Assembly (NCBI RefSeq): GCF_009646095.1
Contig: NZ_CP045725.1
Location: forward strand, 434,001 to 498,000
Origin: Raineyella fluvialis
Lineage (GTDB): Bacteria; Actinomycetota; Actinomycetes; Propionibacteriales; Propionibacteriaceae
Reading direction: 5' to 3'
Length of the DNA: 64,000 bases
Shown: in pieces, positions 1 through 64,000 of the stretch
How the letters are laid out: each line of letters begins with the position of its first letter
Numbering within the stretch: position 1 is the first letter of the stretch
Translations under genes and position numbers: made by a program
Notes under the pieces: model-generated
What the model was told of the DNA's origin: nothing
What the model saw: the letters and a program-made list of their open reading frames with translations, nothing else
Database searches by the model: none

Positions 1-1235
1 GCGCCGAGCGCGAGATCTCCGAGTTCACCGCCCTGCACCTGGCCGAACAGGTCGGCATCGACGCCCACTACATGCCGATCTCCGAGGCGACCGGCAACGT
101 CTACGGCGTCGTGCCCGGCAGCGGCACCGGCGCGAACCTGCTGCTGTACTGCCCCATTGACACCCACATCGAGCCCGAGCGCGACGTCCCGGCCGTAGGG
201 CCGGGGCTGCGAGCCGACATGGTGCCGCAGGCCCGGGTCGAGGACGGCCTGGTCATCGGGCTGGGCGCCTCCAACCCCAAGGTCATGGTGGCCGGCCTGG
301 TCGAGGTCGTGCACGCCATCAAGGACGCCGGCATCGAGCTGCTCGGCGACCTGTCGATCGGCTTCGCCGGCGGCGGGATGCCGTGGCTGAACTCCCAGCG
401 CGACCACGTCGGCATGAGCACCGGCATCTACCAACTGCTCATGCGCGGCCTCTACCCGGACTACTGCCTGCTGCTCAAGCCACGCCCCGGGGTCTATCCC
501 GAGGAGCCGGGTATGGCGTGGATCCGGGTCAGCGTCCGGGGGACGTTCGGCTACGCCGGCATCACCCGCGGCACGCCGGGTTTCCGGTCCTCGATCGTCC
601 CGGCTGCCACGGTCATCGAGGAGATCGAGGCGTGGCTGCCGCAGTACACCGAGCGCAACACGGCCGGCACGATCCTTCCGGAGGCGTGGATCGCGGCCGT
701 ACGCTCCGGTGACCCCGACAAGCCCGCCTTCCCGTCGGCCACCACGGAGATCTTCCTGGACCTGCGGATCAACCCGCGTACGTCACCGGCCGAGGTGCGG
801 GCCCAGTTCGCGGAGTTCATCGAGGGCCTGCGCCATCGCCATCGCGACATCGAGGTCGACTGGGACATGTACGGCAGCCTGCCCGGCGGCATGACGGACT
901 ACGACAACTGGATCATCCAGTCCGCCCAGCGCGGCTGGGAACAGGTCTCGGGCGAGCCGTACACGGAGACCCCGTACCAGGCCGGGCAGACCGACGGCGC
1001 GATGATCCGCCGGCTCGGCATCCCGACCGCCCGGGTCGGCTACCCCTGGCCGCCGGCCTCGGCACCGGCGGAGCTGAACGAGGGTCTGGGCGGCATGGGC
1101 GTCGCGTCGGTCGAGGACGTGATGCAGGGTGTGCGCGCCATCGCGTACGCCGTGATCGACACGCTCACCCGCACCCGGGCCGAGCTCGGCCTGGCCGACA
1201 CGGTCCCGTCGCTGGACGGCGGCCTGGTGCCGTGA
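1..1235 (+). CDS. M20-fold peptidase-like protein lacking metal ligands (5' end cut by window)
   Basis: The reading frame is open from the window edge (first full codon at position 3) to TGA at 1233, so the N terminus is missing. Overall layout and several landmarks match M20 amidohydrolases (ArgE/DapE-type): LLLYCPIDTH stands where these enzymes have the GHxD metal motif, GLGASNPKV where they have G-(A/S)-x-D-x-K, and QTDGAMIRRLGIPT matches their C-terminal GGTDA region. The metal-binding residues are not conserved: His of GHxD is Pro, the bridging Asp is Asn, the catalytic Glu-Glu pair is replaced by GGGMP, and no His precedes the terminal LNE motif. It is either a non-metal enzyme or a binding protein on this fold. 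It is first of four co-directional genes with an extradiol dioxygenase and an amidase, which suggests a role in degrading an amide or N-containing aromatic. That role is inference. Confidence 0.75.
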   Translation, partial: AEREISEFTALHLAEQVGIDAHYMPISEATGNVYGVVPGSGTGANLLLYCPIDTHIEPERDVPAVGPGLRADMVPQARVEDGLVIGLGASNPKVMVAGLVEVVHAIKDAGIELLGDLSIGFAGGGMPWLNSQRDHVGMSTGIYQLLMRGLYPDYCLLLKPRPGVYPEEPGMAWIRVSVRGTFGYAGITRGTPGFRSSIVPAATVIEEIEAWLPQYTERNTAGTILPEAWIAAVRSGDPDKPAFPSATTEIFLDLRINPRTSPAEVRAQFAEFIEGLRHRHRDIEVDWDMYGSLPGGMTDYDNWIIQSAQRGWEQVSGEPYTETPYQAGQTDGAMIRRLGIPTARVGYPWPPASAPAELNEGLGGMGVASVEDVMQGVRAIAYAVIDTLTRTRAELGLADTVPSLDGGLVP

Positions 1236-1267
1236 GCAGCCACCCCACGACCCCTGAAGGGACCACC

Positions 1268-2305
1268 ATGCCTGACCACGCCCTTCCGGTCGCTGACCGA
1301 TCCGAGTTGCTGCTCGACTCCCTCGGTTACGTCGGGGTCTCCTCTGACCGGCTGGACGACTGGACCACCTTCGGCCGCGACGTCGCCGGCATGCAGCCGG
1401 TCGAGTCCGGCCGCCGCAGCCTGGCGCTGCGGATGGACGATCGCTCGCAGCGCTTCCTGGTCTCCGACGACGGCGGGCGCGGCTTCTACGGCTTCGAGGT
1501 CTCCGACGCCGAGGCGCTGGAGCAGGTCGCCCGCCGGCTCGATGAGCAGCAGGTGCCGCACCTCGAGCTGGACGCACCGACCCGCGACCACCGACGGATC
1601 ACCCGCGGGATCTGGTTCCGCGACCCCGAGGGCAACCGGATCGAGGTCTTCCACGGCCCCGAGGTGGCCGACCGGCCCTTCTCCCCCGGCCGGACGATGG
1701 GCGGCTTTCGCACCGGCGTCCTCGGCCTGGGCCACGTGGTGCTGCTCGCCGCCGACGCGCAGCCGATGATCCGCTTCTACCAGGAGGTGCTGGGCTTCCG
1801 GCTTTCCGACTACCAGCTGCGGCCGTTCGAGGCGTACTTCTTCCACCTCAACCCGCGCCACCACACTCTCGCCATCGTGGCGGCGAAGGCACCCGGCGTG
1901 CACCACGTCATGGTCGAGGTCGCCCACCTCGACGACGTCGGCGCCGGGCTCGACCTGGCCGAGGGCACGGAGGAAGGCATCGGCGTCACGATCGGCCGGC
2001 ACTCCAACGACCACATGCTGTCCTTCTACGCCCGTACTCCTTCCCCCTTCATGCTCGAGTACGGCTGGGGCGGCCGGTGGATCGACGTCGACACCTGGTC
2101 ACCGTACGAGCTGACCGAAGGCCCCAGCCTGTGGGGCCACGAACGGTCCTGGCTCCCGCCCGACCTGCGCGCCACGGCGCGCGAGATGCGCATCCGCGCC
2201 GCCGCCGACGGGCTCTCCTACCCGGTGCACGTACGACCGGGCGGCTACGACGTCATCCACCAGGACACCTGGATCCCCGCCACGCGGCGCACCCGCGTCG
2301 GCTGA
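1268..2305 (+). CDS. Type I extradiol ring-cleavage dioxygenase (VOC family)
   Basis: Predicted 345-residue two-domain VOC protein of the 2,3-dihydroxybiphenyl/catechol 2,3-dioxygenase type, which opens catecholic rings next to the diol using Fe(II) or Mn(II). Residues 1-140 form the non-catalytic VOC domain and 150-275 the catalytic one. Ligand candidates are His156 (GLGHVVLL), His213 (GVHHVMVEV) and Glu264 (FMLEYGWGG). The catalytic residues His199, His245 and Tyr254 also fit the BphC pattern, so the site looks intact. The roughly 50-residue tail after the ligand Glu is longer than in BphC. ATG at 1268 is preferred because GAAGG lies just upstream; an in-frame GTG at 1232 overlaps the previous stop and has no comparable site. 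The substrate is unknown. Confidence 0.9.
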   Translation: MPDHALPVADRSELLLDSLGYVGVSSDRLDDWTTFGRDVAGMQPVESGRRSLALRMDDRSQRFLVSDDGGRGFYGFEVSDAEALEQVARRLDEQQVPHLELDAPTRDHRRITRGIWFRDPEGNRIEVFHGPEVADRPFSPGRTMGGFRTGVLGLGHVVLLAADAQPMIRFYQEVLGFRLSDYQLRPFEAYFFHLNPRHHTLAIVAAKAPGVHHVMVEVAHLDDVGAGLDLAEGTEEGIGVTIGRHSNDHMLSFYARTPSPFMLEYGWGGRWIDVDTWSPYELTEGPSLWGHERSWLPPDLRATAREMRIRAAADGLSYPVHVRPGGYDVIHQDTWIPATRRTRVG

Positions 2306-2321
2306 CCGAAAGGCACCACCC

Positions 2322-2786
2322 ATGACCCAGCACACGATCACCCAACACACGATCACCCGGCCCATCACGCCCGAGGAGTTCGCCATCACCTGGCGACTCG
2401 TCGACTGGCGCCAGGAGTATGACGACGGCCGCTTGCAGTACCCGATGGGCGAGAACCCGCAGGGCCTGATCGCCTACCGCGACGGGCGGATGTACGAGAT
2501 CGCCACCAGCGCCGACAGGCCGAACTTCGTCACCGGCGGCCAGTGGGACGCCGACGACGCCGAGAAGGCGATGGCCTACACCACCTCCATGTGCTACGCG
2601 GGAACGTACGAGCTACAAGGCGACGAGGTCGTCCACCACGTCGACATGAGCGTCTACCCCAACTTCGTCGGCAAGTCCCTGCGCCGCACGGTCAGCTGGG
2701 ACGGCGAAACGATGACCCTCTCCGGCCGGATGGAGGAGGGCACGTCCGAGGCCCGCACCGTGATCCTCGACTGGCGTCCCCTCTGA
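2322..2786 (+). CDS. Lipocalin-like domain protein
   Basis: A 154-residue protein with the signature of the lipocalin-like family: an opening WRLVDW, then a YPMGENPQGLIAYRDGRMYE segment and repeated beta strands. No signal peptide or membrane segment is seen, so it is probably cytoplasmic. Members often sit in secondary-metabolism or catabolic operons, where they are thought to bind or isomerise small hydrophobic molecules. It follows the extradiol dioxygenase by 16 nt, with an AAAGG ribosome site at 2309-2313, so it is co-transcribed and may act on the same pathway intermediates. Its first residues contain a duplicated 15-bp unit (QHTIT twice) that is not part of the domain. No catalytic role can be read from the sequence. 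Confidence 0.75.
   Translation: MTQHTITQHTITRPITPEEFAITWRLVDWRQEYDDGRLQYPMGENPQGLIAYRDGRMYEIATSADRPNFVTGGQWDADDAEKAMAYTTSMCYAGTYELQGDEVVHHVDMSVYPNFVGKSLRRTVSWDGETMTLSGRMEEGTSEARTVILDWRPL
2328..2357 (+). repeat. Tandem duplication, 15-bp unit, inside start of lipocalin-like gene
   Basis: Two consecutive 15-mers (CAGCACACGATCACC and a copy with one change) directly after the second codon. The unit is a multiple of three, so the frame is kept and QHTIT is repeated. Confidence 0.85.
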
Positions 2787-2829
2787 CCCCCTTGCGTCGC
2801 CGACCGCCACCCTGATCGAAGGAACTGCC

Positions 2830-4221
<1,392 letters not shown>

Positions 4222-4253
4222 GTCATTCGCCCTCGGCGGGCCCACCCGCAACG

Positions 4254-4292
4254 CGGGGGTGCGATCTGACAGTCAGTCAGCTCGCACCCCCG
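4254..4292 (+). terminator. Strong stem-loop after the amidase operon
   Basis: Perfect 11-bp arms CGGGGGTGCGA (4254-4264) and TCGCACCCCCG (4282-4292) enclose a 17-nt loop that itself contains CTGAC/GTCAG. It lies 33 nt after the amidase stop, in the gap between converging genes. There is no T-tract, as is common for actinobacterial terminators. Confidence 0.75.
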
Positions 4293-4423
4293 GGCGCAGC
4301 GATTGCTGGCATCACGGCCGACGGTCGCGTCCATGTACGGCGCCTGCCAGCCCCCGCAGGGGAAGGCGTTCGTGGTGTCCTCCTCCGGACCTCCTGGCGC
4401 CGGGCGACGCCGCGGATCCTCTC

Positions 4424-7171
4424 TCACCTCGTCCGCGGCCGTCCCGACCTCGACGGTGACACATGGAACGGCGCCGCCCGCCGGTGCACCCGCCGAGCAT
4501 GTGGTCGGACCACCGCGCCCTTGGGCGCTTGCGCCGGGGTCGGCATCGCCGCCACCCGGTAGAACCAGTACTTGCCGAGCTCGACGAGCACCAGGTATGT
4601 CACCACCAGCCCCACCAGCATCCCGAAGTAGGCAACGGGCAAGGGTGTGAAGCCCAGCAGGCGCGCCACCGGCGTGGCCGGCAGGACGGCGCCGACCAGG
4701 ACCACGGCCAGGCTCGTCACGGTGAGCGCGAGGCTGGGACGGCTGCGCAGGAACGGGACGCGGTGGGTACGGATCACGAAGATGATCAGTGCCTGCGTCG
4801 CCAGGGACTCGACGAACCAGCCGGTCTGGAACAACGATTCCCCGGCGTGGAACAGCCCCAGCATCAGGGCGAAGGTGGCGAAGTCGAAGAGCGAACTCAG
4901 TGGGCCGAAGACGAGCATGAATCGCCGGATGAAGCCGATGTCCCAGTGTGAGGGCCGGTGCAGCCTCTCCTCGTCGACGTGGTCGGTCGGGATGGCCAGC
5001 TGCCCGGCGTCGTAGAGCAGATTATTGAGCAGGATCTGGCCCGGCAGCATCGGCAGGAACCGCAGGAACGTCGAGCCACCCGCCGCCGAGAACATGTTGC
5101 CGAAGTTGCTGGACGTGCCCATCATCACGTACTTGATCGTGTTGGCGAAGATTCTGCGGCCCTCGGTGACACCGTCAGCGAGGACATCGAGGTCCTTCTC
5201 GAGCAGGATCACGTCCGCGGCGTCCTTCGCGACGTCGGTGGCTGTGTCGACCGAGATACCCACGTCGGCGGCGTGGAGTGCCGGCGCATCGTTGACGCCG
5301 TCACCGAGAAACCCCACACCACCAGTACGGGACCGGCCCACATGCACGATCCGCGCCTTGTCCTCGGGACTGACCCGCGCAAACACCGTGATGCCCGGCA
5401 TCCTGGCCGCCAACTCGTCGTCGCTGAGGCCGGCGAGTTCGGGGCCGGTGATGGCGGTGCCGTCGGTGAGGCCGATGTCCCGGCAGACCTTGAGGGCGAC
5501 CACGGGATTGTCGCCTGTGACGATCTTCACGTCGACGCCCAGTTCCCGGAGGCGGCCCAGCGATGCTCCGACGCCGGCCTTCGGCGGGTCGAGGAAGACG
5601 AGCAGCCCGGCCGGGGAGAGGCCGTGCTCGTCGTCGGCCCTCGGGGCGCGGGCGAGATCCCAGCGCTTGGACGCGACGGCCACCACCCGGTTGCCCTGGG
5701 CGAACTCCTCTTCCACGGCACGGCGAAGATCCTCGGGTACCTCCCGGCATCGGTCCAGGACCGCCTCAGGCGCCCCCTTTGTCACCAGCAGACCTGCCCC
5801 GCCCGGGTCTCGGACCACGGCGGACGTCATCCGGCGTCGGTGGTCGAACGGCACGAGGTCCCCCTTCATCCAGCCGGCGAGGTTGGTGACGTCGCCGGGC
5901 ACGCCGTCCCACAGGGCCTGGTCCAGCGGGTTGCCGCCGACCGGACGCCCCGCGGAAACGTCGCTCTCTGTCGCCAGGAGGGCCAGCCGGGTCAGTGCCG
6001 TCTCATCGACGCCAGAGCAGGCGCGCTGGCGGATGAACCGGATCCGGCCCTCGGTGAGGGTGCCCGTCTTGTCGGTGAGGAGAAGTGCCATGTCGCCGAG
6101 GTCTTCGATGCAGACCAGCCGCTTGACCAGCACCTTGACCCGGGCCAGGTGCCGGGAACCAGCGGCCAGGCTGGTCGACACGACGGCGGGCAACAGTTGC
6201 GGGGTGATCCCGACCGCGATCGCCAGGCTGAACATGAGGGCGTCCAGCAGTGGCTTGTGCCCGAGGACGTTGATGACGAAGACGAGCGCGGTAAGCACGC
6301 CACCCACCTCCACGAGGAACATCGAGAACCGCCGTAGGCCCTTCTGGAAGCCGGTCTCGACCTCGGCCGCGCTCAGGCCCGCGGCGATCCGGCCGAACAC
6401 GGCGCGCGAGCCGGTGGCGACAACGACCCCCCGCCCCTCCCCGGAGGAGACCACCGTGCCCATCAGCGCGCAGTCGGTCAACTCCGCCAGAGCCGTCCCT
6501 GCGGGCACCGGGGTCGTGGACTTGTCCGCGGGCAGGCCCTCACCGGTGAGGATGGACTCGATACAGGCGAGGTCAGAGGTCTCGACCAGCCGGAGATCGG
6601 CCGGAACGACATCACCCATCTTCACCGTCACCAGGTCACCCGGCACCAGGTCGGTCACGTCCACCTCGCTGAGCACCCCGTCACGGCGGACAACGGTGGT
6701 GTGGCGGATCTTCGCGTGCATGGCCGCGGCGGCACGCTCGGCGCGGTACTCGTTGACGAAGCCGAGGCCCACCGACAGCCCCACGATCACTCCGATGATG
6801 ACCGCATCGCTGTGCTCCCCGAGGAAGGAGGACGCCGCCGCGGTGACCAGCAGGAGCAACAGCAGCGGCGAGCGGACCTGGCGCCACAGCACCTGCCCGA
6901 CGTGCGCCCGATGCGTAGCCACGGCGTTTGGACCCCAGCGGGCCCGACGTTCGGTGATCTCGGCACTGGACAGTCCCTTGACCATCGACACGCCGAGGGA
7001 TGCCAGGACCTCCTCGGCGCCGGCTGCCGAGGCCTCGCCCAGCGCGTCGGACTGCCTGATGGCCACGGGGATGATCGGATCCGGCGCCTCGCGTCGGCGC
7101 CTCACGGCGCCGTTGCGACCGGCAACCGCCCGCGGGATTTTCGGCTCATGCGGGCCGGCGAGATACTTCAT
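4424..7171 (-). CDS. mgtA: Mg2+-importing P-type ATPase (P3B, MgtA/MgtB type)
   Basis: Predicted 915-residue membrane pump that uses ATP to bring Mg2+ into the cell. It has the P-type order: actuator loop with TGEGLPADK (about 209-217, where TGES is usual), transmembrane helix 4 with ITPQLLPAVV (322-331, the P3B-specific LLP type), phosphorylation motif DKTGTLTEG (Asp367), and hinge GDGVNDAPAL. A C-terminal bundle of hydrophobic helices completes the roughly ten-helix fold. ATG 7171 overlaps the stop of the upstream SDR gene as ATGA, so the two are translationally coupled. The reading frame continues further upstream but that extension reads against the SDR coding frame and has no family similarity. 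No mgtC or magnesium-sensing leader is seen nearby. Confidence 0.93.
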   Translation of the reverse strand: MKYLAGPHEPKIPRAVAGRNGAVRRRREAPDPIIPVAIRQSDALGEASAAGAEEVLASLGVSMVKGLSSAEITERRARWGPNAVATHRAHVGQVLWRQVRSPLLLLLLVTAAASSFLGEHSDAVIIGVIVGLSVGLGFVNEYRAERAAAAMHAKIRHTTVVRRDGVLSEVDVTDLVPGDLVTVKMGDVVPADLRLVETSDLACIESILTGEGLPADKSTTPVPAGTALAELTDCALMGTVVSSGEGRGVVVATGSRAVFGRIAAGLSAAEVETGFQKGLRRFSMFLVEVGGVLTALVFVINVLGHKPLLDALMFSLAIAVGITPQLLPAVVSTSLAAGSRHLARVKVLVKRLVCIEDLGDMALLLTDKTGTLTEGRIRFIRQRACSGVDETALTRLALLATESDVSAGRPVGGNPLDQALWDGVPGDVTNLAGWMKGDLVPFDHRRRMTSAVVRDPGGAGLLVTKGAPEAVLDRCREVPEDLRRAVEEEFAQGNRVVAVASKRWDLARAPRADDEHGLSPAGLLVFLDPPKAGVGASLGRLRELGVDVKIVTGDNPVVALKVCRDIGLTDGTAITGPELAGLSDDELAARMPGITVFARVSPEDKARIVHVGRSRTGGVGFLGDGVNDAPALHAADVGISVDTATDVAKDAADVILLEKDLDVLADGVTEGRRIFANTIKYVMMGTSSNFGNMFSAAGGSTFLRFLPMLPGQILLNNLLYDAGQLAIPTDHVDEERLHRPSHWDIGFIRRFMLVFGPLSSLFDFATFALMLGLFHAGESLFQTGWFVESLATQALIIFVIRTHRVPFLRSRPSLALTVTSLAVVLVGAVLPATPVARLLGFTPLPVAYFGMLVGLVVTYLVLVELGKYWFYRVAAMPTPAQAPKGAVVRPHARRVHRRAAPFHVSPSRSGRPRTR

Positions 7172-8010
7172 CGGTCCACGTCCAGCACCGTGATGTCCAT
7201 CGGCATCCGGTTGCGGCGGCGTACGCGTCCGGCGAGCAGGTTGCGTACGCCACGCGTCACGATCGTCCGCCGCGTCAGGTCGCGGAAGTCGGCCTTGCCG
7301 GAGGTGACCAGCCCGAGCAGGGGACGGGCGGCCACCTCCGGTGTCTGTCCCCACAGGCCGACGACGACCTGGAGCCCGGTCAGCCGCGACTCGTAGCCCC
7401 GCTGCGCGGTGACCTTGCCGAGCAGGTCGGTCACCACCAGGCCAGGGTTCATGCCGTGCACCCGGACCCCGGTCCCCTTCGTCTCGGCCTGCAGGGTCTC
7501 GGTGAACTGGCGCACCCAGCGCTTGCTCGAGGCGTACGCGTTCTGCAGCGCCACCGGGCCGCGATCCCCCTGCCCGTACACGTTGACGAGGTCTCCGTGG
7601 CCCTGGTCGAGGAACACCGGCAGCGCGATCCTCGCCCCGTGGAAGGTGCCGAGGATGTTCGTCCGTACGACCCGGGTGAAGTCGTCGACCGGCGTGGACG
7701 CCGTAGGACCGTACACCCCTGACGTGCCGGCGTTGTTGACCCAGATGTCGAGCGTTCCGTGCGCGAGGGCCTCATCGCGTAACGCCTCGACGTCGCCCCA
7801 CTCCCCGATGTCACATCGGCGTCCGTACGCCCCGATCCCCTCGGCCCTCAGCCGGTCCACCGCCGCCACGACATCGGCCTCCGACCGCGAGGCCACCACC
7901 AGCGTGGCGCCGTGCCGGCCCAGCAGCCTGGCCATGGCCAGGCCTAGCCCGCGCGTCGACCCGGTGATGACAGCAACACGGCCGGACAGGAGGTCCTTCT
8001 GCGGTTCCAT
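7168..8010 (-). CDS. SDR family NAD(P)-dependent oxidoreductase
   Basis: A 280-residue classical short-chain dehydrogenase. The cofactor motif TGSTRGLG is at 16-23, the structural NNAG at 92-95, and the active-site Tyr159-x-x-x-Lys163 lies in NAYASSK. The serine normally found about 13 residues before the Tyr is not present; the strand reads LVNVYGQGD there, so turnover may be altered. It has a C-terminal tail of about 40 basic residues beyond the fold. It precedes the Mg2+ ATPase gene with a 4-nt ATGA overlap, an odd partnership for which no metabolic reason is visible. Its start codon and ribosome site lie within one copy of the CATAG-N7-CTATG palindrome, which could therefore control its translation or transcription. 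Confidence 0.88.
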   Translation of the reverse strand: MEPQKDLLSGRVAVITGSTRGLGLAMARLLGRHGATLVVASRSEADVVAAVDRLRAEGIGAYGRRCDIGEWGDVEALRDEALAHGTLDIWVNNAGTSGVYGPTASTPVDDFTRVVRTNILGTFHGARIALPVFLDQGHGDLVNVYGQGDRGPVALQNAYASSKRWVRQFTETLQAETKGTGVRVHGMNPGLVVTDLLGKVTAQRGYESRLTGLQVVVGLWGQTPEVAARPLLGLVTSGKADFRDLTRRTIVTRGVRNLLAGRVRRRNRMPMDITVLDVDR

Positions 8011-8024
8011 AGAACTCTCCTATG
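8008..8024. repeat. CATAG-N7-CTATG palindrome, copy 1
   Basis: CATAG-aactctc-CTATG, a perfect 5-bp inverted repeat with a 7-nt spacer. It covers the SDR start codon (read on the minus strand, the spacer holds AGGAGAG). It is followed by GCCATCCGG, exactly as in copy 2. Confidence 0.75.
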
Positions 8025-8150
8025 CCATCCGGGTCGAGGTGACAAGGGCAACAGGCAACGGGTCCTGTACAGGGCGCCCGGTCGCGGGCGGATCGCCACA
8101 GGGATGGCGTGGACAGCGGACCTACCCTGGGAGAGAAGGGAGTACGTCCG

Positions 8151-8753
8151 GTGACCAGGATCGGCATCATCGTCGGATCGACGCGGCCCCACCGCCACGC
8201 CCATGACGTCGCTGGGTGGGCGCTGCAGTTGGCGTCGCTGCGCGGCGACGCCACGTACGAAATCGTCGATCTGCGCGACCATCCCCTGCCGCTCCTGGAC
8301 GAGCCGATGCCTCCCTCGATGGGGCACTATCAGCACGAGCACACGCGACGGTGGGCGGCGACGGTGGCTGGGTTCGACGGGTTCGTCATCGTCACCCCTG
8401 AGTACAACCACAGCGTCCCCGCCGTCCTGAAGAACGCGCTGGACTACCTGTACGCCGAATGGAACCACAAGGCGATCGGCTTCATCTCGTACGGCACCCA
8501 CGGCGGCGTACGCGCCGTCGAGCACCTCCGGGCGATCGCCGGCGAGCTGATGATGGCCGATGTGAGGGCGCAGGTGGTGCTGCCGTTCGCCACCGATTTC
8601 GAGAACCACCGCATCTTCACACCCCGGGAGCACGCGTCGCGGGTCCTCGGCGTCATGCTCGACCAGGTCGTTGCGTGGAGTGAGGCCCTGGCACCCCTGC
8701 GTCGCCGGGCAGAGGCCGAGCGGCGAGCACGCGCCGCCGCCCCGGACGCGTAG
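8151..8753 (+). CDS. NAD(P)H-dependent FMN reductase family protein (paralogue A)
   Basis: A 200-residue flavodoxin-fold reductase of the NADPH-dependent FMN reductase family. The phosphate loop GSTRP lies at residues 9-13, and the central segment TPEYNHSVPAVLKNALDYLY is typical of the group. Such proteins supply reduced flavin or reduce quinones and azo compounds. GTG 8151 is chosen because translation from it aligns exactly with the N terminus of paralogue C at 18255 and GAGAAGGG lies upstream. The two genes are close duplicates, diverging mainly at the C terminus, where this copy has an Arg/Ala-rich extension. A shared 10-mer GGCGTGGACA lies 36-45 nt upstream of both starts, so part of the promoter may have been duplicated too. 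Confidence 0.9.
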   Translation: MTRIGIIVGSTRPHRHAHDVAGWALQLASLRGDATYEIVDLRDHPLPLLDEPMPPSMGHYQHEHTRRWAATVAGFDGFVIVTPEYNHSVPAVLKNALDYLYAEWNHKAIGFISYGTHGGVRAVEHLRAIAGELMMADVRAQVVLPFATDFENHRIFTPREHASRVLGVMLDQVVAWSEALAPLRRRAEAERRARAAAPDA

Positions 8754-8798
8754 GGTTCGGAGCCAGCCTCCAGGCCTGGGGCGCCGAGCCCCGGCCGA

Positions 8799-8817
8799 GG
8801 CAAACATCACGTTTGCC
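8799..8817. promoter_or_regulatory. Inverted repeat GGCAAAC-N5-GTTTGCC upstream of the phosphoesterase gene
   Basis: Perfect 7-bp arms with spacer ATCAC, 81 nt upstream of the phosphoesterase start and 46 nt after the FMN-reductase stop. It could be an operator or a terminator hairpin. No T-tract follows. Confidence 0.5.
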
Positions 8818-8897
8818 GGGCGTTCACCGGTGAGGGGGTTCCGAGCGCCCGACGAGGAGAGTGACACTGGTCACACACTCACGTCGGGAGAAGCATC

Positions 8898-10336
8898 GTG
8901 TCCGGACTCGCCGCCATTGACCACGTCGTCGTCCTCATGCTCGAGAACCGCTCGTTCGACCACATGCTCGGCTTCCTCTACGCGGACGCGGGCAACATCT
9001 CGCCGACCGGCCAACCGTTCGAAGGCCTGACCGGCCAGGAATCGTGTCCCGACGCATCGGGCAACCCCGTGACCGTGGTACGGATGACGCCGTCGACCCC
9101 GAGCGTCTACTTCATGCCCGGCGCCGACCCCGGCGAGGGCTACGTGAACACGAACGAGCAACTGTTCGGGTCGAGCACCGCCCCGGCGGCCGGCACCCGC
9201 CCGGCCATGCAGGGCTTCGTGACCAACTACGCGACCGCGATCGCCGACAACCTGCAGCGTCACTGGTACGTGGTCCCGGGGACGAAACCCGAGTGGATCA
9301 TGAACTGCCACTCGCCGCAGACCCTGCCCGTGCTCTCGGCGCTCGCGCGGGGCTTCGCGGTCTGCGATCACTGGTTCTGCTCGGTCCCCACCCAGACGAT
9401 GCCCAACCGCGCGTTCGTGAGCGCCGGCACGAGCCAGGGTCATCTGGACAACCACACCAAGGTGTTCACCGTGCCGTCAATCTTCGGACGATTGGAGCAG
9501 GCCGGTCAGAGGTGGAGGATCTGCGGCTATGACGCCACGTCGTTGACCCAGCGGGACTTCCCCGACACCGCGGGGGCCACGCCGGACCACTTCGGGCAGT
9601 TCGCCGACTTCCAGCACGACTGTGCCGGCGGGACGCTCCCCGCGTACACCTTCCTCGAGCCGAACTGGTCCTCGAGCGGGAACAGCGAGCACCCCAACTA
9701 CGACATGGCGCGCGGCGAACAACTGCTGCTGGACACCTACCACGCCGTACGTACGTCACCGCAGTGGCCGACGACGGGGCTGGTGATCACGTTCGACGAA
9801 CACGGCGGCTGCTACGACCACGTGGCGCCGCCCTGGGGTGCCACACCGCCCGACGCCAGCATCGGGGAGTTCGGCTTCGACTTCACCCGCTTCGGCGTAC
9901 GTGTCCCGACGGTGCTGATCAGCCCCTTGATCCCCGCCGGGACGGTCTTCCGCTCACCCACGGACGTCCCCCTCGACCACACGAGCGTGCTCGCCACGCT
10001 CGAACGTCGGTGGGGGCTTCCGGCGCTGACTGCCCGCGACGCAGCCGCGCCGGATTTCGGCGCGGTGTTCTCCCTGGAGACGGCGCGGACCGACGATCCG
10101 TTGGCGGGCGTCACCGCCCCGCCCCGTCGACACTCCCCGCCCACCTGGCCGCCCAGGTGTCGCACATGCAGCACGCGCTCGCCGAGTTGGTGGCGCACGA
10201 TTCGGGCGTGGAACTCGCGCCGGCGTTCGCCAGTGCAGCCGAGGCGCAGCAGTACATCGAGCAGGCCGGGCAGGCCTCGATCAGCCGGGCAGAGGCAGTG
10301 GCCGCCGCATCGATCGCGGGGCCGCAACCCGAGTAG
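8898..10336 (+). CDS. Phosphoesterase (phospholipase C / acid phosphatase family), frameshifted near 3' end
   Basis: The protein opens with IDHVVVLMLENRSFDHMLGF, the diagnostic start of the bacterial non-specific phospholipase C / acid phosphatase AcpA family (alkaline phosphatase superfamily). It continues with CDHWFCSVPTQTMPNRAF, LVITFDEHGGCYDHV and the LDHTSVL metal segment. Unlike most relatives it begins directly with the catalytic domain and shows no Tat or Sec signal, so it may act in the cytoplasm. The frame breaks in CCCC runs at 10117-10125. Restoring one base gives a 3' end rich in helical sequence (LPAHLAAQVSHMQHALAELV) that stops at 10334-10336, just before a terminator hairpin. 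Without the correction the frame would run through that hairpin into the next gene. GTG 8898 has GGGAGAAG upstream. Confidence 0.85.
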
Positions 10337-10354
10337 GCCGGTCAGCGCGGTACC

Positions 10355-10400
10355 CGGTGGGATTCTCGAGCCTGGACCCCGCCCGGTTAGAATCCCACCG
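10355..10400 (+). terminator. Stem-loop terminator after the phosphoesterase gene
   Basis: Perfect 12-bp arms CGGTGGGATTCT (10355-10366) and AGAATCCCACCG (10389-10400) with a 22-nt loop, 18 nt after the restored stop. It supports ending the phosphoesterase at 10336. Confidence 0.75.
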
Positions 10401-10450
10401 CTGTCATCGGTGACCGTGACCTTGCCCCTTGAACAGAGAAAGGCACGACA

Positions 10451-10738
10451 GTGCTCAGGCTTGCCCGTGACCGGAAGACCTCCGCCCTCAGGCTCACGTT
10501 CGCGATTCCCGCGGACGCCGTAACCGGAAAGGTCAGCGTCGTCGGCGACTTCAACAACTGGACGCCCTGCACGCACGTGCTTCGGCGCCGCAGCAACGGC
10601 ACCCTCAGTGCCGCGGTCACGGTTCACCCCGGCTCGACGCTGCGTTTCCGCTACCTCGGCGAGAACGGCCACTGGTTCGACGATCCGGACGCCGACTATG
10701 TCGACGAGCACGGCAGCGTGGTGACGGTCCGGGCCTGA
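10451..10738 (+). CDS. Stand-alone glycogen-binding (CBM48 / early-set) domain protein
   Basis: A 95-residue protein that is essentially one CBM48/isoamylase N-terminal fold: TFAIPADAVTGKVSVVGDFNNW matches the beta-sandwich with the signature VxGDFNxW, and FRYLGENGHWFDDPDAD is the second carbohydrate-facing strand pair. In larger enzymes this domain positions glycogen-branching or debranching catalytic domains; here there is no catalytic domain, so it probably binds a glucan or serves as a regulatory module. The GTG start at 10451 follows GAGAAAGG. It lies just past the terminator of the phosphoesterase and therefore probably has its own promoter. Confidence 0.85.
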   Translation: MLRLARDRKTSALRLTFAIPADAVTGKVSVVGDFNNWTPCTHVLRRRSNGTLSAAVTVHPGSTLRFRYLGENGHWFDDPDADYVDEHGSVVTVRA

Positions 10739-10812
10739 GGGCCCCCGGGCGGCGGGTAGCTCACTCGGCCCGGCGCAGGGCTTTCGATGCGTCGACCGGG
10801 GACACTGCTGTT

Positions 10813-11349
10813 ATGACGCTCACACCAGGAACGCGCACGCTCACCCAGGACGACGGAGAACTCCTGCTCCTCACGAGGGTGGAGGGGCCGATGGCTCGCA
10901 TGGGCCACGAACTCGCCCTCCGGATCGATCGCTGGAGCGCATCCCTCACGATCGGTCAGGAACCGACCGAGACCGCGCTCCAGGTCACTGCCGACTTGCG
11001 GTCGCTGGCCATCAAGGGCAGTCGGATCCCCGGCAAGTTGGTGCCCGTGAAGGACGCGCTGGAGATCTTCACCAGCTCGCAGAAGTCCCTCCAGGTGCAG
11101 AAGTATCCCGAGGTCACTTTCGCCTCGACGAAGGCTGAGGGGACGTGGGACGCACTGGCGCTGGAGGGGAACCTTACCCTGCACGGCCGGACGCAGCCAC
11201 AGATCCTCCGCATCACGGCTGCGGAATCGCAGTATCGGCTGATCACCCAGATCACCCAGTCGGCATTCGGCATCAAGCCGTTCAGCTTCATGATGGGCGC
11301 ACTCAAAGTCGGGGACACGGTCGACCTGGAGGTCACCGTACGACTCTGA
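10813..11349 (+). CDS. YceI family protein
   Basis: A 178-residue YceI-type lipocalin-like barrel. Recognisable parts are GHELALRIDRWSASL near the start, LVPVKDALEIFTSSQKSL, the KYPEVTF strand (usually KFPEITF in this family), and the closing GNLTLHGRTQPQ followed by ITQSAFGIKPFSFMMGALKVGD. YceI proteins bind isoprenoid or other long hydrophobic molecules; most are exported, but no signal peptide is present here. The gene stands alone between the CBM48 gene and a decayed FMN-reductase fragment. No strong ribosome site precedes ATG 10813. Confidence 0.88.
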   Translation: MTLTPGTRTLTQDDGELLLLTRVEGPMARMGHELALRIDRWSASLTIGQEPTETALQVTADLRSLAIKGSRIPGKLVPVKDALEIFTSSQKSLQVQKYPEVTFASTKAEGTWDALALEGNLTLHGRTQPQILRITAAESQYRLITQITQSAFGIKPFSFMMGALKVGDTVDLEVTVRL

Positions 11350-11398
11350 GGATCGCCTCCCGCGGGATGACAGGGAGGGACCTCGTCGCCCGCCCATC

Positions 11399-11415
11399 CA
11401 TAGGTCTCCCCTATG
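11399..11415. repeat. CATAG-N7-CTATG palindrome, copy 2
   Basis: CATAG-gtctccc-CTATG followed by GCCATCCGG, matching copy 1 on that side. It lies between converging genes and 22 nt before the FMN-reductase remnant. Confidence 0.85.
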
Positions 11416-11437
11416 CCATCCGGCCTCAACGTTACCG

Positions 11438-11568
11438 GTGGTGCTGCCGTTCCCGACTTCGAGACTGGTCACACCTTCACACATCGTGAGCACAGCGTGC
11501 GGGTCCTCAACGTCATGCTCGACCAGCTCATCGCGTGGAGCGAGACCCCGGCACCACTGCGACGCTGA
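11438..11568 (+). pseudogene. 3' remnant of a third FMN-reductase paralogue
   Basis: Only the last roughly 44 codons of an FMN-reductase gene like those at 8151 and 18255 are left. GTGGTGCTGCCGTTC encodes the VVLPF strand; then four bases are missing relative to paralogue A; then the original frame resumes with DFETGHTFTHREH and VLNVMLDQLIAWSE, ending APLRR and TGA at 11566-11568. In paralogue A the matching parts read DFENHRIFTPREH and VLGVMLDQVVAWSE. No upstream part of the gene remains. The opposite-strand gene ending at 11528 reads its last codons from the antisense of this fragment. Confidence 0.85.
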
Positions 11569-13023
11569 GAACTCCCTTGGCGACGTCGGCCTTCAGCGCG
11601 CGGTCGCCCCCCATCCATCCCGTGAGCGAATCAAGCACGTGCATGGTTGGACCGGCAGCGGCGATCGCTGCGTAGCGCATGTCGCCCTGAGCCACACTCC
11701 AGCCGAGGTATTCCAGCAGAGGCGCGAGCTGGTCTCCCGCTCGATACTCGTCGAGCCCGGCGGCGGTGATCAACAACGCCAGAAGTCCTGCGTCGCGCTC
11801 CGCCGGCCGCCCCAGCGGGAGGCGGGAAGCGATGTGTCGCAGGAGCTCCCGCGGGTCATCCACCAGTTGCTGCCCGACCTTGGTGACCAGCAGAGTCCCT
11901 CGACTCTTGCGCAGGAGCCCGAGGGACGTGGCCGACTCCCGCAGCGCGAGGACCGGGAAGGTGGAGTCCTCGCGATTACCTTTACGCATCCAGAGCCTGT
12001 CGAGGCCCAATTCGATGACGAGCGCCGCCACGATCCTCGGTGGCAGGTAGCCCGCCGCGGTCAGCTTCAGCCCGTCTCCCACGGTGCGGAGCAGATGCGC
12101 GTACGGGTGGACGGCCGCCGTGACCTGCTCCGCGGTCAGCTCGACCGGGCCACGGGTGGCCTCCTTGATCAGCTCACCCACCGGTGACAGTCCCGAACCG
12201 CCCGCTCGATACAGCAGGTCAGCGAGAGCGGGATGCCACTGGTTGAGGTCGGGTACCACGCCCTTCGCCAGCGCCGCGTTCACCCGGTCGACAGAGAACT
12301 CCGCCGGGTCGTATCCGTCCGGGAGCCAGGCCAGCAGGTCCGCCAGCCATTCATTCCCAGGATCGGCACCGGCCAGGGCCTCCAGCATCTCGCCGTAGCC
12401 GCCGATCCCGCCGACATCCTCGGGTGGACAAGCCCGCGCACCCGCCACGCACACCGCCTGCGGGTCCTCGGCCGCGCGCGGCTCGACCGACTCGAGGCGC
12501 ACCGTGTGCTGCCAGTTGTCGCCGAAGTCGTACTCGTACGACAGCGCATCCCCCACGGACGCCAACACCTGGTCGAGTCGAACGTCCGCCTCCGGGATCC
12601 CCTCCGCCCCTTCCTCCTCGTCGTAGGGAGTGACGAAGGGCTGGACCGTGCCCGGCGCGGCGGCTCCCATGGTGACGTGGTGCAAATGCGAGTCGGTCCA
12701 CCCCATCGTGACCTGCAGGATCTCGTGGAGCCGGGCGAGCGTCAGGTCGCTGGCCAGCCGAAGCTCCCGCCAGATGGGCGGCTCGACATCATCGAGATCG
12801 ACACGCACGACGTAGGTCACGCGGTCCTCACGACGAGGCAGGAGCACCGGTCGAGGCGGCGGCTCAAGAAGGCTTGGGAACGGGATGACGTTCTCCGGGC
12901 CGGCGGGTGTGACGCCGTTCACTGCGCCCGCCCCGAACCTGTGCTGCAGCCGCGCCAGGTCCGCGGCCGGTGCCGGCCGATGCGGACGGTGAGACGGCAG
13001 GGCAGGGTGGACGGGTCGGGCAT
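11528..13023 (-). CDS. Plasmid pRiA4b ORF-3-like protein, probable frameshift near the start
   Basis: The N-terminal half is a pRiA4b ORF-3 domain: TYVVRVDLDDVEPPIWREL, LHEILQVTMGWTDSHLHHV and YEYDFGDNWQHTVRLE are its signature blocks. A C-terminal half of about 250 residues looks like a helical repeat region of unknown role. ATG 13023 has an ideal AAGGAG, but the frame from it stops at 12919. Adding one base near 12960-12965 joins it smoothly (RHRP then ADLARLQHRFGAG) to the domain frame. The alternative is that the true start is GTG 12922, overlapping the short 34-codon frame as GTGA, which would make that short frame a coupled leader. The last ~13 residues are read from antisense of the FMN-reductase remnant, so the original C terminus has probably been replaced. 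Confidence 0.75.
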
Positions 13024-13197
13024 CACGGACTCCTTCGGGCGTTCCCAGCTGTCTTCCACGGTAGGGGCCGCGTCTGACACACGCCAGAAGTCGACGATCC
13101 CTGGACATTGGCCACCACGACCACGTGACGGCATGTGACGTGCGTCATATCATCGGAGTCGGCAGGGTCGGGGGCGCCGCTGAGAGCAGGAGTCATC

Positions 13198-14477
13198 ATG
13201 GCCAGCGAGAGTCTCGATGTCGTTGTCGTCGGTGCTGGTCACGCCGGTCTTGCGGTGAGCCACGAACTGGCGGCCGCCGGGGTCGACCACGTCGTCCTGG
13301 AGCGTACGGACAGCGTCGCCAGTTCCTGGGCGGGGCGCTGGGACTCCTTCACCCTGGTCTTACCGAACCACCTCGTCCGGTTACCAGGACGCGCGTACGA
13401 CGGCCCCGACCCGCACGGCTTCCTCGCCCGCGACGATGTCGTGACCTTTCTCCAGGACTACGCGACCTCGTTCTCCGCCCCGGTGCGGACCGGCGTGGAG
13501 GTGGCCTCACTCCGTCCGCGACCTGACGGCCGGTTCGAGCTGAGGACCACGGACGGGGACGAACTCGTCAGCCGTGCCGTGGTCGTGGCAACCGGCGCCT
13601 TCCAACGGTTGCGCCGTCCGGCGTGGGTCAGCGCGATCCCGGAAGGCATCCAGGTGGTCGAGGCGGGCGAGTACCGCAACCCGCGGACCCTGTCCGAGGG
13701 AACCGTGCTGGTGGTGGGGTCGGGGCAGAGCGGATGCCAGATCGCCGAGGACCTCCTGATCGCCGGACGTCGCGTGGTGCTCGCCTGCGGGAAGGCTCCC
13801 TGGGCCCCCGACGCGCCGACGGGCGGGACTTCGCCGACTGGATGCTCGATTCGGGCGTCATGGACACCCGCCCCGACCAATTGCCCGATCCGCGGATGCG
13901 GCTGGCCGGTGGCGGCCAGATGACCGGCCGTGACGGCGGGCACGACCTGACCACGCGTACCCTGCAGGCAGCCGGCGCGGGGCTGGGTGGCCATCTGGTC
14001 GATGTCCAGGACGGGATGGCCCGGTTCGCGGGAGACCTGGTCGACTGCGTGGAGTCGGGCGACCAGCGCTACGCGATGATGTGCCAGTTGATCCAGCGCG
14101 GCTGCCAGGCCCGCGGAATCACCCCACCGACGCTGCCGAGCCCGGGCCCCTTCACCGCCGATGGGCTCCAGGAACTGGATCTCGGTGAGGTCGGGGCGAT
14201 CGTCCTGACCACCGGCTATCGGCCCGCGTACGCCACGTGGATCGGACCCGCGGAGGCCTTCGACGAGATGGGCCTACCGCTCCAGACGGACGGCGCCTCC
14301 TCGGTCGTGGCCGGCCTGTTCTTCTCCGGCTCGCTCTTCATGCGGACGCAGAGTTCCTCGCTGTTGCGCGGAGCCGCCGACGACGCACCGCTCGTGGCGA
14401 ACGGCGTGCTGCGGCACCTGGGTCGACATCCCGGGGAAGTCCGCATCCCAACTCGCATACATAGGGAAGACCTATAG
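13198..14477 (+). CDS. FAD-dependent NAD(P)-binding oxidoreductase, frameshifted
   Basis: A flavin-containing monooxygenase-like protein of about 426 residues after correction. The FAD motif GAGHAG lies at residues 12-17, followed by LERTDSVASSWAGRWDSF, the usual substrate-side segment of the group. The NAD(P)-binding motif GSGQSG comes midway, and the ATG(F/Y) motif appears as TTGYRPAY in the second half. The frame breaks at a run of five C at 13805-13809. One added C joins CGKAPWAP to RRADGRDFADW and keeps the rest open to TAG 14475-14477. Start ATG 13198 follows GAGAGCAGG. Its 3' end overlaps a copy of the CATAG palindrome. Substrate unknown; a two-component partner with the nearby FMN reductases is not required, because it carries its own NAD(P) domain. 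Confidence 0.85.
14460..14476. repeat. CATAG-N7-CTATG palindrome, copy 3 (one mismatch)
   Basis: CATAG-ggaagac-CTATA. On the minus strand it reads TATAG-gtcttcc-CTATG, with a spacer like copy 2 (gtctccc). It spans the last codons of the flavoprotein gene, directly opposite the 3' end of the oxoprolinase gene. Confidence 0.6.
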
Positions 14478-14489
14478 AAGAATTATCGA

Positions 14490-17400
14490 TCACACTCCCC
14501 CGCGGGGGATCGAGAGCGCTCCGTATCCACCACCGCCCGGAGTCTCGATCACCAGGCTGTCGCCCGGTCCGACCTCGGTCGAGTCGCACCCGGCGAGCTC
14601 GACGACCGTGCCATCGGCTCGCTCCACGGAGTTGTGTCCCAGCGCCCCGGGTGACCCACCCGCCATGCCGTACGGGGCCACCCGGCGATGACCGGACAAC
14701 GTACTCACGACCATGGGCTCGGTGAACTCGAGTCGACGCACGCCGCCGTCACCGCCCCGCCATCGTCCAGCACCACCACTGCCGCGCCGGATCGCGAACT
14801 CCCGCAGCAGCACGGGAAAGCGCCATTCGAGGACTTCGGGATCGGTGAGACGCGAGTTGGTCATGTGGGTCTGTACGACGGACGCCCCGTCGAATCCCTC
14901 CCCGGCGCCGGACCCCGACCCGAGCGTCTCGTAGTACTGGTGCCGCGCGTTGCCGAAGGTGACGTTGTTCATCGTGCCGGACCCCTCCGCCTGGACACCG
15001 AGCGCGGCGTACAGCGCACCGGTGATGGCCTGGGACGTCTCGACATTGCCGGCAACGACCGCGGCCGGGTACGTCGGCGCGAGCATCGACCCGGCCGGGA
15101 TGACGATGTGCAGCGGGCGCAGACAGCCGTCGTTCAGGGGGATCTCGTCGGCGATCAGCGTCCGGAACACGTACAGCACGGCGGCGGTCACCACCGACGA
15201 CGGCGCGTTGCCGTTGGTGTCCAGCTGGGGCGAGGTCCCGGTGAAGTCGATCGTGGCGCTGCGGTCGGCGCGGTCGACGCTGACACGTACGGCGATCGTC
15301 GCGCCGGAATCCATCAGGTAGCGGTGGTCGCCGTCCTCGAGCCTGTCGATGACGCGGCGTACGGCTTCCTCCGCGTTGTCCTGGACGTGGCGCATATAAG
15401 CCTGCACGACGTCCAGGCCGAAGTGGTCGATCATCGTACGGACCTCGTCGACGCCCTTCTGGTTGGCGGCGATCTGGGCACGTAGATCCGCGAGGTTGGC
15501 CTCGGGATTGCGTGACGGGAAGGAAGCTTCGAGGAGCAGGCGGCGCGTGGCCTCCTCGCGGAAGTGTCCGTCCTCGGCCAGCAGCCAGTTGTCGAACAGC
15601 ACCCCTTCCTGGTGGATCTCGTGACTGTCAGCGGGCATCGATCCGGGGGTCATCCCGCCGATCTCGGCGTGGTGCCCGCGCGAGGCGACGAAGAACAGCA
15701 GGTGCTCGCCCGCATCGTCGAAGACCGGGGTCACCACGGTGATGTCGGGCAGGTGGGTGCCACCGTGGTAGGGGTCGTTGACCGCGTACACGTCACCGGG
15801 CCGCATCGCCGTGCCGCGACGGCGGATGACCTCCTTCACGGTGGTGCCCATCGAGCCGAGATGGACCGGGATGTGCGGGGCGTTCGCCACCAGGTCGCCG
15901 TCCGGATCGAACAGCGCGCAGGAGAAGTCGAGCCGCTCGCGGATGTTCACCGACTGCGCGGTCGCCTCCAGCCGGAAGCCCATCTGTTCGGCGATCGACA
16001 TGAAGAGGTTGTTGAAGATCTCCAGCAGGACGGGATCGGCCTCGGTCCCCGCCTCGGGCTGCGCGGGCGCCACCACGCGTTCGACGATCAGGTGTCCCGA
16101 CCGGGTGAGCGTCGCCCGCCAGCCGGCGTCGACGACGGTGGTGGCGTTGGCTTCGGCGATGATCGCCGGCCCGGCCACCGTCTCCCCCGCCACCATCCGC
16201 TCCCGGTGACGCAGCGGCGCGTCGCGCCACGCCCCACCCAGGTGGACCCGAACGGTCGCCGGCGTGGCGTCGGCGGTCTCGGCGCTGTCGGCATCCGCAT
16301 CGGCGTCGGGGTCGCCGAGGTGGGAGAGGTCGGGTTGCTCGGTGAGGCCGGTCGCCTCCACCGAGACGGCTCCCGCGATCAGCGGACGCTCCATCAGGAA
16401 CGAGTACGTCGCGCGGTGGGCCACTTCGAACGCCGCGGTCATGGCGTCGAGCCCGGAGAGGTCGACCGGGATCGCGGTGTCGGTCCCGTCATAGCGCAGG
16501 TGGACCCGGCGAACCACCCGGATCCGATCCTCCGGGACTCCCTCGGCCAGGAGTTCGGCACGCGCGGCCTGCTCCAGCGAGTCCGCGACGGCCGCCAACC
16601 GTCCCAGAGCGGCGGGCTCGAGGCCGACCTCCACGGACTGTTCCCGCATCACGGTGGTGTCGGCCAGGCCGATGCCGAGCGCGGAGAGCACGCCGGCCAT
16701 CGGCGGGACGAGCACGGTGCGGATGCCGAGCGCATCGGCGACCGCGCAGGCATGCTGCCCGCCCGCGCCACCGAAGGTGGTCAGCACGTAGCGGGTGACG
16801 TCGTGTCCCTTCTGGACCGAGATCTTCTTGACCGCGTTGGCCATGTTTGCCACGGCGATCCGCAGGAATCCCTCGGCGACCTCCTCGGGAGTACGGTCGT
16901 CGCCGGTCGCCGTGCGGATGGCCGCGGCCAGCTCGGTGAAGCGACGTCGGACGATCTCGGCATCCAGCGGCCGGTCGCCGGTAGGACCGAACACCGCCGG
17001 GAAGTGCGCTGGCTGGATGCGACCGACCATCACGTTCGCGTCGGTCACCGTGAGCGGACCACCGCCGCGGTAACAGGCCGGGCCCGGAGCGGCTCCCGCC
17101 GAGTCCGGGCCGACCCGGTAGCGGCTGCCGTCGAAGTGCAGGATCGAGCCACCGCCAGCTGCCACCGTATGGATGTCCAGCATCGGGGCGCGCAGCCGCA
17201 CCCCGGCCACCTGCGTGGTGAACACCCGCTCGTACTCCCCGGCGTAGTGCGACACGTCCGTCGAGGTGCCGCCCATGTCGAACCCGATGACGTGGTCGTA
17301 TCCGGCCAGGGCCGACATCCGCACCATGCCGACGATCCCCCCGGCCGGCCCGGACAGGATCGCGTCCTTGCCACGGAAATGCCCCGCCTCCGCCAGCCCA

Positions 17401-18155
17401 CCGTTGGACTGCATGAACATCAGCCGTACGCCTCGCAGCTGGTCGGCGACCTGGTCCACGTACCGGCGCAGCACCGGGGACAGGTACGCGTCGACGACCG
17501 CGGTGTCGCCGCGCGGGACGAGCTTCATCAGCGGGCTGACCTCCGAGGACAGCGAGATCTGGTCGAAACCGACCTGCTCGGCGAGCGCACCGATCGCCCG
17601 CTCATGGGCCGGGTGGAGATAGCTGTGCAGGCACACCACCGCGACCGCACGGATCCCGTCGGCGTGGGCCTGACGCAGTTGGTCGCCCAACCGGTCGAGG
17701 TCCGGCGCCTGTAGCACCGTCCCCTGCGCGGTGACGCGTTCGTCGACCTCGACCACGCGCTCGTACAGCTGCTCGGGCAGGACGATGTGACGGTCGAAGA
17801 TGCGGGGACGGTTCTGGTAGCCGATGCGCAGCGCGTCGCCGAAACCGCGGGTGATCACCAGCAGGGTGCGCTCCCCCCTGCGCTCCAGCAGGGCATTCGT
17901 CGCCACGGTCGTCCCCATCCGCACCGCCTCTATGCGCACCGCCTCTATCCGGACCGCCTCCACCTGGGCGGCCGGCACCGGCGCGTCGTCGGGCGTCTCG
18001 AGCAGGGCACGGATCCCGGCGACGGCGGCGTCGCGGTACCGGCTCGGGTTCTCCGACAGCAGCTTGGCCGTCACCAGACGCCCATCGGGCCGACGCGCGA
18101 CGATGTCGGTGAACGTCCCGCCCCGGTCGATCCAGAACTCCCACCCCGCACTCAT
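14490..18155 (-). CDS. Fused hydantoinase A/B protein, 5-oxoprolinase type
   Basis: A 1221-residue protein with HyuA-type (about 1-680) and HyuB-type (about 700-1221) halves in one chain, the arrangement and length of ATP-dependent 5-oxoprolinase, which opens pyroglutamate to glutamate. ATP-fold motifs are [12 protein letters not shown] at the start and [12 protein letters not shown] midway; the B half shows [17 protein letters not shown] and ends with a GGGGYG motif. N-methylhydantoinase or acetone-carboxylase-like activity cannot be excluded. ATG 18155 is chosen because [13 protein letters not shown] matches the family start; an upstream in-frame ATG at 18221 adds 22 unrelated residues. Residues shortly before the conserved [15 protein letters not shown] contain a triplicated IEAVR. 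It converges on the flavoprotein gene. Confidence 0.88.
17921..17965 (-). repeat. Tandem triplication, 15-bp unit, inside oxoprolinase gene
   Basis: Three 15-bp units (GCACCGCCTCTATGC and two variants) at 17921, 17936 and 17951. Read on the minus strand they encode EAVRI three times, just before the conserved [11 protein letters not shown] block. Confidence 0.85.
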
Positions 18156-18254
18156 GCACCCATCGTCACACCCGACACGGCCCGCGCGGACGTCGCGGCG
18201 ATTTTCGAGGGGCGTGGACAATTACTGTGCGCGCGAAAGACGGGAGCAGGTGTG

Positions 18255-18821
18255 ATGACACGGATCGGAATCATCGTCGGATCGACGCGGCCCCACCGCC
18301 ACGCCAGGGACGTCGCCGAGTGGGCGCTGGAACTGGCGTCCCAGCGCGGTGATGCCACGTACGAACTGATCGACCTGCTCGACCATCCGCTTCCCTTGCT
18401 GGACGAACCGCTGCCACCATCGCGGGGCCGCTACGAGCACGAGCACACCCGACAGTGGGCCGCGACCGTCGCCGGCTTCGACGCGTTCGTGATCGTCACG
18501 CCCGAGTACAACCACAGCGTCCCCGCCGTCCTGAAGAACGCGCTGGACTACCTGTACGGCGAGTGGAATCACAAGGCGGTCGGCTTCATCTCGTACGGCA
18601 CCCACGGAGGCGTACGCGCCGTCGAGCACCTCCGGGGCATCGCCGGCGAGTTGATGATGGCCGATGTCCGCGCCCAGGTGGTGCTGCCGTTCGCGAGCGA
18701 TTTCGATGAGCATCGCCGCTTCACGCCCCGGGAGCACAACATCAAGGTCCTCCACGCCATGCTCGACCAGGTCGTCGCGTGGGGAGAGGCCCTCGCACCC
18801 GTACGACACGCCCAGCGCTGA
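18255..18821 (+). CDS. NAD(P)H-dependent FMN reductase family protein (paralogue C)
   Basis: A 188-residue flavodoxin-fold FMN reductase nearly identical along its whole length to the protein encoded at 8151: same GSTRPHRHA loop, same PEYNHSVPAVLKNALDYLY and SYGTHGGVRAVEHLR segments. ATG 18255 follows GGGAGCAGG. It lacks the Arg/Ala-rich tail of paralogue A and ends APVRHAQR. It stands between the divergent oxoprolinase gene and a converging kinase gene, with a CATAG palindrome 61 nt downstream. Together with the remnant at 11438 it shows that this gene family duplicated locally, one copy having since decayed. Confidence 0.9.
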   Translation: MTRIGIIVGSTRPHRHARDVAEWALELASQRGDATYELIDLLDHPLPLLDEPLPPSRGRYEHEHTRQWAATVAGFDAFVIVTPEYNHSVPAVLKNALDYLYGEWNHKAVGFISYGTHGGVRAVEHLRGIAGELMMADVRAQVVLPFASDFDEHRRFTPREHNIKVLHAMLDQVVAWGEALAPVRHAQR

Positions 18822-18881
18822 AGACGCCTCGCGACGCCGCCAAGTCTCCCAGCGCCCAGAGTCTCCCTACCACCACGGCGT

Positions 18882-18898
18882 CATAGGTTTGCCCTATG
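18882..18898. repeat. CATAG-N7-CTATG palindrome, copy 4
   Basis: CATAGGTTTGCCCTATG, identical over all 17 bp to copies 5 and 6. It lies between converging genes, and its right arm is the first unit of a tandem array. Confidence 0.9.
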
Positions 18899-18941
18899 GA
18901 TGCCTGAGCCCTATGGATGCCTGAGCCCTATGGATGCCTGC
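18891..18941. repeat. Tandem repeat, 17-bp unit x3, extending palindrome copy 4
   Basis: GCCCTATGGATGCCTGA at 18891-18907 and 18908-18924, with a third copy at 18925-18941 differing in the last base. The unit includes the right arm of the CATAG palindrome. Being 17 bp and intergenic it has no reading-frame constraint. Confidence 0.9.
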
Positions 18942-18968
18942 GGACCATGCCCCGGCGTCAGGCTCGGT

Positions 18969-19538
18969 TCACCGATGCAGCTCCGCCTCGAATCGGTCCA
19001 GGTCGGGTTCGTCGCCGTTGTTGTCGACGCTGAGGTGCTCAGCACCACGCCAGGTGCACACCACGTCACCTGCGGTGGACCAGAACTCGCCCCAGTGCCC
19101 CACCTTCCAGGCATCACGTTCGAGCCCTCGGCCGACGAGGCGCTGGCGGATCACCTCGCCGTCGACCCGGACGTGGGCCACCACGAGCCGTACGTCCTCT
19201 GGCCACCCGAGCCGCTCAGCGGCGCCGATCACGTAGTGGTCGTCGCCGAGGTAACGGCCGAAGGGGGCGTCGAGCACCACCGACATGCCGAGCAGGAGGT
19301 TGTCGGTGGCGATCCGCAGGATCGTCTCGTACTCCAGGTCCATCACGTGGTCCTGGTAGTAGGCGTTGTTGTCCCGTTCGTGAGGGTCGGTTCCCGCTTG
19401 GACCAGCAGCGCCTCGGTGAATCCGGTGGCAACAGTGTCCTTGTCGACGTAGGCGGCGCGGAGCCGTCGGGCGATGGACTTCGCGCAGGTGGACTTGCCG
19501 CTGCCGGCAGGCCCGACCACGAACAGCAGTGTGGGCAT
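18969..19538 (-). CDS. P-loop small-molecule kinase (AAA/zeta-toxin-like fold)
   Basis: A 189-residue single-domain P-loop protein with Walker A GPAGSGKST at residues 9-17 and an early YVDKD, the pattern of small kinases such as gluconokinase, shikimate kinase and related ATP-dependent phosphotransferases. A conserved basic LID-like segment (RQRLVGRGLERDAWK) follows midway. It is the last gene of a minus-strand unit with an ACS-type MFS carrier and a KDPG-type aldolase, so phosphorylation of a sugar acid or its 2-keto-3-deoxy product is a fair guess but not proved by the sequence. ATG 19538 has AAGGAG upstream. A very stable hairpin separates it from the carrier gene and may lower its expression. 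Confidence 0.8.
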   Translation of the reverse strand: MPTLLFVVGPAGSGKSTCAKSIARRLRAAYVDKDTVATGFTEALLVQAGTDPHERDNNAYYQDHVMDLEYETILRIATDNLLLGMSVVLDAPFGRYLGDDHYVIGAAERLGWPEDVRLVVAHVRVDGEVIRQRLVGRGLERDAWKVGHWGEFWSTAGDVVCTWRGAEHLSVDNNGDEPDLDRFEAELHR

Positions 19539-19557
19539 GTTTCTCCTTGACTGACTG

Positions 19558-19590
19558 CCGCCCCGGCCGGCGATCTGCCGGCCGGGGCGG
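19558..19590 (-). terminator. GC-rich intercistronic hairpin in the sugar-acid operon
   Basis: Perfect 14-bp arms CCGCCCCGGCCGGC (19558-19571) and GCCGGCCGGGGCGG (19577-19590) with a 5-nt loop. It lies directly after the MFS stop and just ahead of the kinase ribosome site. It may be a partial terminator, an RNA-stability element, or both. Confidence 0.8.
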
Positions 19591-19600
19591 AGGTGGGGTG

Positions 19601-20914
19601 TCAGGCGGTCCGGTGGGACCGATCCTTCACGAACAGGCCGTAGGAGAGGGCACCCACGATGAGCAGGACACCGCCGACCACGAAGACCAGCGAGTACTGC
19701 TTGGTCGCGGCGAGGATGGCGCCGGTGACCACCGGAGCCACGGCAGCGCCGATGAAGCCACCGAAGTTCTGGATGGCCCCCAGGGAGGCCACCTGCTCCG
19801 CGGGAGCGACGTCGGCAGCCAGGGTCCACAGGCACCCGATCGGGACCTGGGCGAAGAAGTAGCCGATCGACAGCAGGGCGATCACCCCGGGGACATTGGT
19901 CACGTACGCGGCCGGCAGGACAGCGGCGGCCGCAAGGGCGGCACCGCCGACGATCGGGATCTTGCGGGCGAGAACGGTGCTGACACCACGCCGCAGCAGG
20001 GCGTTCGACAGCCAACCACCGACCAGGACACCGGCGATGCCGCACATGAAGGGCAGCATCGCGACCCAGCCCATGGTCGTGAGGCTGAATCCGAGCGACT
20101 TCTGCAGGTAGCTGGGCAGCCAGGTCAGGTAGACCCAGACGGTGTAGAAGATGCCGAAGGCGCCCAGGATCATGAACCAGGTGTTCGAGTGCTTGAACAG
20201 TTCGCCCCAGCCGACCCGATCTGCCTGCGTGGTGGGCTCGGCCGCCGCCTGCTCGCGGCCATGGATGGCGCGGTACTCCTGCAGGGCCGGATCGCGGTAG
20301 AAGCGGAGCCAGACCGCCGCAACGACGAGGCCGAGCGCACCGATGATGATGAACATCCCTCGCCAGCTGGTGGCCAGCATGATGGCCACCAGCAGAGGCG
20401 GGGCGACGGCATTGGCGATCTGGGAGCCCGTGTTGACCACCGACACCGGGACGGCGCGCTCCTCCTGGTTGAACCAGCGCTGGTTGACCTTGAGGCCAGA
20501 GGTGAAGAACGGGGACTCGGCAACCCCGAGAAGGACCCGCAGCGCGTACATCGCACCGAACGAGCCGGCGATCGCCATCAACATGCTGACGATGGACCAG
20601 AGTCCGGCGGCCCAGGCGAACATCTTCTTGGGCCCGAACTTGTCGACCAGCCAGCCCGACGGGAGGTTGGCGATGGCGTACGGCCAGGAGAAGGCCGACA
20701 GCAGCAGGCCCATCTGCACGGGGCCGAGGTGGAACTCCTTGGCGATCGTGGTGTTGGCGATGCTGAGGGTCGACCGGTCGAGATAGTTGACGACGCCGCC
20801 GACGACGAGCAGGGCGACGATGGCCCAGCGCACCTTGTTCATCGGTCCGTGGCTCGGGGCATCAGGCCCGCTGAGCGGGGTGGCTCCACGGTCGACATGT
20901 GTTGACTGATTCAT
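19601..20914 (-). CDS. MFS transporter, anion:cation symporter (sugar-acid) type
   Basis: A 437-residue major facilitator with about 12 hydrophobic helices. VNYLDRSTLSIANTTIAKEF in helix 1 and GWLVDKFGPKKMF in the loop between helices 2 and 3 are typical of the ACS family that imports hexuronates, galactonate and glucarate with protons. It probably supplies the substrate for the aldolase encoded just upstream. ATG 20914 is chosen for its AAGGAAG site; the open frame extends further upstream but into the aldolase gene without family similarity. It is the middle gene of aldolase - carrier - kinase, read from a promoter facing the DeoR regulator. Confidence 0.88.
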   Translation of the reverse strand: MNQSTHVDRGATPLSGPDAPSHGPMNKVRWAIVALLVVGGVVNYLDRSTLSIANTTIAKEFHLGPVQMGLLLSAFSWPYAIANLPSGWLVDKFGPKKMFAWAAGLWSIVSMLMAIAGSFGAMYALRVLLGVAESPFFTSGLKVNQRWFNQEERAVPVSVVNTGSQIANAVAPPLLVAIMLATSWRGMFIIIGALGLVVAAVWLRFYRDPALQEYRAIHGREQAAAEPTTQADRVGWGELFKHSNTWFMILGAFGIFYTVWVYLTWLPSYLQKSLGFSLTTMGWVAMLPFMCGIAGVLVGGWLSNALLRRGVSTVLARKIPIVGGAALAAAAVLPAAYVTNVPGVIALLSIGYFFAQVPIGCLWTLAADVAPAEQVASLGAIQNFGGFIGAAVAPVVTGAILAATKQYSLVFVVGGVLLIVGALSYGLFVKDRSHRTA

Positions 20915-20951
20915 GACACTTCCTTGTGACTGAACGGTACTGGGGGTGTGG

Positions 20952-21605
20952 CTAGGCGGTCGATCGGGCGGCAGCCACGGCCCTGAGGAATTCTTCGGCT
21001 GCGCAGGTGACCCGCTGGTAGTCGCCGTCGACGCGTGCTGCCTTGGTGATGGCGCTGCCGACACCGACCGCGACCGACCCGGCATCGAACCACTCGTGAA
21101 CGTTGGCGGCGTCCGCACCACCAGCGGGGAGGATCGGCGCCCAGGGAAGGGGTTCGCGGACGGTCTTCACGTACGCCGGGCCACCCAGAGCGGTCGGGAA
21201 CAGCTTCACGATGTCGGCGCCGGCCTCCATGGTGTCGGTGATCTCGGTCGGGGTGAAGGCACCACTGATGCTCAGCGCCTGGTAGCGGTTGGCGACCTTG
21301 AGCATCTCCGGGTTGAGGTTGGGGCTCACCAGCAGACGCGCCCCGGCCTGGATACAGGAGTATGCGGACTGCGCGTCGAGTACGGTCCCGGCACCGACCA
21401 GCACACCGTCACAGGCATATCGCTGGCTGAGCTCGCTGATGATGCCCAGCGCGTTCGGCACGGACAGGGTGATCTCGAGGGCACGGATGCCCCCCTTGAT
21501 GGCTGCATGAGCCACCTCAAGCGCTTCGTCGGCGCTGGGCAGACGCACAATAAGGAGGGCACCGGTCTGCACGATGGCGCTCCATGAATCCCACTTGGTT
21601 AACAT
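20952..21605 (-). CDS. KDPG-type (2-keto-3-deoxy sugar acid) aldolase
   Basis: A 217-residue class I aldolase of the Eda/DgoA type, which cleaves a 2-keto-3-deoxy-6-phospho sugar acid to pyruvate and a triose phosphate. The catalytic Glu44 is in ALEITLS, GAGTV is the phosphate-side loop, and the Schiff-base Lys134 is in DIVKLFP. Length and motif spacing are normal. It opens the minus-strand operon with the MFS carrier 37 nt downstream and the P-loop kinase beyond. A DeoR regulator is encoded divergently 120 bp away and probably controls it. The sequence does not tell 6-phosphogluconate-type from 6-phosphogalactonate-type substrates. Confidence 0.9.
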   Translation of the reverse strand: MLTKWDSWSAIVQTGALLIVRLPSADEALEVAHAAIKGGIRALEITLSVPNALGIISELSQRYACDGVLVGAGTVLDAQSAYSCIQAGARLLVSPNLNPEMLKVANRYQALSISGAFTPTEITDTMEAGADIVKLFPTALGGPAYVKTVREPLPWAPILPAGGADAANVHEWFDAGSVAVGVGSAITKAARVDGDYQRVTCAAEEFLRAVAAARSTA

Positions 21606-21614
21606 TGATGCTCA

Positions 21615-21646
21615 CTCTAGAACATTTCTTCACACCTTGGCTAGAG
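21615..21646. promoter_or_regulatory. Candidate DeoR operator between aldolase and deoR-family gene
   Basis: CTCTAG (21615-21620) and its inverse CTAGAG (21641-21646), 20 bp apart; a further CTAG lies at about 21653. It lies immediately upstream of the aldolase start in the divergent intergenic region, a position that suits repression by the adjacent regulator. Confidence 0.45.
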
Positions 21647-21725
21647 GGGCGTCTAGGATGGCTCACGGATTCACAGATTTTGTCAGCGATGACCACCTGG
21701 GGTGGCCGCACCCGAAAGGACTCAC

Positions 21726-22523
21726 GTGAGCGGATCGATGATCCCTGAGCAGCGTCAACAGGAGCTGCTGCGTCTACTCCAGGACGCGGGCGTCCTCAGC
21801 ACCCGGAGCCTGACCGACACGCTCAACGTCTCGCACATGACGATCCGCCGCGACATCGCCGCCCTCGAGGCCGAGGGACGTGTCGTCGCCGTCCAGGGTG
21901 GGGTGCGGCTTGCGGAGCGTACGCCCCGTGAACCACCCCGCGAACGCTCCACCCGCAGCACCCTCGAGATGCCCAGCAAGCAGGCGATCGCGGCCGCCGC
22001 CGCCAGCCACGTCGACGACGGCATGGTGGTCTTCCTCGACGCCGGCACGACCTGCGAGGCCGTTGTTCCTCACCTCGCGGACCGTACGGGCATCACGGTG
22101 GTCACCAACGACTTCCACACCGTGGAGGCACTCGGTCCATACCGCCACATCGACGCGATCCACACCGGTGGCGTCATCGACCGCGACCGTTCGTCCAGCA
22201 ATGGTCCGCTCGCTGCGGCGACAGTACGCAGCCTGGCAATCGACCTCTATCTGATGAGCACCGGTACCTGGGACGCGGAGTTCGGCGTCACGGTCCCCGT
22301 CGCCGACACCGCCTTGCTCAAGAAGGCGGCGCTCGAGGCGTCGGCGAGGTCCCTCCTCCTCGCCGACAGCACGAAGTTCGGCGCCTTCGAGCGCTACCGT
22401 GTCACTCCCCTGGCAACGCTGGACGGCGTGATCACTGACGACGGGCTGTCGGCCGAGGAGCAGGAATCCGTCACCTCTCGCGGCGTCCAGCTCTACACCG
22501 TCCATCCGAGCAGCAGCAGCTGA
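21726..22523 (+). CDS. DeoR/GlpR family transcriptional regulator
   Basis: A 265-residue regulator with the DeoR layout: an N-terminal winged helix-turn-helix (STRSLTDTLNVSHMTIRRDIAALEAEG, about residues 27-51) and a C-terminal sugar-phosphate sensor related to ISOCOT folds (FLDAGTTCEAV, VVTNDFHTVEAL, LLADSTKFG). Such proteins usually repress sugar operons until a phosphorylated intermediate binds. It faces the aldolase - carrier - kinase operon across 120 bp, so it is its likely regulator. GTG 21726 is preferred to ATG 21738 because AAAGGA lies 7 nt before it. The C terminus ends in a short serine run from an AGC repeat. Confidence 0.9.
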   Translation: MSGSMIPEQRQQELLRLLQDAGVLSTRSLTDTLNVSHMTIRRDIAALEAEGRVVAVQGGVRLAERTPREPPRERSTRSTLEMPSKQAIAAAAASHVDDGMVVFLDAGTTCEAVVPHLADRTGITVVTNDFHTVEALGPYRHIDAIHTGGVIDRDRSSSNGPLAAATVRSLAIDLYLMSTGTWDAEFGVTVPVADTALLKKAALEASARSLLLADSTKFGAFERYRVTPLATLDGVITDDGLSAEEQESVTSRGVQLYTVHPSSSS

Positions 22524-22551
22524 CGCTCGACCCACTGATGGACGGAGGGGT

Positions 22552-22568
22552 CATAGGTTTGCCCTATG
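22552..22568. repeat. CATAG-N7-CTATG palindrome, copy 5
   Basis: CATAGGTTTGCCCTATG, 28 nt after the DeoR stop, in the same flanking context (GT before, GGA after) as copy 4. Confidence 0.9.
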
Positions 22569-22708
22569 GAGCAATTGCGAACTACCTACCGCTGATCCCC
22601 GGAAGCGCGTCCGACCCGCCCTAGACTGCCGATGAGGCCACGCGCCATGAACGCTGTGCCCCGTGCCGATCAGGGCAGCCAGAAGGGCAGACCAGAAGGA
22701 GCGAACCG

Positions 22709-23017
22709 ATGCAGATCAGCGACGGCTCCACCCCGACAGACGCCGACGTCGTCGAGCGCTTCGGCGACGCCCGGATCCCGCCGGGGAACCGACCGCGGCG
22801 GGAGAGCCGGTGGGACAAGACGCTCCAGGTCCGGCTGCCCGTCGAGGAATGGGAGGCATTGGTGGCCGAGGCAGAACGGCGCGGTCTCCCGGTCTCCACC
22901 ATGGCCGGTGAGCTGCTGATCGCCCAGTTGGCGTCCCTGGACACCTCGACGCCGGGGGTGGTGGCAAGGATCCGGGCCGATCTCGACACCTTGGCATCCC
23001 GGCTCGGGTCGGAGTGA
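22709..23017 (+). CDS. Small protein with ribbon-helix-helix-like domain
   Basis: A 102-residue hydrophilic protein. The stretch WDKTLQVRLPVEEWEALVAEA followed by RRGLPVSTMAGELLIAQL has the strand-helix-helix pattern of Arc/CopG-type DNA-binding proteins, where the TLQVRLP strand would contact DNA. No toxin-like partner is adjacent: the next gene is a cupin on the other strand. It could be an orphan antitoxin-like regulator or a small nucleoid protein. ATG 22709 has a strong GAAGGAG. Family assignment rests on pattern alone. Confidence 0.65.
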   Translation: MQISDGSTPTDADVVERFGDARIPPGNRPRRESRWDKTLQVRLPVEEWEALVAEAERRGLPVSTMAGELLIAQLASLDTSTPGVVARIRADLDTLASRLGSE

Positions 23018-23044
23018 CGCCGGGGTAGTGCGGGCGAGCGCAGC

Positions 23045-23371
23045 CTACTTGACGACCGTCAGCAGCATCACGACGTCGCTGAGCGCTGCCACGCTGTGCC
23101 GCGAGGGCGGCATCGGGACGAGGTCACCATCGGCGCCCTCCCACTCCCCGTCGCCGGCGCTCACGCGTACGCGACCCTCAAGGACCAGCAGCGTCGCCTC
23201 CCCCGGGCTCTCGTGCGCCGCCAACTCCTGGCCCTCCTGCAGAACGATCAACGTCTGCCGCAGGGCCTTGTCGTGGCCGCCGTAGAGGGTGTGGCTGGCC
23301 CGGCCGGCGTCCTCGCTCGCGGCCTTCTCGGTGAGGTTGCGCGCCATGTCGTGCACATTCGGGTTGGCCAT
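23045..23371 (-). CDS. Cupin domain protein
   Basis: A 108-residue single cupin barrel. The first cupin motif appears as QEGQELAAHESPGEATLLVLEGRVRV and the second as DLVPMPPSRHSVAALSD. One His of motif 1 is present (AAHESPG) but the usual HxH pair is not, so the metal site may be incomplete. Small cupins of this kind often bind or sense small molecules, or detoxify. It stands alone, converging on the ribbon-helix-helix gene. ATG 23371 is preceded by GAAGGGTGAACC. Confidence 0.8.
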   Translation of the reverse strand: MANPNVHDMARNLTEKAASEDAGRASHTLYGGHDKALRQTLIVLQEGQELAAHESPGEATLLVLEGRVRVSAGDGEWEGADGDLVPMPPSRHSVAALSDVVMLLTVVK

Positions 23372-23549
23372 GGTTCACCCTTCTTCGGTTCGGTCGTGCG
23401 GCTGGTAGTCGCCATGATCCTCGGATCATCGGCACGAGTGAACCCCTGTGGGGTGAACGGCGGGGCCAGGACGTGGCTTCCCTGTCCGCTGGCCATCGGT
23501 GGAGCGTCGAACGACAGCGCGCCCACGGCGATACCTCAGGCCTGGCTCC

Positions 23550-23555
23550 TACGGT
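23550..23555 (+). promoter_or_regulatory. Probable -10 box of the MarC gene (leaderless transcript)
   Basis: TACGGT fits TANNNT and ends 6 nt before ATG 23562. There is no ribosome site between them, so transcription probably starts at or beside the start codon. Confidence 0.5.
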
Positions 23556-23561
23556 GGATTC

Positions 23562-24314
23562 ATGGACGTCACCCTGTTCGTCAAGGCGCTGGGCGGGTTC
23601 TTCGCGATCATGAACCCGTTCGTCGCGCTGCCCATGTTCCTGGCGCTGACCGCCGCCGACAGTCCATCCCAGCAGCGCCGGACCGGAGTCCGGGTGGTGC
23701 TCTACAGCCTGGTGATGAGCGCCGTCGTGATGGCCGCCGGCTCGGCGATCCTGTCGTTCTTCGGCATCACGGTGAATGATTTCCGGGTCGCCGGGGGCAT
23801 CGTGCTGATGACCATCAGCCTCGGCATGCTGCACGGCGGCAGCTCGGCCCACGAGGGCTCCAACAGCGAGAAGGCCGAGATGCGAAGCCGGCGGCCGTCC
23901 GCGATGGCGGCGGCCCATTCCGCGACGGGAACGCCCTCGACATCGGGCACAGCCACAGCCGGCTCCGACGGCACTACAGCGGCCGATGCCAGCGGCCAGA
24001 CAACCGAGGGCGACGCCGACATCTCGTTCTATCCACTGACGTTCCCGATGATGTTGGGACCCGGCACGATCACATCGATCATCGTGTTCACCGGTCAGGC
24101 CGGAGGCATCGGCGGCATGGTGTCCGTCGCGGTCGCGCTGCTCGTGGTGCTCGCCGCGCTCTTCGTCGTCCTCTGGTTCGCCCCGGCGATCGGCAGGCGG
24201 ATGTCGGAGACGCTCCGCACGGTGATGACCCGCCTGATGGGCATGATCCTGGCCGCCATCAGCGTCGCGATGATCATCGCCGGCCTCCAGCAGCTCATCC
24301 CCGCCCTGCGCTGA
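23562..24314 (+). CDS. MarC family integral membrane protein
   Basis: A 250-residue MarC/NAAT-type membrane protein. It begins with the typical FVKALGGFFAIMNPFVALPMFLAL helix, followed by helices at about 45-66 and 70-90, and resumes with YPLTFPMMLGPGTITSIIV and two or three C-terminal helices. MarC proteins are about 200 residues; here a loop of some 60 residues rich in Ser, Thr, Ala and Gly separates helices 3 and 4. The cellular role of the family is unresolved; an old link to multiple antibiotic resistance has not held up. No ribosome site precedes the ATG, which sits 7 nt after a TACGGT box. Confidence 0.87.
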   Translation: MDVTLFVKALGGFFAIMNPFVALPMFLALTAADSPSQQRRTGVRVVLYSLVMSAVVMAAGSAILSFFGITVNDFRVAGGIVLMTISLGMLHGGSSAHEGSNSEKAEMRSRRPSAMAAAHSATGTPSTSGTATAGSDGTTAADASGQTTEGDADISFYPLTFPMMLGPGTITSIIVFTGQAGGIGGMVSVAVALLVVLAALFVVLWFAPAIGRRMSETLRTVMTRLMGMILAAISVAMIIAGLQQLIPALR

Positions 24315-24352
24315 GGCGCATCCGCCGCAGCCCATGCCATGGAGTGACCGGC

Positions 24353-24369
24353 CATAGGTTTGCCCTATG
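24353..24369. repeat. CATAG-N7-CTATG palindrome, copy 6
   Basis: CATAGGTTTGCCCTATG between the converging MarC and ABC1-kinase genes. Here the arms extend to 7 bp (CCATAGG / CCTATGG) with a 5-nt loop. Confidence 0.9.
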
Positions 24370-24441
24370 GTCGCTCAGTCGTACCCTGCCTGCGCCACGG
24401 TTCAGCCCCTGGCGGCGTGCCGACGGACCGCATCGCTCGGC

Positions 24442-26133
24442 TCAGAGCCGCCCGTGTGGCCCACGCCGCCCCACCACCATCGCCCACACCAGCGGCAGGA
24501 CCGACAGACCCATCAGCCACCGGCCGAGCATCGGGTCGGTCCCCATCACCAGGGCCCCGGCGACCAGCACGGCCGCGAAGACGAGGATCCCGTTGGTGCG
24601 GTTGATGGTCCGCTCGAGCCGGCGCACCTGCCGGGTCAGCAGCGGCGTCTGGAGGCTCAGTTCGCCGCGTTCGGCCATCGTGAGGACGCGATCCGTACGC
24701 CCCGGCAGGCCCAGCGCCAGCGTGAAGATCTTGCCCGCCTCGGCGAGCACCGTCTGGGCGGCCGAGCCACCCTCCGCCGCCACGAGCTCACTGGCGTACG
24801 GAGTGATGGTCTCCCAGATGTTGAAGTCGGGATCCAGCCCCGTACACATCCCCGACAGGATCCCGATCGAGCGCCCCAGCATCAGCAGGTTCTCCGGCAG
24901 CTGGAAGGGCAGGTCGAGCATCAGCTCACGGAACTGCAGGCCGAACCGCATCATCTCCGCGTGGTCGATCCCGCGCAACTGGTTCATGCTCATCCCGCCG
25001 AAGCGTTCGAAGACCTGCAGCGTCGCACGTTCGATCAGTGGCAGGTCCGCGCCGGGCAGCAGTACGTCGAGGGTCTGCATGCTGTGCACCAGACGAGCGC
25101 CGTCCCGCGTCCCGACGGCGATGAGCGCCTCGGTCAGTCCCTCCCGCAGGGCGTCGGGCACGTGGCCGACCATTCCGAAGTCGACGAACGTCAGCGTCCA
25201 GTCCGGCTCCCCCGCCACTGCGTACGGTCGCGGGGTGACGAACAGGTTGCCCGGGTGCGGGTCGGCGTGGAAAAACCCGTCGACGAAGATCTGCTGCAAG
25301 TAGGTGTCGGCCAGTACGGTGGCCACCTCGCCGCGCTCGATGCCGGCGGCGGTGATGGCGTCGTGGTCGCCGATCCGGATCGCGCTGACGTCCTCGAGGG
25401 TGAGCACGCGGCGGGCCGTGAGTTCCCAGACCACCCGGGGCACTGACACCTGGGGGTGCTCGGCGAAGTTGGCGGCGAACGTCTCGGCGTTGCTCGCCTC
25501 CGCCAGGTAGTCGACCTCCGCCAGCGTGGTAGTGGCGAACTCCTCGACCAGCCCTCGTACGTCGGTCCGGGAGGCGACCGGCCTGTAGTGCGTCAGCCAT
25601 CCCGCCACGCGCCGCAGCGCGGACAGATCGACCTCGATCACCCGCTGGATGTGCGGGCGCTGGACCTTGACGACGACGTCACCGAAGCCCAGCTCGGCGG
25701 CGTCGGCCTCTTTCAGCCGCGCCCGGTGCACCTGGCCCAGCGAGGCCGCGGCGAGCGGCTCCTCGTCGAACCAGGCGTAGTGCTCCGCGAGCGGCAGCGG
25801 GAGCTCGGCCGAGGCCACCTCGCGGATGGCCGCGAAGTCCTCGGCCGGCACCTGGTCCTGCAACCCGGACAGTTCCTGGGTGATCTCGACCGGCAGGACG
25901 TCCAGGCGGGCGGACAGGAACTGGCCGACCTTGATCATCAGGCCACCCATGGCGATGGCGAGCAGCCGGAACCGCGCGGCTGTCCGGGCGTTGCGCCGGG
26001 TCCTCGTACGATCCGCGAGCCGCCCCAGCCCGAGCCGCCGCACGACGATCTCCCACCAGATGAAGCTCGCCGTCACCCGGGCGAAGAACCACACGATGCG
26101 CCGATAACGGGCGCGCAGGACCGACTCCTTCAT
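24442..26133 (-). CDS. ABC1/UbiB atypical protein-kinase family protein
   Basis: A 563-residue ABC1/ADCK/UbiB protein. The characteristic KxGQ motif appears as MIKVGQFLSARLDVLP, and the Ala-rich loop as EPLAAASLGQVHRARL. VVVKVQRP gives the ATP-site Lys and FFHADPHPGNLFV the metal-binding segment. The C terminus has two hydrophobic helices (TNGILVFAAVLVAGALVMG and the next), so it is membrane anchored. Relatives support quinone or lipid metabolism through ATPase activity. It follows the PadR regulator gene by 44 nt and is probably under its control. GGAGGTCGC precedes ATG 26133. Confidence 0.92.
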   Translation of the reverse strand: MKESVLRARYRRIVWFFARVTASFIWWEIVVRRLGLGRLADRTRTRRNARTAARFRLLAIAMGGLMIKVGQFLSARLDVLPVEITQELSGLQDQVPAEDFAAIREVASAELPLPLAEHYAWFDEEPLAAASLGQVHRARLKEADAAELGFGDVVVKVQRPHIQRVIEVDLSALRRVAGWLTHYRPVASRTDVRGLVEEFATTTLAEVDYLAEASNAETFAANFAEHPQVSVPRVVWELTARRVLTLEDVSAIRIGDHDAITAAGIERGEVATVLADTYLQQIFVDGFFHADPHPGNLFVTPRPYAVAGEPDWTLTFVDFGMVGHVPDALREGLTEALIAVGTRDGARLVHSMQTLDVLLPGADLPLIERATLQVFERFGGMSMNQLRGIDHAEMMRFGLQFRELMLDLPFQLPENLLMLGRSIGILSGMCTGLDPDFNIWETITPYASELVAAEGGSAAQTVLAEAGKIFTLALGLPGRTDRVLTMAERGELSLQTPLLTRQVRRLERTINRTNGILVFAAVLVAGALVMGTDPMLGRWLMGLSVLPLVWAMVVGRRGPHGRL

Positions 26134-26177
26134 GCGACCTCCGGACGTGGCGGGACAGGACTGGGCGCGGGCGTCGG

Positions 26178-26747
26178 TCAGTCCTGGGAGAGGATGCCGT
26201 AGAGCTGCTTGCGCGCGGACTCCATGATCTCCTGTGCGGCGGCCCGCTGGGCCTCCGACCCGGTGGTGCCGACCTGGAAGACGGCCTGGGCCAGGTGTGC
26301 GGCGGCCTGGCGGTACTCGTTCAGCGCGGCGGCCGGGGATCCACCGAGCGGGCCGGTGTCCTCCCACGGAGCCCGCTTGCCCTCGTACTCGGCGGCGGCC
26401 GTCCGACCGGCGTCGGTCAGGTGGTAGACCTTCTTGCCTCCCGACTCCTCCGCGTCGACGAGTCCCTCGTCGGCCAGCATCTGCAGGGTCGGGTACACCG
26501 AGCCCGCGCTGGCCTTCCAGGCACCCTCGCTGCGGTCGGAGAGCTCGCGGATGATCTGGTAGCCGTGCATCGGCTCTTCCGCCAGCAGGCGCAGGATGGC
26601 CGAACGGACGTCGCCGCGGCGGCGGGCGCGACCGGCGCCGGGGAAGGAACCCGGACCCGGGCCGGCGAACCCCTCCCAGCGAGCGGCCATGTCGAAGAGA
26701 GGCTGGAAGCCGGGGCCCTTGGGGCCGGGGTGATGATGGCGATACAT
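26178..26747 (-). CDS. PadR family transcriptional regulator
   Basis: A 189-residue PadR-type regulator. After a Gly/Pro/His-rich N terminus, DVRSAILRLLAEEPMHGYQII followed by RELSDRSEGAW is the winged-helix signature, with SAGSVYPTLQMLADEGLV as recognition region and a KVYHLTDAG wing. The C-terminal dimerisation helices follow. PadR proteins repress genes for phenolic-acid or antibiotic responses, and usually themselves. Here the next gene is an ABC1 kinase. An 18-bp palindrome lies 20 nt upstream of the start, a likely autoregulatory site. ATG 26747 has AAAGGGGA upstream. Confidence 0.92.
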   Translation of the reverse strand: MYRHHHPGPKGPGFQPLFDMAARWEGFAGPGPGSFPGAGRARRRGDVRSAILRLLAEEPMHGYQIIRELSDRSEGAWKASAGSVYPTLQMLADEGLVDAEESGGKKVYHLTDAGRTAAAEYEGKRAPWEDTGPLGGSPAAALNEYRQAAAHLAQAVFQVGTTGSEAQRAAAQEIMESARKQLYGILSQD

Positions 26748-26766
26748 GACGTTCCCCTTTGATCGC

Positions 26767-26784
26767 GTCGCGACATATCGCGAC
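26767..26784. promoter_or_regulatory. Candidate PadR operator
   Basis: GTCGCGA-CATA-TCGCGAC, perfect 7-bp arms with a 4-bp spacer, 20 nt upstream of the padR-family start. A further CGAC/GTCG pair flanks it. Confidence 0.65.
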
Positions 26785-26871
26785 CTGTCGTTACCGCCAG
26801 GGTAGATCGCCGGGCAAGGACACGGAAGGGCCGACCCGAGCACGGGCCGGCCCTCGCGACGACGGCGTCGC

Positions 26872-29514
26872 TCACGCGGTGACCGTCTGCAGGTCGTACT
26901 CCTCGGCCCTCTCCACCAGGGTGCTGCGGAGGAAGTCCGCCGCCGCGAGACGCTGCTCCACGCACCGGAACACCGCGCCGGAGAGCAGGAACGCGTCGTG
27001 GGTCATCCCGTCGAAGCGCTCCACGCTCGTCTCCACCCCTGCGGCGAGGAGCTGTTCGGCGAACTGCTCGGCCTCGTCGCGCAGCGTGTCGTACTCACTG
27101 GCGAGGATCAGGGTCGGCGGCAGACCGGTCAGGTCGGCGGCGTCGAGGGCGAGCCGCGGGTCGGCCACCTCCTCGGGACCGTTGAGGTACTGCGCGCCGA
27201 ACCACGCCAGGTCGGCCAGTTCGATCACGTACCCCTCGGCGTACTCCCGCCGCGATGCGGTGTCGGCGACAGGGTTGATCAGGGGGTTCACCAGCAACAG
27301 GGCCGACAGCTCCGGTCCTTCCTGCTGCGCCCGGATCGCCGCGGCAGCCGCGAGCAGCCCACCGGCGGAGTCACCGGCGATCCCGAGCCGGCCGGGGTCG
27401 CCCCCGTACGCCTCGATGTTGGCCGCGGTCCAGGCGAGGGCGGCGTACGCGTCGTCGTGGGCGGCCGGGAAGCGATGTTCGGGAGCGCGACGATAGGTCG
27501 GGGCGACCACCATGACACCCGCCCGCGAGGCCAGGTCACGGGCCGGCTCGTCGACCACCTCAATGCTGCCGGTGACAAAGCCGCCGCCGTGCACGTAGAC
27601 CAGCACCGGGAACGGTCCCTCGCCCTCGGGCACGAAGATCCGCAAGTGCTGCTCGGGATCAGCGCCGTACGACCGGTCGATCACCGCCCCGACCTCCTTG
27701 CGCGGCGCCTGCAGGTCCACGAAGCCCTCGACGGCGGCGCGGCTGCCCTCCACACCGGCGTTCGGGAAGCCGGTGAAGCCCTGCGCCCGCAGCGCCTCCA
27801 CGATGAACATCAGGCAGGGGTCGAGCGCCGGCGAGGAGGTGGCGGCCGCCAGCCCTGCGCTCGTGGCGGCGAAGGCGAAGCCGCGGTAGTCGTTGCGCTG
27901 CACGTTGTCACAGATGGCCCGGTAGCGCGGGGCGCCACCGAGGTAGACCAGCACCCGGCGGGGCTTGCCCGGGATGTTGGCACCCATGTACCAGGACGAG
28001 GCGGACTCGGGGAGCAGGGTGAACTCGCACAGCGCGTTCGTCTCCGCCACCCACTGCTCCTGGGCCTGCGCGGTGGCCTCCATCACGGCGTGCCCATGCT
28101 CCTTCATGTACGCGATCGCGTCGCCGATGAAGTCGATGTGGTCCTCGATGGCCAGCGGCATGTTGTAGAGCACCGAGGGGCTCTGCGGACCGGTCACGGC
28201 GAAGAAGTTCGGGAAGCCGGCCATCGTCAGCCCGAGGTAGGTCTGCGGGCCGTCAGCCCACTCGTCGGCCAGCGTCACCCCGCCGCGGCCGGTGACGTTC
28301 ATCGCGAGCAGCGGTCCGGTGCAGGCGTCGAAGCCGGTCGCGAGGATCAGTACGTCGAACGCGTACTCGGTGCCGTCGGACAGCCGCAGGCCGGTGGGTG
28401 TGACGGCCGCGATCGGGTTCGACTTCACGTCCACCAGGTGGGTGGACGGGCGGTTGTACGCCTCGTAGTAGTCGATCTCCAGCGGCGGGCGCTTGGTGCC
28501 GTACGGGTAGTCGGTCGGCGAGAGCAGCTCGGCCGTCGCCGGGTCGACCACGCGCTGCCGGATCTTCTCGCGGATGTAGTCCGCGGCGGTGTCGTTCGCC
28601 TCCTTGTTGCTCAGGATGTCCCCGAAGGAGTCGATGAAGAAGCGGAAGCCGCCCTTGTTCCACCGATCGTCGAAGACTTCCCGGCGCTCCTCGGGCGAGG
28701 CCGCCAGCGCGGACGGCTGGACGTCGGCGTACGGGACGCCGAGGAAGTGGTTCCGCGAGGCCTGGCGCAGCTCGGCGTAGCGCGCCTTGTCCGCCGCCTC
28801 TTCGACGGGGTCGGTCGGGTGGTTGCCGATCGGGGTGGCGTAGTTGGGGGTGCGCTGGAAGACGAAGAGTTCCTCGGCGAGCTTGCTGATCGTGCTGATC
28901 GCCTGGATGCCCGACGAACCGACGCCGATGATGCCGATGCGCTTGCCCGCCAGGTCGTGGTCCTCGCGCCAGTTACCGGTCAGCAGCACCTCGCCCGCGA
29001 AGTTCTCGATGCCGGGGAACTCGGGGGTCTTCGGCACCGAGAGGGTGCCCGCGCCGGAGACGAACCAGCGGGCGGTGTGCGTCTCGCCCTTGTCGGTGGT
29101 GACGCGCCAGTGACTGGCCTCCTCGTCCCAACTCACCGCGACCACGCGGGTGCCGAACCGGAAGCTGCGCCGGACGTCGTAGCGGTCGGCGCAGTGGTTG
29201 AGGTAGCGCAGGATCTCCGGCTGGGCGGCGAACTTCTCGGTCCAGTGCCACTCCTGCTGCAACTGCGGGTCGAAGGAGTAGGAGTAGTGCACGCTCTCGA
29301 TGTCGACCCGCGCACCCGGGTAGCGGTTCCAGTACCAGGTGCCGCCGACGTCGTCGGCGGCGTCGAAGCCGAGGACGTCCAGCCCCATCTGGTCGCGGAA
29401 CGTGTGGACGCCGTAAATACCGGCGAAGCCGGCCCCGACGATGATGACGTCGTGGTCGGCGCTTGCGGTGCGCCCGGAGGCGGTGGTACGGCCGGTGGCC
29501 TGGCGATCGGTCAT
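26872..29514 (-). CDS. Baeyer-Villiger monooxygenase - HSL esterase fusion
   Basis: One 880-residue chain with two complete enzymes. Residues 20 to about 545 are a type I Baeyer-Villiger monooxygenase: FAD motif GAGFAG (27-32), GGTWYWNRYPGARVD (57-71) and NADPH motif GVGSSG (197-202). The fingerprint FxGxxxHxxxW is present as FAGEVLLTGNW (172-182) with Leu in place of the central His. Residues 605-870 are an HSL-type alpha/beta hydrolase: oxyanion motif HGGGF (642-646), nucleophile Ser716 in GDSAG, Asp809 and His839. The first half would turn a ketone into an ester or lactone and the second hydrolyse it. ATG 29514 has AAAGGGA; a longer start adds 25 unrelated residues. A LuxR-type regulator gene lies just upstream on the same strand. 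Confidence 0.92.
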   Translation of the reverse strand: MTDRQATGRTTASGRTASADHDVIIVGAGFAGIYGVHTFRDQMGLDVLGFDAADDVGGTWYWNRYPGARVDIESVHYSYSFDPQLQQEWHWTEKFAAQPEILRYLNHCADRYDVRRSFRFGTRVVAVSWDEEASHWRVTTDKGETHTARWFVSGAGTLSVPKTPEFPGIENFAGEVLLTGNWREDHDLAGKRIGIIGVGSSGIQAISTISKLAEELFVFQRTPNYATPIGNHPTDPVEEAADKARYAELRQASRNHFLGVPYADVQPSALAASPEERREVFDDRWNKGGFRFFIDSFGDILSNKEANDTAADYIREKIRQRVVDPATAELLSPTDYPYGTKRPPLEIDYYEAYNRPSTHLVDVKSNPIAAVTPTGLRLSDGTEYAFDVLILATGFDACTGPLLAMNVTGRGGVTLADEWADGPQTYLGLTMAGFPNFFAVTGPQSPSVLYNMPLAIEDHIDFIGDAIAYMKEHGHAVMEATAQAQEQWVAETNALCEFTLLPESASSWYMGANIPGKPRRVLVYLGGAPRYRAICDNVQRNDYRGFAFAATSAGLAAATSSPALDPCLMFIVEALRAQGFTGFPNAGVEGSRAAVEGFVDLQAPRKEVGAVIDRSYGADPEQHLRIFVPEGEGPFPVLVYVHGGGFVTGSIEVVDEPARDLASRAGVMVVAPTYRRAPEHRFPAAHDDAYAALAWTAANIEAYGGDPGRLGIAGDSAGGLLAAAAAIRAQQEGPELSALLLVNPLINPVADTASRREYAEGYVIELADLAWFGAQYLNGPEEVADPRLALDAADLTGLPPTLILASEYDTLRDEAEQFAEQLLAAGVETSVERFDGMTHDAFLLSGAVFRCVEQRLAAADFLRSTLVERAEEYDLQTVTA

Positions 29515-29589
29515 GTGGGTGGTCCCTTTCTTCGGCTCGACGACTCTGTCGATGTGACCAGCCTCACGCCCGGGTATGGCCCCGCACAC

Positions 29590-29603
29590 GCGTAGAACTA
29601 CGC
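29590..29603. promoter_or_regulatory. Palindrome GCGTAG-AA-CTACGC upstream of the monooxygenase-esterase gene
   Basis: Perfect 6-bp arms around AA, 76 nt upstream of the fusion gene start, in the 105-bp gap after the regulator gene. It is a plausible site for the adjacent LuxR-type protein. Confidence 0.55.
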
Positions 29604-29619
29604 CATCACCCCGGCACGG

Positions 29620-31904
29620 CTACGTGTCCGCCGGCAGCGTGCCCGTCGTCCCGGCGCTCGGGTGGTCGCGGTGCCAGGCCGGCACCTCGGCGCGGGAGGA
29701 CAGGCCCAGCTTGGTGAGGATCCGCTGGACGTGGCCCTCCACCGTCCGGGGGACACGACGAGGTCCTCGGCGATCGCCTTGTTGCTCTGGCCCTCCAGCA
29801 GGCGCCGATAGACCTCGTTCTCCCGTGGGGAGAGCCCCGCGATCGCCACCGGAGCGGCCGTGGGATCCGCGTCGCCCGCCAGCAGGTCGAGACCCAAGCG
29901 CACCGCGGCGAGCTTGCTCGAGGCGGGACGCCGGTCGTCGGGGCGTACGGCGGGGGTCCAGCGTGCGGCTTCCGCGGCCAAGTGGGGGCCGAACGCCTCG
30001 ACCCGGGTGCCGAGCAGCGCCCACACCTGCTCGGCGGCCGCCGCGGCCCGGCCGGCTTCGTCGGGACGGGCCTGCTTGCCGCGGATCCACGCGATCAGCA
30101 GCAGGACGAGCGCGATGCAGATGCCGTCCTCGAAGGACCGCTGGATCCGCAGGGCCTCCGCGGCCGCCTGCTCGGCGCGGTCGAACCGGCCCAGGTGCCA
30201 CTCGCACACACCGGTGACCCATTCCGCGTAGGCCCGGTCCCACAGCTCGCCGCGCGGCAGGCCGATCGCCATCTCGCGTCGGCAGGTGTCCAGTGCCTCC
30301 CCGTGGCGTCCGAGGTAGGTCTGCGCCATCGCCAACTGGAACAGCGCGGTCTGTGCGGCCGCCTGTTCGCCGGCGTCGAGGAAGACGGGGATGCAGCGCA
30401 GGTAGCCGGCGACGGCCTGCTCCAACTCGCCGCCGAACATCTGCAGCAGGGCACCGTACGAGTCGAGGTAGGCGTGCAGCACCGGATCGGCCGCCCGAGC
30501 GGCGAGGTCCTGGGCCTCGGTCAGGTGGCGGGCCGCCACGTCCCGATCGCCCTGGATCAGGCACACCCAGGAGGCCACCGCCAGGACGTGACCCCGGCGG
30601 GCGGGCGACAGGCCCGCCAGGCCCAGGATCCGGTCGGCCCAGCGCCGGCCGTCGCTCAGCTGACCGCCCGCGATCCAGTGGTAGCGCAGCAGGCTGAACA
30701 GCTCCGCCGCCGCGTCGACCATCGCAGGGCGCGCCAGGGCCCACGCGAAGGCCGCCAGCAGTGTCGGGTGTTCGAGTCGCCAGATCGCCAGAGACTCCGC
30801 CTGCTCCGGACCGCACCAGTCCTCGACCATCTCCCGGCTGCGGGTCATGCAGAAGTCGAGGAGGTAGGCCATCGTCGCCTCGGTCTCGCCGCGCTGCGCC
30901 AGCAACGCCGCACCGTAGTCGCGCAGCGTGGCGAGCTGCCGGTAGCGGACCTGCTCACCGACCCGCTCCACCACGACGATCGACCGTTCCACCAGCCCGG
31001 CCAGCACGTCGAGCACCCGCTCCCGGGCCAGGTCGCCGTAGGCGCCCACCGCCTCCACGGCTTCGAGTCGGAACGACCCGGGAAAAACCGACAGTCGCGC
31101 CCACAGCGTCCGCTCCTCGTCGGAGCAGCGCTCGTAGCTCCAGTCGACCAGGGCACGCAGCGTCCGGTGCCGCTCGGGCCCCTGCGCGCTGCCGCCGGTG
31201 AGGACGGCGAACCGGTCGTCGAGACGCCGGTTCAGGTCGGCGACGGACAGCACCCTCAGTCGCAGCGCCGCCAGCTCGATCGCCAGCGGGATGCCATCGA
31301 GCCGGCGGCACAGGTGCCGTACGTCGTCGACGGAGGCCGCGGTGACCGTGAACTCCGGCACCAGCTGCCGGGCCCGGTCGACGAGCAGGCGGACGGACGG
31401 TGACCCCAGCAGCTCGTCCACCCCGCCGCTGTCGTCCGGCACCGCGAGCGGTGCCAGGTCGTAGAGGCACTCCCCCGGCACGTCAAGTCGTACGGTGCTG
31501 GTGGCGAGCACCGCCACGTTCGGGCAGGCGCGCAGCACGGCGACGACGAGGTCTCGGACCGCGTCGCGGACATGTTCGCAGTTGTCGACGTAGAGCACCT
31601 GGGCGCGCTCGCCCAGGTGGCCGATCACCTGGTCCTGGGCGGATCGCGCGGACTGCTCCGCCACGCGCAGGACGCGGGCGACCAAGGCTGCCACCTCGTC
31701 ACCGTCGCTGATCGTCGCGAGATCGATCGCGGCGATCGGGCGGCTCTCCCCCAGCAGGACCTGGCCGGCCAGGCTGGTCTTGCCCAGGCCGCCGGGCCCA
31801 CTGATCGTCACGAGGCGATGTCCGGCGAGGAGGTCGGCGACCGCGCGTACGTCCGACTCCCGCCCGACGAAGCTCGTCAGCCGCGGGGCGAGCAACTCGG
31901 TCAT
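29620..31904 (-). CDS. LuxR-type transcriptional regulator with NB-ARC-like ATPase, frameshifted at 3' end
   Basis: About 761 residues after correction. The N-terminal signalling ATPase has FVGRESDV and Walker A GPGGLGKT (36-43), with VLYVDNCEHV as Walker B; a long helical-repeat region follows; and LSPRENEVYRRLLEGQSNKAIAEDL begins a C-terminal LuxR DNA-binding domain. At a run of five G (29748-29752) the frame shifts. Restoring one base gives VVSPRTVEGHVQRILTKLGLSS, a textbook LuxR recognition helix, and a stop at 29620-29622. Large ATPase regulators of this kind activate transcription when an inducer binds. It sits directly upstream of the monooxygenase-esterase gene, which it probably controls. 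ATG 31904. Confidence 0.87.
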
Positions 31905-32100
31905 GGACGACAGTCTTGCGGAACGGTCACGTCCCGAGCGCGAACTTCTGCAGATCGAGGCCGACCGTGGCCTTGCCCAGCGTGTAGCCGCCGGTCGCGT
32001 ACCGCGGAGGCGAACACCGACGCCCGAGTCCGAAGCGCCTGCCGCCCCCTTCGGGTCCCTGCCACCATGGAGTCCAGCAGCACCCGCTGAGGAGCGACCG

Positions 32101-34524
32101 ATGTCGGATCAGACGCAGCAGCACACGAAGCCCGGAGCAGATCCCTGGGCAGTGCGGTACGAGGGCTACGACCCCGACGACGAGGGCCGCCGGGAGTCAC
32201 TGTGCACCGTGGGCAACGGATACCTGGCGACCCGCGGGGCCGCCGCGGAGTCCGTCGCCGACGGCATCCACTATCCGGGGACGTACGGCGCCGGGATCTA
32301 CAACCGGCTCGAGGACCGGATCGACGACCGGGTCGTCGAGAACGAGAGCCTGGTGAACCTGCCGAACTGGTTGTCGACGAGCTTCCGGATCGAGGGCGGC
32401 CCGTGGTTCGACCTCGCCGCGGTCGAGATCCTCGACTACCAGCAGAAGCTCGATCTGCGCCGTGCCGTCCTCACCCGTCGGTTCCGGGTCCGTGACGAGG
32501 CGGGCCACACCACCGCCATCATCGAACGCCGCCTCGTGAGCATGGACGACAAGCACGCCTGCGCGCTGGAGGTCACGTACGTTCCGGAGGACTGGTCCGG
32601 CCGCCTCGAGATCCGCTCGGTGCTGGACGGCACCGTCACCAACGCACTGGTCGAGCGCTACCGGGCCCTGTCCGGGGATCACCTCGATCTCCTCCGCACC
32701 GCCGAGCTCTCCCCCGACTCCGTGCTGCTGGAGATGGTCACCAACCAGTCCGGCATCCGGGTGGCGATGGCCGCCCGGATCGAGGTCTGGGGCAACGGTT
32801 ATCGCGTCGGGACCGAGCGCCACCTCGTGGAGGAGGGCGAGGTCGTCGGCTACCAGCTGGCCCTCGAGGCGCGGCAATCGGTGCCGGTGACGCTGGAGAA
32901 GATCGTCACGGTGTTCACCAGCCGGGACCAGGCCGTCTCCGAGCCCGCGGCGGAAGCCGCCACCTGGCTGCCTCGGCTCAGTCGGTTCGATGACCTCCTG
33001 GAACGCCACGTGCTGGTGTGGGCACACCTGTGGGAACGCTTCCACCTCGACCTGGCCGACGACGGCCCGGTGACACAGATCCTGCGGCTGCACCTGCTGC
33101 ACCTGTTGCAGTCGGTCTCCCCCAACTCCGTCGATCTCGACGTCGGGGTGCCGGCCCGCGGCCTGCACGGCGAGGCCTACCGCGGCCACATCTTCTGGGA
33201 CGAGCTGTTCATCTTCCCGGTGCTCAACCTCCGGCTTCCGCTGCTGACCCGGTCCCTGCTGCGGTACCGCTACCGCCGCCTGCCGGAGGCCCGGGTGGCC
33301 GCCCACCAGGCCGGCTATGCCGGTGCGATGTTCCCGTGGCAGTCCGGCAGCGACGGGCGGGAGGAGAACCAGCGCCTGCACCTCAATCCGATCTCCGGGC
33401 GGTGGCTGCCCGATCCCACCCTGCGCCAGCGGCACGTGGGGATCGCCATCGCCTACAACGTGTGGCAGTACTACCAGGTCACCGGCGACCGGGAGTTCCT
33501 CGTCCACTACGGGGCGGAGATGCTGCTGGAGATCGCGCGCTTCTGGGCCAGCATCGCCAGCTACGACCGGGCACGAGGCCGCTACGTCATCCGCGGGGTG
33601 ATGGGACCCGACGAGTTCCACACCGGCTATCCGGGTCACGAGCAGGACGGCATCGACAACAACGCGTACACCAACGTGATGGCCTCCTGGGTGCTGCGGA
33701 AGGGACTGGAGACCCTGCGTCTGCTGCCGGCGCAGGAACGCCACGAGCTGGTGGAGCGTCTGGCGCTGCGACGCGAGGAGCTCCAGCGGTGGGAGGAGGT
33801 GGCGCGCCGGCTCTACGTGCCCTTCCACGACGGTGTCATCAGCCAGTTCGAGGGCTACGAGGACCTCGAGGAGTTCGACTGGGAGGGCTACCGGCACAAG
33901 TACGCAGACATCCAGCGTCTGGATCGCATCCTCGAGGCGGAGAACGACTCGGTGAACCGCTACAAGGTGTCGAAACAGGCCGATGCCCTGATGCTCTTCT
34001 ACCTGCTCTCGGCCGACGAACTCCGGGAGCTCCTCGGACACCTCGGCTACCGGCTCGCCCCCGAGGACATCCCCCGGACGATCCACTACTACCTCGATCG
34101 GACCTCGCACGGGTCCACTTTGTCGGCCGTCGTCCACGGCTGGGTGCTGGCCCGCTCCGAGCGTCTGCGGGCCCTGGAGTTCGTGGGCCAGGCACTCGAG
34201 TCCGACGTGGCCGATCTCCAGGGCGGCACGACGCGCGAAGGCATCCACCTCGCCTCGATGGCCGGCAGCGTCGATCTCCTCCAGCGCTGCTTCTCCGGGC
34301 TGGAGCTGCGGCAGGACCAGCTGCACCTCACCCCGTTCTGGCCCGAGTCCCTCGGCACGATGGAGTTCACCATCCGTTACCGGGAGCACCCCCTGACCGT
34401 ACGGGTCCGCGGGAGCTGTGCGGAGGTCCTGGCGGGCCCCGGCAGGCAGCGACCGATCGAGGTGGTCTGCCGCGGGCAGGTCGCCGAAGTCGCGCCGGGA
34501 GCACGGGTCAGCTTCCCGCTGTGA
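32101..34524 (+). CDS. Glycoside hydrolase family 65 disaccharide phosphorylase
   Basis: An 807-residue GH65 protein. The N-terminal beta-sandwich covers roughly 1-280; the (alpha/alpha)6 barrel includes GEAYRGHIFWDELFIFP and the general-acid motif GPDEFHTGYPG (Glu505). YKVSKQADALMLFYLL is the phosphate-side signature that marks phosphorylases rather than hydrolases. Enzymes of this family split trehalose, maltose, kojibiose or nigerose with phosphate into glucose and beta-glucose 1-phosphate; motifs alone do not decide which. No beta-phosphoglucomutase gene is adjacent. It is divergent from the LuxR regulator and converges on the ABC permease operon. ATG 32101 follows TGAGGAG. Confidence 0.9.
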   Translation: MSDQTQQHTKPGADPWAVRYEGYDPDDEGRRESLCTVGNGYLATRGAAAESVADGIHYPGTYGAGIYNRLEDRIDDRVVENESLVNLPNWLSTSFRIEGGPWFDLAAVEILDYQQKLDLRRAVLTRRFRVRDEAGHTTAIIERRLVSMDDKHACALEVTYVPEDWSGRLEIRSVLDGTVTNALVERYRALSGDHLDLLRTAELSPDSVLLEMVTNQSGIRVAMAARIEVWGNGYRVGTERHLVEEGEVVGYQLALEARQSVPVTLEKIVTVFTSRDQAVSEPAAEAATWLPRLSRFDDLLERHVLVWAHLWERFHLDLADDGPVTQILRLHLLHLLQSVSPNSVDLDVGVPARGLHGEAYRGHIFWDELFIFPVLNLRLPLLTRSLLRYRYRRLPEARVAAHQAGYAGAMFPWQSGSDGREENQRLHLNPISGRWLPDPTLRQRHVGIAIAYNVWQYYQVTGDREFLVHYGAEMLLEIARFWASIASYDRARGRYVIRGVMGPDEFHTGYPGHEQDGIDNNAYTNVMASWVLRKGLETLRLLPAQERHELVERLALRREELQRWEEVARRLYVPFHDGVISQFEGYEDLEEFDWEGYRHKYADIQRLDRILEAENDSVNRYKVSKQADALMLFYLLSADELRELLGHLGYRLAPEDIPRTIHYYLDRTSHGSTLSAVVHGWVLARSERLRALEFVGQALESDVADLQGGTTREGIHLASMAGSVDLLQRCFSGLELRQDQLHLTPFWPESLGTMEFTIRYREHPLTVRVRGSCAEVLAGPGRQRPIEVVCRGQVAEVAPGARVSFPL

Positions 34525-34536
34525 TCGGGACCGGCG

Positions 34537-35576
34537 TCAGCCTCCCGCCCCGACCTCCTGGCCCTGTTCCACCACCGCCTGGGTGGCCATCTCGTGGCGA
34601 CGCCGCATGGTCCGCCGGCCCAGCCACCGGGAGACGCCGAGGATCGCGATCAGCAGGACACCCCAGGCGAAGTCGGAGGCGAAGGACGCTCCGCTCCAGC
34701 CGCCGAGCACCATGTTCAGCCCGGTCTGCAGTTCCTGCGCGGCGATGGCCGCCAGGATCACCATCCCGATCCGGCCGGAGCCGCCGTACGGGTTCATGCC
34801 GGCGATGACGGCGATCAGCAGCGCCTGGGTCAGGTAGGACGACCCGAACGAGACGTTCGCCGCGTTCACCCCCGAGAAGAGCAGCAGTCCGGCGACGGCG
34901 GCCAGCAGGCCCGAGATCACGTACGTGACGACCTGGTCGCGCTCGACGGACATCCGGGCGAACCGGGCCACCTTTGTGGACTCACCGATCGCGTAGAGCC
35001 GGAAGCCGAGCTTGGTGCGCTGGGTGAGCACCAGAAGCAGCGCCACCGCGATCAGGAAGACCCAGAACGACAGCGGGAGGAGGACGAGGGTCTTCGTCGA
35101 CACCCAACCCAGCGTGCCCTGGCCGAAGACGGTGCTGCCCTTCGTGATGCCGGTGAAGATGCCCAGGAAGACCGCTGACGTGCCCAGCGTCGTGGGGATC
35201 GGATGCACCCGCAGCACCGCGATCGCCACGCCGTTGGCGAGGCCCGCGACGGCGCCGACCAGCAGGCCGAGCAGCAGCGCGACGGACGTGGCGCCAGCGG
35301 GCCCCATCGATCCGGCCAGCGTGTTCATCGTCAGCGCGGCGACGATCGCGGAGCCGTTCGCCACATTCACGCACGAGAGGTCGATCCCCCGATCAGGAAG
35401 GTGATCGCGATGCACAACGCCAGGAGTCCCAGCGGCGCGATCTGCACCGCCATCGACTGGAGGTTGGTGATCGTCGGGAAGATGTGCGGCGCGAGGGCGC
35501 TGAGCAGGACGGTGAGCACCACCACCAGGCCGACCAGCGACCAGATGTGGGCCTTCGGGCCGAAGCGGGATTCCAT
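34537..35576 (-). CDS. Sugar ABC transporter permease 2, frameshifted
   Basis: An RbsC-type membrane permease of about 346 residues after correction. ATG 35576 overlaps the stop of permease 1 as TGATG. The N-terminal part ends in LLALCIAITFLIGG; the frame breaks at five C (35386-35390). One added base yields LIGGIDLSCVNVANGSAI, the conserved segment of this permease family, after which about eight helices follow. It is the last gene of the dhaKL - binding protein - ATPase - permease - permease operon and would pair with permease 1 to form the channel. It ends 12 nt from the converging GH65 gene. Confidence 0.87.
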
Positions 35577-36574
35577 CAGTCCGCCACCACCATTCCGCGC
35601 TTGATCCTCTGGCGCCGGTCCCTGACTGCGGGCATCACCACGCCGAAGAGCAGGAAGGCACCGACGAAGACCTGTTGCCACGCCGACGGGATGCCGACCA
35701 GCACGAGCGAGTTGCCCACGATCGTGATCAGCAGTACGCCCAGGACGGTGCCGAGCACCGTGCCGCGCCCGCCGGTGACGTTGGCCCCGCCCAGCACCAC
35801 GGCGGCGAGGACGGACATCTCGAAGCCGACCAGGGTCGAGGGGTCGGCGGCTCGGTTCATCGAGGCGTAGTAGATGCCGGCCAGCCCCGCCAGCAGGCCG
35901 GACAGCACGAAGGCGGAGATCCGCACCCGGTCGGGTCGTACGCCCATCCGCTCGGCCGCCTCCTGGTTGTCACCGATGGCGTAGAGGTAGCGCCCCCACC
36001 AGCTGTGCGTCAGGACGATGCCGAGCACGACCGCCAGCACGAGCCAGACCAGCACGGCCATGTTCAGTGACGCGGTACGTCCTCCGGTCTCCACGGAGAT
36101 GAGGGAGGCCTGCCCGAACTCGGCCATGTGCGCGGGGAGCACGCGGATGCGTTCGGTGCCGACGAAGGCCAGCAGACCACCACGGTAGAGGGTCAGCGTG
36201 CCGATGGTGACGATCAGCGCCGGCAGCTTCAGCCAGGCCACCAGGACGCCGTTGACGAGACCCAGGAACGCCCCGATCAGGCAGCCCACCAGGATCGCCA
36301 CCAGGACGGTCCCCTGGAAGTTCACGGCATTGAGCGTGACGGTGGTGAGGTACATCGCCACCACGGCGGTCGCCGAGATCGAGATGTCGATGCCGTTGGT
36401 GACCAGGACCGTCATCACGCCCAACGCCATCAGCCCCAGCACCACGGCACTGCGGGCGATGCCGAAGACGTGGGCGGGCAGCAGGAAGCTCGGGTTGAGG
36501 GCGGCGAAGATGATGATCGTCACGACGATGACCCCGACCAGCAGGGATTCCCGTCGCGCCAGCAGAGACTTCAC
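35576..36574 (-). CDS. Sugar ABC transporter permease 1 (RbsC type)
   Basis: A 332-residue RbsC/branched-chain-type permease with about ten hydrophobic helices. TVLVTNGIDISISATAVVAM is the family signature and IGDNQEAAERMGVRPDRVR is the cytoplasmic EAA-like coupling loop. GTG 36574 overlaps the ATPase stop as GTGA and its own stop overlaps the next start, so translation of the transport genes is chained. Two different permeases with a double ATPase is the arrangement of rhamnose- or AI-2-type importers rather than the homodimeric ribose system. The dihydroxyacetone kinase at the head of the operon suggests a three- or four-carbon keto-sugar, but the cargo is not shown by sequence. Confidence 0.9.
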   Translation of the reverse strand: MKSLLARRESLLVGVIVVTIIIFAALNPSFLLPAHVFGIARSAVVLGLMALGVMTVLVTNGIDISISATAVVAMYLTTVTLNAVNFQGTVLVAILVGCLIGAFLGLVNGVLVAWLKLPALIVTIGTLTLYRGGLLAFVGTERIRVLPAHMAEFGQASLISVETGGRTASLNMAVLVWLVLAVVLGIVLTHSWWGRYLYAIGDNQEAAERMGVRPDRVRISAFVLSGLLAGLAGIYYASMNRAADPSTLVGFEMSVLAAVVLGGANVTGGRGTVLGTVLGVLLITIVGNSLVLVGIPSAWQQVFVGAFLLFGVVMPAVRDRRQRIKRGMVVAD

Positions 36575-38153
36575 GATGCCGCCACCCCGCTCTGGTTGAT
36601 GTCGATCACGCGTTCCTCGGTCAGTTCGGTCGCGGGATGGGTGGCCACCAGTCGGCCGTCGACGACGAACGCGACGTCGTCGCTGACCGACAGCACCTCG
36701 GCGGGCTCATCGGAGACCAACAGCACGGCCGCGCCGTCGTCCGCCACGGACCTGATCAGGTCGTGGATCGCCGCCCGGGAGCCGACGTCGACGCCGACGG
36801 TCGGGTTGTTGAAGATCACGACCACCGGCGCGGGCGCGAACGAGCGGGCCAGCAGCACCCGCTGCTGGTTGCCTCCCGACAGCGAGCTGACCGGCGCTTC
36901 GACGGTGGGGGTCTTGATGGCCAGGCGACCGCGCCAGGTGTCGGCCAGCTCCCGTTGCCGCGACGGGCTCTGCAATCCCGCCCTGCCCGCGTCTCCCGCA
37001 GGTCGTTCGGGATCACGTTCTCGGCGATCGACCAGTCGAGGAACAGCCCCTCGGTGAGCCGGTCGTCCGGCACGTACTGCAGTTCCGGGCGGCCGCGCAT
37101 CGAGTCGACCCTTTCGCCCCGGAAGCGGATCTCGCCGCTGTCGACCGGGATCAGGCCGGCGATCGCCAGCCCGATCGACGTCTTGCCGCAACCGACGAGC
37201 CCGGAGAGGCCGAGGACCCGGCCGACGTGGAGGTCGAGGGAGACATCGGCGAAGGTGTCACCGAGGGAGATGCCGCGGGCGGCCAGGACCGGCCGTCCGG
37301 TCGGCTCGGGGACGTGCGCGCGCCGGACGTTGACCACGTGGCTGCCGGTCATCAGGTAGCTGATCCGATCGGTGTCGAAGTCGCTCGCCCGGCCGGTGGC
37401 GATGAGGGCGCCGTCGCGGATCACCGACACGTCGTCGGCGATCTCGACGACCTCCCGCAGCTTGTGCGAGATGAAGATGAAGGACACGCCGGTGGCGGCG
37501 AGGTTGCGCACCGAGGAGAGCAGGGAGTCGATCTCGTCCTGGGTGAGGGCGGCGGTCGGCTCATCCATCAGGATGATGTCGCCCTCGCTGGAGACGGCTC
37601 GGGCGATGGCGACCAGTTGGCGCTCAGCCGTGGACAGGTCGCCGAGCCGGATGTCCGGGTCGATCCGGCTGCCCAACCGACCCAGCGCCTCCTCCGCCGC
37701 CGCCCGGGCCCGCTGGCGCGGGACGCGCCCCAGGACGGATCTGCCGCCCTCGAACCCGATGTTCTCGGCCACCGTCATGTTCGGGAACAGGGCCAGGTCC
37801 TGGTAGATCACCCGCACGCCGTGCTCGATCGCGACGCGCGGAGTGAGGTGGGTCAGTTCGACGCCGTCGATCCACACCGACCCGGAGTCGGGGGCGTACG
37901 CGCCGGCGATGATCTTGGTCAGGGTCGACTTGCCCGACCCGTTCTCGCCCACCAGCGCGTGGACGGTGCCCCGCCGCAGGACCAGATCGACGGCGTCCAG
38001 CGCCTTCACGCTGCCGAAGGTCTTCGAGATCTGCACGCAGCGGATGGCGGGTGCCGACCCGTCGTCGGCACGGGGGTCCGGTGGGGGTGCAGGGGTACCC
38101 TCGGCCGAGCCGGCCGCGGGCACCCCAGCCTCCGCATCGCGATCAGAAGTCAT
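36571..38153 (-). CDS. Sugar ABC transporter double ATP-binding protein (RbsA type), frameshifted
   Basis: About 528 residues after correction, with two ATPase cassettes. The first has Walker A GENGSGKST, a LSTAERQLVAIARA signature and IILMDEPTAAL. The second begins VGCGKTSIGLAIAGL (a shortened Walker A, usual in the C-terminal half) and has SSLSGGNQQRVLLARS and IFNNPTVGVDVGSR. The frame shifts between about 36977 and 36988, where one base is missing, after LFLDWSIAENVIPNDLRE; the remainder is clean. ATG 38153 overlaps the 3' end of the binding-protein gene by 11 nt. The protein energises the two permeases encoded downstream. Confidence 0.87.
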
Positions 38154-39201
38154 ACTCGTTCGCGTTGTCCTTGGTGACGTTGATCCAGGCGTTGTCACCG
38201 ACGATCACCTTGCCGTCGATGGTGATCTTGCTGTAGCCCTTGGCCTTCAGCGACATTCCCGCCTCGATCTTCTGCTTGTCGAGCAGCATCTTGGCCGCGA
38301 CGTTCTGGGCGTACGCCGCCATGCCGGGATCCCAGAACTGGATCAGGTCGATCGCCCCGCTCTGCAGGAGGGCCTTGGTGTCCTTCGGCGTCGACGTGCC
38401 GCAGACGACGACCTTGTCCTGCAACTTGGCCTCTTCGACGGCCTGCCCGACACCCACCACGTCGGTCGACGCGGAGCCCTGCACACCGGCCAGGTTGGGG
38501 AAGGCCGACAGCGCCTCCTGCATCTTCTGGTAGGCCTTCTGCGCGTCGTCGGACGTCTCGATCCGGTCCCCCACCCGCTTCATGTTGGGGAAGTTCGCCT
38601 TCTGGTACTCTTCGGCGGCATCCACCCACGCGACGTGCGTCGACGAACTGAGGGAACCCACCATCTGGATGTAATTACCCGTCTGGTTCATCCGCTTGGC
38701 GAGTTCCTTCATCAGGTTGATGCCGTAGTCCTTGTTCTGGAAGGCCTCCAGGTCATAGTGGGCGTTCTTGATATTCGGCGCCTCATGGGTGATGACGATG
38801 ATGCCGGCATCCATGGCCTGCTTGAGCACCTGCTCGACGGCGTCGGGCTGGAAGGGGGTCACCAGCAGGGCCGCCACCTTGGACGCGATCAGGTCCTGGA
38901 TGACCTTCACCTGGGCATTCGCATCGGCCTGGCTGGACCCCTGGTAGTAGGCGTTGTTGCCGGTGTCCTTGGCGTACTGCTGGACGCCCTGTTCCATCCG
39001 GTTGAACCAGGCGATGCCGGTCAGCTTCGGGACGGTGACCATCGCGCCGGCCTTCGAGGCGGCGCTGCCGGAGCTGGAGCTGCTGGCCCCCGGGCTGGCG
39101 CCGCTCTGGCCGCCGGTCGTGCCGCAGGCCGAGAGAGCACCGATGGCCGCCACTCCGGCCCCGACATGGATGAACTGGCGACGGCTGAATTGCCTTGACA
39201 T
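38143..39201 (-). CDS. Sugar-binding lipoprotein of ABC importer (RbsB-like)
   Basis: A 352-residue periplasmic-type binding protein, here anchored to the membrane. The leader has a Tat twin arginine (SRRQF) and a lipobox LSAC with Cys26, followed by a Ser/Gly/Ala-rich linker. The mature part (from about 55) has the two-lobed fold of the RbsB/LacI-like group: ASKVAALLVTPFQPDAVEQVL and IIVITHEAPN in lobe 1, GVQGSASTDVVGVGQAVEEA in lobe 2. It captures the sugar for the permeases. It follows the dihydroxyacetone kinase gene by 45 nt, which ties the cargo to that kinase. Confidence 0.9.
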   Translation of the reverse strand: MSRQFSRRQFIHVGAGVAAIGALSACGTTGGQSGASPGASSSSSGSAASKAGAMVTVPKLTGIAWFNRMEQGVQQYAKDTGNNAYYQGSSQADANAQVKVIQDLIASKVAALLVTPFQPDAVEQVLKQAMDAGIIVITHEAPNIKNAHYDLEAFQNKDYGINLMKELAKRMNQTGNYIQMVGSLSSSTHVAWVDAAEEYQKANFPNMKRVGDRIETSDDAQKAYQKMQEALSAFPNLAGVQGSASTDVVGVGQAVEEAKLQDKVVVCGTSTPKDTKALLQSGAIDLIQFWDPGMAAYAQNVAAKMLLDKQKIEAGMSLKAKGYSKITIDGKVIVGDNAWINVTKDNANEYDF

Positions 39202-39246
39202 GGGTAGTGCTTCCTTCCGGGGGGACGGGCCGACGGAGTAGCCGGC

Positions 39247-40958
39247 TCAGGAGACTGCTGCCTTGATCTGTTCGAGAAGTCGCAGGAATGCGACGGAGCC
39301 CGGATCGCGATGACCCACGGAGCGCTCCCCCACCCAGGCGGCGCGACCACGCTGGGACGTCTGGCCGGCCTGCCGCTCCACCACCCGCTCGGCCACCTGC
39401 ACGGCTCCCGCCGCGAGGGCCGCGGCGTCGGCGGTGTCCGCCTCGTCCAGGTAGGTCGCGACGGCGTCGATGACGTCGACCACGGTCTTGTCGCCGATCT
39501 CGGCGCCGCCGCGGGTCCTGATGCGGTCCACCATCACGTGAGCCGCTTGCGCCAGACCGGCCAGGTCGACCGTGTCACCCAGCGCCGACGAGGCCCCGAT
39601 CAGCCCGCCTCCGACCAGCGCGGCGTACGTCGAGGGATTGGCTGACGAGAACGCGACGCCCGCCGCCTTGAGCACCTCACCCGGCGCGGCGTTGTCCGGC
39701 AGGGCGGCGACGGCCTCGTGGGCGGCCTTCGCGCCCGCACCGACTGTGATGCCGAGGTCGCCGTCGCCGAGGGCGGCGTCCAGCTCCCGCAGCTCCTCGC
39801 TGTGGCGCGGCATGGCCTCGGTCACCGTCAGGGCCACCGCGCGGAGGGGCCCGGGGGAGGGCACCGTACGGACGCCTCCGCCGGTCGTCTCGCCGGTCGC
39901 CTCCTGGGCCGACTCGGCATGCTCGGCGGTCCGGCGGGTTCCGGCGCCGAGCTGGACCGCGCCGCGCTGGAAGAACGGCGACAGGGCCGGCGCGTCGAGC
40001 AGCTCGGCCAGTTCGTCGTCGAGCTGGCACAGCGACAGCGAAGCACCCGCCATCTCCAGTGAGGTGGCGAACTCCCCGATGAAGACCGCGCGGACCGTGG
40101 CGCCGCGCTCGGTGATGACCTGGTGGACCCGCCGGTAGATGACGTAGAGCTCCTCCAGGGGCGTGGCACCCAGCCCATTCACCAGCACCGCCACCTGGCG
40201 GCCGGCCGAGAGGTCGATCTCCTTCTCGAGCTCGCCGAGGAAGCGATCGGTGATCTGGTCGGCGGTCTCCAGGGGCCCGCGGAACTGGCCGGGCTCGCCA
40301 TGGATACCGATGCCTATCTCCATCTCGCCCTCGTCGAGGGTGAAGGTCGGTTCGCCCGCGGCCGGCAGGATCGTCGGCGACAGCCCGACACCCATCGTCC
40401 GGGTGGCATCGCAGGTGCGCTGAGCGATCTGGGTCACCCGGTCGAGGTCGTACCCCTTCTCCGCTGCGGCACCGGCCGTTTTGTAGGCGAAGAAGAGTCC
40501 GGCGACACCGCGGCGGGTGTCCGCCTTGTCCTGCGGTGCGGAGAGGATGTCGTCGCGTCCCAGCACCGTGGTCGTACGGATCCCCTCGGCCGCCGACAGG
40601 TCCGCGGCGATGTCGAAGTTGAAGACGTCACCGCCGTAGTTGCCGTAGAGGTAGAGAACGCCGGCCCCGTCATCCGAGGCGGCGGTGGCGGCGTGGATCT
40701 GTTGGGGGACGGAGAGCTGAAGACGTTGCCCACCGCGCAGCCGGAGGCCAGACCGCGGCCGACGTAACCGAGGAAGAGCGGCAGGTGGCCGGAGCCACCC
40801 CCGGTGACGATCCCGACGCGGCCGTCGGTTCCCGCATCCGTCCGTACGAGGGCCCGGCGATCGGGATCGACCGCCTTGAGCTGATCGGGGTGGGCCCACA
40901 GGATCGCTTCCACCACTTCGTCGACGAAGCGATCCGGATCATTGATGATCTTGCGCAC
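39247..40958 (-). CDS. Dihydroxyacetone-type kinase (DhaK-DhaL fusion), frameshifted
   Basis: About 570 residues after correction, with an N-terminal DhaK domain and a C-terminal DhaL domain in one chain, as in ATP-dependent dihydroxyacetone kinases. DhaK shows GIVTGGGSGHLPLFLGYVG and IGIGIHGEPGQ, whose His binds the keto group covalently. DhaL shows LGDGDLGITVGAGAK, the Mg-ATP aspartates, and a Gly-rich GGGLIGASSALG loop. At five G (40704-40708) one base is missing; restoring it joins VFSSPSP to QQIHAAT. Kinases of this family also act on erythrulose in actinobacterial tetritol pathways, which the co-transcribed sugar importer makes worth considering. GTG 40958 follows AGGGGAACAGG. Confidence 0.87.
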
Positions 40959-41290
40959 CCTGTTCCCCTTTGAACGCGGAGGGCCCGAACAATGGTGAGC
41001 CTAGGCTTCCCCATTGGTGTTTCGCCAGCGGTTGAGAGGATTTTCAGCAGCGGCCCATCACTATTGGTCGCCATGCCTGGAGCGTTCAGGACGCGGCATT
41101 CAGGCCAGCATTCCGCACGGCTTTTGAGAAAGCCGAATAAGCGCAGAGGTATATCGGAAAGCGTCCGGACTTCATCGCGTCGAACACTTCCCTCCTACTG
41201 TGGGCCGAGTCTAGCCACCGCGAGCCCCTGCCGGAGGGAGAATCGCGGGATCGCGGCGCGCGCGATGAGGCTCGCCAGATCGCGCCTCGC
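40959..41290. other. Intergenic region upstream of dhaKL
   Basis: 332 bp without a credible gene. It holds the nested inverted repeat at 40991-41015 and probably the promoter of the dhaKL-ABC operon. Short open frames here lack ribosome sites and codon bias. Nothing else was recognised. Confidence 0.6.
40991..41015. promoter_or_regulatory. Nested inverted repeat, candidate operator of the dhaKL-ABC operon
   Basis: A perfect 10-bp palindrome AGCCTAGGCT (40998-41007) flanked by AATGG (40991-40995) and CCATT (41011-41015). It lies 33-57 nt upstream of the kinase start. No regulator gene is adjacent. Confidence 0.5.
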
Positions 41291-41716
41291 TCACAGATCC
41301 AGTGGCTCACCCTCGTCGAGATCGACGTCCGGCGGCGGGTCAGGCGGATTCTTCTTGCGCAGGATCCCCACGGCGACCGTCGCCAGCACGGCCAGGGCCA
41401 GCACGACCCACCACCAGGCCCAGCAGAAGCGACGGGCGGCACACCGCGGGATGGGCAGGGAATAGGGGCCCGGGCTGGTCTCGCTGGCGGAGACGAACCC
41501 CTCCGCGGCCGTGGGGCTGAAGCTCACCGGGTTGAGCAGTTTGTACCAGTCGCGGCACTCCCAGGCCCGCAGGATGCAGGTCACGTTCGTGTGGGGGGAT
41601 TCGTACGGGGACGGGCCGAGCCGGCCGATCGGCCGGTGGAGCTCGTCGTAGACGGTGGCATGGCCGTGCTCGAGGTCATTGATGCCGACGTAGGGGTAGG
41701 CAGGATCCAGTCCCAT
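41291..41716 (-). CDS. Small protein with one C-terminal transmembrane helix
   Basis: A 141-residue protein not assigned to a family. The first ~95 residues are soluble and contain two Cys-bearing segments (NVTCILRAWECRDWYK and IPRCAARRFC) and the N-terminal AYPYVGINDLEHGHATVYDE. One strongly hydrophobic helix, WAWWWVVLALAVLATVAVGIL, follows, then a short acidic tail (DVDLDEGEPLDL). Such a layout suits a membrane-anchored protein with its larger part on one face; the direction is uncertain. It stands alone between dhaKL and the ArsR gene. ATG 41716 has no strong ribosome site. Confidence 0.6.
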   Translation of the reverse strand: MGLDPAYPYVGINDLEHGHATVYDELHRPIGRLGPSPYESPHTNVTCILRAWECRDWYKLLNPVSFSPTAAEGFVSASETSPGPYSLPIPRCAARRFCWAWWWVVLALAVLATVAVGILRKKNPPDPPPDVDLDEGEPLDL

Positions 41717-41806
41717 GCTTGATTGTCACCCAGGTCACACCGCCCGGTCCGCTGAACGAAGCAGCGACGAGAGTCTGCTTGCCCTCTGCGCTGTGACCGC
41801 GCTAAC

Positions 41807-41826
41807 ATACAACCAAATGGTTGTAT
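41807..41826. promoter_or_regulatory. ArsR-type operator overlapping the arsR-family start
   Basis: ATACAACCAAATGGTTGTAT: arms ATACAACCA and TGGTTGTAT are exact inverses around AA. It ends 8 nt before ATG 41835 and includes an alternative in-frame ATG at 41817, the expected place for autorepression by the encoded ArsR protein. Confidence 0.8.
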
Positions 41827-41834
41827 ATCAAGTC

Positions 41835-42203
41835 ATGAGCGACGACCTGGATCGCCTGTTCCACGCCCTGTCCGACGCGACGCGCCGGGACATCGTGGCG
41901 CGGGTGATGCTCCAGGAGCAGTCCGTCTCCGCTCTGGCCGCGCGCTATGCGATGAGCTTCGCCGCGGTGCAGAAGCACGTGACGGTCCTGGAGAAGGCGA
42001 CGCTCGTGTCCAAACAGCGACGCGGACGGGAGCAGATCGTGTCCGGCAACCCGCACAGCATCCTCCGCGCCCGCGAGGCGCTCGAGACGTACGAGGAGAT
42101 CTGGCGGGGCCGTACGGAGCGGATGCGCGATCTCCTCACCGACGACACACCCCCAGCACAAGCACCAGCAGCTACCAGCGATCCGGAAGGACCCACATCA
42201 TGA
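41835..42203 (+). CDS. ArsR family transcriptional regulator
   Basis: A 122-residue winged-helix regulator of the ArsR/SmtB group: MSDDLDRLFHALSDATRRDIVARVM is the opening helix pair and SVSALAARYAMSFAAVQKHVTVLEKA the helix-turn-helix. No metal-binding Cys cluster is seen. Members of this subgroup pair with an SRPBCC gene, as here: its stop overlaps the start of the SRPBCC gene as ATGA. The 20-bp palindrome at 41807-41826 is almost certainly its own operator. ATG 41835 is preferred; ATG 41817 lies inside the operator and neither has a clear ribosome site. Confidence 0.9.
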   Translation: MSDDLDRLFHALSDATRRDIVARVMLQEQSVSALAARYAMSFAAVQKHVTVLEKATLVSKQRRGREQIVSGNPHSILRAREALETYEEIWRGRTERMRDLLTDDTPPAQAPAATSDPEGPTS

Positions 42204-42694
42204 CCGTCACCACCACCCAGAAGGATCTCGAGGGCCTCACCCTCACCTTCGTGACCGAATTCGATGCGCCGGTCGAGCGCGTCTGGCAGCTCTGGGCCGA
42301 TCCCCGCAAGCTCGAGCGCTGGTGGGGCCCGCCGTCCTGGCCCGCGACCTTCACCCAGTACGACTTCGTCGAGGGCGGCGCGGCGAGCTACTTCATGACC
42401 GGCCCGGACGGGTCGAAGCCTGCCGGCTGGTGGACCATCAGCTTCATCGACGCCCCGCACCGACTGGAGTTCGACGACGGTTTCGCCGACGAGGACGGCT
42501 ATCCGGTCGAGGCGATGGGCGCCGTCCATGGCGTCGTGACCTTCGAGACCGTCGGGTCCGGCACTCGGATGACCGTCACCAGCCACTTCCAGTCCCGCGA
42601 GCAGTTCGACCAGATGGCCCAGATGGGTATGGAGGAGGGGATGCGCGAGGCCCTCGGCCAGATGGACGCGATCCTGGCGGACGTCGCCGTCTGA
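42200..42694 (+). CDS. SRPBCC/AHSA1 family protein
   Basis: A 164-residue START-like protein of the activator-of-Hsp90-ATPase-1 type. LTFVTEFDAPVERVWQLWADPRKLERWWGPPSWPA is the classic opening; GGWxxFS-type strands and a long C-terminal helix (REQFDQMAQMGMEEGMREAL) complete the helix-grip fold, which encloses a hydrophobic pocket. Ligand and activity are unknown for most members. It is translationally coupled to the ArsR regulator and so is probably induced with it by the same signal. Confidence 0.92.
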   Translation: MTVTTTQKDLEGLTLTFVTEFDAPVERVWQLWADPRKLERWWGPPSWPATFTQYDFVEGGAASYFMTGPDGSKPAGWWTISFIDAPHRLEFDDGFADEDGYPVEAMGAVHGVVTFETVGSGTRMTVTSHFQSREQFDQMAQMGMEEGMREALGQMDAILADVAV

Positions 42695-42720
42695 GGCAGG
42701 ACGCGGCGGCCCGGCGGCGA

Positions 42721-44388
42721 TCAGATCCCCAACCGGCGGGCCACCGCGTCCCCACCCATCGCCCGGACCACCTCGGGATCCCCCACGACGACCAGCCGGT
42801 CCGTCGCCCGGGACAGCCCCACGTACAGCCGCTCCTTGGCGCGATCCCGGGAGCCGTGCTCGTTGAGGCAGAGGATCACCGCGCGCCGCTCGAGCCCCTT
42901 GCAGCCGAGCACGTGCCCGTAGAAGACGTCGTCGCCCTCCCAGAACGTCCGCCAGTACCCCTCCTGGCCGTACTCCCGCTGCCGCTCCTCCTGCACCGGG
43001 TGCCGCTTGCCGGTGGCGAGCAGCATCACGTGCGCCGGGTCCCAGCCCTCGTCCAGCAGTCGCTCGACCTGGTCGTCGGCCGCCTCGATCGCGTCCTCGG
43101 TACGGGCGGGGATGAACTCGACCTGCGGCCCGTCATCGCCGCGCAGCTCCATCCGGGCGCCGGCCAGCGGCAGGAAGGTCTCGGCGATCTGCTTGGTGTT
43201 GCGCAGGTTGTGGTCCAGGACCAACGGCACCAACGTCACCGGAGGGCGCCCGAACCGCTGGAACACCCGCTGCTGCTCGTCGCTGTAGACGTGCAGCCGA
43301 CCGGTCTCCTCGTCCCGCAGGGCAGCGAGCAACGACGGCCACCACGAGTCGGCGAAGTCCTGCCCTTCGTCGACGATGATCGCGTCGTACTTCTCGTGCC
43401 ACGGAAGTCCCTCGGCCAGCTCCAGCATCTGTTCGGGCAGCCGGTGCTCCCAGAAGTCGCTGTCCTCGCGCGTGCCGTCCGGTGCGCCCCACTGCCGGCC
43501 GAGGGCGTGGAAGGTGCCGACGAAGTCCGGCCGGTGCTTGCGGCCGACCCGGCCCAGCTCGCGCTTGAAGTACTCGGCCAGTCCGATCGAGTAGCAGACC
43601 AGCGCCACGCGTTGCGGACCCAGGTCGCCGTGACCACGCGCCAGCTGCTTGGCCTGGGTGAGCGCGAGGATGGTCTTACCCGACCCTGCGCAGCCGCGCA
43701 CCTCGGTGCGGGGGACGAAACGGGTGATGTCCAGGAGCATGGCCTGTTCCTTGGTGAGTCGATCGGCGCGGCCCTCCCGTTCCTCGGCGTCCGCCTCGAC
43801 GTCCTCGACCGGGTGATGGCGACCCCGCAGGATCGACCGTACGACGTCGATGTCGTCGTCGGTGGGGATGCGGCCGCCGCCCCGGAGGGCGCACAGCTCG
43901 GTGAGCCGCGCACCGAGACGGCCCATCTCCCGCTTGCCGATCACCTGCCATCGCTCCAGCCCCGGGGCATGGAAGTCGTCCGGCCAGTCGGTGTGCGGGG
44001 TGACAAGGACGTGCTCGATCCGCAGCCGGGTCCGGCCACGCCACCGCTCGTCACACTCGAGGTAGTCCCGGACGGCGTACTTGTTGCGCAGGCCCTGCTC
44101 GATGTCGAAAGTCCGCCGCGTGGCCCCCGCCCCGACGAACCAGTCGCCGTGCGCGTGGTAGACACTGCCGCCCTTGACCTCGACCACCACCAGCCCGCTG
44201 CCCGGGATCAGGCAGAGAAAGTCGACCTCATGGTCGTACGGGCCGGTGAAGCGCAGCCCCGCGAAGACGACCGACCCGTCCGGCAGTTGCTCGACCAGCC
44301 GGCGACCCACCAGACGCTCCGATTCCGTGACGTACGTCGGCGACTCCGGGACGAGCTGGGCGGTCATGTCCGCACCGTAGCGGCTCAT
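42721..44388 (-). CDS. NERD nuclease-domain UvrD/Rep-like helicase
   Basis: A 555-residue protein joining an N-terminal NERD domain to a superfamily 1 helicase. The NERD part keeps a PD-(D/E)xK-type site: Asp56 in HEVDFL and Glu70-x-Lys72 in VVEVKGG. The helicase part has Walker A GCAGSGKT (232-239), IIVDEGQDFAD, HNLRNTKQIAETFLPLAG and LYVGLSRATDRLVVVGD. This suggests DNA repair or defence against foreign DNA; UvrD-NERD proteins of this kind are found as single genes in many actinobacteria. Its start lies 6 nt after the stop of the serine-hydrolase gene, so the two are probably co-transcribed. ATG 44367 is an alternative start. Confidence 0.9.
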   Translation of the reverse strand: MSRYGADMTAQLVPESPTYVTESERLVGRRLVEQLPDGSVVFAGLRFTGPYDHEVDFLCLIPGSGLVVVEVKGGSVYHAHGDWFVGAGATRRTFDIEQGLRNKYAVRDYLECDERWRGRTRLRIEHVLVTPHTDWPDDFHAPGLERWQVIGKREMGRLGARLTELCALRGGGRIPTDDDIDVVRSILRGRHHPVEDVEADAEEREGRADRLTKEQAMLLDITRFVPRTEVRGCAGSGKTILALTQAKQLARGHGDLGPQRVALVCYSIGLAEYFKRELGRVGRKHRPDFVGTFHALGRQWGAPDGTREDSDFWEHRLPEQMLELAEGLPWHEKYDAIIVDEGQDFADSWWPSLLAALRDEETGRLHVYSDEQQRVFQRFGRPPVTLVPLVLDHNLRNTKQIAETFLPLAGARMELRGDDGPQVEFIPARTEDAIEAADDQVERLLDEGWDPAHVMLLATGKRHPVQEERQREYGQEGYWRTFWEGDDVFYGHVLGCKGLERRAVILCLNEHGSRDRAKERLYVGLSRATDRLVVVGDPEVVRAMGGDAVARRLGI

Positions 44389-44394
44389 GGGCCC

Positions 44395-45462
44395 TCAGTC
44401 CTCCGCCTTCGAGCAGGCCGCCAGGATGGCGTCGCTCACTCGCTGCATGTGGGCCATGTCCCGATCGGGCCGGGTCATCGCCGCGGTCACGTAGCCGACC
44501 GCCAGTCCGCGATCCGGATCGGCCCAACCCAGGCAGACGTGGCTGCCGTTGTGTCCGAAGGTCCGGGGGCTGCTGGTGTTGCCCAGCGGGATCGGCAGGT
44601 GGCCCGGTCGTGGCCCGCCCAACTGGAAGCCCTGGGCCCACCGGATGTGGAGGTGCGCGAACCGGTCGAGTTCGATCTCGGTGGTGGGGCGGGTGGCCTC
44701 GGTGAGTGAGGGGAGGTCGAGCAGTCGCGGGCCTGAGGTGACCGAGGGGTCAGCCGCGACCAGAAGAGCGGCGTAGAACCGGGCCAGGTCCCGCGCCGTC
44801 GTCGAGATCCCTCCGGCCGGGATCACCGCCTCCCGGACGGCCCGACGATTGACCCACCTGCCGACCAGCACCCCGGCATCGCGCGTCACCATCCGCTGCG
44901 CCCGTCCGAGCAGATCGGCATCCAGGTTGGCGTACGTGTCCCGTAGCCCGGCCGGCCGGCAGACCTCATCCTCCAGCAGTGCGGGGAACCTCGCCCCGGT
45001 GACCCGCTGGGCCAGTTCGCCCAGCAGGAATCCGTACACGAGGTACTGGTACGCAGGCGTCGAGCCCGGTTCGTAGCGACAGGTTGCCCGCTCCAACCGC
45101 CGGACAGAGGCGTCCCAATCGGTCATCGCCAGGACGTCCGCCAGCCAGGATCCGGTGGTCGGGAGCCCCGAGCGGTGCTGCAGCACATGGCGTACCGTGA
45201 CCCGCTCCTTCCCGCCGCCGACGAAGGCGGGCCAGTAGGTGTGGATCGGCGCGTCGAGGCTCAGCAGGCCGCGTTCCACCAGTCGCCAGACGATGACGCT
45301 CGTCATCGGCTTGCCCGCGGAGAAGGACCAGAACAGCCGGTCGGGCGTGGTCCTGGTGCACCGGTGCAGGACGACGTCGCCGCCCCGGATCACGCACAAC
45401 TGCGCGGGCGCCCCACGGGCTTCCACGAGGTCCCACGCCGCTTCCGGCGCACGCTCGTCCAT
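44395..45462 (-). CDS. Serine hydrolase of the class C beta-lactamase fold
   Basis: A 355-residue penicillin-binding-protein-like hydrolase. The SxxK motif is Ser48-Ala-Gly-Lys51 in FWSFSAGKPMTS. HVLQHRSGLPTTGSW is a typical family block, and GHNGSHV supplies the third (HxG) motif. The YxN motif is altered: the matching strand reads YQYLVYG, so the Asn is missing. No signal peptide is found, so it is probably cytoplasmic and an esterase or peptidase rather than an antibiotic-inactivating enzyme. It lies 6 nt upstream of the NERD helicase gene. Confidence 0.87.
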   Translation of the reverse strand: MDERAPEAAWDLVEARGAPAQLCVIRGGDVVLHRCTRTTPDRLFWSFSAGKPMTSVIVWRLVERGLLSLDAPIHTYWPAFVGGGKERVTVRHVLQHRSGLPTTGSWLADVLAMTDWDASVRRLERATCRYEPGSTPAYQYLVYGFLLGELAQRVTGARFPALLEDEVCRPAGLRDTYANLDADLLGRAQRMVTRDAGVLVGRWVNRRAVREAVIPAGGISTTARDLARFYAALLVAADPSVTSGPRLLDLPSLTEATRPTTEIELDRFAHLHIRWAQGFQLGGPRPGHLPIPLGNTSSPRTFGHNGSHVCLGWADPDRGLAVGYVTAAMTRPDRDMAHMQRVSDAILAACSKAED

Positions 45463-45532
45463 GACTCTTCCTCTCCCCTCCCCATGGTCCAGCAGACCGG
45501 GGGCACCATGGGAGCGGTGACAGGAGACAGCG

Positions 45533-48210
45533 ATGACCGACTACGTGGTGGGGCTCGAGCAGCTCGACGCGACGATGCTCGCGACGGCCGGCGGCAAGGG
45601 CGCCAATCTGGGGGAACTGTCACGGATCGGCGGCGTTCGGGTGCCCGCCGGGTTCTGTGTCACCACCGGTGCCTATGAGCAGGCGGTCAGCGGTGACCCG
45701 GCCCTGGGAGAGCTACTGGAGGGGCTGTCCCGGGTCGCGGTGGACGACACCACCGGCATCCGGGTGGCCGGGATGCGGATCCGGGACACCATCGAGGGCA
45801 TCACGGTCCCGACCGACATCGCCGAGGAGATCGGCCGACGCCTCACCGCCCTCGGCGCGGACGAGGCGTACGCGGTCCGGTCCAGTGCGACGGCCGAGGA
45901 CCTGCCGACGGCGTCCTTCGCCGGACAACAGGACACGTACCTCAACGTGGCGGGGCGCGATGCGGTGCTGCAGCATGTAAGGCGGTGCTGGGCCTCGCTC
46001 TTCGCCGACCGCGCGATCACCTACCGGGTGCAGCACGGCATCGACCACCGCCACGTACGGCTCGCGGTGGTCGTCCAGCGGATGGTCGTCCCCGAGGTGG
46101 CGGGCATCATGTTCACCGCCGACCCCCTCACGTCCGACCGGAAGACGATCGCGATCGAGGCGGGCCTCGGACTGGGTGAGGCGCTCGTCTCCGGGCTCGC
46201 GAACCCCGACCGCTACACCGTCCGGGAGGGCCGGATCCTCAACCGCACGGTGTCGGCACAGGGGATCGCGGTCCGCCCGGCGCCGGAGGGCGGGACACGC
46301 GAAGAGCATCTCGACGCCGTCCAGGGCAGCGCCCAGAAGCTGCCGGATACCGCCATCCTGCACCTGGCCGGCCTCGGGCGGACCATCGAGGCCCACTTCG
46401 GTGGCCCGCAGGACATCGAGTGGGCATTCGCGGAGGGAGCGTTCTCCGTCGTCCAGAGCCGCCCGATCACCACCCTCTTCCCCGTCCCCGGCCCGCAGGA
46501 CGGCGCGAACCATGTGTACATGTCCTTCGGGCACCAGCAGATGATGACCGACGCGATGACGCCGTTGGGGATGTCGTTCTTCCAGACCCAGCTGGGCCCG
46601 ACCCCTCTGGTCGAAGCCGGCGGCCGGTTCTTCATCGACATGGCACCGGATCTGGCCGCACCAGTGGGGCGGCGGGTGGTGATGGCCTCTCTGCGCCGGA
46701 TCGACCCGTTGATCGACAGTGCCGTCCGGGACCTGGCGCGCCGCCCGGGTTACCTGAAAGGGCTGTCGAAGGGGGGTCCACGATTCTTCAGCCTCACCAA
46801 CAACGCGGGCTACTTCACCTGGCGGCTCCCGGTCGAGGCGGTCCGGCTCTACCGCCGCAACGACCCGGGCACGATCCCAGCCCTGGTCGCGGGTCACGAT
46901 GCCACCCTCGAGGAGCTCAGGCGTCGGCTCGCGCGGCTGTCCGGGGACGCGGTGTTCGAGGCCGTCCTCGACGACGTCAAGGAGTTGGGAGTCGCTGTCA
47001 CCGCCCCGGAGAGCATGGCCGTGGTCTATGTCGGGATGTACGCGCTGAGCTGGCTCAACCGGAAGATGGCGAAGTGGCTGGGGAGGAAGGGCGCCGGGGA
47101 CGCCTTCGCCCAGTCGGTGGGCAACAGTGTCACCTCGTCGATGGGGATGGCCCTGCTCGACGTCGCCGATGCCGTCCGGAGCCGTCCTGCGGTGATGGCC
47201 GCGCTGCCCGATCTCCCGGATGCGACCTTCTTCGACGCGTTAGCGTCCGTGGCGGGCGGCGATGCTGTTGCCCAGGTGCTCCGCGACTTCCTCGAGGCGT
47301 ACGGCATGCGGTGCTCCGGCGAGATCGACATCACGCGGCCCCGCTGGAGCGAAGCGCCCTCGACGCTCGTCCCGGTGCTCCTCAGCACGCTCAGGAACCT
47401 GGAGCCCGACGCCCGGACGACCCGCACGGAACAGGCCCGGCGCGAAGCGGACGCGTTGCAGCGCACCCTTATCGACGCCCTGCGCCGGCGTCCGGGGGAC
47501 GACGGAAGGCGGCTCGGACCGTACGGATGATCGGTCGGCTGCGGAACTTCGTCGGCTACCGCGAGTACCCCAAGCACCTGATGATGCGTCACTACTAGGT
47601 GATCAAGCAGGCCCTGCTGACCGAAGCCCACGACCTCGTCGAGAAGGGAGTCCTGGCACGACCCGACGACGCCTATTTCCTGACCTTCGAGGAGTTCCGG
47701 GCGGCGGTCCGCACCAGCCAGGTGGATCGCGACCTGATCGCGCGACGGCGCGCGGAGGTCGACGCGTGGTCGCGGCTGACCCCACCGCGGGTGATCACCT
47801 CGGACGGCGAGGTCCCGCCCGCCACGTACGGCACCGGCGGTGGCCCGGCGGGAGCACTGGCCGGCATCCCGGCGTCGGCCGGCACGGTCGAAGGGCGCGC
47901 GCGAGTCATCCTGGACCTGACGGACGCCGACCTGCAGGAGGGCGACATCCTGGTCACGACGTTCACCGACCCGAGCTGGACCCCGGTCTTCCTGTCCGTC
48001 AAGGGGGTCGTCACCGAGGTCGGCGGAGCGATGACCCACGGCTCGGTCGTGGCACGAGAGTACGGACTGCCCGCCGTGGTCGGCGTCGAGGGCGCCACCC
48101 GGCGGATCCAGGACGGTCAACTGATCCGCGTCAACGGCACGGACGGCTACGTCGAACTCCTCCCAGGGGGACGCCCGCCCAGGGTCAGACGGCCTCGACC
48201 CGATGCTTGA
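45533..48210 (+). CDS. Rifampin phosphotransferase-like protein, interrupted by a frameshift and an amber codon
   Basis: The order is ATP-grasp domain (about 1-320), middle domain, then C-terminal phosphohistidine domain with GGAMTHGSVVAREYGLPAVVG. This is the order of rifampin phosphotransferase rather than of PEP synthase, which has the His domain in the middle. MSFGHQQMMTDAMTPLGMSFFQ in the middle domain supports this. RPH transfers a phosphate from ATP to rifampin. The frame breaks at five G (47494-47498), where one base is missing, and an in-frame TAG stands at 47596-47598 within MMRHY-stop-VIKQALL, where relatives have an ordinary residue. If both are assembly errors the protein has about 892 residues. 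If not, it is a pseudogene. GGAGACAGCG precedes ATG 45533. Confidence 0.8.
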
Positions 48211-48607
48211 GCGTCGCCAGGTCGGCGGCCACCGCGTCGGCGTCCGCCTCGAACTGCGCCTCGCTCATGCCCTCACGACGGCGGACGGTGAACACCACCT
48301 CGCACCCGGAGCGGCCGTCGGCGCCGCCGGGCAGGACCCGCATCGGGTTGTAGACCTGCTCCCCCGACGGCAGCGTCACGACGTGGTCGAGCACGCCGAG
48401 TTGGTTGCCCGGCGTGAAGGCGATCCGTACTCGGCCCATCGCCGAATCGGTGGCCCAGGCCTCGCCCTCAGGCTCGACGCTCGCACCGGCCAGGCCGGCC
48501 GCCCATTCCGGAAGGCGCCGCGGATCCGCGGCGTACGCGTACACCACCTCGGGCGCCTGGTCGATCCACAGACTGACGTGGCGGGACATCTCGGACGTGT
48601 CGGTCAT
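48185..48607 (-). CDS. SRPBCC family protein
   Basis: A 140-residue START-like protein: HVSLWIDQAPEVVYAYAADPRRLPEWAAGL is the opening strand and helices, and a long C-terminal helix ends ADLATLKHRVEAV. The ligand is unknown. A perfect GGAGG precedes ATG 48607; longer open frames upstream lack similarity. Its 3' end overlaps that of the rifampin-phosphotransferase-like gene by 26 bp on the opposite strand. It is divergent from the flavodoxin gene across 183 bp, in which CCTAC-CACC-GTAGG (about 48685) may serve as a shared control site. Confidence 0.88.
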   Translation of the reverse strand: MTDTSEMSRHVSLWIDQAPEVVYAYAADPRRLPEWAAGLAGASVEPEGEAWATDSAMGRVRIAFTPGNQLGVLDHVVTLPSGEQVYNPMRVLPGGADGRSGCEVVFTVRRREGMSEAQFEADADAVAADLATLKHRVEAV

Positions 48608-48790
48608 CGCGGCCTCCTTCGGCGCTGGCCCTGTGGGTCGTACGCGCCTCGTTGCTCGTGTCGTTCTCGTGCTCGTCCTCCTACCACCGTAGGCGGCTGG
48701 ATCGGCCGGGAAAACCCCGAGGCCTGAGTGGGCGTCCGGAGACGGGGCAAACCAGCGGACGGCGACGGGGACGGGTGGAAGACTCGATCC

Positions 48791-49315
48791 ATGAGTGTCC
48801 TCGTGATCTACGAGTCCATGTTCGGCCACACGAAAGCCATCGCCGAAGCGGCCGCTGACGGCCTGAGCGACGCCCTCGCCCGAGGCGGTGCTCACGAGAC
48901 CGTGACCCTCGTCCCGGTCACCGACGCCCCTGAGACGCTGCCGGACGACATCACCCTGCTCGTCCTCGGCGGGCCGACCCACGCGTTCTCGATGAGCCGG
49001 GAGAGCACCCGCGAGGACGCCCTGCAGCAGGCCCACGTCGAGGACGCCGCCCGCCAGTCGACCGGACTGCGGGAGTGGATCGAGGGTGCGACCACCAGCG
49101 GGTCCGTCGCGGTGGTGACGTTCGACACCAGGGTCAAGAAGCCGTTCATTCCCGGTTCCGCCGCGAAGGCCGCGGCGAAGGCACTGGCCGCGAAGGGATT
49201 CGCGGATGTGGAGCGGGGTGAGACGTTCTGGGTCGTCGACACCCCCGGACCTCTGGTCGACGGTGAACTGGAGCGGGCACGGGAGTGGGGAGCGAGCCTG
49301 GCCGATCACGTCTGA
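48791..49315 (+). CDS. Flavodoxin family protein
   Basis: A 174-residue flavodoxin-like protein. VLVIYESMFGHTKAIAEAAADGL holds the FMN phosphate loop (SMFGHTK), and LLVLGGPTHAFSMSRESTR the second flavin loop. The C-terminal part carries KGFADVERGETFWV. It may carry electrons or act as a WrbA-like quinone reductase; the sequence is shorter than WrbA. It stands alone next to a membrane protein gene and across from an SRPBCC gene. ATG 48791 lacks a clear ribosome site. Confidence 0.87.
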   Translation: MSVLVIYESMFGHTKAIAEAAADGLSDALARGGAHETVTLVPVTDAPETLPDDITLLVLGGPTHAFSMSRESTREDALQQAHVEDAARQSTGLREWIEGATTSGSVAVVTFDTRVKKPFIPGSAAKAAAKALAAKGFADVERGETFWVVDTPGPLVDGELERAREWGASLADHV

Positions 49316-49405
49316 CAGGCGGTCGCTACGACGGATCGTCGGACAACGGCACGCGGATCGCGGGACAATTCAAGCACTTCCCATTGCCCGATGAGGGTGG
49401 CCATC

Positions 49406-50335
49406 ATGACGACCTCGTACACCCCTCAGGCCGCTCCCGCGACGGCCACGGCCCGGCTGCTCCTCTGGCTGGGCGTCGCCCTGGTGAGCCTCCCGCCACT
49501 GATGGGCCTGTCCACCGCTGTGTCGGCCCTCTCACTACCGATCGACGGCGCCCTCACCCAGGCGCTCACTGCCCTATGGTTCATCCCCGAAGAGGTCTTC
49601 CCGCTGGGCCTCGCCGGCGTCGTCCTCGTGCTCATCGCCGTCCGGCATGACGAGCGGGCCTGGCGGCTGGCCTGGGTCGGCACGGCGGCGGTCGTCATCG
49701 GCCTGGCCGGGACCTCGATCCTGGCCACAGCCACTGGCATCAACCGCAGCCAGGAGGCACTCACCGGGCCCGCGAGGACCGCCGTCGAGTCGGGCATGGC
49801 GGCTTTCGGTCTTCTGTACGTGCTCGGACTGGTCGGCCTGTTGGTGCTGGGACTGCGCCAGCTCCGACCCTCGACCGTCGCACTCGCCCGCCTGGCGATC
49901 GTGTTGGTGGCCGTCGCCCTGGTGATGGCGGCGTTCCAAAGCCTCGCGGGTTTCCTCCTCCGCCGCGCGAACTCCCGGGCGGGTGTCACCGGCGGAGCGC
50001 CGGTCGTGATGTCCGGGGTCGGCGACGCCCTGATCTGGGCCGCCCTCGGTCTGGTCGTGCTGGCGGTCCTGGCCGCCCGGCTGCGGATGATGCGCACCCT
50101 CGTCGCGGTCGCAGGGGCCGTGATGCTCGGCGCGATGATCGTCCTGAAGGTCCTCGGCGCGCTGTCCTTCCGGCTCCTCAACGGGCCCGAGACCACCGGT
50201 CCCGTCTCCATCCCCGCCGGCTTCACCACGGCGATGACCGTCTGCACCGTTCTCGGCCTGCTGGGCACGATCGCGCTCCTCATCGGCGCCATCAGGATCA
50301 GTGCCCGAGCCCGGGACGGACTCGCCCCCGTCTGA
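49406..50335 (+). CDS. Uncharacterised multi-spanning membrane protein
   Basis: A 309-residue protein with about eight hydrophobic helices, beginning at LLLWLGVALVSLPPLMGL and ending at TVLGLLGTIALLIGAIRI. Loops are short and carry Arg clusters (RRANSRAG, ARLRMMR). No family motif was recognised, so no substrate or role is proposed. ATG 49406 is preferred to ATG 49391, because GAGGGTGG lies between them at a suitable distance. It converges on the LysR gene, whose stop is 8 nt away. Confidence 0.7.
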   Translation: MTTSYTPQAAPATATARLLLWLGVALVSLPPLMGLSTAVSALSLPIDGALTQALTALWFIPEEVFPLGLAGVVLVLIAVRHDERAWRLAWVGTAAVVIGLAGTSILATATGINRSQEALTGPARTAVESGMAAFGLLYVLGLVGLLVLGLRQLRPSTVALARLAIVLVAVALVMAAFQSLAGFLLRRANSRAGVTGGAPVVMSGVGDALIWAALGLVVLAVLAARLRMMRTLVAVAGAVMLGAMIVLKVLGALSFRLLNGPETTGPVSIPAGFTTAMTVCTVLGLLGTIALLIGAIRISARARDGLAPV

Positions 50336-50343
50336 TCCCCGCG

Positions 50344-51311
50344 TCAGTCCCCCGGCCACTCCTCGGCGTCCGCCGCGCCGAGCACGCCGTCGGAGGGGAA
50401 CCAGGCGGGCGCCGCCTCCGCCGCGAGGCGTAGCCAGCCCTTCGCCCGCGCCACGTCCCGCGCCGTGTCGACGAAGGCGAGCACCTCCGAGCGCGTCTCG
50501 TCGGCCCGCCACAGCAGTGACCAAGCGAAGTACGGCTGGACGTCCTCGAACCATTGGAAGGTGAAGCCCTCGGCGCCCGGATAGTCCCGCAGGCCCTGCA
50601 ACGCCACGACCGCCGGGTAGTCGCCGCGGATCTGTCCCTGGCCGATCGCCTCAAGCATCGTGATGTCGTGCGGGACGTGCTCGAAGACGACGTTCAACTC
50701 GTCCTGCACCACCGCACAGAACGCCTGCCAGCCGCGGAACCGCTCCCGGGAGGTGAACGCCTCCCCCAGCCGGGTGCTGCGCAGCGTCGGATGCTCGATC
50801 TCCCGTACGGTCATCACCATCAGCGGGTCGAACCGCAGCGGGGTCTGGGCGATCCCGGGCAACTGCGCGGTGAGCCGGTCCATGGCGATGTCGAGATGGC
50901 CGGCGAGGAGCGCCTCGACCTGTTCCTCACCGGTGAGGTCCTGGATGCTGACGATGTCCTGGGGCCGGTGCTTGCGATGGCTGGCCCAGACCTCCTGCAT
51001 CATGTGCCGGCCGCGGATCTCCCCGACGCGGATGACGCCCTCGGCCCCCGTGCCCGCCGGAACAGCACATCGGTCGCCCGCACCAGCGCCTCCGCCTGGG
51101 GCCGCAGGTCGAACCCCTTGGCGGTCAGCGCCACACCCGCGCCGTGGCGGACGAAGAGCCGTTGGCCGAGCAGGTCCTCCAGCCGGCGGACCTGCTGGCT
51201 CACCGCCTGTTGGCTGACGCCGAGCACCCCGGCGGCCCGGGTGAACGTGCCGTGCTGGGCCACTGCCAGGAACGCCCGGACCAGCCGCGTGTCCACGTCG
51301 TCGCCGTCCAT
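50344..51311 (-). CDS. LysR family regulator of the mhp-like genes, frameshifted
   Basis: About 322 residues after correction. The N-terminal helix-turn-helix is standard: FLAVAQHGTFTRAAGVLGVSQQAVSQQVRRLEDLLG. The frame breaks at five C (51045-51049); one added base joins LFRRARG to AEGVIRVGEIRGRHMMQEVW. The rest is a periplasmic-binding-like sensor. ATG 51311 follows AAGGAG. It is divergent from the MhpA-like gene across 162 bp that contain three inverted repeats, so it is very probably the activator of the hydroxyphenylpropionate genes, responding to an aromatic inducer. In E. coli the equivalent operon uses an IclR-type activator, so this is a different regulator class. Confidence 0.87.
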
Positions 51312-51355
51312 CGCCCGCTCCTTCCGCAGCCTCCACGACCCACCCACAACAATAT

Positions 51356-51381
51356 CTTGTGAGCTGACAAGGCGTCCTTGT
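51356..51381. promoter_or_regulatory. Overlapping inverted repeats in the lysR-mhpA gap
   Basis: CTTGT-GAGCTG-ACAAG (51356-51371) and ACAAGG-CGT-CCTTGT (51367-51381) share the middle arm. The first fits a LysR T-N11-A type box. Both lie between the divergent starts. Confidence 0.65.
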
Positions 51382-51405
51382 TCCTCGTGCCGGAACGCGA
51401 CACAG

Positions 51406-51420
51406 GTCACACCCTGTGAC
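51406..51420. promoter_or_regulatory. Palindrome GTCACA-CCC-TGTGAC near the mhpA promoter
   Basis: A perfect 15-bp inverted repeat, 54 nt upstream of the hydroxylase start and just ahead of a CTATGG -10-like stretch. It may be an operator or activator site distinct from the pair at 51356. Confidence 0.6.
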
Positions 51421-51473
51421 TCACCTCACCCCACTATGGAGCTCATTCCCCTCAACGATGAAGGAGTCTCCCG

Positions 51474-53219
51474 ATGACTGTGACCACTGACGTCCTCATC
51501 GCCGGCGCCGGCCCCGTGGGCCTGACCCTGGCGAACTTCCTCGGCAAGTACGGCGTGCGTGCGATCGTCGTCGAGCAGCTGCCCTCGCTGATCGACTACC
51601 CCCGCGGTGTCGGCCTGGACGACGAGTCGTTCCGTACGATCCAGTCCCTCGGCCTGGCCGAGGAGGTGCTCCCCTTCACCGTCCCCCAGCACGTGATGCG
51701 GCTGGTCAACGGCCACGGCGACGTCATCCTCACCAACGATCCCAAGGGCGAGCCGTACGGCTGGACCCGCAAGCACGGCTTCCTCCAGCCCGAGGTCGAC
51801 AACGCCCTGTACGAGGGCCTGGCCCGTTACCAGGGTGTCGAGGTGCGTTTCGCCCACACCCTCACCGACATCGCTGAGGACGCCGACAGCGTCACGGCCA
51901 CGGTCGAGCACACGCTCGAGGACGGCAGCACCGAGACCTTCGAGATCGTGGCGAAGTACCTGGTCGGCTGTGAGGGCGGCAAGTCCCCGACCCGCAAGTG
52001 GATGGGCGTGAACTTCGAGGGGAAGTCCCCGTCCACCCGCTGGGTCGTCGTCGACGTGAACAACGACCCGCTGGGCACGCCGAACGTCTACCTGGGCGCC
52101 GACCCCGCCCGTCCGTACGTCTCCATCGGCCTGCCGCACGCCGTGCGTCGCTGGGAGTTCATGCTCTTCGACGACGAGCCGTCGGAGAAGGTCGAGGACG
52201 ACGCGTTCGTCGCCGAACTGCTCAAGGACCACGTCCCCGACTCCACCAAGCTCGATGTCATCCGCCGACGCGTCTTCACCCACCATGGCCGGATCGCCTC
52301 GTCGTTCCGTAAGGGCCGGGTGCTGATCGCCGGCGACGCCGCGCACCTGATGCCGGTGTGGATGGGCCAGGGCTGGAACTCCGGCGTCCGCGACGCCACC
52401 AACCTCGGCTGGAAGCTCGCCTCGGTACTCAAGGGCCACAGCGACGACCGGCTGCTCGACACGTACACCACCGAGCGCACCGACCACGCCAAGGCGATGA
52501 TCGACCTGTCGATGACGTTCGGTTCCATCATCAAGCCGACCGACCGGAAGATCGCCTTCCTCCGCGACACCGCCGCCTCGGCGATGAACGTGCTGCCGCA
52601 GGTGAAGGAGTACTTCACCGACATGAAGTTCAAGCCCATCCCGCGCTACTCCAGCGGCGTCGTCGTCGACCAGAAGACGCTGGCCCCGGGCCGCGCGGAT
52701 GCCAAGGTCGGCGGCGGACGGTTCATCCCCTTCCGCAACACCGTCGAGAAGAACTCCCCGGTCGGCCTGCAGATCATCCAGCCGCGGGTCAACACGGCGA
52801 CGGCGACGAACGTACGACTCGACGACGTGATGGGCGACTGGTGGACCATCGCCGCCTGGGGCAACGACCCGACCCGGCTGCTCGACCCCGAGGACGTCAA
52901 GCTCTTCCGTCGTCTCGGCGGCACCTTCGTCACCTTCATCTCCGAGACCCAGCGGCCGTGGGCCGAGCAGGAGTTCGGCTACTCGTCGACCGTCGTCGGC
53001 GACACCACCAACGCACTGAAGACGTGGTTCGACGTGCGCTCCGTCGGCGCGGTGATCCTGCGTCCCGACCACTTCGTCGCCGCCGCCTGCCTGGCCCAGG
53101 ACCTGCCGAAGGCCTTCCACGCCACACTGGAGGCCGCTCACGCCACCCTGGCGACCGTCTCCTCGGCCACCCCGACGGCGCCGGTCGAGACCACCCCGAG
53201 CACCACCGCGAGGGCCTGA
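51474..53219 (+). CDS. mhpA: 3-(3-hydroxyphenyl)propionate hydroxylase-like FAD monooxygenase
   Basis: A 581-residue class A flavoprotein hydroxylase. The FAD motif GAGPVG is at residues 11-16. The DG-type motif reads VGCEGGKSPTRKWMG, with Glu-Gly for the usual Asp-Gly. GDAAHLMPVWMGQGWNSGVRD closely follows MhpA. The enzyme would add a hydroxyl next to the existing one on 3-hydroxyphenylpropionate or 3-hydroxycinnamate, using NADH and O2. The product is the substrate of the MhpB-like enzyme encoded 3 nt downstream, which supports the call. The C-terminal ~30 residues are Thr/Ala-rich and not conserved. AAGGAGT precedes ATG 51474. Confidence 0.9.
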   Translation: MTVTTDVLIAGAGPVGLTLANFLGKYGVRAIVVEQLPSLIDYPRGVGLDDESFRTIQSLGLAEEVLPFTVPQHVMRLVNGHGDVILTNDPKGEPYGWTRKHGFLQPEVDNALYEGLARYQGVEVRFAHTLTDIAEDADSVTATVEHTLEDGSTETFEIVAKYLVGCEGGKSPTRKWMGVNFEGKSPSTRWVVVDVNNDPLGTPNVYLGADPARPYVSIGLPHAVRRWEFMLFDDEPSEKVEDDAFVAELLKDHVPDSTKLDVIRRRVFTHHGRIASSFRKGRVLIAGDAAHLMPVWMGQGWNSGVRDATNLGWKLASVLKGHSDDRLLDTYTTERTDHAKAMIDLSMTFGSIIKPTDRKIAFLRDTAASAMNVLPQVKEYFTDMKFKPIPRYSSGVVVDQKTLAPGRADAKVGGGRFIPFRNTVEKNSPVGLQIIQPRVNTATATNVRLDDVMGDWWTIAAWGNDPTRLLDPEDVKLFRRLGGTFVTFISETQRPWAEQEFGYSSTVVGDTTNALKTWFDVRSVGAVILRPDHFVAAACLAQDLPKAFHATLEAAHATLATVSSATPTAPVETTPSTTARA

Positions 53220-53222
53220 ACC

Positions 53223-54161
53223 ATGTCGCTGTCCCTGCTGTGCATGTCGCACACGCCGCTGATGGGGTTCAACGACCCCGGCGCCGAGACGCGTGCCGAC
53301 GTCGATGCGCTGTTCGACCGGGCCCGGGCCTTCGTCGAGGAGGTCGACCCGACCCTGGTCGTGTCGTTCGGCCCGGATCACTACAACGGCTTCTTCTACG
53401 AGCTGATGCCGCCCTTCGCGATCTGCTACGCGGGTCGCGGGGTCGGGGACTTCGACACGGCCGCTGACCCTTTCACGGTTCCCGAGGAGATCGCGGCGGG
53501 GATGGCGCAGTACGCCGCTGACGCCGGGATCGACATGACGATCAGCCGTGGGGCCGAGCTGGACCACGGCGCGGTGCAGATCCCCGAGCTGGTGCTCGGC
53601 GGCCTGGACCGCTACCCGACCGTGCCGGTCTTCGTGAACGGTGTCGCGGAGCCCTTCGTCCCGATGAGCCGGATCCGGCAGATGGGTGAGGCCCTCGGCC
53701 GCTACCTCGCCGGTCTCGACGAGCGGGTGCTGCTGATCGGCTCCGGCGGGCTGTCCCATGATCCGCCGGTGCCGCGCTGGGCCGAGGCGACCGAAGCACA
53801 GCGGGCGTTCCTGCTCAACGCCCGTCACCCGACGCCGGAGGCCCGGGCCGCGCGCCAGGAGAGGACCATCAGCACCGGTCTGGCCTTCGCCGCCGGTGAG
53901 GCCACGATCCAGGACCTCAACCCGGAGTGGGACAACGCGTTCCTCGACGTGGCCGCCTCCGGGCGGGTCGAGGACTTCGACAGCTACACCGCGGCGCAGA
54001 TGACCCTCGACGCCGGGCACTCGAGCCACGAGGTCCGCTGCTGGGTCGCCGCCGCCGCGGCGATGCGCGCCGCCGGACCGTACGTGGTCCGGGAGCGCTA
54101 CTACCGCGCGATCCCCGAGTGGATCGCCGGCTTCGGCGCCCTGTTCGCCACCACTGCCTGA
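53223..54161 (+). CDS. mhpB: 2,3-dihydroxyphenylpropionate 1,2-dioxygenase
   Basis: A 312-residue class III (LigB-type) extradiol dioxygenase matching MhpB along its whole length: CMSHTPLMGFNDPG near the start, FGPDHYNGFFYELMPPF, GAELDHGAVQ, IGSGGLSHDPPVP and the closing YYRAIPEWIAGFGALFA. It opens the ring of 2,3-dihydroxyphenylpropionate between carbons 1 and 2 with Fe(II). The metal and base His residues (SHTP, DHYNG, DHG, LSHD) are all present. It follows the hydroxylase gene by 3 nt. The next steps of the classical pathway (MhpC hydrolase, hydratase, aldolase) are not encoded in this window. Confidence 0.93.
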   Translation: MSLSLLCMSHTPLMGFNDPGAETRADVDALFDRARAFVEEVDPTLVVSFGPDHYNGFFYELMPPFAICYAGRGVGDFDTAADPFTVPEEIAAGMAQYAADAGIDMTISRGAELDHGAVQIPELVLGGLDRYPTVPVFVNGVAEPFVPMSRIRQMGEALGRYLAGLDERVLLIGSGGLSHDPPVPRWAEATEAQRAFLLNARHPTPEARAARQERTISTGLAFAAGEATIQDLNPEWDNAFLDVAASGRVEDFDSYTAAQMTLDAGHSSHEVRCWVAAAAAMRAAGPYVVRERYYRAIPEWIAGFGALFATTA

Positions 54162-54213
54162 CACACCTCACGCCTGACACACCTACCGCCTGACACACCT
54201 ACCGCCTGACACC
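54156..54213 (+). repeat. Tandem repeat, 16-bp unit x3.6, after mhpB
   Basis: GCCTGACACACCTCAC followed by two exact copies of GCCTGACACACCTACC and a partial fourth. The first unit includes the mhpB stop codon, and each unit repeats TGA. It fills part of the gap before the transporter gene. There are no spacers, so it is not a CRISPR array. Confidence 0.92.
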
Positions 54214-54300
54214 CCCCACCCGACCCCCCAGACGACAACGCAGTCCACCCCCGTGGCCCGGCCCAGAAACCCGGGCCACGGAGATCCTGAGGAGCCACTC

Positions 54301-55656
54301 ATGTCCACCGCCATCCCGTCGACGACGACCGGCGCCACCGGTTCGTCCGGCCAGTCCTTCCGCGCCCGTGCGTCGAGCTTCATCGGCTCGGCCGTTGAGT
54401 ACTACGACTTCCTGCTCTACGGCGCGGCCGCCGGCCTCGTCTTCCCCAAGCTGTTCTTCGCGAACCTCGATCCGGCGCTCGGCACCACGCTGTCGTACGT
54501 CATCCTCTTCACCGGCTACGCGGCGCGTCCGCTGGGCGGTCTGCTCTTCGGGCACTACGGCGACAAGTTCGGCCGCAAGCGGATGCTCTTCATCACCCTG
54601 CTGGTGATGGGCCTGGTCTCGATCTCCATCGGCCTGATGCCGGGCTCGGCGATGATCGGGGCGGCGGCGCCGATCATCCTCGTGGTCCTGCGGGTCATCC
54701 AGGGCATCGCTGTCGGCGGTGAATGGGCCGGCGCCACGCTGATGTCGATGGAGCACTCGAAGCAGGGATCGAAGGGTCTCGGCGCCTCGCTCGCCGTCGC
54801 CGGTGCCCCGATGGGCGCGGTGCTCGCCACCCTGGTGCTCGCGCTCTTCTCCGGCCGCCATGACTTCATCGTCACGGACGCCTGGTGGGCCTCCTGGCGC
54901 ATCCCGTTCCTGCTGTCCTTCGTCGTCGTGCTGGTCGGCCTCTACCTGCGCTCGCAGATCCACGAGTCGCCGGAGTTCGAGGAGGCCCGTCGCCGCGGCG
55001 AGGTGCACACCAACGTCCCGATCGTCGAGATGTGGACGAAGTACCGCAAGGAGGTCGTCCTCGGCACGCTGGCCGTCGGCGCCCCGCTCTTCCTTCAGGG
55101 CCTGCTGGCCGTCTGGGCAGTGCCGTACGTCGTCGCCGGCCACGCCGTCTCCCGGCAGGACGCGCTGATGATGCTCACGCTCTCCAACGCGTTGCACGTG
55201 TTCGCCATCCCGGCCTCGGCGTGGCTGTCGGACCGCCTCGGCCGTCGCCCGGTGATGATCGGTGGGGCGATCCTGTCCGCGGTGGGCCTGTGGGGGATGT
55301 TCGCCCTGTTCAACACGAACCAGCCGGTGCTGATCGCCCTCGCCTTCATCGTCGGCAACCCGATCCTGCAGGCCTCCATGTACGGCCCGATCGGCGCCTT
55401 CCTCGGCGAGAAGTTCGACGCCAACGCCCGCTACACCGGCGTCTCGCTGACCTACCAGTTCGGCTCGCTCATCGGTGGTGGCCTCGCCCCGCTGATCGCC
55501 GACCAGTTTGTCCGCCACCCCGGCCAGACGCAGAACCTGGCGCTCTACATGTCGGTCTTCTACGTGATCAGCGGCATCGCGGTGCTGCTGTCGCGGGAGA
55601 CGCGGCACAAGCAGACCCACGCGGAGCGCTTTATCGAGGCGAACCTGGTGGACTGA
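54301..55656 (+). CDS. MHS-type MFS transporter, probably for the mhp substrate
   Basis: A 451-residue major facilitator of the metabolite:H+ symporter group (ShiA, ProP and related): SAVEYYDFLLYGAAAGLVFPKLFF in helix 1, RPLGGLLFGHYGDKFGRKRML in the loop between helices 2 and 3, and GIAVGGEWAGATLMSMEH in helix 4 are its signatures. About 12 helices. It follows mhpA and mhpB on the same strand and would import the phenylpropanoid acid. TGAGGAG precedes ATG 54301. A 16-bp tandem repeat lies in the 139-bp gap to mhpB. Confidence 0.9.
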   Translation: MSTAIPSTTTGATGSSGQSFRARASSFIGSAVEYYDFLLYGAAAGLVFPKLFFANLDPALGTTLSYVILFTGYAARPLGGLLFGHYGDKFGRKRMLFITLLVMGLVSISIGLMPGSAMIGAAAPIILVVLRVIQGIAVGGEWAGATLMSMEHSKQGSKGLGASLAVAGAPMGAVLATLVLALFSGRHDFIVTDAWWASWRIPFLLSFVVVLVGLYLRSQIHESPEFEEARRRGEVHTNVPIVEMWTKYRKEVVLGTLAVGAPLFLQGLLAVWAVPYVVAGHAVSRQDALMMLTLSNALHVFAIPASAWLSDRLGRRPVMIGGAILSAVGLWGMFALFNTNQPVLIALAFIVGNPILQASMYGPIGAFLGEKFDANARYTGVSLTYQFGSLIGGGLAPLIADQFVRHPGQTQNLALYMSVFYVISGIAVLLSRETRHKQTHAERFIEANLVD

Positions 55657-55791
55657 GCCCCCGCGGCGCGGACCGCTGCTCAGCAGTCTCCTCGGCCAGG
55701 GCCGGCGGCATCTCACGGTGCCGTCGGCCCTGGCGTCGGTCCTGGGCGCTACGCTGGCGGCGGCCACGTACGCCCCGTCCGAGGAGGCCCC

Positions 55792-57207
55792 ATGGCAGGC
55801 CACGCCGTCCGCGTCACCGGCACGATCGACGCCCCGCCGCAGGCCGTCTGGCGCGTGCTCACCGATCTGGACCGGGCCGCTGAGGTCCTCACCAGCGTCC
55901 ACGAGATCGTCCGCCTGACGGACGGCCCGTACGACGTGGGGACCCGCTGGCGGGAGACGCGGACCATGCTGGGGCGTACGGAGAGCCATGAGCTGACCGT
56001 CACCGAATCGCTGCCCTGTGTGCGGACCGTGATCACCACCGAGGCGGGCGGCGTCACGTACGCCACGCGGATGGAACTGGAGGCGGTGGAGCCCGCCCCC
56101 GCGAAGGGCCGGACCCGGCTGACTGTCACCTTCGAGGCTCGCCACCCCCGGCCGACGACGCGCCAGCGGATCGCCTGGACGGTGATGGGGCCCGCCGGGA
56201 CGCTGCTCACCAGGGCGATGTTGCGTCGCCAGGTCGCCGAGATCTCCGCGGCGGCCGGCGACGGGCGCCGCCGTGCGCGGACGTTCACGGCCGCGTCGAT
56301 CCCCGACCTGACCGGGAGCGTCGCGGTCGTCACCGGCGCGAACGGCGGGCTCGGCCTCGAGTCGGCCCGCGCGCTCGCCGCGAAGGGCGCGCAGGTGGTG
56401 ATGGCCGTCCGCAACACCGCCAAGGCCGAGGCGGCGGCCGACGCCATCCGGGCGGCCGTGCCAGGCGCCTCACTGGAGATCGTGCCGCTCGACCTCGGTT
56501 CGCAGGCGTCGGTGCGCCACGCCGCCCAGACCATCCTCGCCGCCCATCCGGTCATCGACCTGCTCCTCAACAACGCCGGGGTGATGGCCACCGCCGAAGG
56601 GCGGACCGTCGATGGGTACGAGACCCAGTTCGGCGTCGATCACCTCGGCCACTGGACCCTGACGTCACTCCTGCTCCCCGGTCTGCTGGCCGCGCCGGCC
56701 GCGCGGGTGGTGACGACGACGAGCATGGCCCGACTGCAGGCAGGCGGCCGCCTCGACCCCTCCGATCCGCTGCTCGAGCGGGGATATGACCCGTGGGCCG
56801 CGTACTCCCGGGCGAAACGCGCCAACTACCACTTCGCGCTCGGGCTGGATCGGGAGTTCCGCCGGGCCGGGGTGGGCGCGCAGAGCCTGGCGGCGCACCC
56901 GGGACTCGCCTACACCGACCTGCAGCCCACGGCCGTCCGCGGCGGTGGAGCGGGCCGGATGGGGCCGTTATGGGCGGGCCTCGCTCGGCTGATCGGGATG
57001 TCCGCCGCCGACGGTGCCCTGCCCCAGCTGCGCGCGGCCACCGATCCCGACGCCTCGGGCGGGGAGTTCTACGGCCCGCGGTGGAGCAGCCGCGGACCTG
57101 CCGTCCGGCTGCGCGTCGACCGGCGCGGGCTGGACCGGGCCATCGACGATCTGTGGGCGGTGTCGGAGCGGCAGACCGGCGTCCGTCTCGACCTGCGGCC
57201 GCGATGA
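55792..57207 (+). CDS. SRPBCC-SDR fusion protein
   Basis: A 471-residue chain with two domains. Residues 1 to about 150 are an SRPBCC (polyketide cyclase/START-like) domain: VRVTGTIDAPPQAVWRVLTDLDRAAEVL is the typical start. Residues 172-455 are a short-chain dehydrogenase of the retinol-dehydrogenase-like type: TGANGGLG (181-188), NNAG (260-263), Ser311, and Tyr338-x-x-x-Lys342. Both sites look intact. The two folds normally occur as separate proteins; joining them suggests that a hydrophobic ligand is bound by one and oxidised or reduced by the other. GAGGAGG precedes ATG 55792. It starts 135 nt after the MHS transporter and is followed by a hairpin at 57213. Confidence 0.9.
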   Translation: MAGHAVRVTGTIDAPPQAVWRVLTDLDRAAEVLTSVHEIVRLTDGPYDVGTRWRETRTMLGRTESHELTVTESLPCVRTVITTEAGGVTYATRMELEAVEPAPAKGRTRLTVTFEARHPRPTTRQRIAWTVMGPAGTLLTRAMLRRQVAEISAAAGDGRRRARTFTAASIPDLTGSVAVVTGANGGLGLESARALAAKGAQVVMAVRNTAKAEAAADAIRAAVPGASLEIVPLDLGSQASVRHAAQTILAAHPVIDLLLNNAGVMATAEGRTVDGYETQFGVDHLGHWTLTSLLLPGLLAAPAARVVTTTSMARLQAGGRLDPSDPLLERGYDPWAAYSRAKRANYHFALGLDREFRRAGVGAQSLAAHPGLAYTDLQPTAVRGGGAGRMGPLWAGLARLIGMSAADGALPQLRAATDPDASGGEFYGPRWSSRGPAVRLRVDRRGLDRAIDDLWAVSERQTGVRLDLRPR

Positions 57208-57212
57208 GCGCT

Positions 57213-57239
57213 GGGGGCGTTCCCGGTGTCGGTGCCCCC
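57213..57239 (+). terminator. Possible terminator hairpin after the SRPBCC-SDR gene
   Basis: GGGGGC (57213-57218) and GCCCCC (57234-57239) with a 15-nt loop, 5 nt after the stop codon. The short stem makes the call tentative. Confidence 0.4.
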
Positions 57240-57282
57240 GGCTAGGCTCAGAGGGACGCTGAACTCGAGGAAGGACAACGGC

Positions 57283-57705
57283 ATGACCGACTCCGGACCG
57301 GCCCCGTACGTGGTGGACATCGAAGCCGCCACCCTCGCCAACACCTACTTCCGGGACACCTTGTGGACCGGCACATTCCTGCAGATGACCGTGATGGCGA
57401 TCGAGCCCGGCGGCGAGGTCGGTGGGGAGATCCACGACGACCACGACCAGTTCATCCGGATCGAGGAGGGCCGCGCCCGCGTGGTGATGGGCCCGGCCAA
57501 GGACGTCTTCACCCTGGACCAGGAGGTCGAGGAGGACTGGGTGATCCTCATCCCGGCCGGCAGCTACCACAACGTCATCAACGTCGGCGACGGGCCGCTC
57601 AAGCTCTACTCGCTCTATGCGCCGCCGGAGCACAGGCCCGGCACCCGGCACGAGACCGCTGAGGACGCCCGGGAGGACCCCCAGGAGACCGACCTGGTGG
57701 ACTGA
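57283..57705 (+). CDS. Cupin domain protein
   Basis: A 140-residue cupin. GGEVGGEIHDDHDQFIRIEEGRARV is motif 1, with His, His and a Glu/Gln position for the metal, and ILIPAGSYHNVINVGDGPLKLYSLYAPPEH is motif 2 with its His. This is the mannose-6-phosphate isomerase-like type of small cupin. The Asp/Glu-rich C terminus (HETAEDAREDPQETDLVD) lies outside the barrel. GAGGAAGGA precedes ATG 57283. The methyltransferase gene begins 3 nt after its stop, so the two form an operon. Confidence 0.88.
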   Translation: MTDSGPAPYVVDIEAATLANTYFRDTLWTGTFLQMTVMAIEPGGEVGGEIHDDHDQFIRIEEGRARVVMGPAKDVFTLDQEVEEDWVILIPAGSYHNVINVGDGPLKLYSLYAPPEHRPGTRHETAEDAREDPQETDLVD

Positions 57706-57708
57706 CAT

Positions 57709-58463
57709 ATGGCCACCACCTCCCCACGGGACTGGGACGCAGCCACGTACGGGGCGCTGCCGCTCCCCCACGTCGGCTGGGGCCGCGGCGTCCTCGACCG
57801 GCTCCACCCGGTCGACGGCGAGACCGTCCTCGAACTGGGCTGCGGCACTGGACGCGACGCCGCCGTACTGCTGAGCGAGCATCCGGGCTGCCGGGTGATC
57901 GCCCTGGATGCCTCCCCGCGGATGCTGACCGCCGCTGCCGAGACGCTGGCACCGTACGCGGACCGGGTGCGGCTCCGCGAGGCCGACCTGCGTGACGGTT
58001 TCGCTCTCGAGGAGCCGGTGGATGCGGCGATGAGCGTCGCCACCTTGCACTGGCTGCCCGACCATCCGGCGGTCTTCGCCTCGGTGGCCCGTGCGCTGCG
58101 GCACGGCGGGCGCTTCGTCGCGGACGCAGGCGGCGCCGGGCAACTCGAGCGCGTCCACCGGGCCCGCCGGCGCGTCGAGGGCGTGGCGGATCCCGCTGAC
58201 GCCACCCACTTCGCCGGCATCGAGGAGACGCGGACGGCCCTGGTGGCGGCCGGCTTCGTGGACGTCGACGTACGGCTCCGACCGGATCCACTGGTGCTGG
58301 ACGCGGAGACCCTTCGGCCGTACCTGGCCACGGTCATCCTCGGGCGGTCCTGCGCGGACTGCCCGAGGCGGACCGGGACGCGTACGTCGATGCCGTCGCG
58401 CGGGCGATGGACGAACCGGTGATCGACTACGTACGACTCGAGTTCGAGGCTCGCCGGGCCTGA
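57709..58463 (+). CDS. Class I SAM-dependent methyltransferase, frameshifted at 3' end
   Basis: About 251 residues after correction, resembling trans-aconitate methyltransferase. VLELGCGTGRDAAVLL is the SAM-binding motif I, VIALDASPRML motif II, and VDAAMSVATLHWLPDH motif III. One base is missing at about 58336-58344 (CTCGGGCG where CTCCGGGCG is expected). Adding it turns a nonsense tail into LRAVLRGLPEADRDAYVDAVARAMDE and a stop at 58461-58463. Only the last fifth is affected. The gene follows the cupin gene by 3 nt. The methyl acceptor is unknown. Confidence 0.83.
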
Positions 58464-58487
58464 GCGAGCCGGACCCGACAGGCGTCG

Positions 58488-59387
58488 TCAGGCGAGCATC
58501 AGGTCGTCGAGCTTCGCGAAGGTGTATCCGGCCGAGACCAGCTTCGGCAGTGCCACGGCGTACCCCTCGGCGGTCATGCCCTTGGGCTGGTTCATGTGAC
58601 TGATGATGATCGACCCGTGCTTGGCGGTGCCGACGGCCTGGATGACCTGGTCCTTGGTGAAGGTGGCGCCGGCGTCCCCGTTGACGTCGAAGTTGACCGG
58701 GATCTCGCCGAGGTCACGGACGATTTTCACGGCGACGTCGTCGTAGTAGGCGGTGCCGGGGCGGAAGTAGCGGGGCTCCTTGCCGGTCAGCCGCGCCAGC
58801 ACGTCGTGGTTGCCGGCCACCTCGTCGACGACCTCCTGGACACTGGTGGTGCCCTTGATCCCGTACGCCGACCGGCCGCTGACCGACAGCGGGAGGTGGC
58901 GGGTGCCGTGGTTGCCGATCTCGAACAGATCGTCGGCGGCGAGTTGCTCGGCGAGGGCGCGATTGGCCTCGATCCAGCGCGAGTTGAGGAACAGAGTGGC
59001 GGGGATCCGCTGGGAGTGCAGCAGTGCGATCAGGTCGGTGTCGACGCCGGCCCCACCCGGGCCGCCGCAGGCGTCGAAGGTCAGCGCGACGGCCGGCTTC
59101 GTGCTCCGCAGGACGACGCCGTCCACCTCCAGGCCCCAGGCCTTCGGCGTACGACCCTGGTAGCGCTGGGCCACCTCGGTGAGACGCTGCGGCGACAGGG
59201 CGGCGGCGGTCGGTGACGGCGTGGGCGCACTGGGCGGAGTCGTCGCCGCCGCAGTGGACGCGGCCGACCCCGCAGCCGCCCCACTGCTCGTCGCCCCCGG
59301 CGAACCGCCAGTCGGCCCAGCGCAGGCTGCCAGCACCGCAGCGGCTCCGACGGCCAGCGCCCCGCCGAGCACGGCCCGCCGGGACAT
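58488..59387 (-). CDS. Polysaccharide deacetylase family lipoprotein
   Basis: A 299-residue exported protein. MSRRAVLGGALAVGAAAVLAAC is a Tat-like lipoprotein leader with Cys22. A Ser/Thr/Ala/Pro linker of about 45 residues follows, then a NodB-type domain. Motif 1 is LTFDACGGPGG (the second Asp of TFDD is Ala, as in several deacetylase subfamilies), motif 2 is NHGTRHLP (HxxxH), motif 3 is YFRPGTAYYD and motif 5 is ISHMNQP. It probably removes acetyl groups from a cell-surface polysaccharide or peptidoglycan, outside the membrane. The gene converges on the methyltransferase gene. Confidence 0.88.
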   Translation of the reverse strand: MSRRAVLGGALAVGAAAVLAACAGPTGGSPGATSSGAAAGSAASTAAATTPPSAPTPSPTAAALSPQRLTEVAQRYQGRTPKAWGLEVDGVVLRSTKPAVALTFDACGGPGGAGVDTDLIALLHSQRIPATLFLNSRWIEANRALAEQLAADDLFEIGNHGTRHLPLSVSGRSAYGIKGTTSVQEVVDEVAGNHDVLARLTGKEPRYFRPGTAYYDDVAVKIVRDLGEIPVNFDVNGDAGATFTKDQVIQAVGTAKHGSIIISHMNQPKGMTAEGYAVALPKLVSAGYTFAKLDDLMLA

Positions 59388-59502
59388 CCCGAAGGATCGG
59401 CGGCGTCGGGGCGGGAGCGGTCGCGGGACGTCATGGTGACATCATCCGGTACCGAGCGTCAGAGAGCCCTTGGAGAGTGCCATCCGGACCAAGGACCGCC
59501 CG

Positions 59503-60351
59503 TCACTCCCGCAACGGCTCCAGGAGTTGCTCCGGAACCTCGAGCATCCCCTGTAGCAACTGGGCGGAGCGGACCGCGTAGAACCCCTCCGTTGCGCGCT
59601 CGTCGAGGGTGTGGACGATGTTCACGCACCGGCGGACGACCACCCGATCCGCGTCGTCGACGATGGCCTCCTTGCGGATCGCCCCGATGGCGACGAAAGC
59701 GCTGGCGGTCCCCTGCTGGTAGAGGTGGTGGAACGGCGCCTCAGCACCCAGGGAGCCGAGATTGACGAGGTAAGCGCTCGCATACAGCGGAATCGCCTCG
59801 CGAAGGAACCGCGGCAGCAGGTTGTGGAAGTCGAGGAAGAACGCGAACCACGCCACCGCCGCCAGAGCCGGACCCGGCCACGCGGCGAAGACATCGATGA
59901 GGCGATCGCTCCCGCTCGCTTCCTTGCCGCGGGCACGCGCGAGTTCGGCGTTAATCCGATCCCGGACCTCCACCACCGTCTCCCGGCCCGTGAAGGACAC
60001 CTGCACCTGGGTCTCCGGCGCCTCGTCAGTCATCGCCTTCTTGACCACGAACGAGAAGCTGATGTCCTTGTGTACGTAGGTCCGACGCCCGGAGATGAAC
60101 CGGTTGAGTTCCGGGCGGAGGTGGAACGTCCGGGCGAGCGCGGTCAGGAACACATGGAAGAAGGTGATCCGCTCGGCAGCGGGACGACCCTGGTTGTAGT
60201 CGGCCAGCCAGTCGAGCAAGTGGTCGACGTCGACCCGTTGCGGGTAGTAGACCATCGAGTCGATCCGTGTCGACGTCAGGAACGGCACCACGCGCCGCAG
60301 CGGCGGGATGTCGTCCACCCGGATGCCGTCGGCACGCCGAAAGAGGACCAT
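59503..60351 (-). CDS. Stand-alone 2-oxoacid dehydrogenase E2-like acyltransferase domain, degenerate active site
   Basis: A 282-residue protein matching the trimeric E2/chloramphenicol-acetyltransferase fold: ITFFHVFLTALARTFHLRPELNRF is the family core helix and NLGSLGAEAPFHHLYQQGTASAFVAIGAI its central sheet. Lipoyl and peripheral-subunit-binding domains are absent. The catalytic HxxxDG motif is not preserved: the matching region reads VNIVHTLDERATEG. A hydrophobic segment (WPGPALAAVAWFAFFLDF) is unusual for this fold and may attach it to the membrane. Function unknown. A perfect AGGAGG precedes ATG 60351. Confidence 0.8.
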   Translation of the reverse strand: MVLFRRADGIRVDDIPPLRRVVPFLTSTRIDSMVYYPQRVDVDHLLDWLADYNQGRPAAERITFFHVFLTALARTFHLRPELNRFISGRRTYVHKDISFSFVVKKAMTDEAPETQVQVSFTGRETVVEVRDRINAELARARGKEASGSDRLIDVFAAWPGPALAAVAWFAFFLDFHNLLPRFLREAIPLYASAYLVNLGSLGAEAPFHHLYQQGTASAFVAIGAIRKEAIVDDADRVVVRRCVNIVHTLDERATEGFYAVRSAQLLQGMLEVPEQLLEPLRE

Positions 60352-60438
60352 GGCAACCTCCTGCGCCTGAGCGTACGATCGCCGGCGCCTGCCCGTCCCG
60401 TGCTCGGCGGAGTCCCTTCGATTGTCAGAGGGATTCCC

Positions 60439-60444
60439 TAGCGT
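60439..60444 (+). promoter_or_regulatory. Probable -10 box of the DUF222-HNH gene (leaderless transcript)
   Basis: TAGCGT fits TANNNT and ends 7 nt before ATG 60452. No ribosome site is present. It sits between the arms TTCCC and GGGAA, which form an inverted repeat. Confidence 0.5.
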
Positions 60445-60451
60445 GGGAACC

Positions 60452-61837
60452 ATGAAGAGAAGCGGGTCGATCGGGCCGATCGGGTCGATCAGGCCGGATC
60501 CGAGCGGTGTGGCCGATTCCACCCCGTCGATGCTGGCGCGCGCCGTGGGAGAGGTCGCCACCTTCCTCGAGCGCGGGACGGTGTGCCTCACCGACCGGCA
60601 ACTGCTCGCCGCGTCGACGGCCCTCCAGGGCCTCCTCTCCCGGGTGACGGCTGCGGAACTGGTCGTGGTCCAGGAGCTGGAGACCCGAGGGACGACGCTC
60701 GCACTGCTCGGTGTGTCCACGCCGGCATGGCTACGCAGTGCGAACCGGCGGACGGCTCGCCAGGCTCATCAGACCGTCCGCACGGCCGCCGAGCTGGCGG
60801 CTCACCCCGCCGTGGCCCAGGCCTTGGGAGCAGGCGAGGCCTCACCTGAGCAGGCCCGCGGCATACTGGCCGGTCTGGCCGTCCTGCCGCCCGATCTCGA
60901 CCCGGTCACCGCCTCGACGATCGATCAGGACGTGGTCGAGCACGCCGCCCGTTTCGACCCTGACCAGTTGCGTCAGTTGGCGAATCACGCGGTGGAGGTG
61001 CACGCCCCCGAGGTCGCGGAGGAGTGGCTGCGGAAGTTGCTGGAGCAGCAGGAGGCCGAGGCACGCAAGAAGCGGAAGCTGGACTGGAGCCGCGACGGGC
61101 AGGGGGCCACCTTCTTCCGAGCGAAGTTGCCCACCGTCGAGGGGGACGAGTTCATCGCCCTGATCGAGGCGTACGTGTCGAAGGCCTATCGCAGTCAGGA
61201 AATCGAGGCGCTCGACCCTGCCTACACCGCCCCGACCGCGTCGCAGTTGCGCGCCGATGCCCTGATGAGCCTGGTCGACCAGTGCGCGGCGGAGGCTGCG
61301 GCACCCGTGCAGGGCGGGGACCGTCCGCGGATCACCGTCGTGATCGACGAGGCGCGGCTCCGCAGCAGGATGGGGACCGCCGAACTCCTCGACTCCGGCG
61401 AGACCGTCTCGGCGGGGGCTCTGCGCCGGCTGGCGTGCGACGCGGACATCCTTCCTGCCGTCCTCGGCGGGTCGAGTCAACTGCTCGACGTGGGCCGGAC
61501 GATGCGCCTGGTGTCGGGCGATCTGCGCCAGGCCGTCCACCTCCGCGACCGCGGCTGCGCCTTCCCCGCTTGCGATCGTCAGGCCCGGTTCTGCGAGGTC
61601 CACCACATCGTCCCCTGGGCGTGCGGCGGTGTCTCGGCGCTGCCCAACCTGGTACTGCTGTGCCGCCACCATCACGCCATGGTTGAGCCGGATCCCCGGT
61701 CGGTTCCGGGGGCTCGCTGGGAGGTGCGGATGGCGGCAGACGGCATCCCCGAGTTCCTGCCACCGCAAGCTCGCGGCTTCGCCCGGACGCCGCAGCGCAA
61801 CGCCCGCTACGAGTTGCGAGATCCAGGCCCGCCGTGA
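60452..61837 (+). CDS. HNH endonuclease with DUF222 domain
   Basis: A 461-residue protein of the DUF222-HNH type that is multi-copy in many actinobacteria. The DUF222 part spans about 25-330. The C-terminal HNH fold has CAFPACDRQARFCEVHHIVPW, GGVSALPNLVLLCRHHH and two zinc-type Cys positions. Its role is unknown; some relatives sit inside introns or mobile elements, but none is evident here. The N terminus is extended by a 9-bp tandem repeat (SIGPIGSIRP). Its last 31 bp overlap the 3' end of the converging MFS gene. Confidence 0.9.
   Translation: MKRSGSIGPIGSIRPDPSGVADSTPSMLARAVGEVATFLERGTVCLTDRQLLAASTALQGLLSRVTAAELVVVQELETRGTTLALLGVSTPAWLRSANRRTARQAHQTVRTAAELAAHPAVAQALGAGEASPEQARGILAGLAVLPPDLDPVTASTIDQDVVEHAARFDPDQLRQLANHAVEVHAPEVAEEWLRKLLEQQEAEARKKRKLDWSRDGQGATFFRAKLPTVEGDEFIALIEAYVSKAYRSQEIEALDPAYTAPTASQLRADALMSLVDQCAAEAAAPVQGGDRPRITVVIDEARLRSRMGTAELLDSGETVSAGALRRLACDADILPAVLGGSSQLLDVGRTMRLVSGDLRQAVHLRDRGCAFPACDRQARFCEVHHIVPWACGGVSALPNLVLLCRHHHAMVEPDPRSVPGARWEVRMAADGIPEFLPPQARGFARTPQRNARYELRDPGPP
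60463..60498 (+). repeat. Tandem repeat, 9-bp unit x4, inside start of DUF222-HNH gene
   Basis: CGGGTCGAT, CGGGCCGAT, CGGGTCGAT and a diverged fourth unit, coding for an SIGPIGSIRP stretch ahead of the conserved domain. Confidence 0.8.
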
Positions 61838-63111
61838 TCCGCCCCGCCCCGGGCGGCGCCGGGGATCTCGTCGTCCACGTACGCCGGTCGCGCAAGCCGG
61901 AGGCCGGCGAGCGTCATCACGACGGCGGTGCCGATCAACAAGGCCAGGACCTGCGCCCACCCGCCGGTCACCTGGTGGAGCACGCCGACGAGCAGCGGCC
62001 CGAGACCCGCGAGCACGTAACCGACCGGCTGGATGAAGCCGGAGACGCGCGCGGTCACGTGCGGGTTGTGGGTGCGGGCGGTGATCATGGCGATGGCCGC
62101 CGTGAAGGCCCACCCGCCGAGACCCAGCAGCCCCGCCCACAGCCACGGCACGACAGCGGGGGCCAGCCACAGACCGACATAACCTCCGGCGGTGAGGACG
62201 CCGAAGACCACGATCCCCACGGTGAGGTCGCGCGCACGGGCGACCCAGACCGGCATCAGGAAGCCCCCGACAATCCCGAGCAGGGAAATCAGTCCCAGCA
62301 AGCCACCCGCGGCGGTCGCCGAGAGCCCGGCGTCGCGGTAGATCTGCGGCAGCCAACCGAACTGGGCATACGCGTTGAGAGCCTGCATCCCGAAGAACAG
62401 CGACAGCGCCACCGCCGTGGGCGAGCGGAGCAGTGATCCACTCGGCGCCAGGATCGGCGCCCCGGCCCGGTCGGCCCGGTCCCGGCGCTCCCGGATCGTC
62501 AGGACGGTCCACGGCACCAGGCCGACGCCGGCGGCGAGCCCCCACATGCCGAGGGCAGCACGCCATCCGCCGGGAGCGATGGCCGCGATCGGCGAGGCCA
62601 ACATGGAAGCTGCTGCCGCCCCGACCAACAAGGTGACGCTGTAGGCGGTCATCAGCCGGGTGACGTACGTGCCGCCGTGCCTCTTGATCCAGGCGGGCAC
62701 CAGCACGTTGCCGAGCGCCATCCCGGACAAGCCGACCAGCGTGGCGAGGAGGAAGGTGAGGGCCGAGGCAGTGAAAGTCCGCGCCAGGAATCCGACGGTG
62801 ATGAGAACGAGACCGGTGAGGACGCCCGCGGTGAGGCCGATGCGACGTGACAGGGCCACCGCCGCCGCACCGATCGCCCCGAACGTCAGGCCCGGAAGCG
62901 CGGTGAGCATACCCGCGACGCCGCCTCCGAGGCCGAACTGCTGGCGGAGTTCGGCCATCACCGGCCCGACGGACGTCGCGCCCGGACGCAGCGCCGCAGC
63001 CACCAGGATCACGGCCACCAGGGCCAGGGCCGGGCCGACGAGTCCGACCTGCGTACGCATGGGCGAGGGGCTTGGGGCCGACGGACGGCCTCCCCGTGTG
63101 TTCTCACTCAC
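61807..63111 (-). CDS. MFS transporter, CynX/NimT type
   Basis: A 434-residue major facilitator with about 12 helices. LRPGATSVGPVMAELRQQFG after helix 1, then SRRIGLTAGVLTGLVLI, and GNVLVPAWIKRHGGTYVTRLMTAYS in the fourth helix region are typical of the cyanate/2-nitroimidazole (CynX/NimT) group. The substrate is not predictable. The C terminus ends in a Gly-rich tail that runs into the DUF222 gene on the other strand. Its upstream neighbour is a nitroreductase gene, 45 nt away on the same strand. That pairing is reminiscent of nitroimidazole handling, but this is only suggestive. Confidence 0.9.
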   Translation of the reverse strand: MSENTRGGRPSAPSPSPMRTQVGLVGPALALVAVILVAAALRPGATSVGPVMAELRQQFGLGGGVAGMLTALPGLTFGAIGAAAVALSRRIGLTAGVLTGLVLITVGFLARTFTASALTFLLATLVGLSGMALGNVLVPAWIKRHGGTYVTRLMTAYSVTLLVGAAAASMLASPIAAIAPGGWRAALGMWGLAAGVGLVPWTVLTIRERRDRADRAGAPILAPSGSLLRSPTAVALSLFFGMQALNAYAQFGWLPQIYRDAGLSATAAGGLLGLISLLGIVGGFLMPVWVARARDLTVGIVVFGVLTAGGYVGLWLAPAVVPWLWAGLLGLGGWAFTAAIAMITARTHNPHVTARVSGFIQPVGYVLAGLGPLLVGVLHQVTGGWAQVLALLIGTAVVMTLAGLRLARPAYVDDEIPGAARGGADHGGPGSRNS

Positions 63112-63156
63112 AGGGGGAGGCTAGTCGTCGAACTGGTCGACCGCCGCACCGTACGG

Positions 63157-63744
63157 TCAGGCGTCTCGGACGATCGTGAGATCTTCGAGCGGCCGGCGGG
63201 TCCGCGGAGCGGCGTCGCGCTCACGGATGAGGTCAGGCAGGTCATCGGCCTCGGCGAGCTTGCCGACTGCCACGACGCTGACCGGCTCCAGTACCGGCGC
63301 GAGGTCGAACGCTGCCCGCAGCGCGTCCACGTGGAAGCCGCCCATCTGGCGCACATGCAGGCCGCGGGACGTGGCCTCGATGCTGAGGTGGGCGACGGCC
63401 TGGCCGAGGTCGTACTCGGCCCATCGCAGGCGCTTGCCGTCACGCTCACGTTCCGCCACGGCCACGATGAGGAGGGAGGCGCGAGGGGTCCAGGCGGAGT
63501 TGAAGTCCATCAAGGTGCCAAGGATGGCCTCGAACGTCTCGGTCCCCCGCGCCGCGACGATGAACCGGGTCGGCTGCAGGTTGCTCGCGGACGGCGCCCA
63601 GCGGGCCGCCTCGCCGAGGGCCTTCAGGTCCTCAGCGGCGACGACGTACTCGGCGTCGTAACCACGGGGGCTCCAGCGCTGGGCGAGGGCCTCGTGGATC
63701 GGCACCGAGGTCTCGTTGCGCTGCTCGTTGAGTGTCGTGCTCAT
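63157..63744 (-). CDS. Nitroreductase family protein
   Basis: A 195-residue FMN-dependent oxidoreductase of the nitroreductase fold. RWSPRGYDAEYVV is the N-terminal FMN-phosphate segment, ARWAPSASNLQPTRFIV the conserved helix with Ser/Asn/Gln contacts, and DLGQAVAHLSIEATSRGLHVRQMGGF the central helix. It uses NAD(P)H to reduce nitro or quinone compounds. The downstream gene on the same strand is a CynX/NimT-type carrier. The upstream gene, a THUMP-like methyltransferase, ends 15 nt before it. ATG 63744. Confidence 0.9.
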   Translation of the reverse strand: MSTTLNEQRNETSVPIHEALAQRWSPRGYDAEYVVAAEDLKALGEAARWAPSASNLQPTRFIVAARGTETFEAILGTLMDFNSAWTPRASLLIVAVAERERDGKRLRWAEYDLGQAVAHLSIEATSRGLHVRQMGGFHVDALRAAFDLAPVLEPVSVVAVGKLAEADDLPDLIRERDAAPRTRRPLEDLTIVRDA

Positions 63745-63759
63745 GCTGTGTTGTCCGCC

Positions 63760-64000
63760 TCAAGAGTCGTTGAAATTGTGATCATTGACGTGATGAGGGT
63801 AGCAACCTTCCGCAAGCCGCTCGACCACGAGGGCCCGGGCGCCCTCAGGCGTCGGGGTAAGCAGCAGCGTGGCCGCCTCCGGACCTTCGGGCCGCAGCCG
63901 ACGTCGCAATGTCGCCGGATCGATGTCGATGCCCCGCTTCTTGATCTCCAGTCGGCCGATCCGGCGGTCCCGGACCCAGGCACGCAGCACCTTCTCCTTC
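63760..64000 (-). CDS. THUMP-like domain methyltransferase, C-terminal part (cut by window)
   Basis: The frame is open to the right window edge; only the last ~80 codons are visible. LRAWVRDRRIGRLEIKKRGIDIDPATLRRRL matches the C-terminal THUMP-like domain that follows class I SAM methyltransferase domains in actinobacteria; ATLLLTPTPEGARALVVERL continues it. The catalytic domain would lie outside the window. The target, probably RNA, is inferred from the domain name only. It ends 15 nt before the nitroreductase start. Confidence 0.8.
   Translation of the reverse strand, partial: KEKVLRAWVRDRRIGRLEIKKRGIDIDPATLRRRLRPEGPEAATLLLTPTPEGARALVVERLAEGCYPHHVNDHNFNDS

Follow-up and report, generated by a model that had tools for sequence, protein, structure and literature searches.

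A natural fusion of a Baeyer-Villiger-type monooxygenase and an HSL-type esterase with a divergent monooxygenase fingerprint in Raineyella and related loci

In Rhodococcus rhodochrous GD02, the genes acpA (encoding a PAMO-like monooxygenase) and acpB (encoding an esterase) are induced on acetophenone along with pheAB and catABC, and the acpAB products are proposed to convert the ketone to an ester and then to a phenol, a sequence that parallels the 4-hydroxyacetophenone pathway of Pseudomonas fluorescens ACB (PMC9618137). AcpA (acetophenone monooxygenase; 55% identical to PAMO) and AcpB (phenyl acetate esterase) are followed in this pathway, which was inferred from transcriptomics and whose authors state that AcpA is still to be expressed and characterised, by a phenol hydroxylase and the catechol pathway (PMC9618137). 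The two proteins, a PAMO-like Baeyer-Villiger monooxygenase (BVMO) and an NlhH-like esterase proposed to act sequentially, resemble the fusion described here; however, they are encoded by two separate genes (PMC9618137). By analogy, acpA/acpB provide the nearest functional model for the fusion, closer than the monooxygenase and lactonase of cyclohexanone pathways, which a first-pass annotation of this DNA, made from its letters, had cited as an example of such a pair.

Other known proteins resemble one of the two halves. PAMO and STMO share the fold and the catalytic residues of the BVMO half and are, respectively, 49.9% and 51.4% identical to it over 523 and 525 aligned residues, but their solved chains (542-549 residues) are without an esterase part and contain the fingerprint histidine. 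BVMOAf1 of Aspergillus fumigatus is the N-terminal BVMO of a 905-aa two-domain protein, its fingerprint His is replaced by Gln and its monooxygenase half has been shown to be active; however, the C-terminal domain is a putative polynucleotide synthase, and it was the truncated BVMO that was studied (PMC3762062). The bacterial HSL-type esterases, e.g. LipP1 (NF058653) and Est8 (4ypv), have in common with the esterase half the Abhydrolase_3 domain, HGGG, GDSAG, Asp and His, but they are free-standing enzymes. No description of a natural BVMO-esterase fusion was found in the open-licence literature, PMC6058054, PMC10682829, PMC12250605, PMC9618137, PMC3762062 and PMC7570161 included; within the same scope, the earlier remark that no well-described fusion of this pair is known was not contradicted. 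Each of the halves, and their pairing as separate genes, is already known, and what appears to be new is their natural fusion with a non-canonical fingerprint.

In the window, i.e. the whole stretch of 64,000 nucleotides of Raineyella fluvialis DNA that was analysed, the fusion gene is read on the minus strand from an ATG at 29514 to a stop ending at 26872, as seen from the list of open reading frames and the translation, and the stretch AAGAAAGGG is found upstream of this ATG. The first-pass annotation had named no strand for the gene. The plus strand over 26872-29514 is likewise open (an 865-aa ORF). However, the minus frame is identified as the gene by its strong third-position GC bias (gc3-gc2 0.46) and by the 83-84% protein identity, over nearly the full length, of its product to the nearest relatives, and the plus-strand reading was rejected as a shadow ORF on the same grounds of GC bias and homology. 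No stop or frame break is present between the two domains in the window. Pfam places an FMO-like domain (22-222) and Abhydrolase_3 (638-842; E 1e-62) on one chain, and in comparisons with PDB sequences residues 12-548 match STMO (4ap3; E 2.5e-175), residues 8-547 match PAMO (1w4x; E 2.9e-171) and residues from about 561 to 865 match esterases, each PDB match spanning one half only among the matches listed (60 of 305). The ORF, Pfam and PDB results thus confirm what the first-pass annotation had reported, viz. a continuous 880-residue frame holding both domains, and the two halves are in frame with each other, no frameshift being needed to join them, as it had also stated. The coordinates of the features are given in Table 1.

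Table 1. Features of the fusion locus in the window (positions of the window; residue numbers of the fusion protein).
Feature	Coordinates	Strand	Basis
Fusion gene, BVMO-like monooxygenase and HSL-type esterase, 880 aa	26872..29514	-	Single open frame, both domains
BVMO-like half, residues 20-548	27871..29457	-	phmmer to STMO/PAMO; predicted fold
First Rossmann motif GAGFAG (27-32), FAD site	29419..29436	-	Sequence
GGTWYWNRYPGARVD (57-71), BVMO motif [AG]GxWxxxx[FY]P[GM]xxxD; D71 corresponds to PAMO D66	29302..29346	-	Motif, alignment
Divergent BVMO fingerprint FAGEVLLTGNWR (172-183)	28966..29001	-	Leu178 at PAMO H173
Second Rossmann motif GVGSSG (197-202), NADPH site	28909..28926	-	Sequence, PAMO alignment
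K341-R342, equivalent of PAMO K336-R337	28489..28494	-	PAMO alignment; invariant in alignments
Linker, residues 549-562	27829..27870	-	Matches stop, spacer and start of unfused pairs
HSL-type (Abhydrolase_3) esterase half, residues 563-865	26920..27828	-	Pfam, NCBIfam; triad conserved
Neighbouring STAND/TPR/LuxR-type regulator gene	29598..31904	-	Neighbour clustering, Pfam, ORFs

The monooxygenase half contains two Rossmann motifs of the form GxGxx[GA] (GAGFAG and GVGSSG), and GGTWYWNRYPGARVD conforms to [AG]GxWxxxx[FY]P[GM]xxxD, which is defined as a BVMO motif in PMC6058054. An AlphaFold2 model of the whole protein, built from 25 fused sequences, has a mean pLDDT of 85.1 and a pTM of 0.84, with values of 86-92 for the ten-residue blocks around the linker and values below 50 for the segments 1-16, 157-159, 504-518 and 872-880. 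The Foldseek matches listed for this model (50 rows) are all to the monooxygenase half, whose predicted fold is that of a type I BVMO (PAMO 2ylw; TM 0.95, target-normalised, 49% identity). We take D66, K336, R337, R217, T218 and W501 to be the active-site residues of PAMO, R337 being presumably the catalytic Arg, and in the alignment the equivalents of all six are kept in the window protein, R342 and D71 standing at the positions of R337 and D66. However, in the place of the fingerprint FxGxxxHxxxW[P/D] the protein has FAGEVLLTGNWR, with Leu178 for the His and Arg183 for P/D, and by the strict motif it therefore does not count among the type I BVMOs. The initial description of this half as a full type I BVMO therefore holds for both Rossmann motifs and for the GGTWYWNRYPGARVD block, but not for the fingerprint. 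Judged from its sequence, the half is a PAMO/STMO-like enzyme with a divergent fingerprint, and it probably works as a BVMO despite its departure from the strict motif.

This divergence extends to most of the fused proteins. The position of the fingerprint His is occupied in the 33 fused rows of the alignment (inclusive of the BVMO piece of the broken locus L014) by F in 17, L in 10, Y in 2, H in 2, M in 1 and R in 1, so that the His is absent in 31 of the 33 and retained in two fusions, L046 and L047. The six separate clade-A rows have M (3), L (2) or T (1) at this position, and the 24 other BVMO rows, PAMO and STMO included, have H in 21, R in 2 and Q in 1. The remaining PAMO active-site equivalents are retained in nearly all aligned rows, the W501 equivalent being Tyr in two Actinomadura and the T218 equivalent Ser in L035. 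It will, however, be incorrect to interpret the loss of the His as a general result of fusion, as L046 and L047 keep it and the unfused clade-A genes are without it; a phylogenetically independent test of His loss against fusion had 3 pairs only and no power. The fingerprint His is conserved across the BVMO, FMO and NMO groups (PMC7570161), and its mutation, as told in PMC3762062, inactivated HAPMO and weakened CHMO. The same source describes the natural H173Q enzyme BVMOAf1 as active and some rhodococcal BVMOs as lacking a fully conserved motif, so that divergence of the fingerprint has precedents.

The linker had been placed originally at about residues 545-605, which is too long. From residue 563 onwards the protein aligns with the N-terminus (MPLDPAV... 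and alike) of free-standing esterases, which limits the linker to 549-562, a length of about 14 residues. At the junction, the fused clade-A proteins have a conserved Gly, followed by some 14-16 residues that vary and then by LDP; the length of the linker is identical in all 11 clade-A rows, whereas its sequence is variable (dN/dS 0.20-1.1 over 14 codons). The esterase half shows the sequence characteristics of an HSL-type serine esterase, viz. Abhydrolase_3, HGGG (as HGGGF, 642-646), G-x-S-A-G (GDSAG, with Ser716), Asp809 and His839, the motifs listed earlier being all present. The triad Ser716/Asp809/His839 is kept in 33 of 33 aligned rows and HGGG in 32 of 33, and the score against the LipP1 equivalog NF058653 (273 bits) is under its curated cut-off of 350 bits.

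In a scan of a genome collection, 12 loci matched the fusion near end-to-end with 63-83% identity by best segment. Six of these are single-frame fusions (Raineyella, Granulicoccus, two Actinomadura, a Mycobacterium and Quadrisphaera), five are unfused (Prauserella, two Amycolatopsis, Mycobacterium SM1 and Pseudonocardia) and one, from Nocardioides (L014/L042), is a fusion whose frame is interrupted within the BVMO part. Whole-genome searches found a full-length fusion in 4 of the 147 family genomes, among them 3 of the 4 listed under the window's genus. The class search at E 1e-190 was passed by 7 of 394 genomes (5 fused, 1 separate, G527, and 1 broken, G191), the order search by 7 of 245 (6 fused, including one truncated at a contig end, and 1 broken) and the search of the genus of G489 by 20 of 148 (19 fused and 1 unfused, the junction of the latter being identical to that of Mycobacterium SM1); the family, class, order and genus samples overlap. 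Among the plasmid records, 24 of the 725 matched cover 80% of the query at a single place. Of the three that matched in one piece, H1 (Bradyrhizobium) is a fusion, and H3 (Nocardia farcinica) and H6 (Roseomonas) have separate ORFs, both with the His. None of the 18 phage records matched reaches 80% coverage. Once near-copies had been taken out, the comparison comprised 32 distinct fused sequences; rows whose BVMO match covered fewer than 400 query residues, or which repeated an earlier row exactly along one internal stretch, were dropped, and the pieces of L014/L042 were used apart, the BVMO piece in the BVMO tree and the HSL piece in the HSL tree. The row L044 is truncated at the edge of its contig.

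The first-pass annotation had stated that the two enzymes are normally encoded by separate genes, and the five unfused close relatives (L009-L013) carry the pair as separate neighbouring genes. In these, the BVMO gene ends in TGA and is followed, where the window has the linker, by a short purine-rich spacer and an ATG, the esterase beginning with MPLDPAV or similar. The aligned sequences of the fused and unfused forms differ only by the linker in one and stop, spacer and start in the other, which shows that the fusion corresponds to a linker taking the place of the stop codon, the spacer and the start between adjacent genes; the direction of this change, fusion as opposed to later splitting, is one that we infer. 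The BVMO and HSL trees are largely in agreement, and in both the fused members of the window's group (A_fused), their unfused sisters and group C (a Bradyrhizobium plasmid and two genomes of the G489 genus) fall together in a single clade, with support of 99/95 and 100/99, respectively. Within it, both trees reject a clade of A_fused and C_fused without unfused members (AU p 0.003 and 0.0015, values that should be read with the caveat that the tree groups A and C were named after the trees were seen), which implies either two fusions or one fusion and later splitting. On the HSL tree, a minimum of 3 changes of state is needed overall, of which 2 fall within A and C. The two trees differ in detail: with G527 left aside, the unfused genes lie on one branch in the BVMO tree; in the HSL tree, Mycobacterium SM1 and G527 are separated from the remaining unfused genes. 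Group B (19 fused rows, 18 of them from one genus) stands apart from A and C and has a different linker and mostly GWSAG. It likely arose independently, its independence not being proven since neither tree rejects a single clade of all fused and clade-A rows (AU p 0.305 and 0.28).

The vicinity of the related loci also bears on function. In 14 of the 19 loci of clades A and C, a homologue of the neighbouring regulator is next to the pair or fusion or, as in L077 and L078, one gene removed from it; no member of this STAND/LuxR-type cluster was found in six group B loci. Six of the 19 (L008, L009, L010, L011, L034 and L085) have an HpaB-like hydroxylase close to the pair or fusion; in the other 13, none is seen in the examined stretch, which is short in some cases. 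The HpaB-like protein of L008 scores 697 bits against a curated cut-off of 885 and the HpaC-like reductase is also below its cut-off; this locus also has a catechol 1,2-dioxygenase above the curated cut-off and an IclR-type gene, and the IclR-type gene of L009 exceeds the PcaR/PcaU/PobR cut-off. Near the fusion on the Bradyrhizobium plasmid are a muconate cycloisomerase, an intradiol dioxygenase, a 4-hydroxyphenylacetate 3-hydroxylase-type gene and catC. The C-group fusions L077 and L078 have a 3-carboxyethylcatechol 2,3-dioxygenase nearby, L077 also an aldolase and an acetaldehyde dehydrogenase. In G527, the unfused genes form a run BVMO-flavin reductase (HpaC-like)-HpaB-like-HSL esterase with a divergent LuxR-type regulator. 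Overall, the neighbours fit an acetophenone-type pathway in L008 and L034 and partly in L009-L011 and L085, and no clear pathway is seen around L003, L004, L079 and L080. The G527 run and the published acpAB acetophenone genes (PMC9618137) strengthen the initial proposal that the two reactions follow each other in ketone catabolism.

Based on these results, the fusion is quite probably a bifunctional catabolic enzyme. Its N-terminal NADPH/FAD-dependent half would insert one oxygen atom beside the carbonyl of a ketone to give an ester, as its homology to PAMO/STMO and the conservation of the catalytic residues suggest, and its C-terminal HSL-type serine esterase would hydrolyse this ester to an acid and an alcohol or phenol, as suggested by the complete triad, the oxyanion motif and the gene association. 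By analogy with known pathways, the substrate in several related bacteria is most likely an acetophenone-type aryl alkyl ketone, whose phenol product would pass to the HpaB-type hydroxylase and then to ring cleavage. That the window's organism also uses such a substrate is less certain, because its 3.65-Mb genome has no match at E 0.001 to TIGR02310 (HpaB-2), TIGR02438 or PF00775; a phenol-catechol route in this genome is for the same reason unsupported. The genome does have FAD_binding_3 proteins, one of them an MhpA-like gene product, and MhpA-like and MhpB-like genes at 51474-54161, 22 kb from the fusion, which may or may not be linked to it.

If the monooxygenase half has lost Baeyer-Villiger activity, then it could be an NADPH oxidase or a sulfur/nitrogen oxygenase, with the esterase serving another step. 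The Leu in place of His in the window protein, the absence of His from most fused and all six separate clade-A rows as against its presence in 21 of the 24 other BVMO rows, and the damage caused by its mutation in CHMO and HAPMO (PMC3762062) are in accordance with such a loss; however, the other PAMO active-site equivalents are kept, L046 and L047 keep the His itself, the natural H173Q enzyme is active and some rhodococcal BVMOs are without the full motif (PMC3762062), and the operon and neighbours of the relatives fit ketone catabolism, so that we regard a loss of activity as unlikely. It is similarly improbable that a stop codon between co-transcribed genes was lost neutrally, the halves working as before and the joining giving no benefit. 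The drifting linker sequence, the existence of unfused relatives and the retention of the same regulator agree with neutrality, but the linker length is constant in the 11 clade-A rows, the fused state is seen in several genera and either arose twice or was lost later, and group B, with its own linker, provides a further case. The order of the two reactions could also be reversed, the esterase first freeing an acid or alcohol from an ester and the monooxygenase then acting on a carbonyl product, as HSL-type esterases are broad and the order of domains in a chain does not fix that of reactions. This reversal seems very unlikely, however, as the HpaB-like hydroxylase in the same run in G527 fits a phenol product and the order proposed for acpAB is ketone, ester, phenol (PMC9618137).

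A joining of two genes by a sequencing or assembly error can practically be dismissed. The regulator gene next to the fusion has its HTH out of frame near 29744, and the Nocardioides locus has its break inside the BVMO part; however, the same in-frame fusion with aligned linkers recurs in assemblies of several genera. The number of distinct fused sequences, the constant linker length in close relatives and the selection acting on the halves likewise argue against an artefact. The dN/dS values of the window against six relatives, which are rough due to the simple counting method used in GC-rich DNA, are 0.21-0.37 for the BVMO half and 0.17-0.47 for the esterase half, and both halves are under purifying selection. 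The view that this is a genuine, conserved BVMO-esterase fusion, as first noted, is thus borne out by its in-frame presence in several genera.

The use of BVMOs is limited by the build-up of the ester or lactone and by product inhibition. Artificial BVMO fusions, e.g. of alcohol dehydrogenase with cyclohexanone monooxygenase, are described as being built by engineers to couple steps. The natural fusion and its unfused sister genes offer a ready comparison of whether the joining of consecutive enzymes helps, and, since the other active-site residues are kept while the His is not, the fusion clade is also suited for testing what the class B fingerprint histidine contributes. More tentatively, these proteins might constitute a BVMO-esterase fusion family that has arisen at least two, perhaps three, times, in which the ester would be transferred within a single, well-packed chain from the flavin site to the serine esterase, the supposedly essential His would mostly have been exchanged for a hydrophobic residue and contact with the esterase would tune product release or domain motion. 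The esterase motif of the three groups is GDSAG in A, GESAG in C and GWSAG in B, with GWSTG in one B row.

The fusion protein of the window has relatives in a second group of BVMO-esterase fusions (L038-L041 and L048-L062), which shows 41-45% identity to it and in which one genus accounts for 18 of the 19 members. In this group the esterase motif is of the GWSAG type, and the position of the fingerprint His, viz. the His of the BVMO motif FxGxxxHxxxW[P/D], is occupied by Phe or Tyr. In Nocardioides (L014 / L042), the fusion gene is disrupted by a frame change within the BVMO part, and the BVMO remnant is still linked to the esterase. The compact gene run in the related locus L085 is an unfused counterpart of the fusion system.

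For the regulator gene adjoining the fusion, no match to a LuxR HTH was found in the window's protein, and its homologue from Raineyella antarctica shows a GerE match at 702-752. The HTH of the window's regulator seems to go on in a different frame; the gene is a pseudogene, or else the sequence contains an error at this point.

Features in the window and in locus L085
Feature	Location	Strand	Remarks
STAND/TPR/LuxR-type regulator gene	29598-31904	-	adjoins fusion; break near 29744
BVMO, flavin reductase, HpaB-like, HSL; compact run	L085 (G527:C18) 2875-10202		divergent LuxR-type regulator alongside
MhpA-like 3-(3-hydroxyphenyl)propionate hydroxylase, 3-carboxyethylcatechol 2,3-dioxygenase, MFS-type transporter; consecutive	51474-55656	+	hydroxylase 734 bits, under cut-off 853; dioxygenase 424 bits, over cut-off 291
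1243-aa ORF	14490-18221	-	[19 protein letters not shown] near start

The 1243-aa ORF presumably resembles a hydantoinase/oxoprolinase-type protein, and a start similar to that of this ORF is seen in L080:13446.
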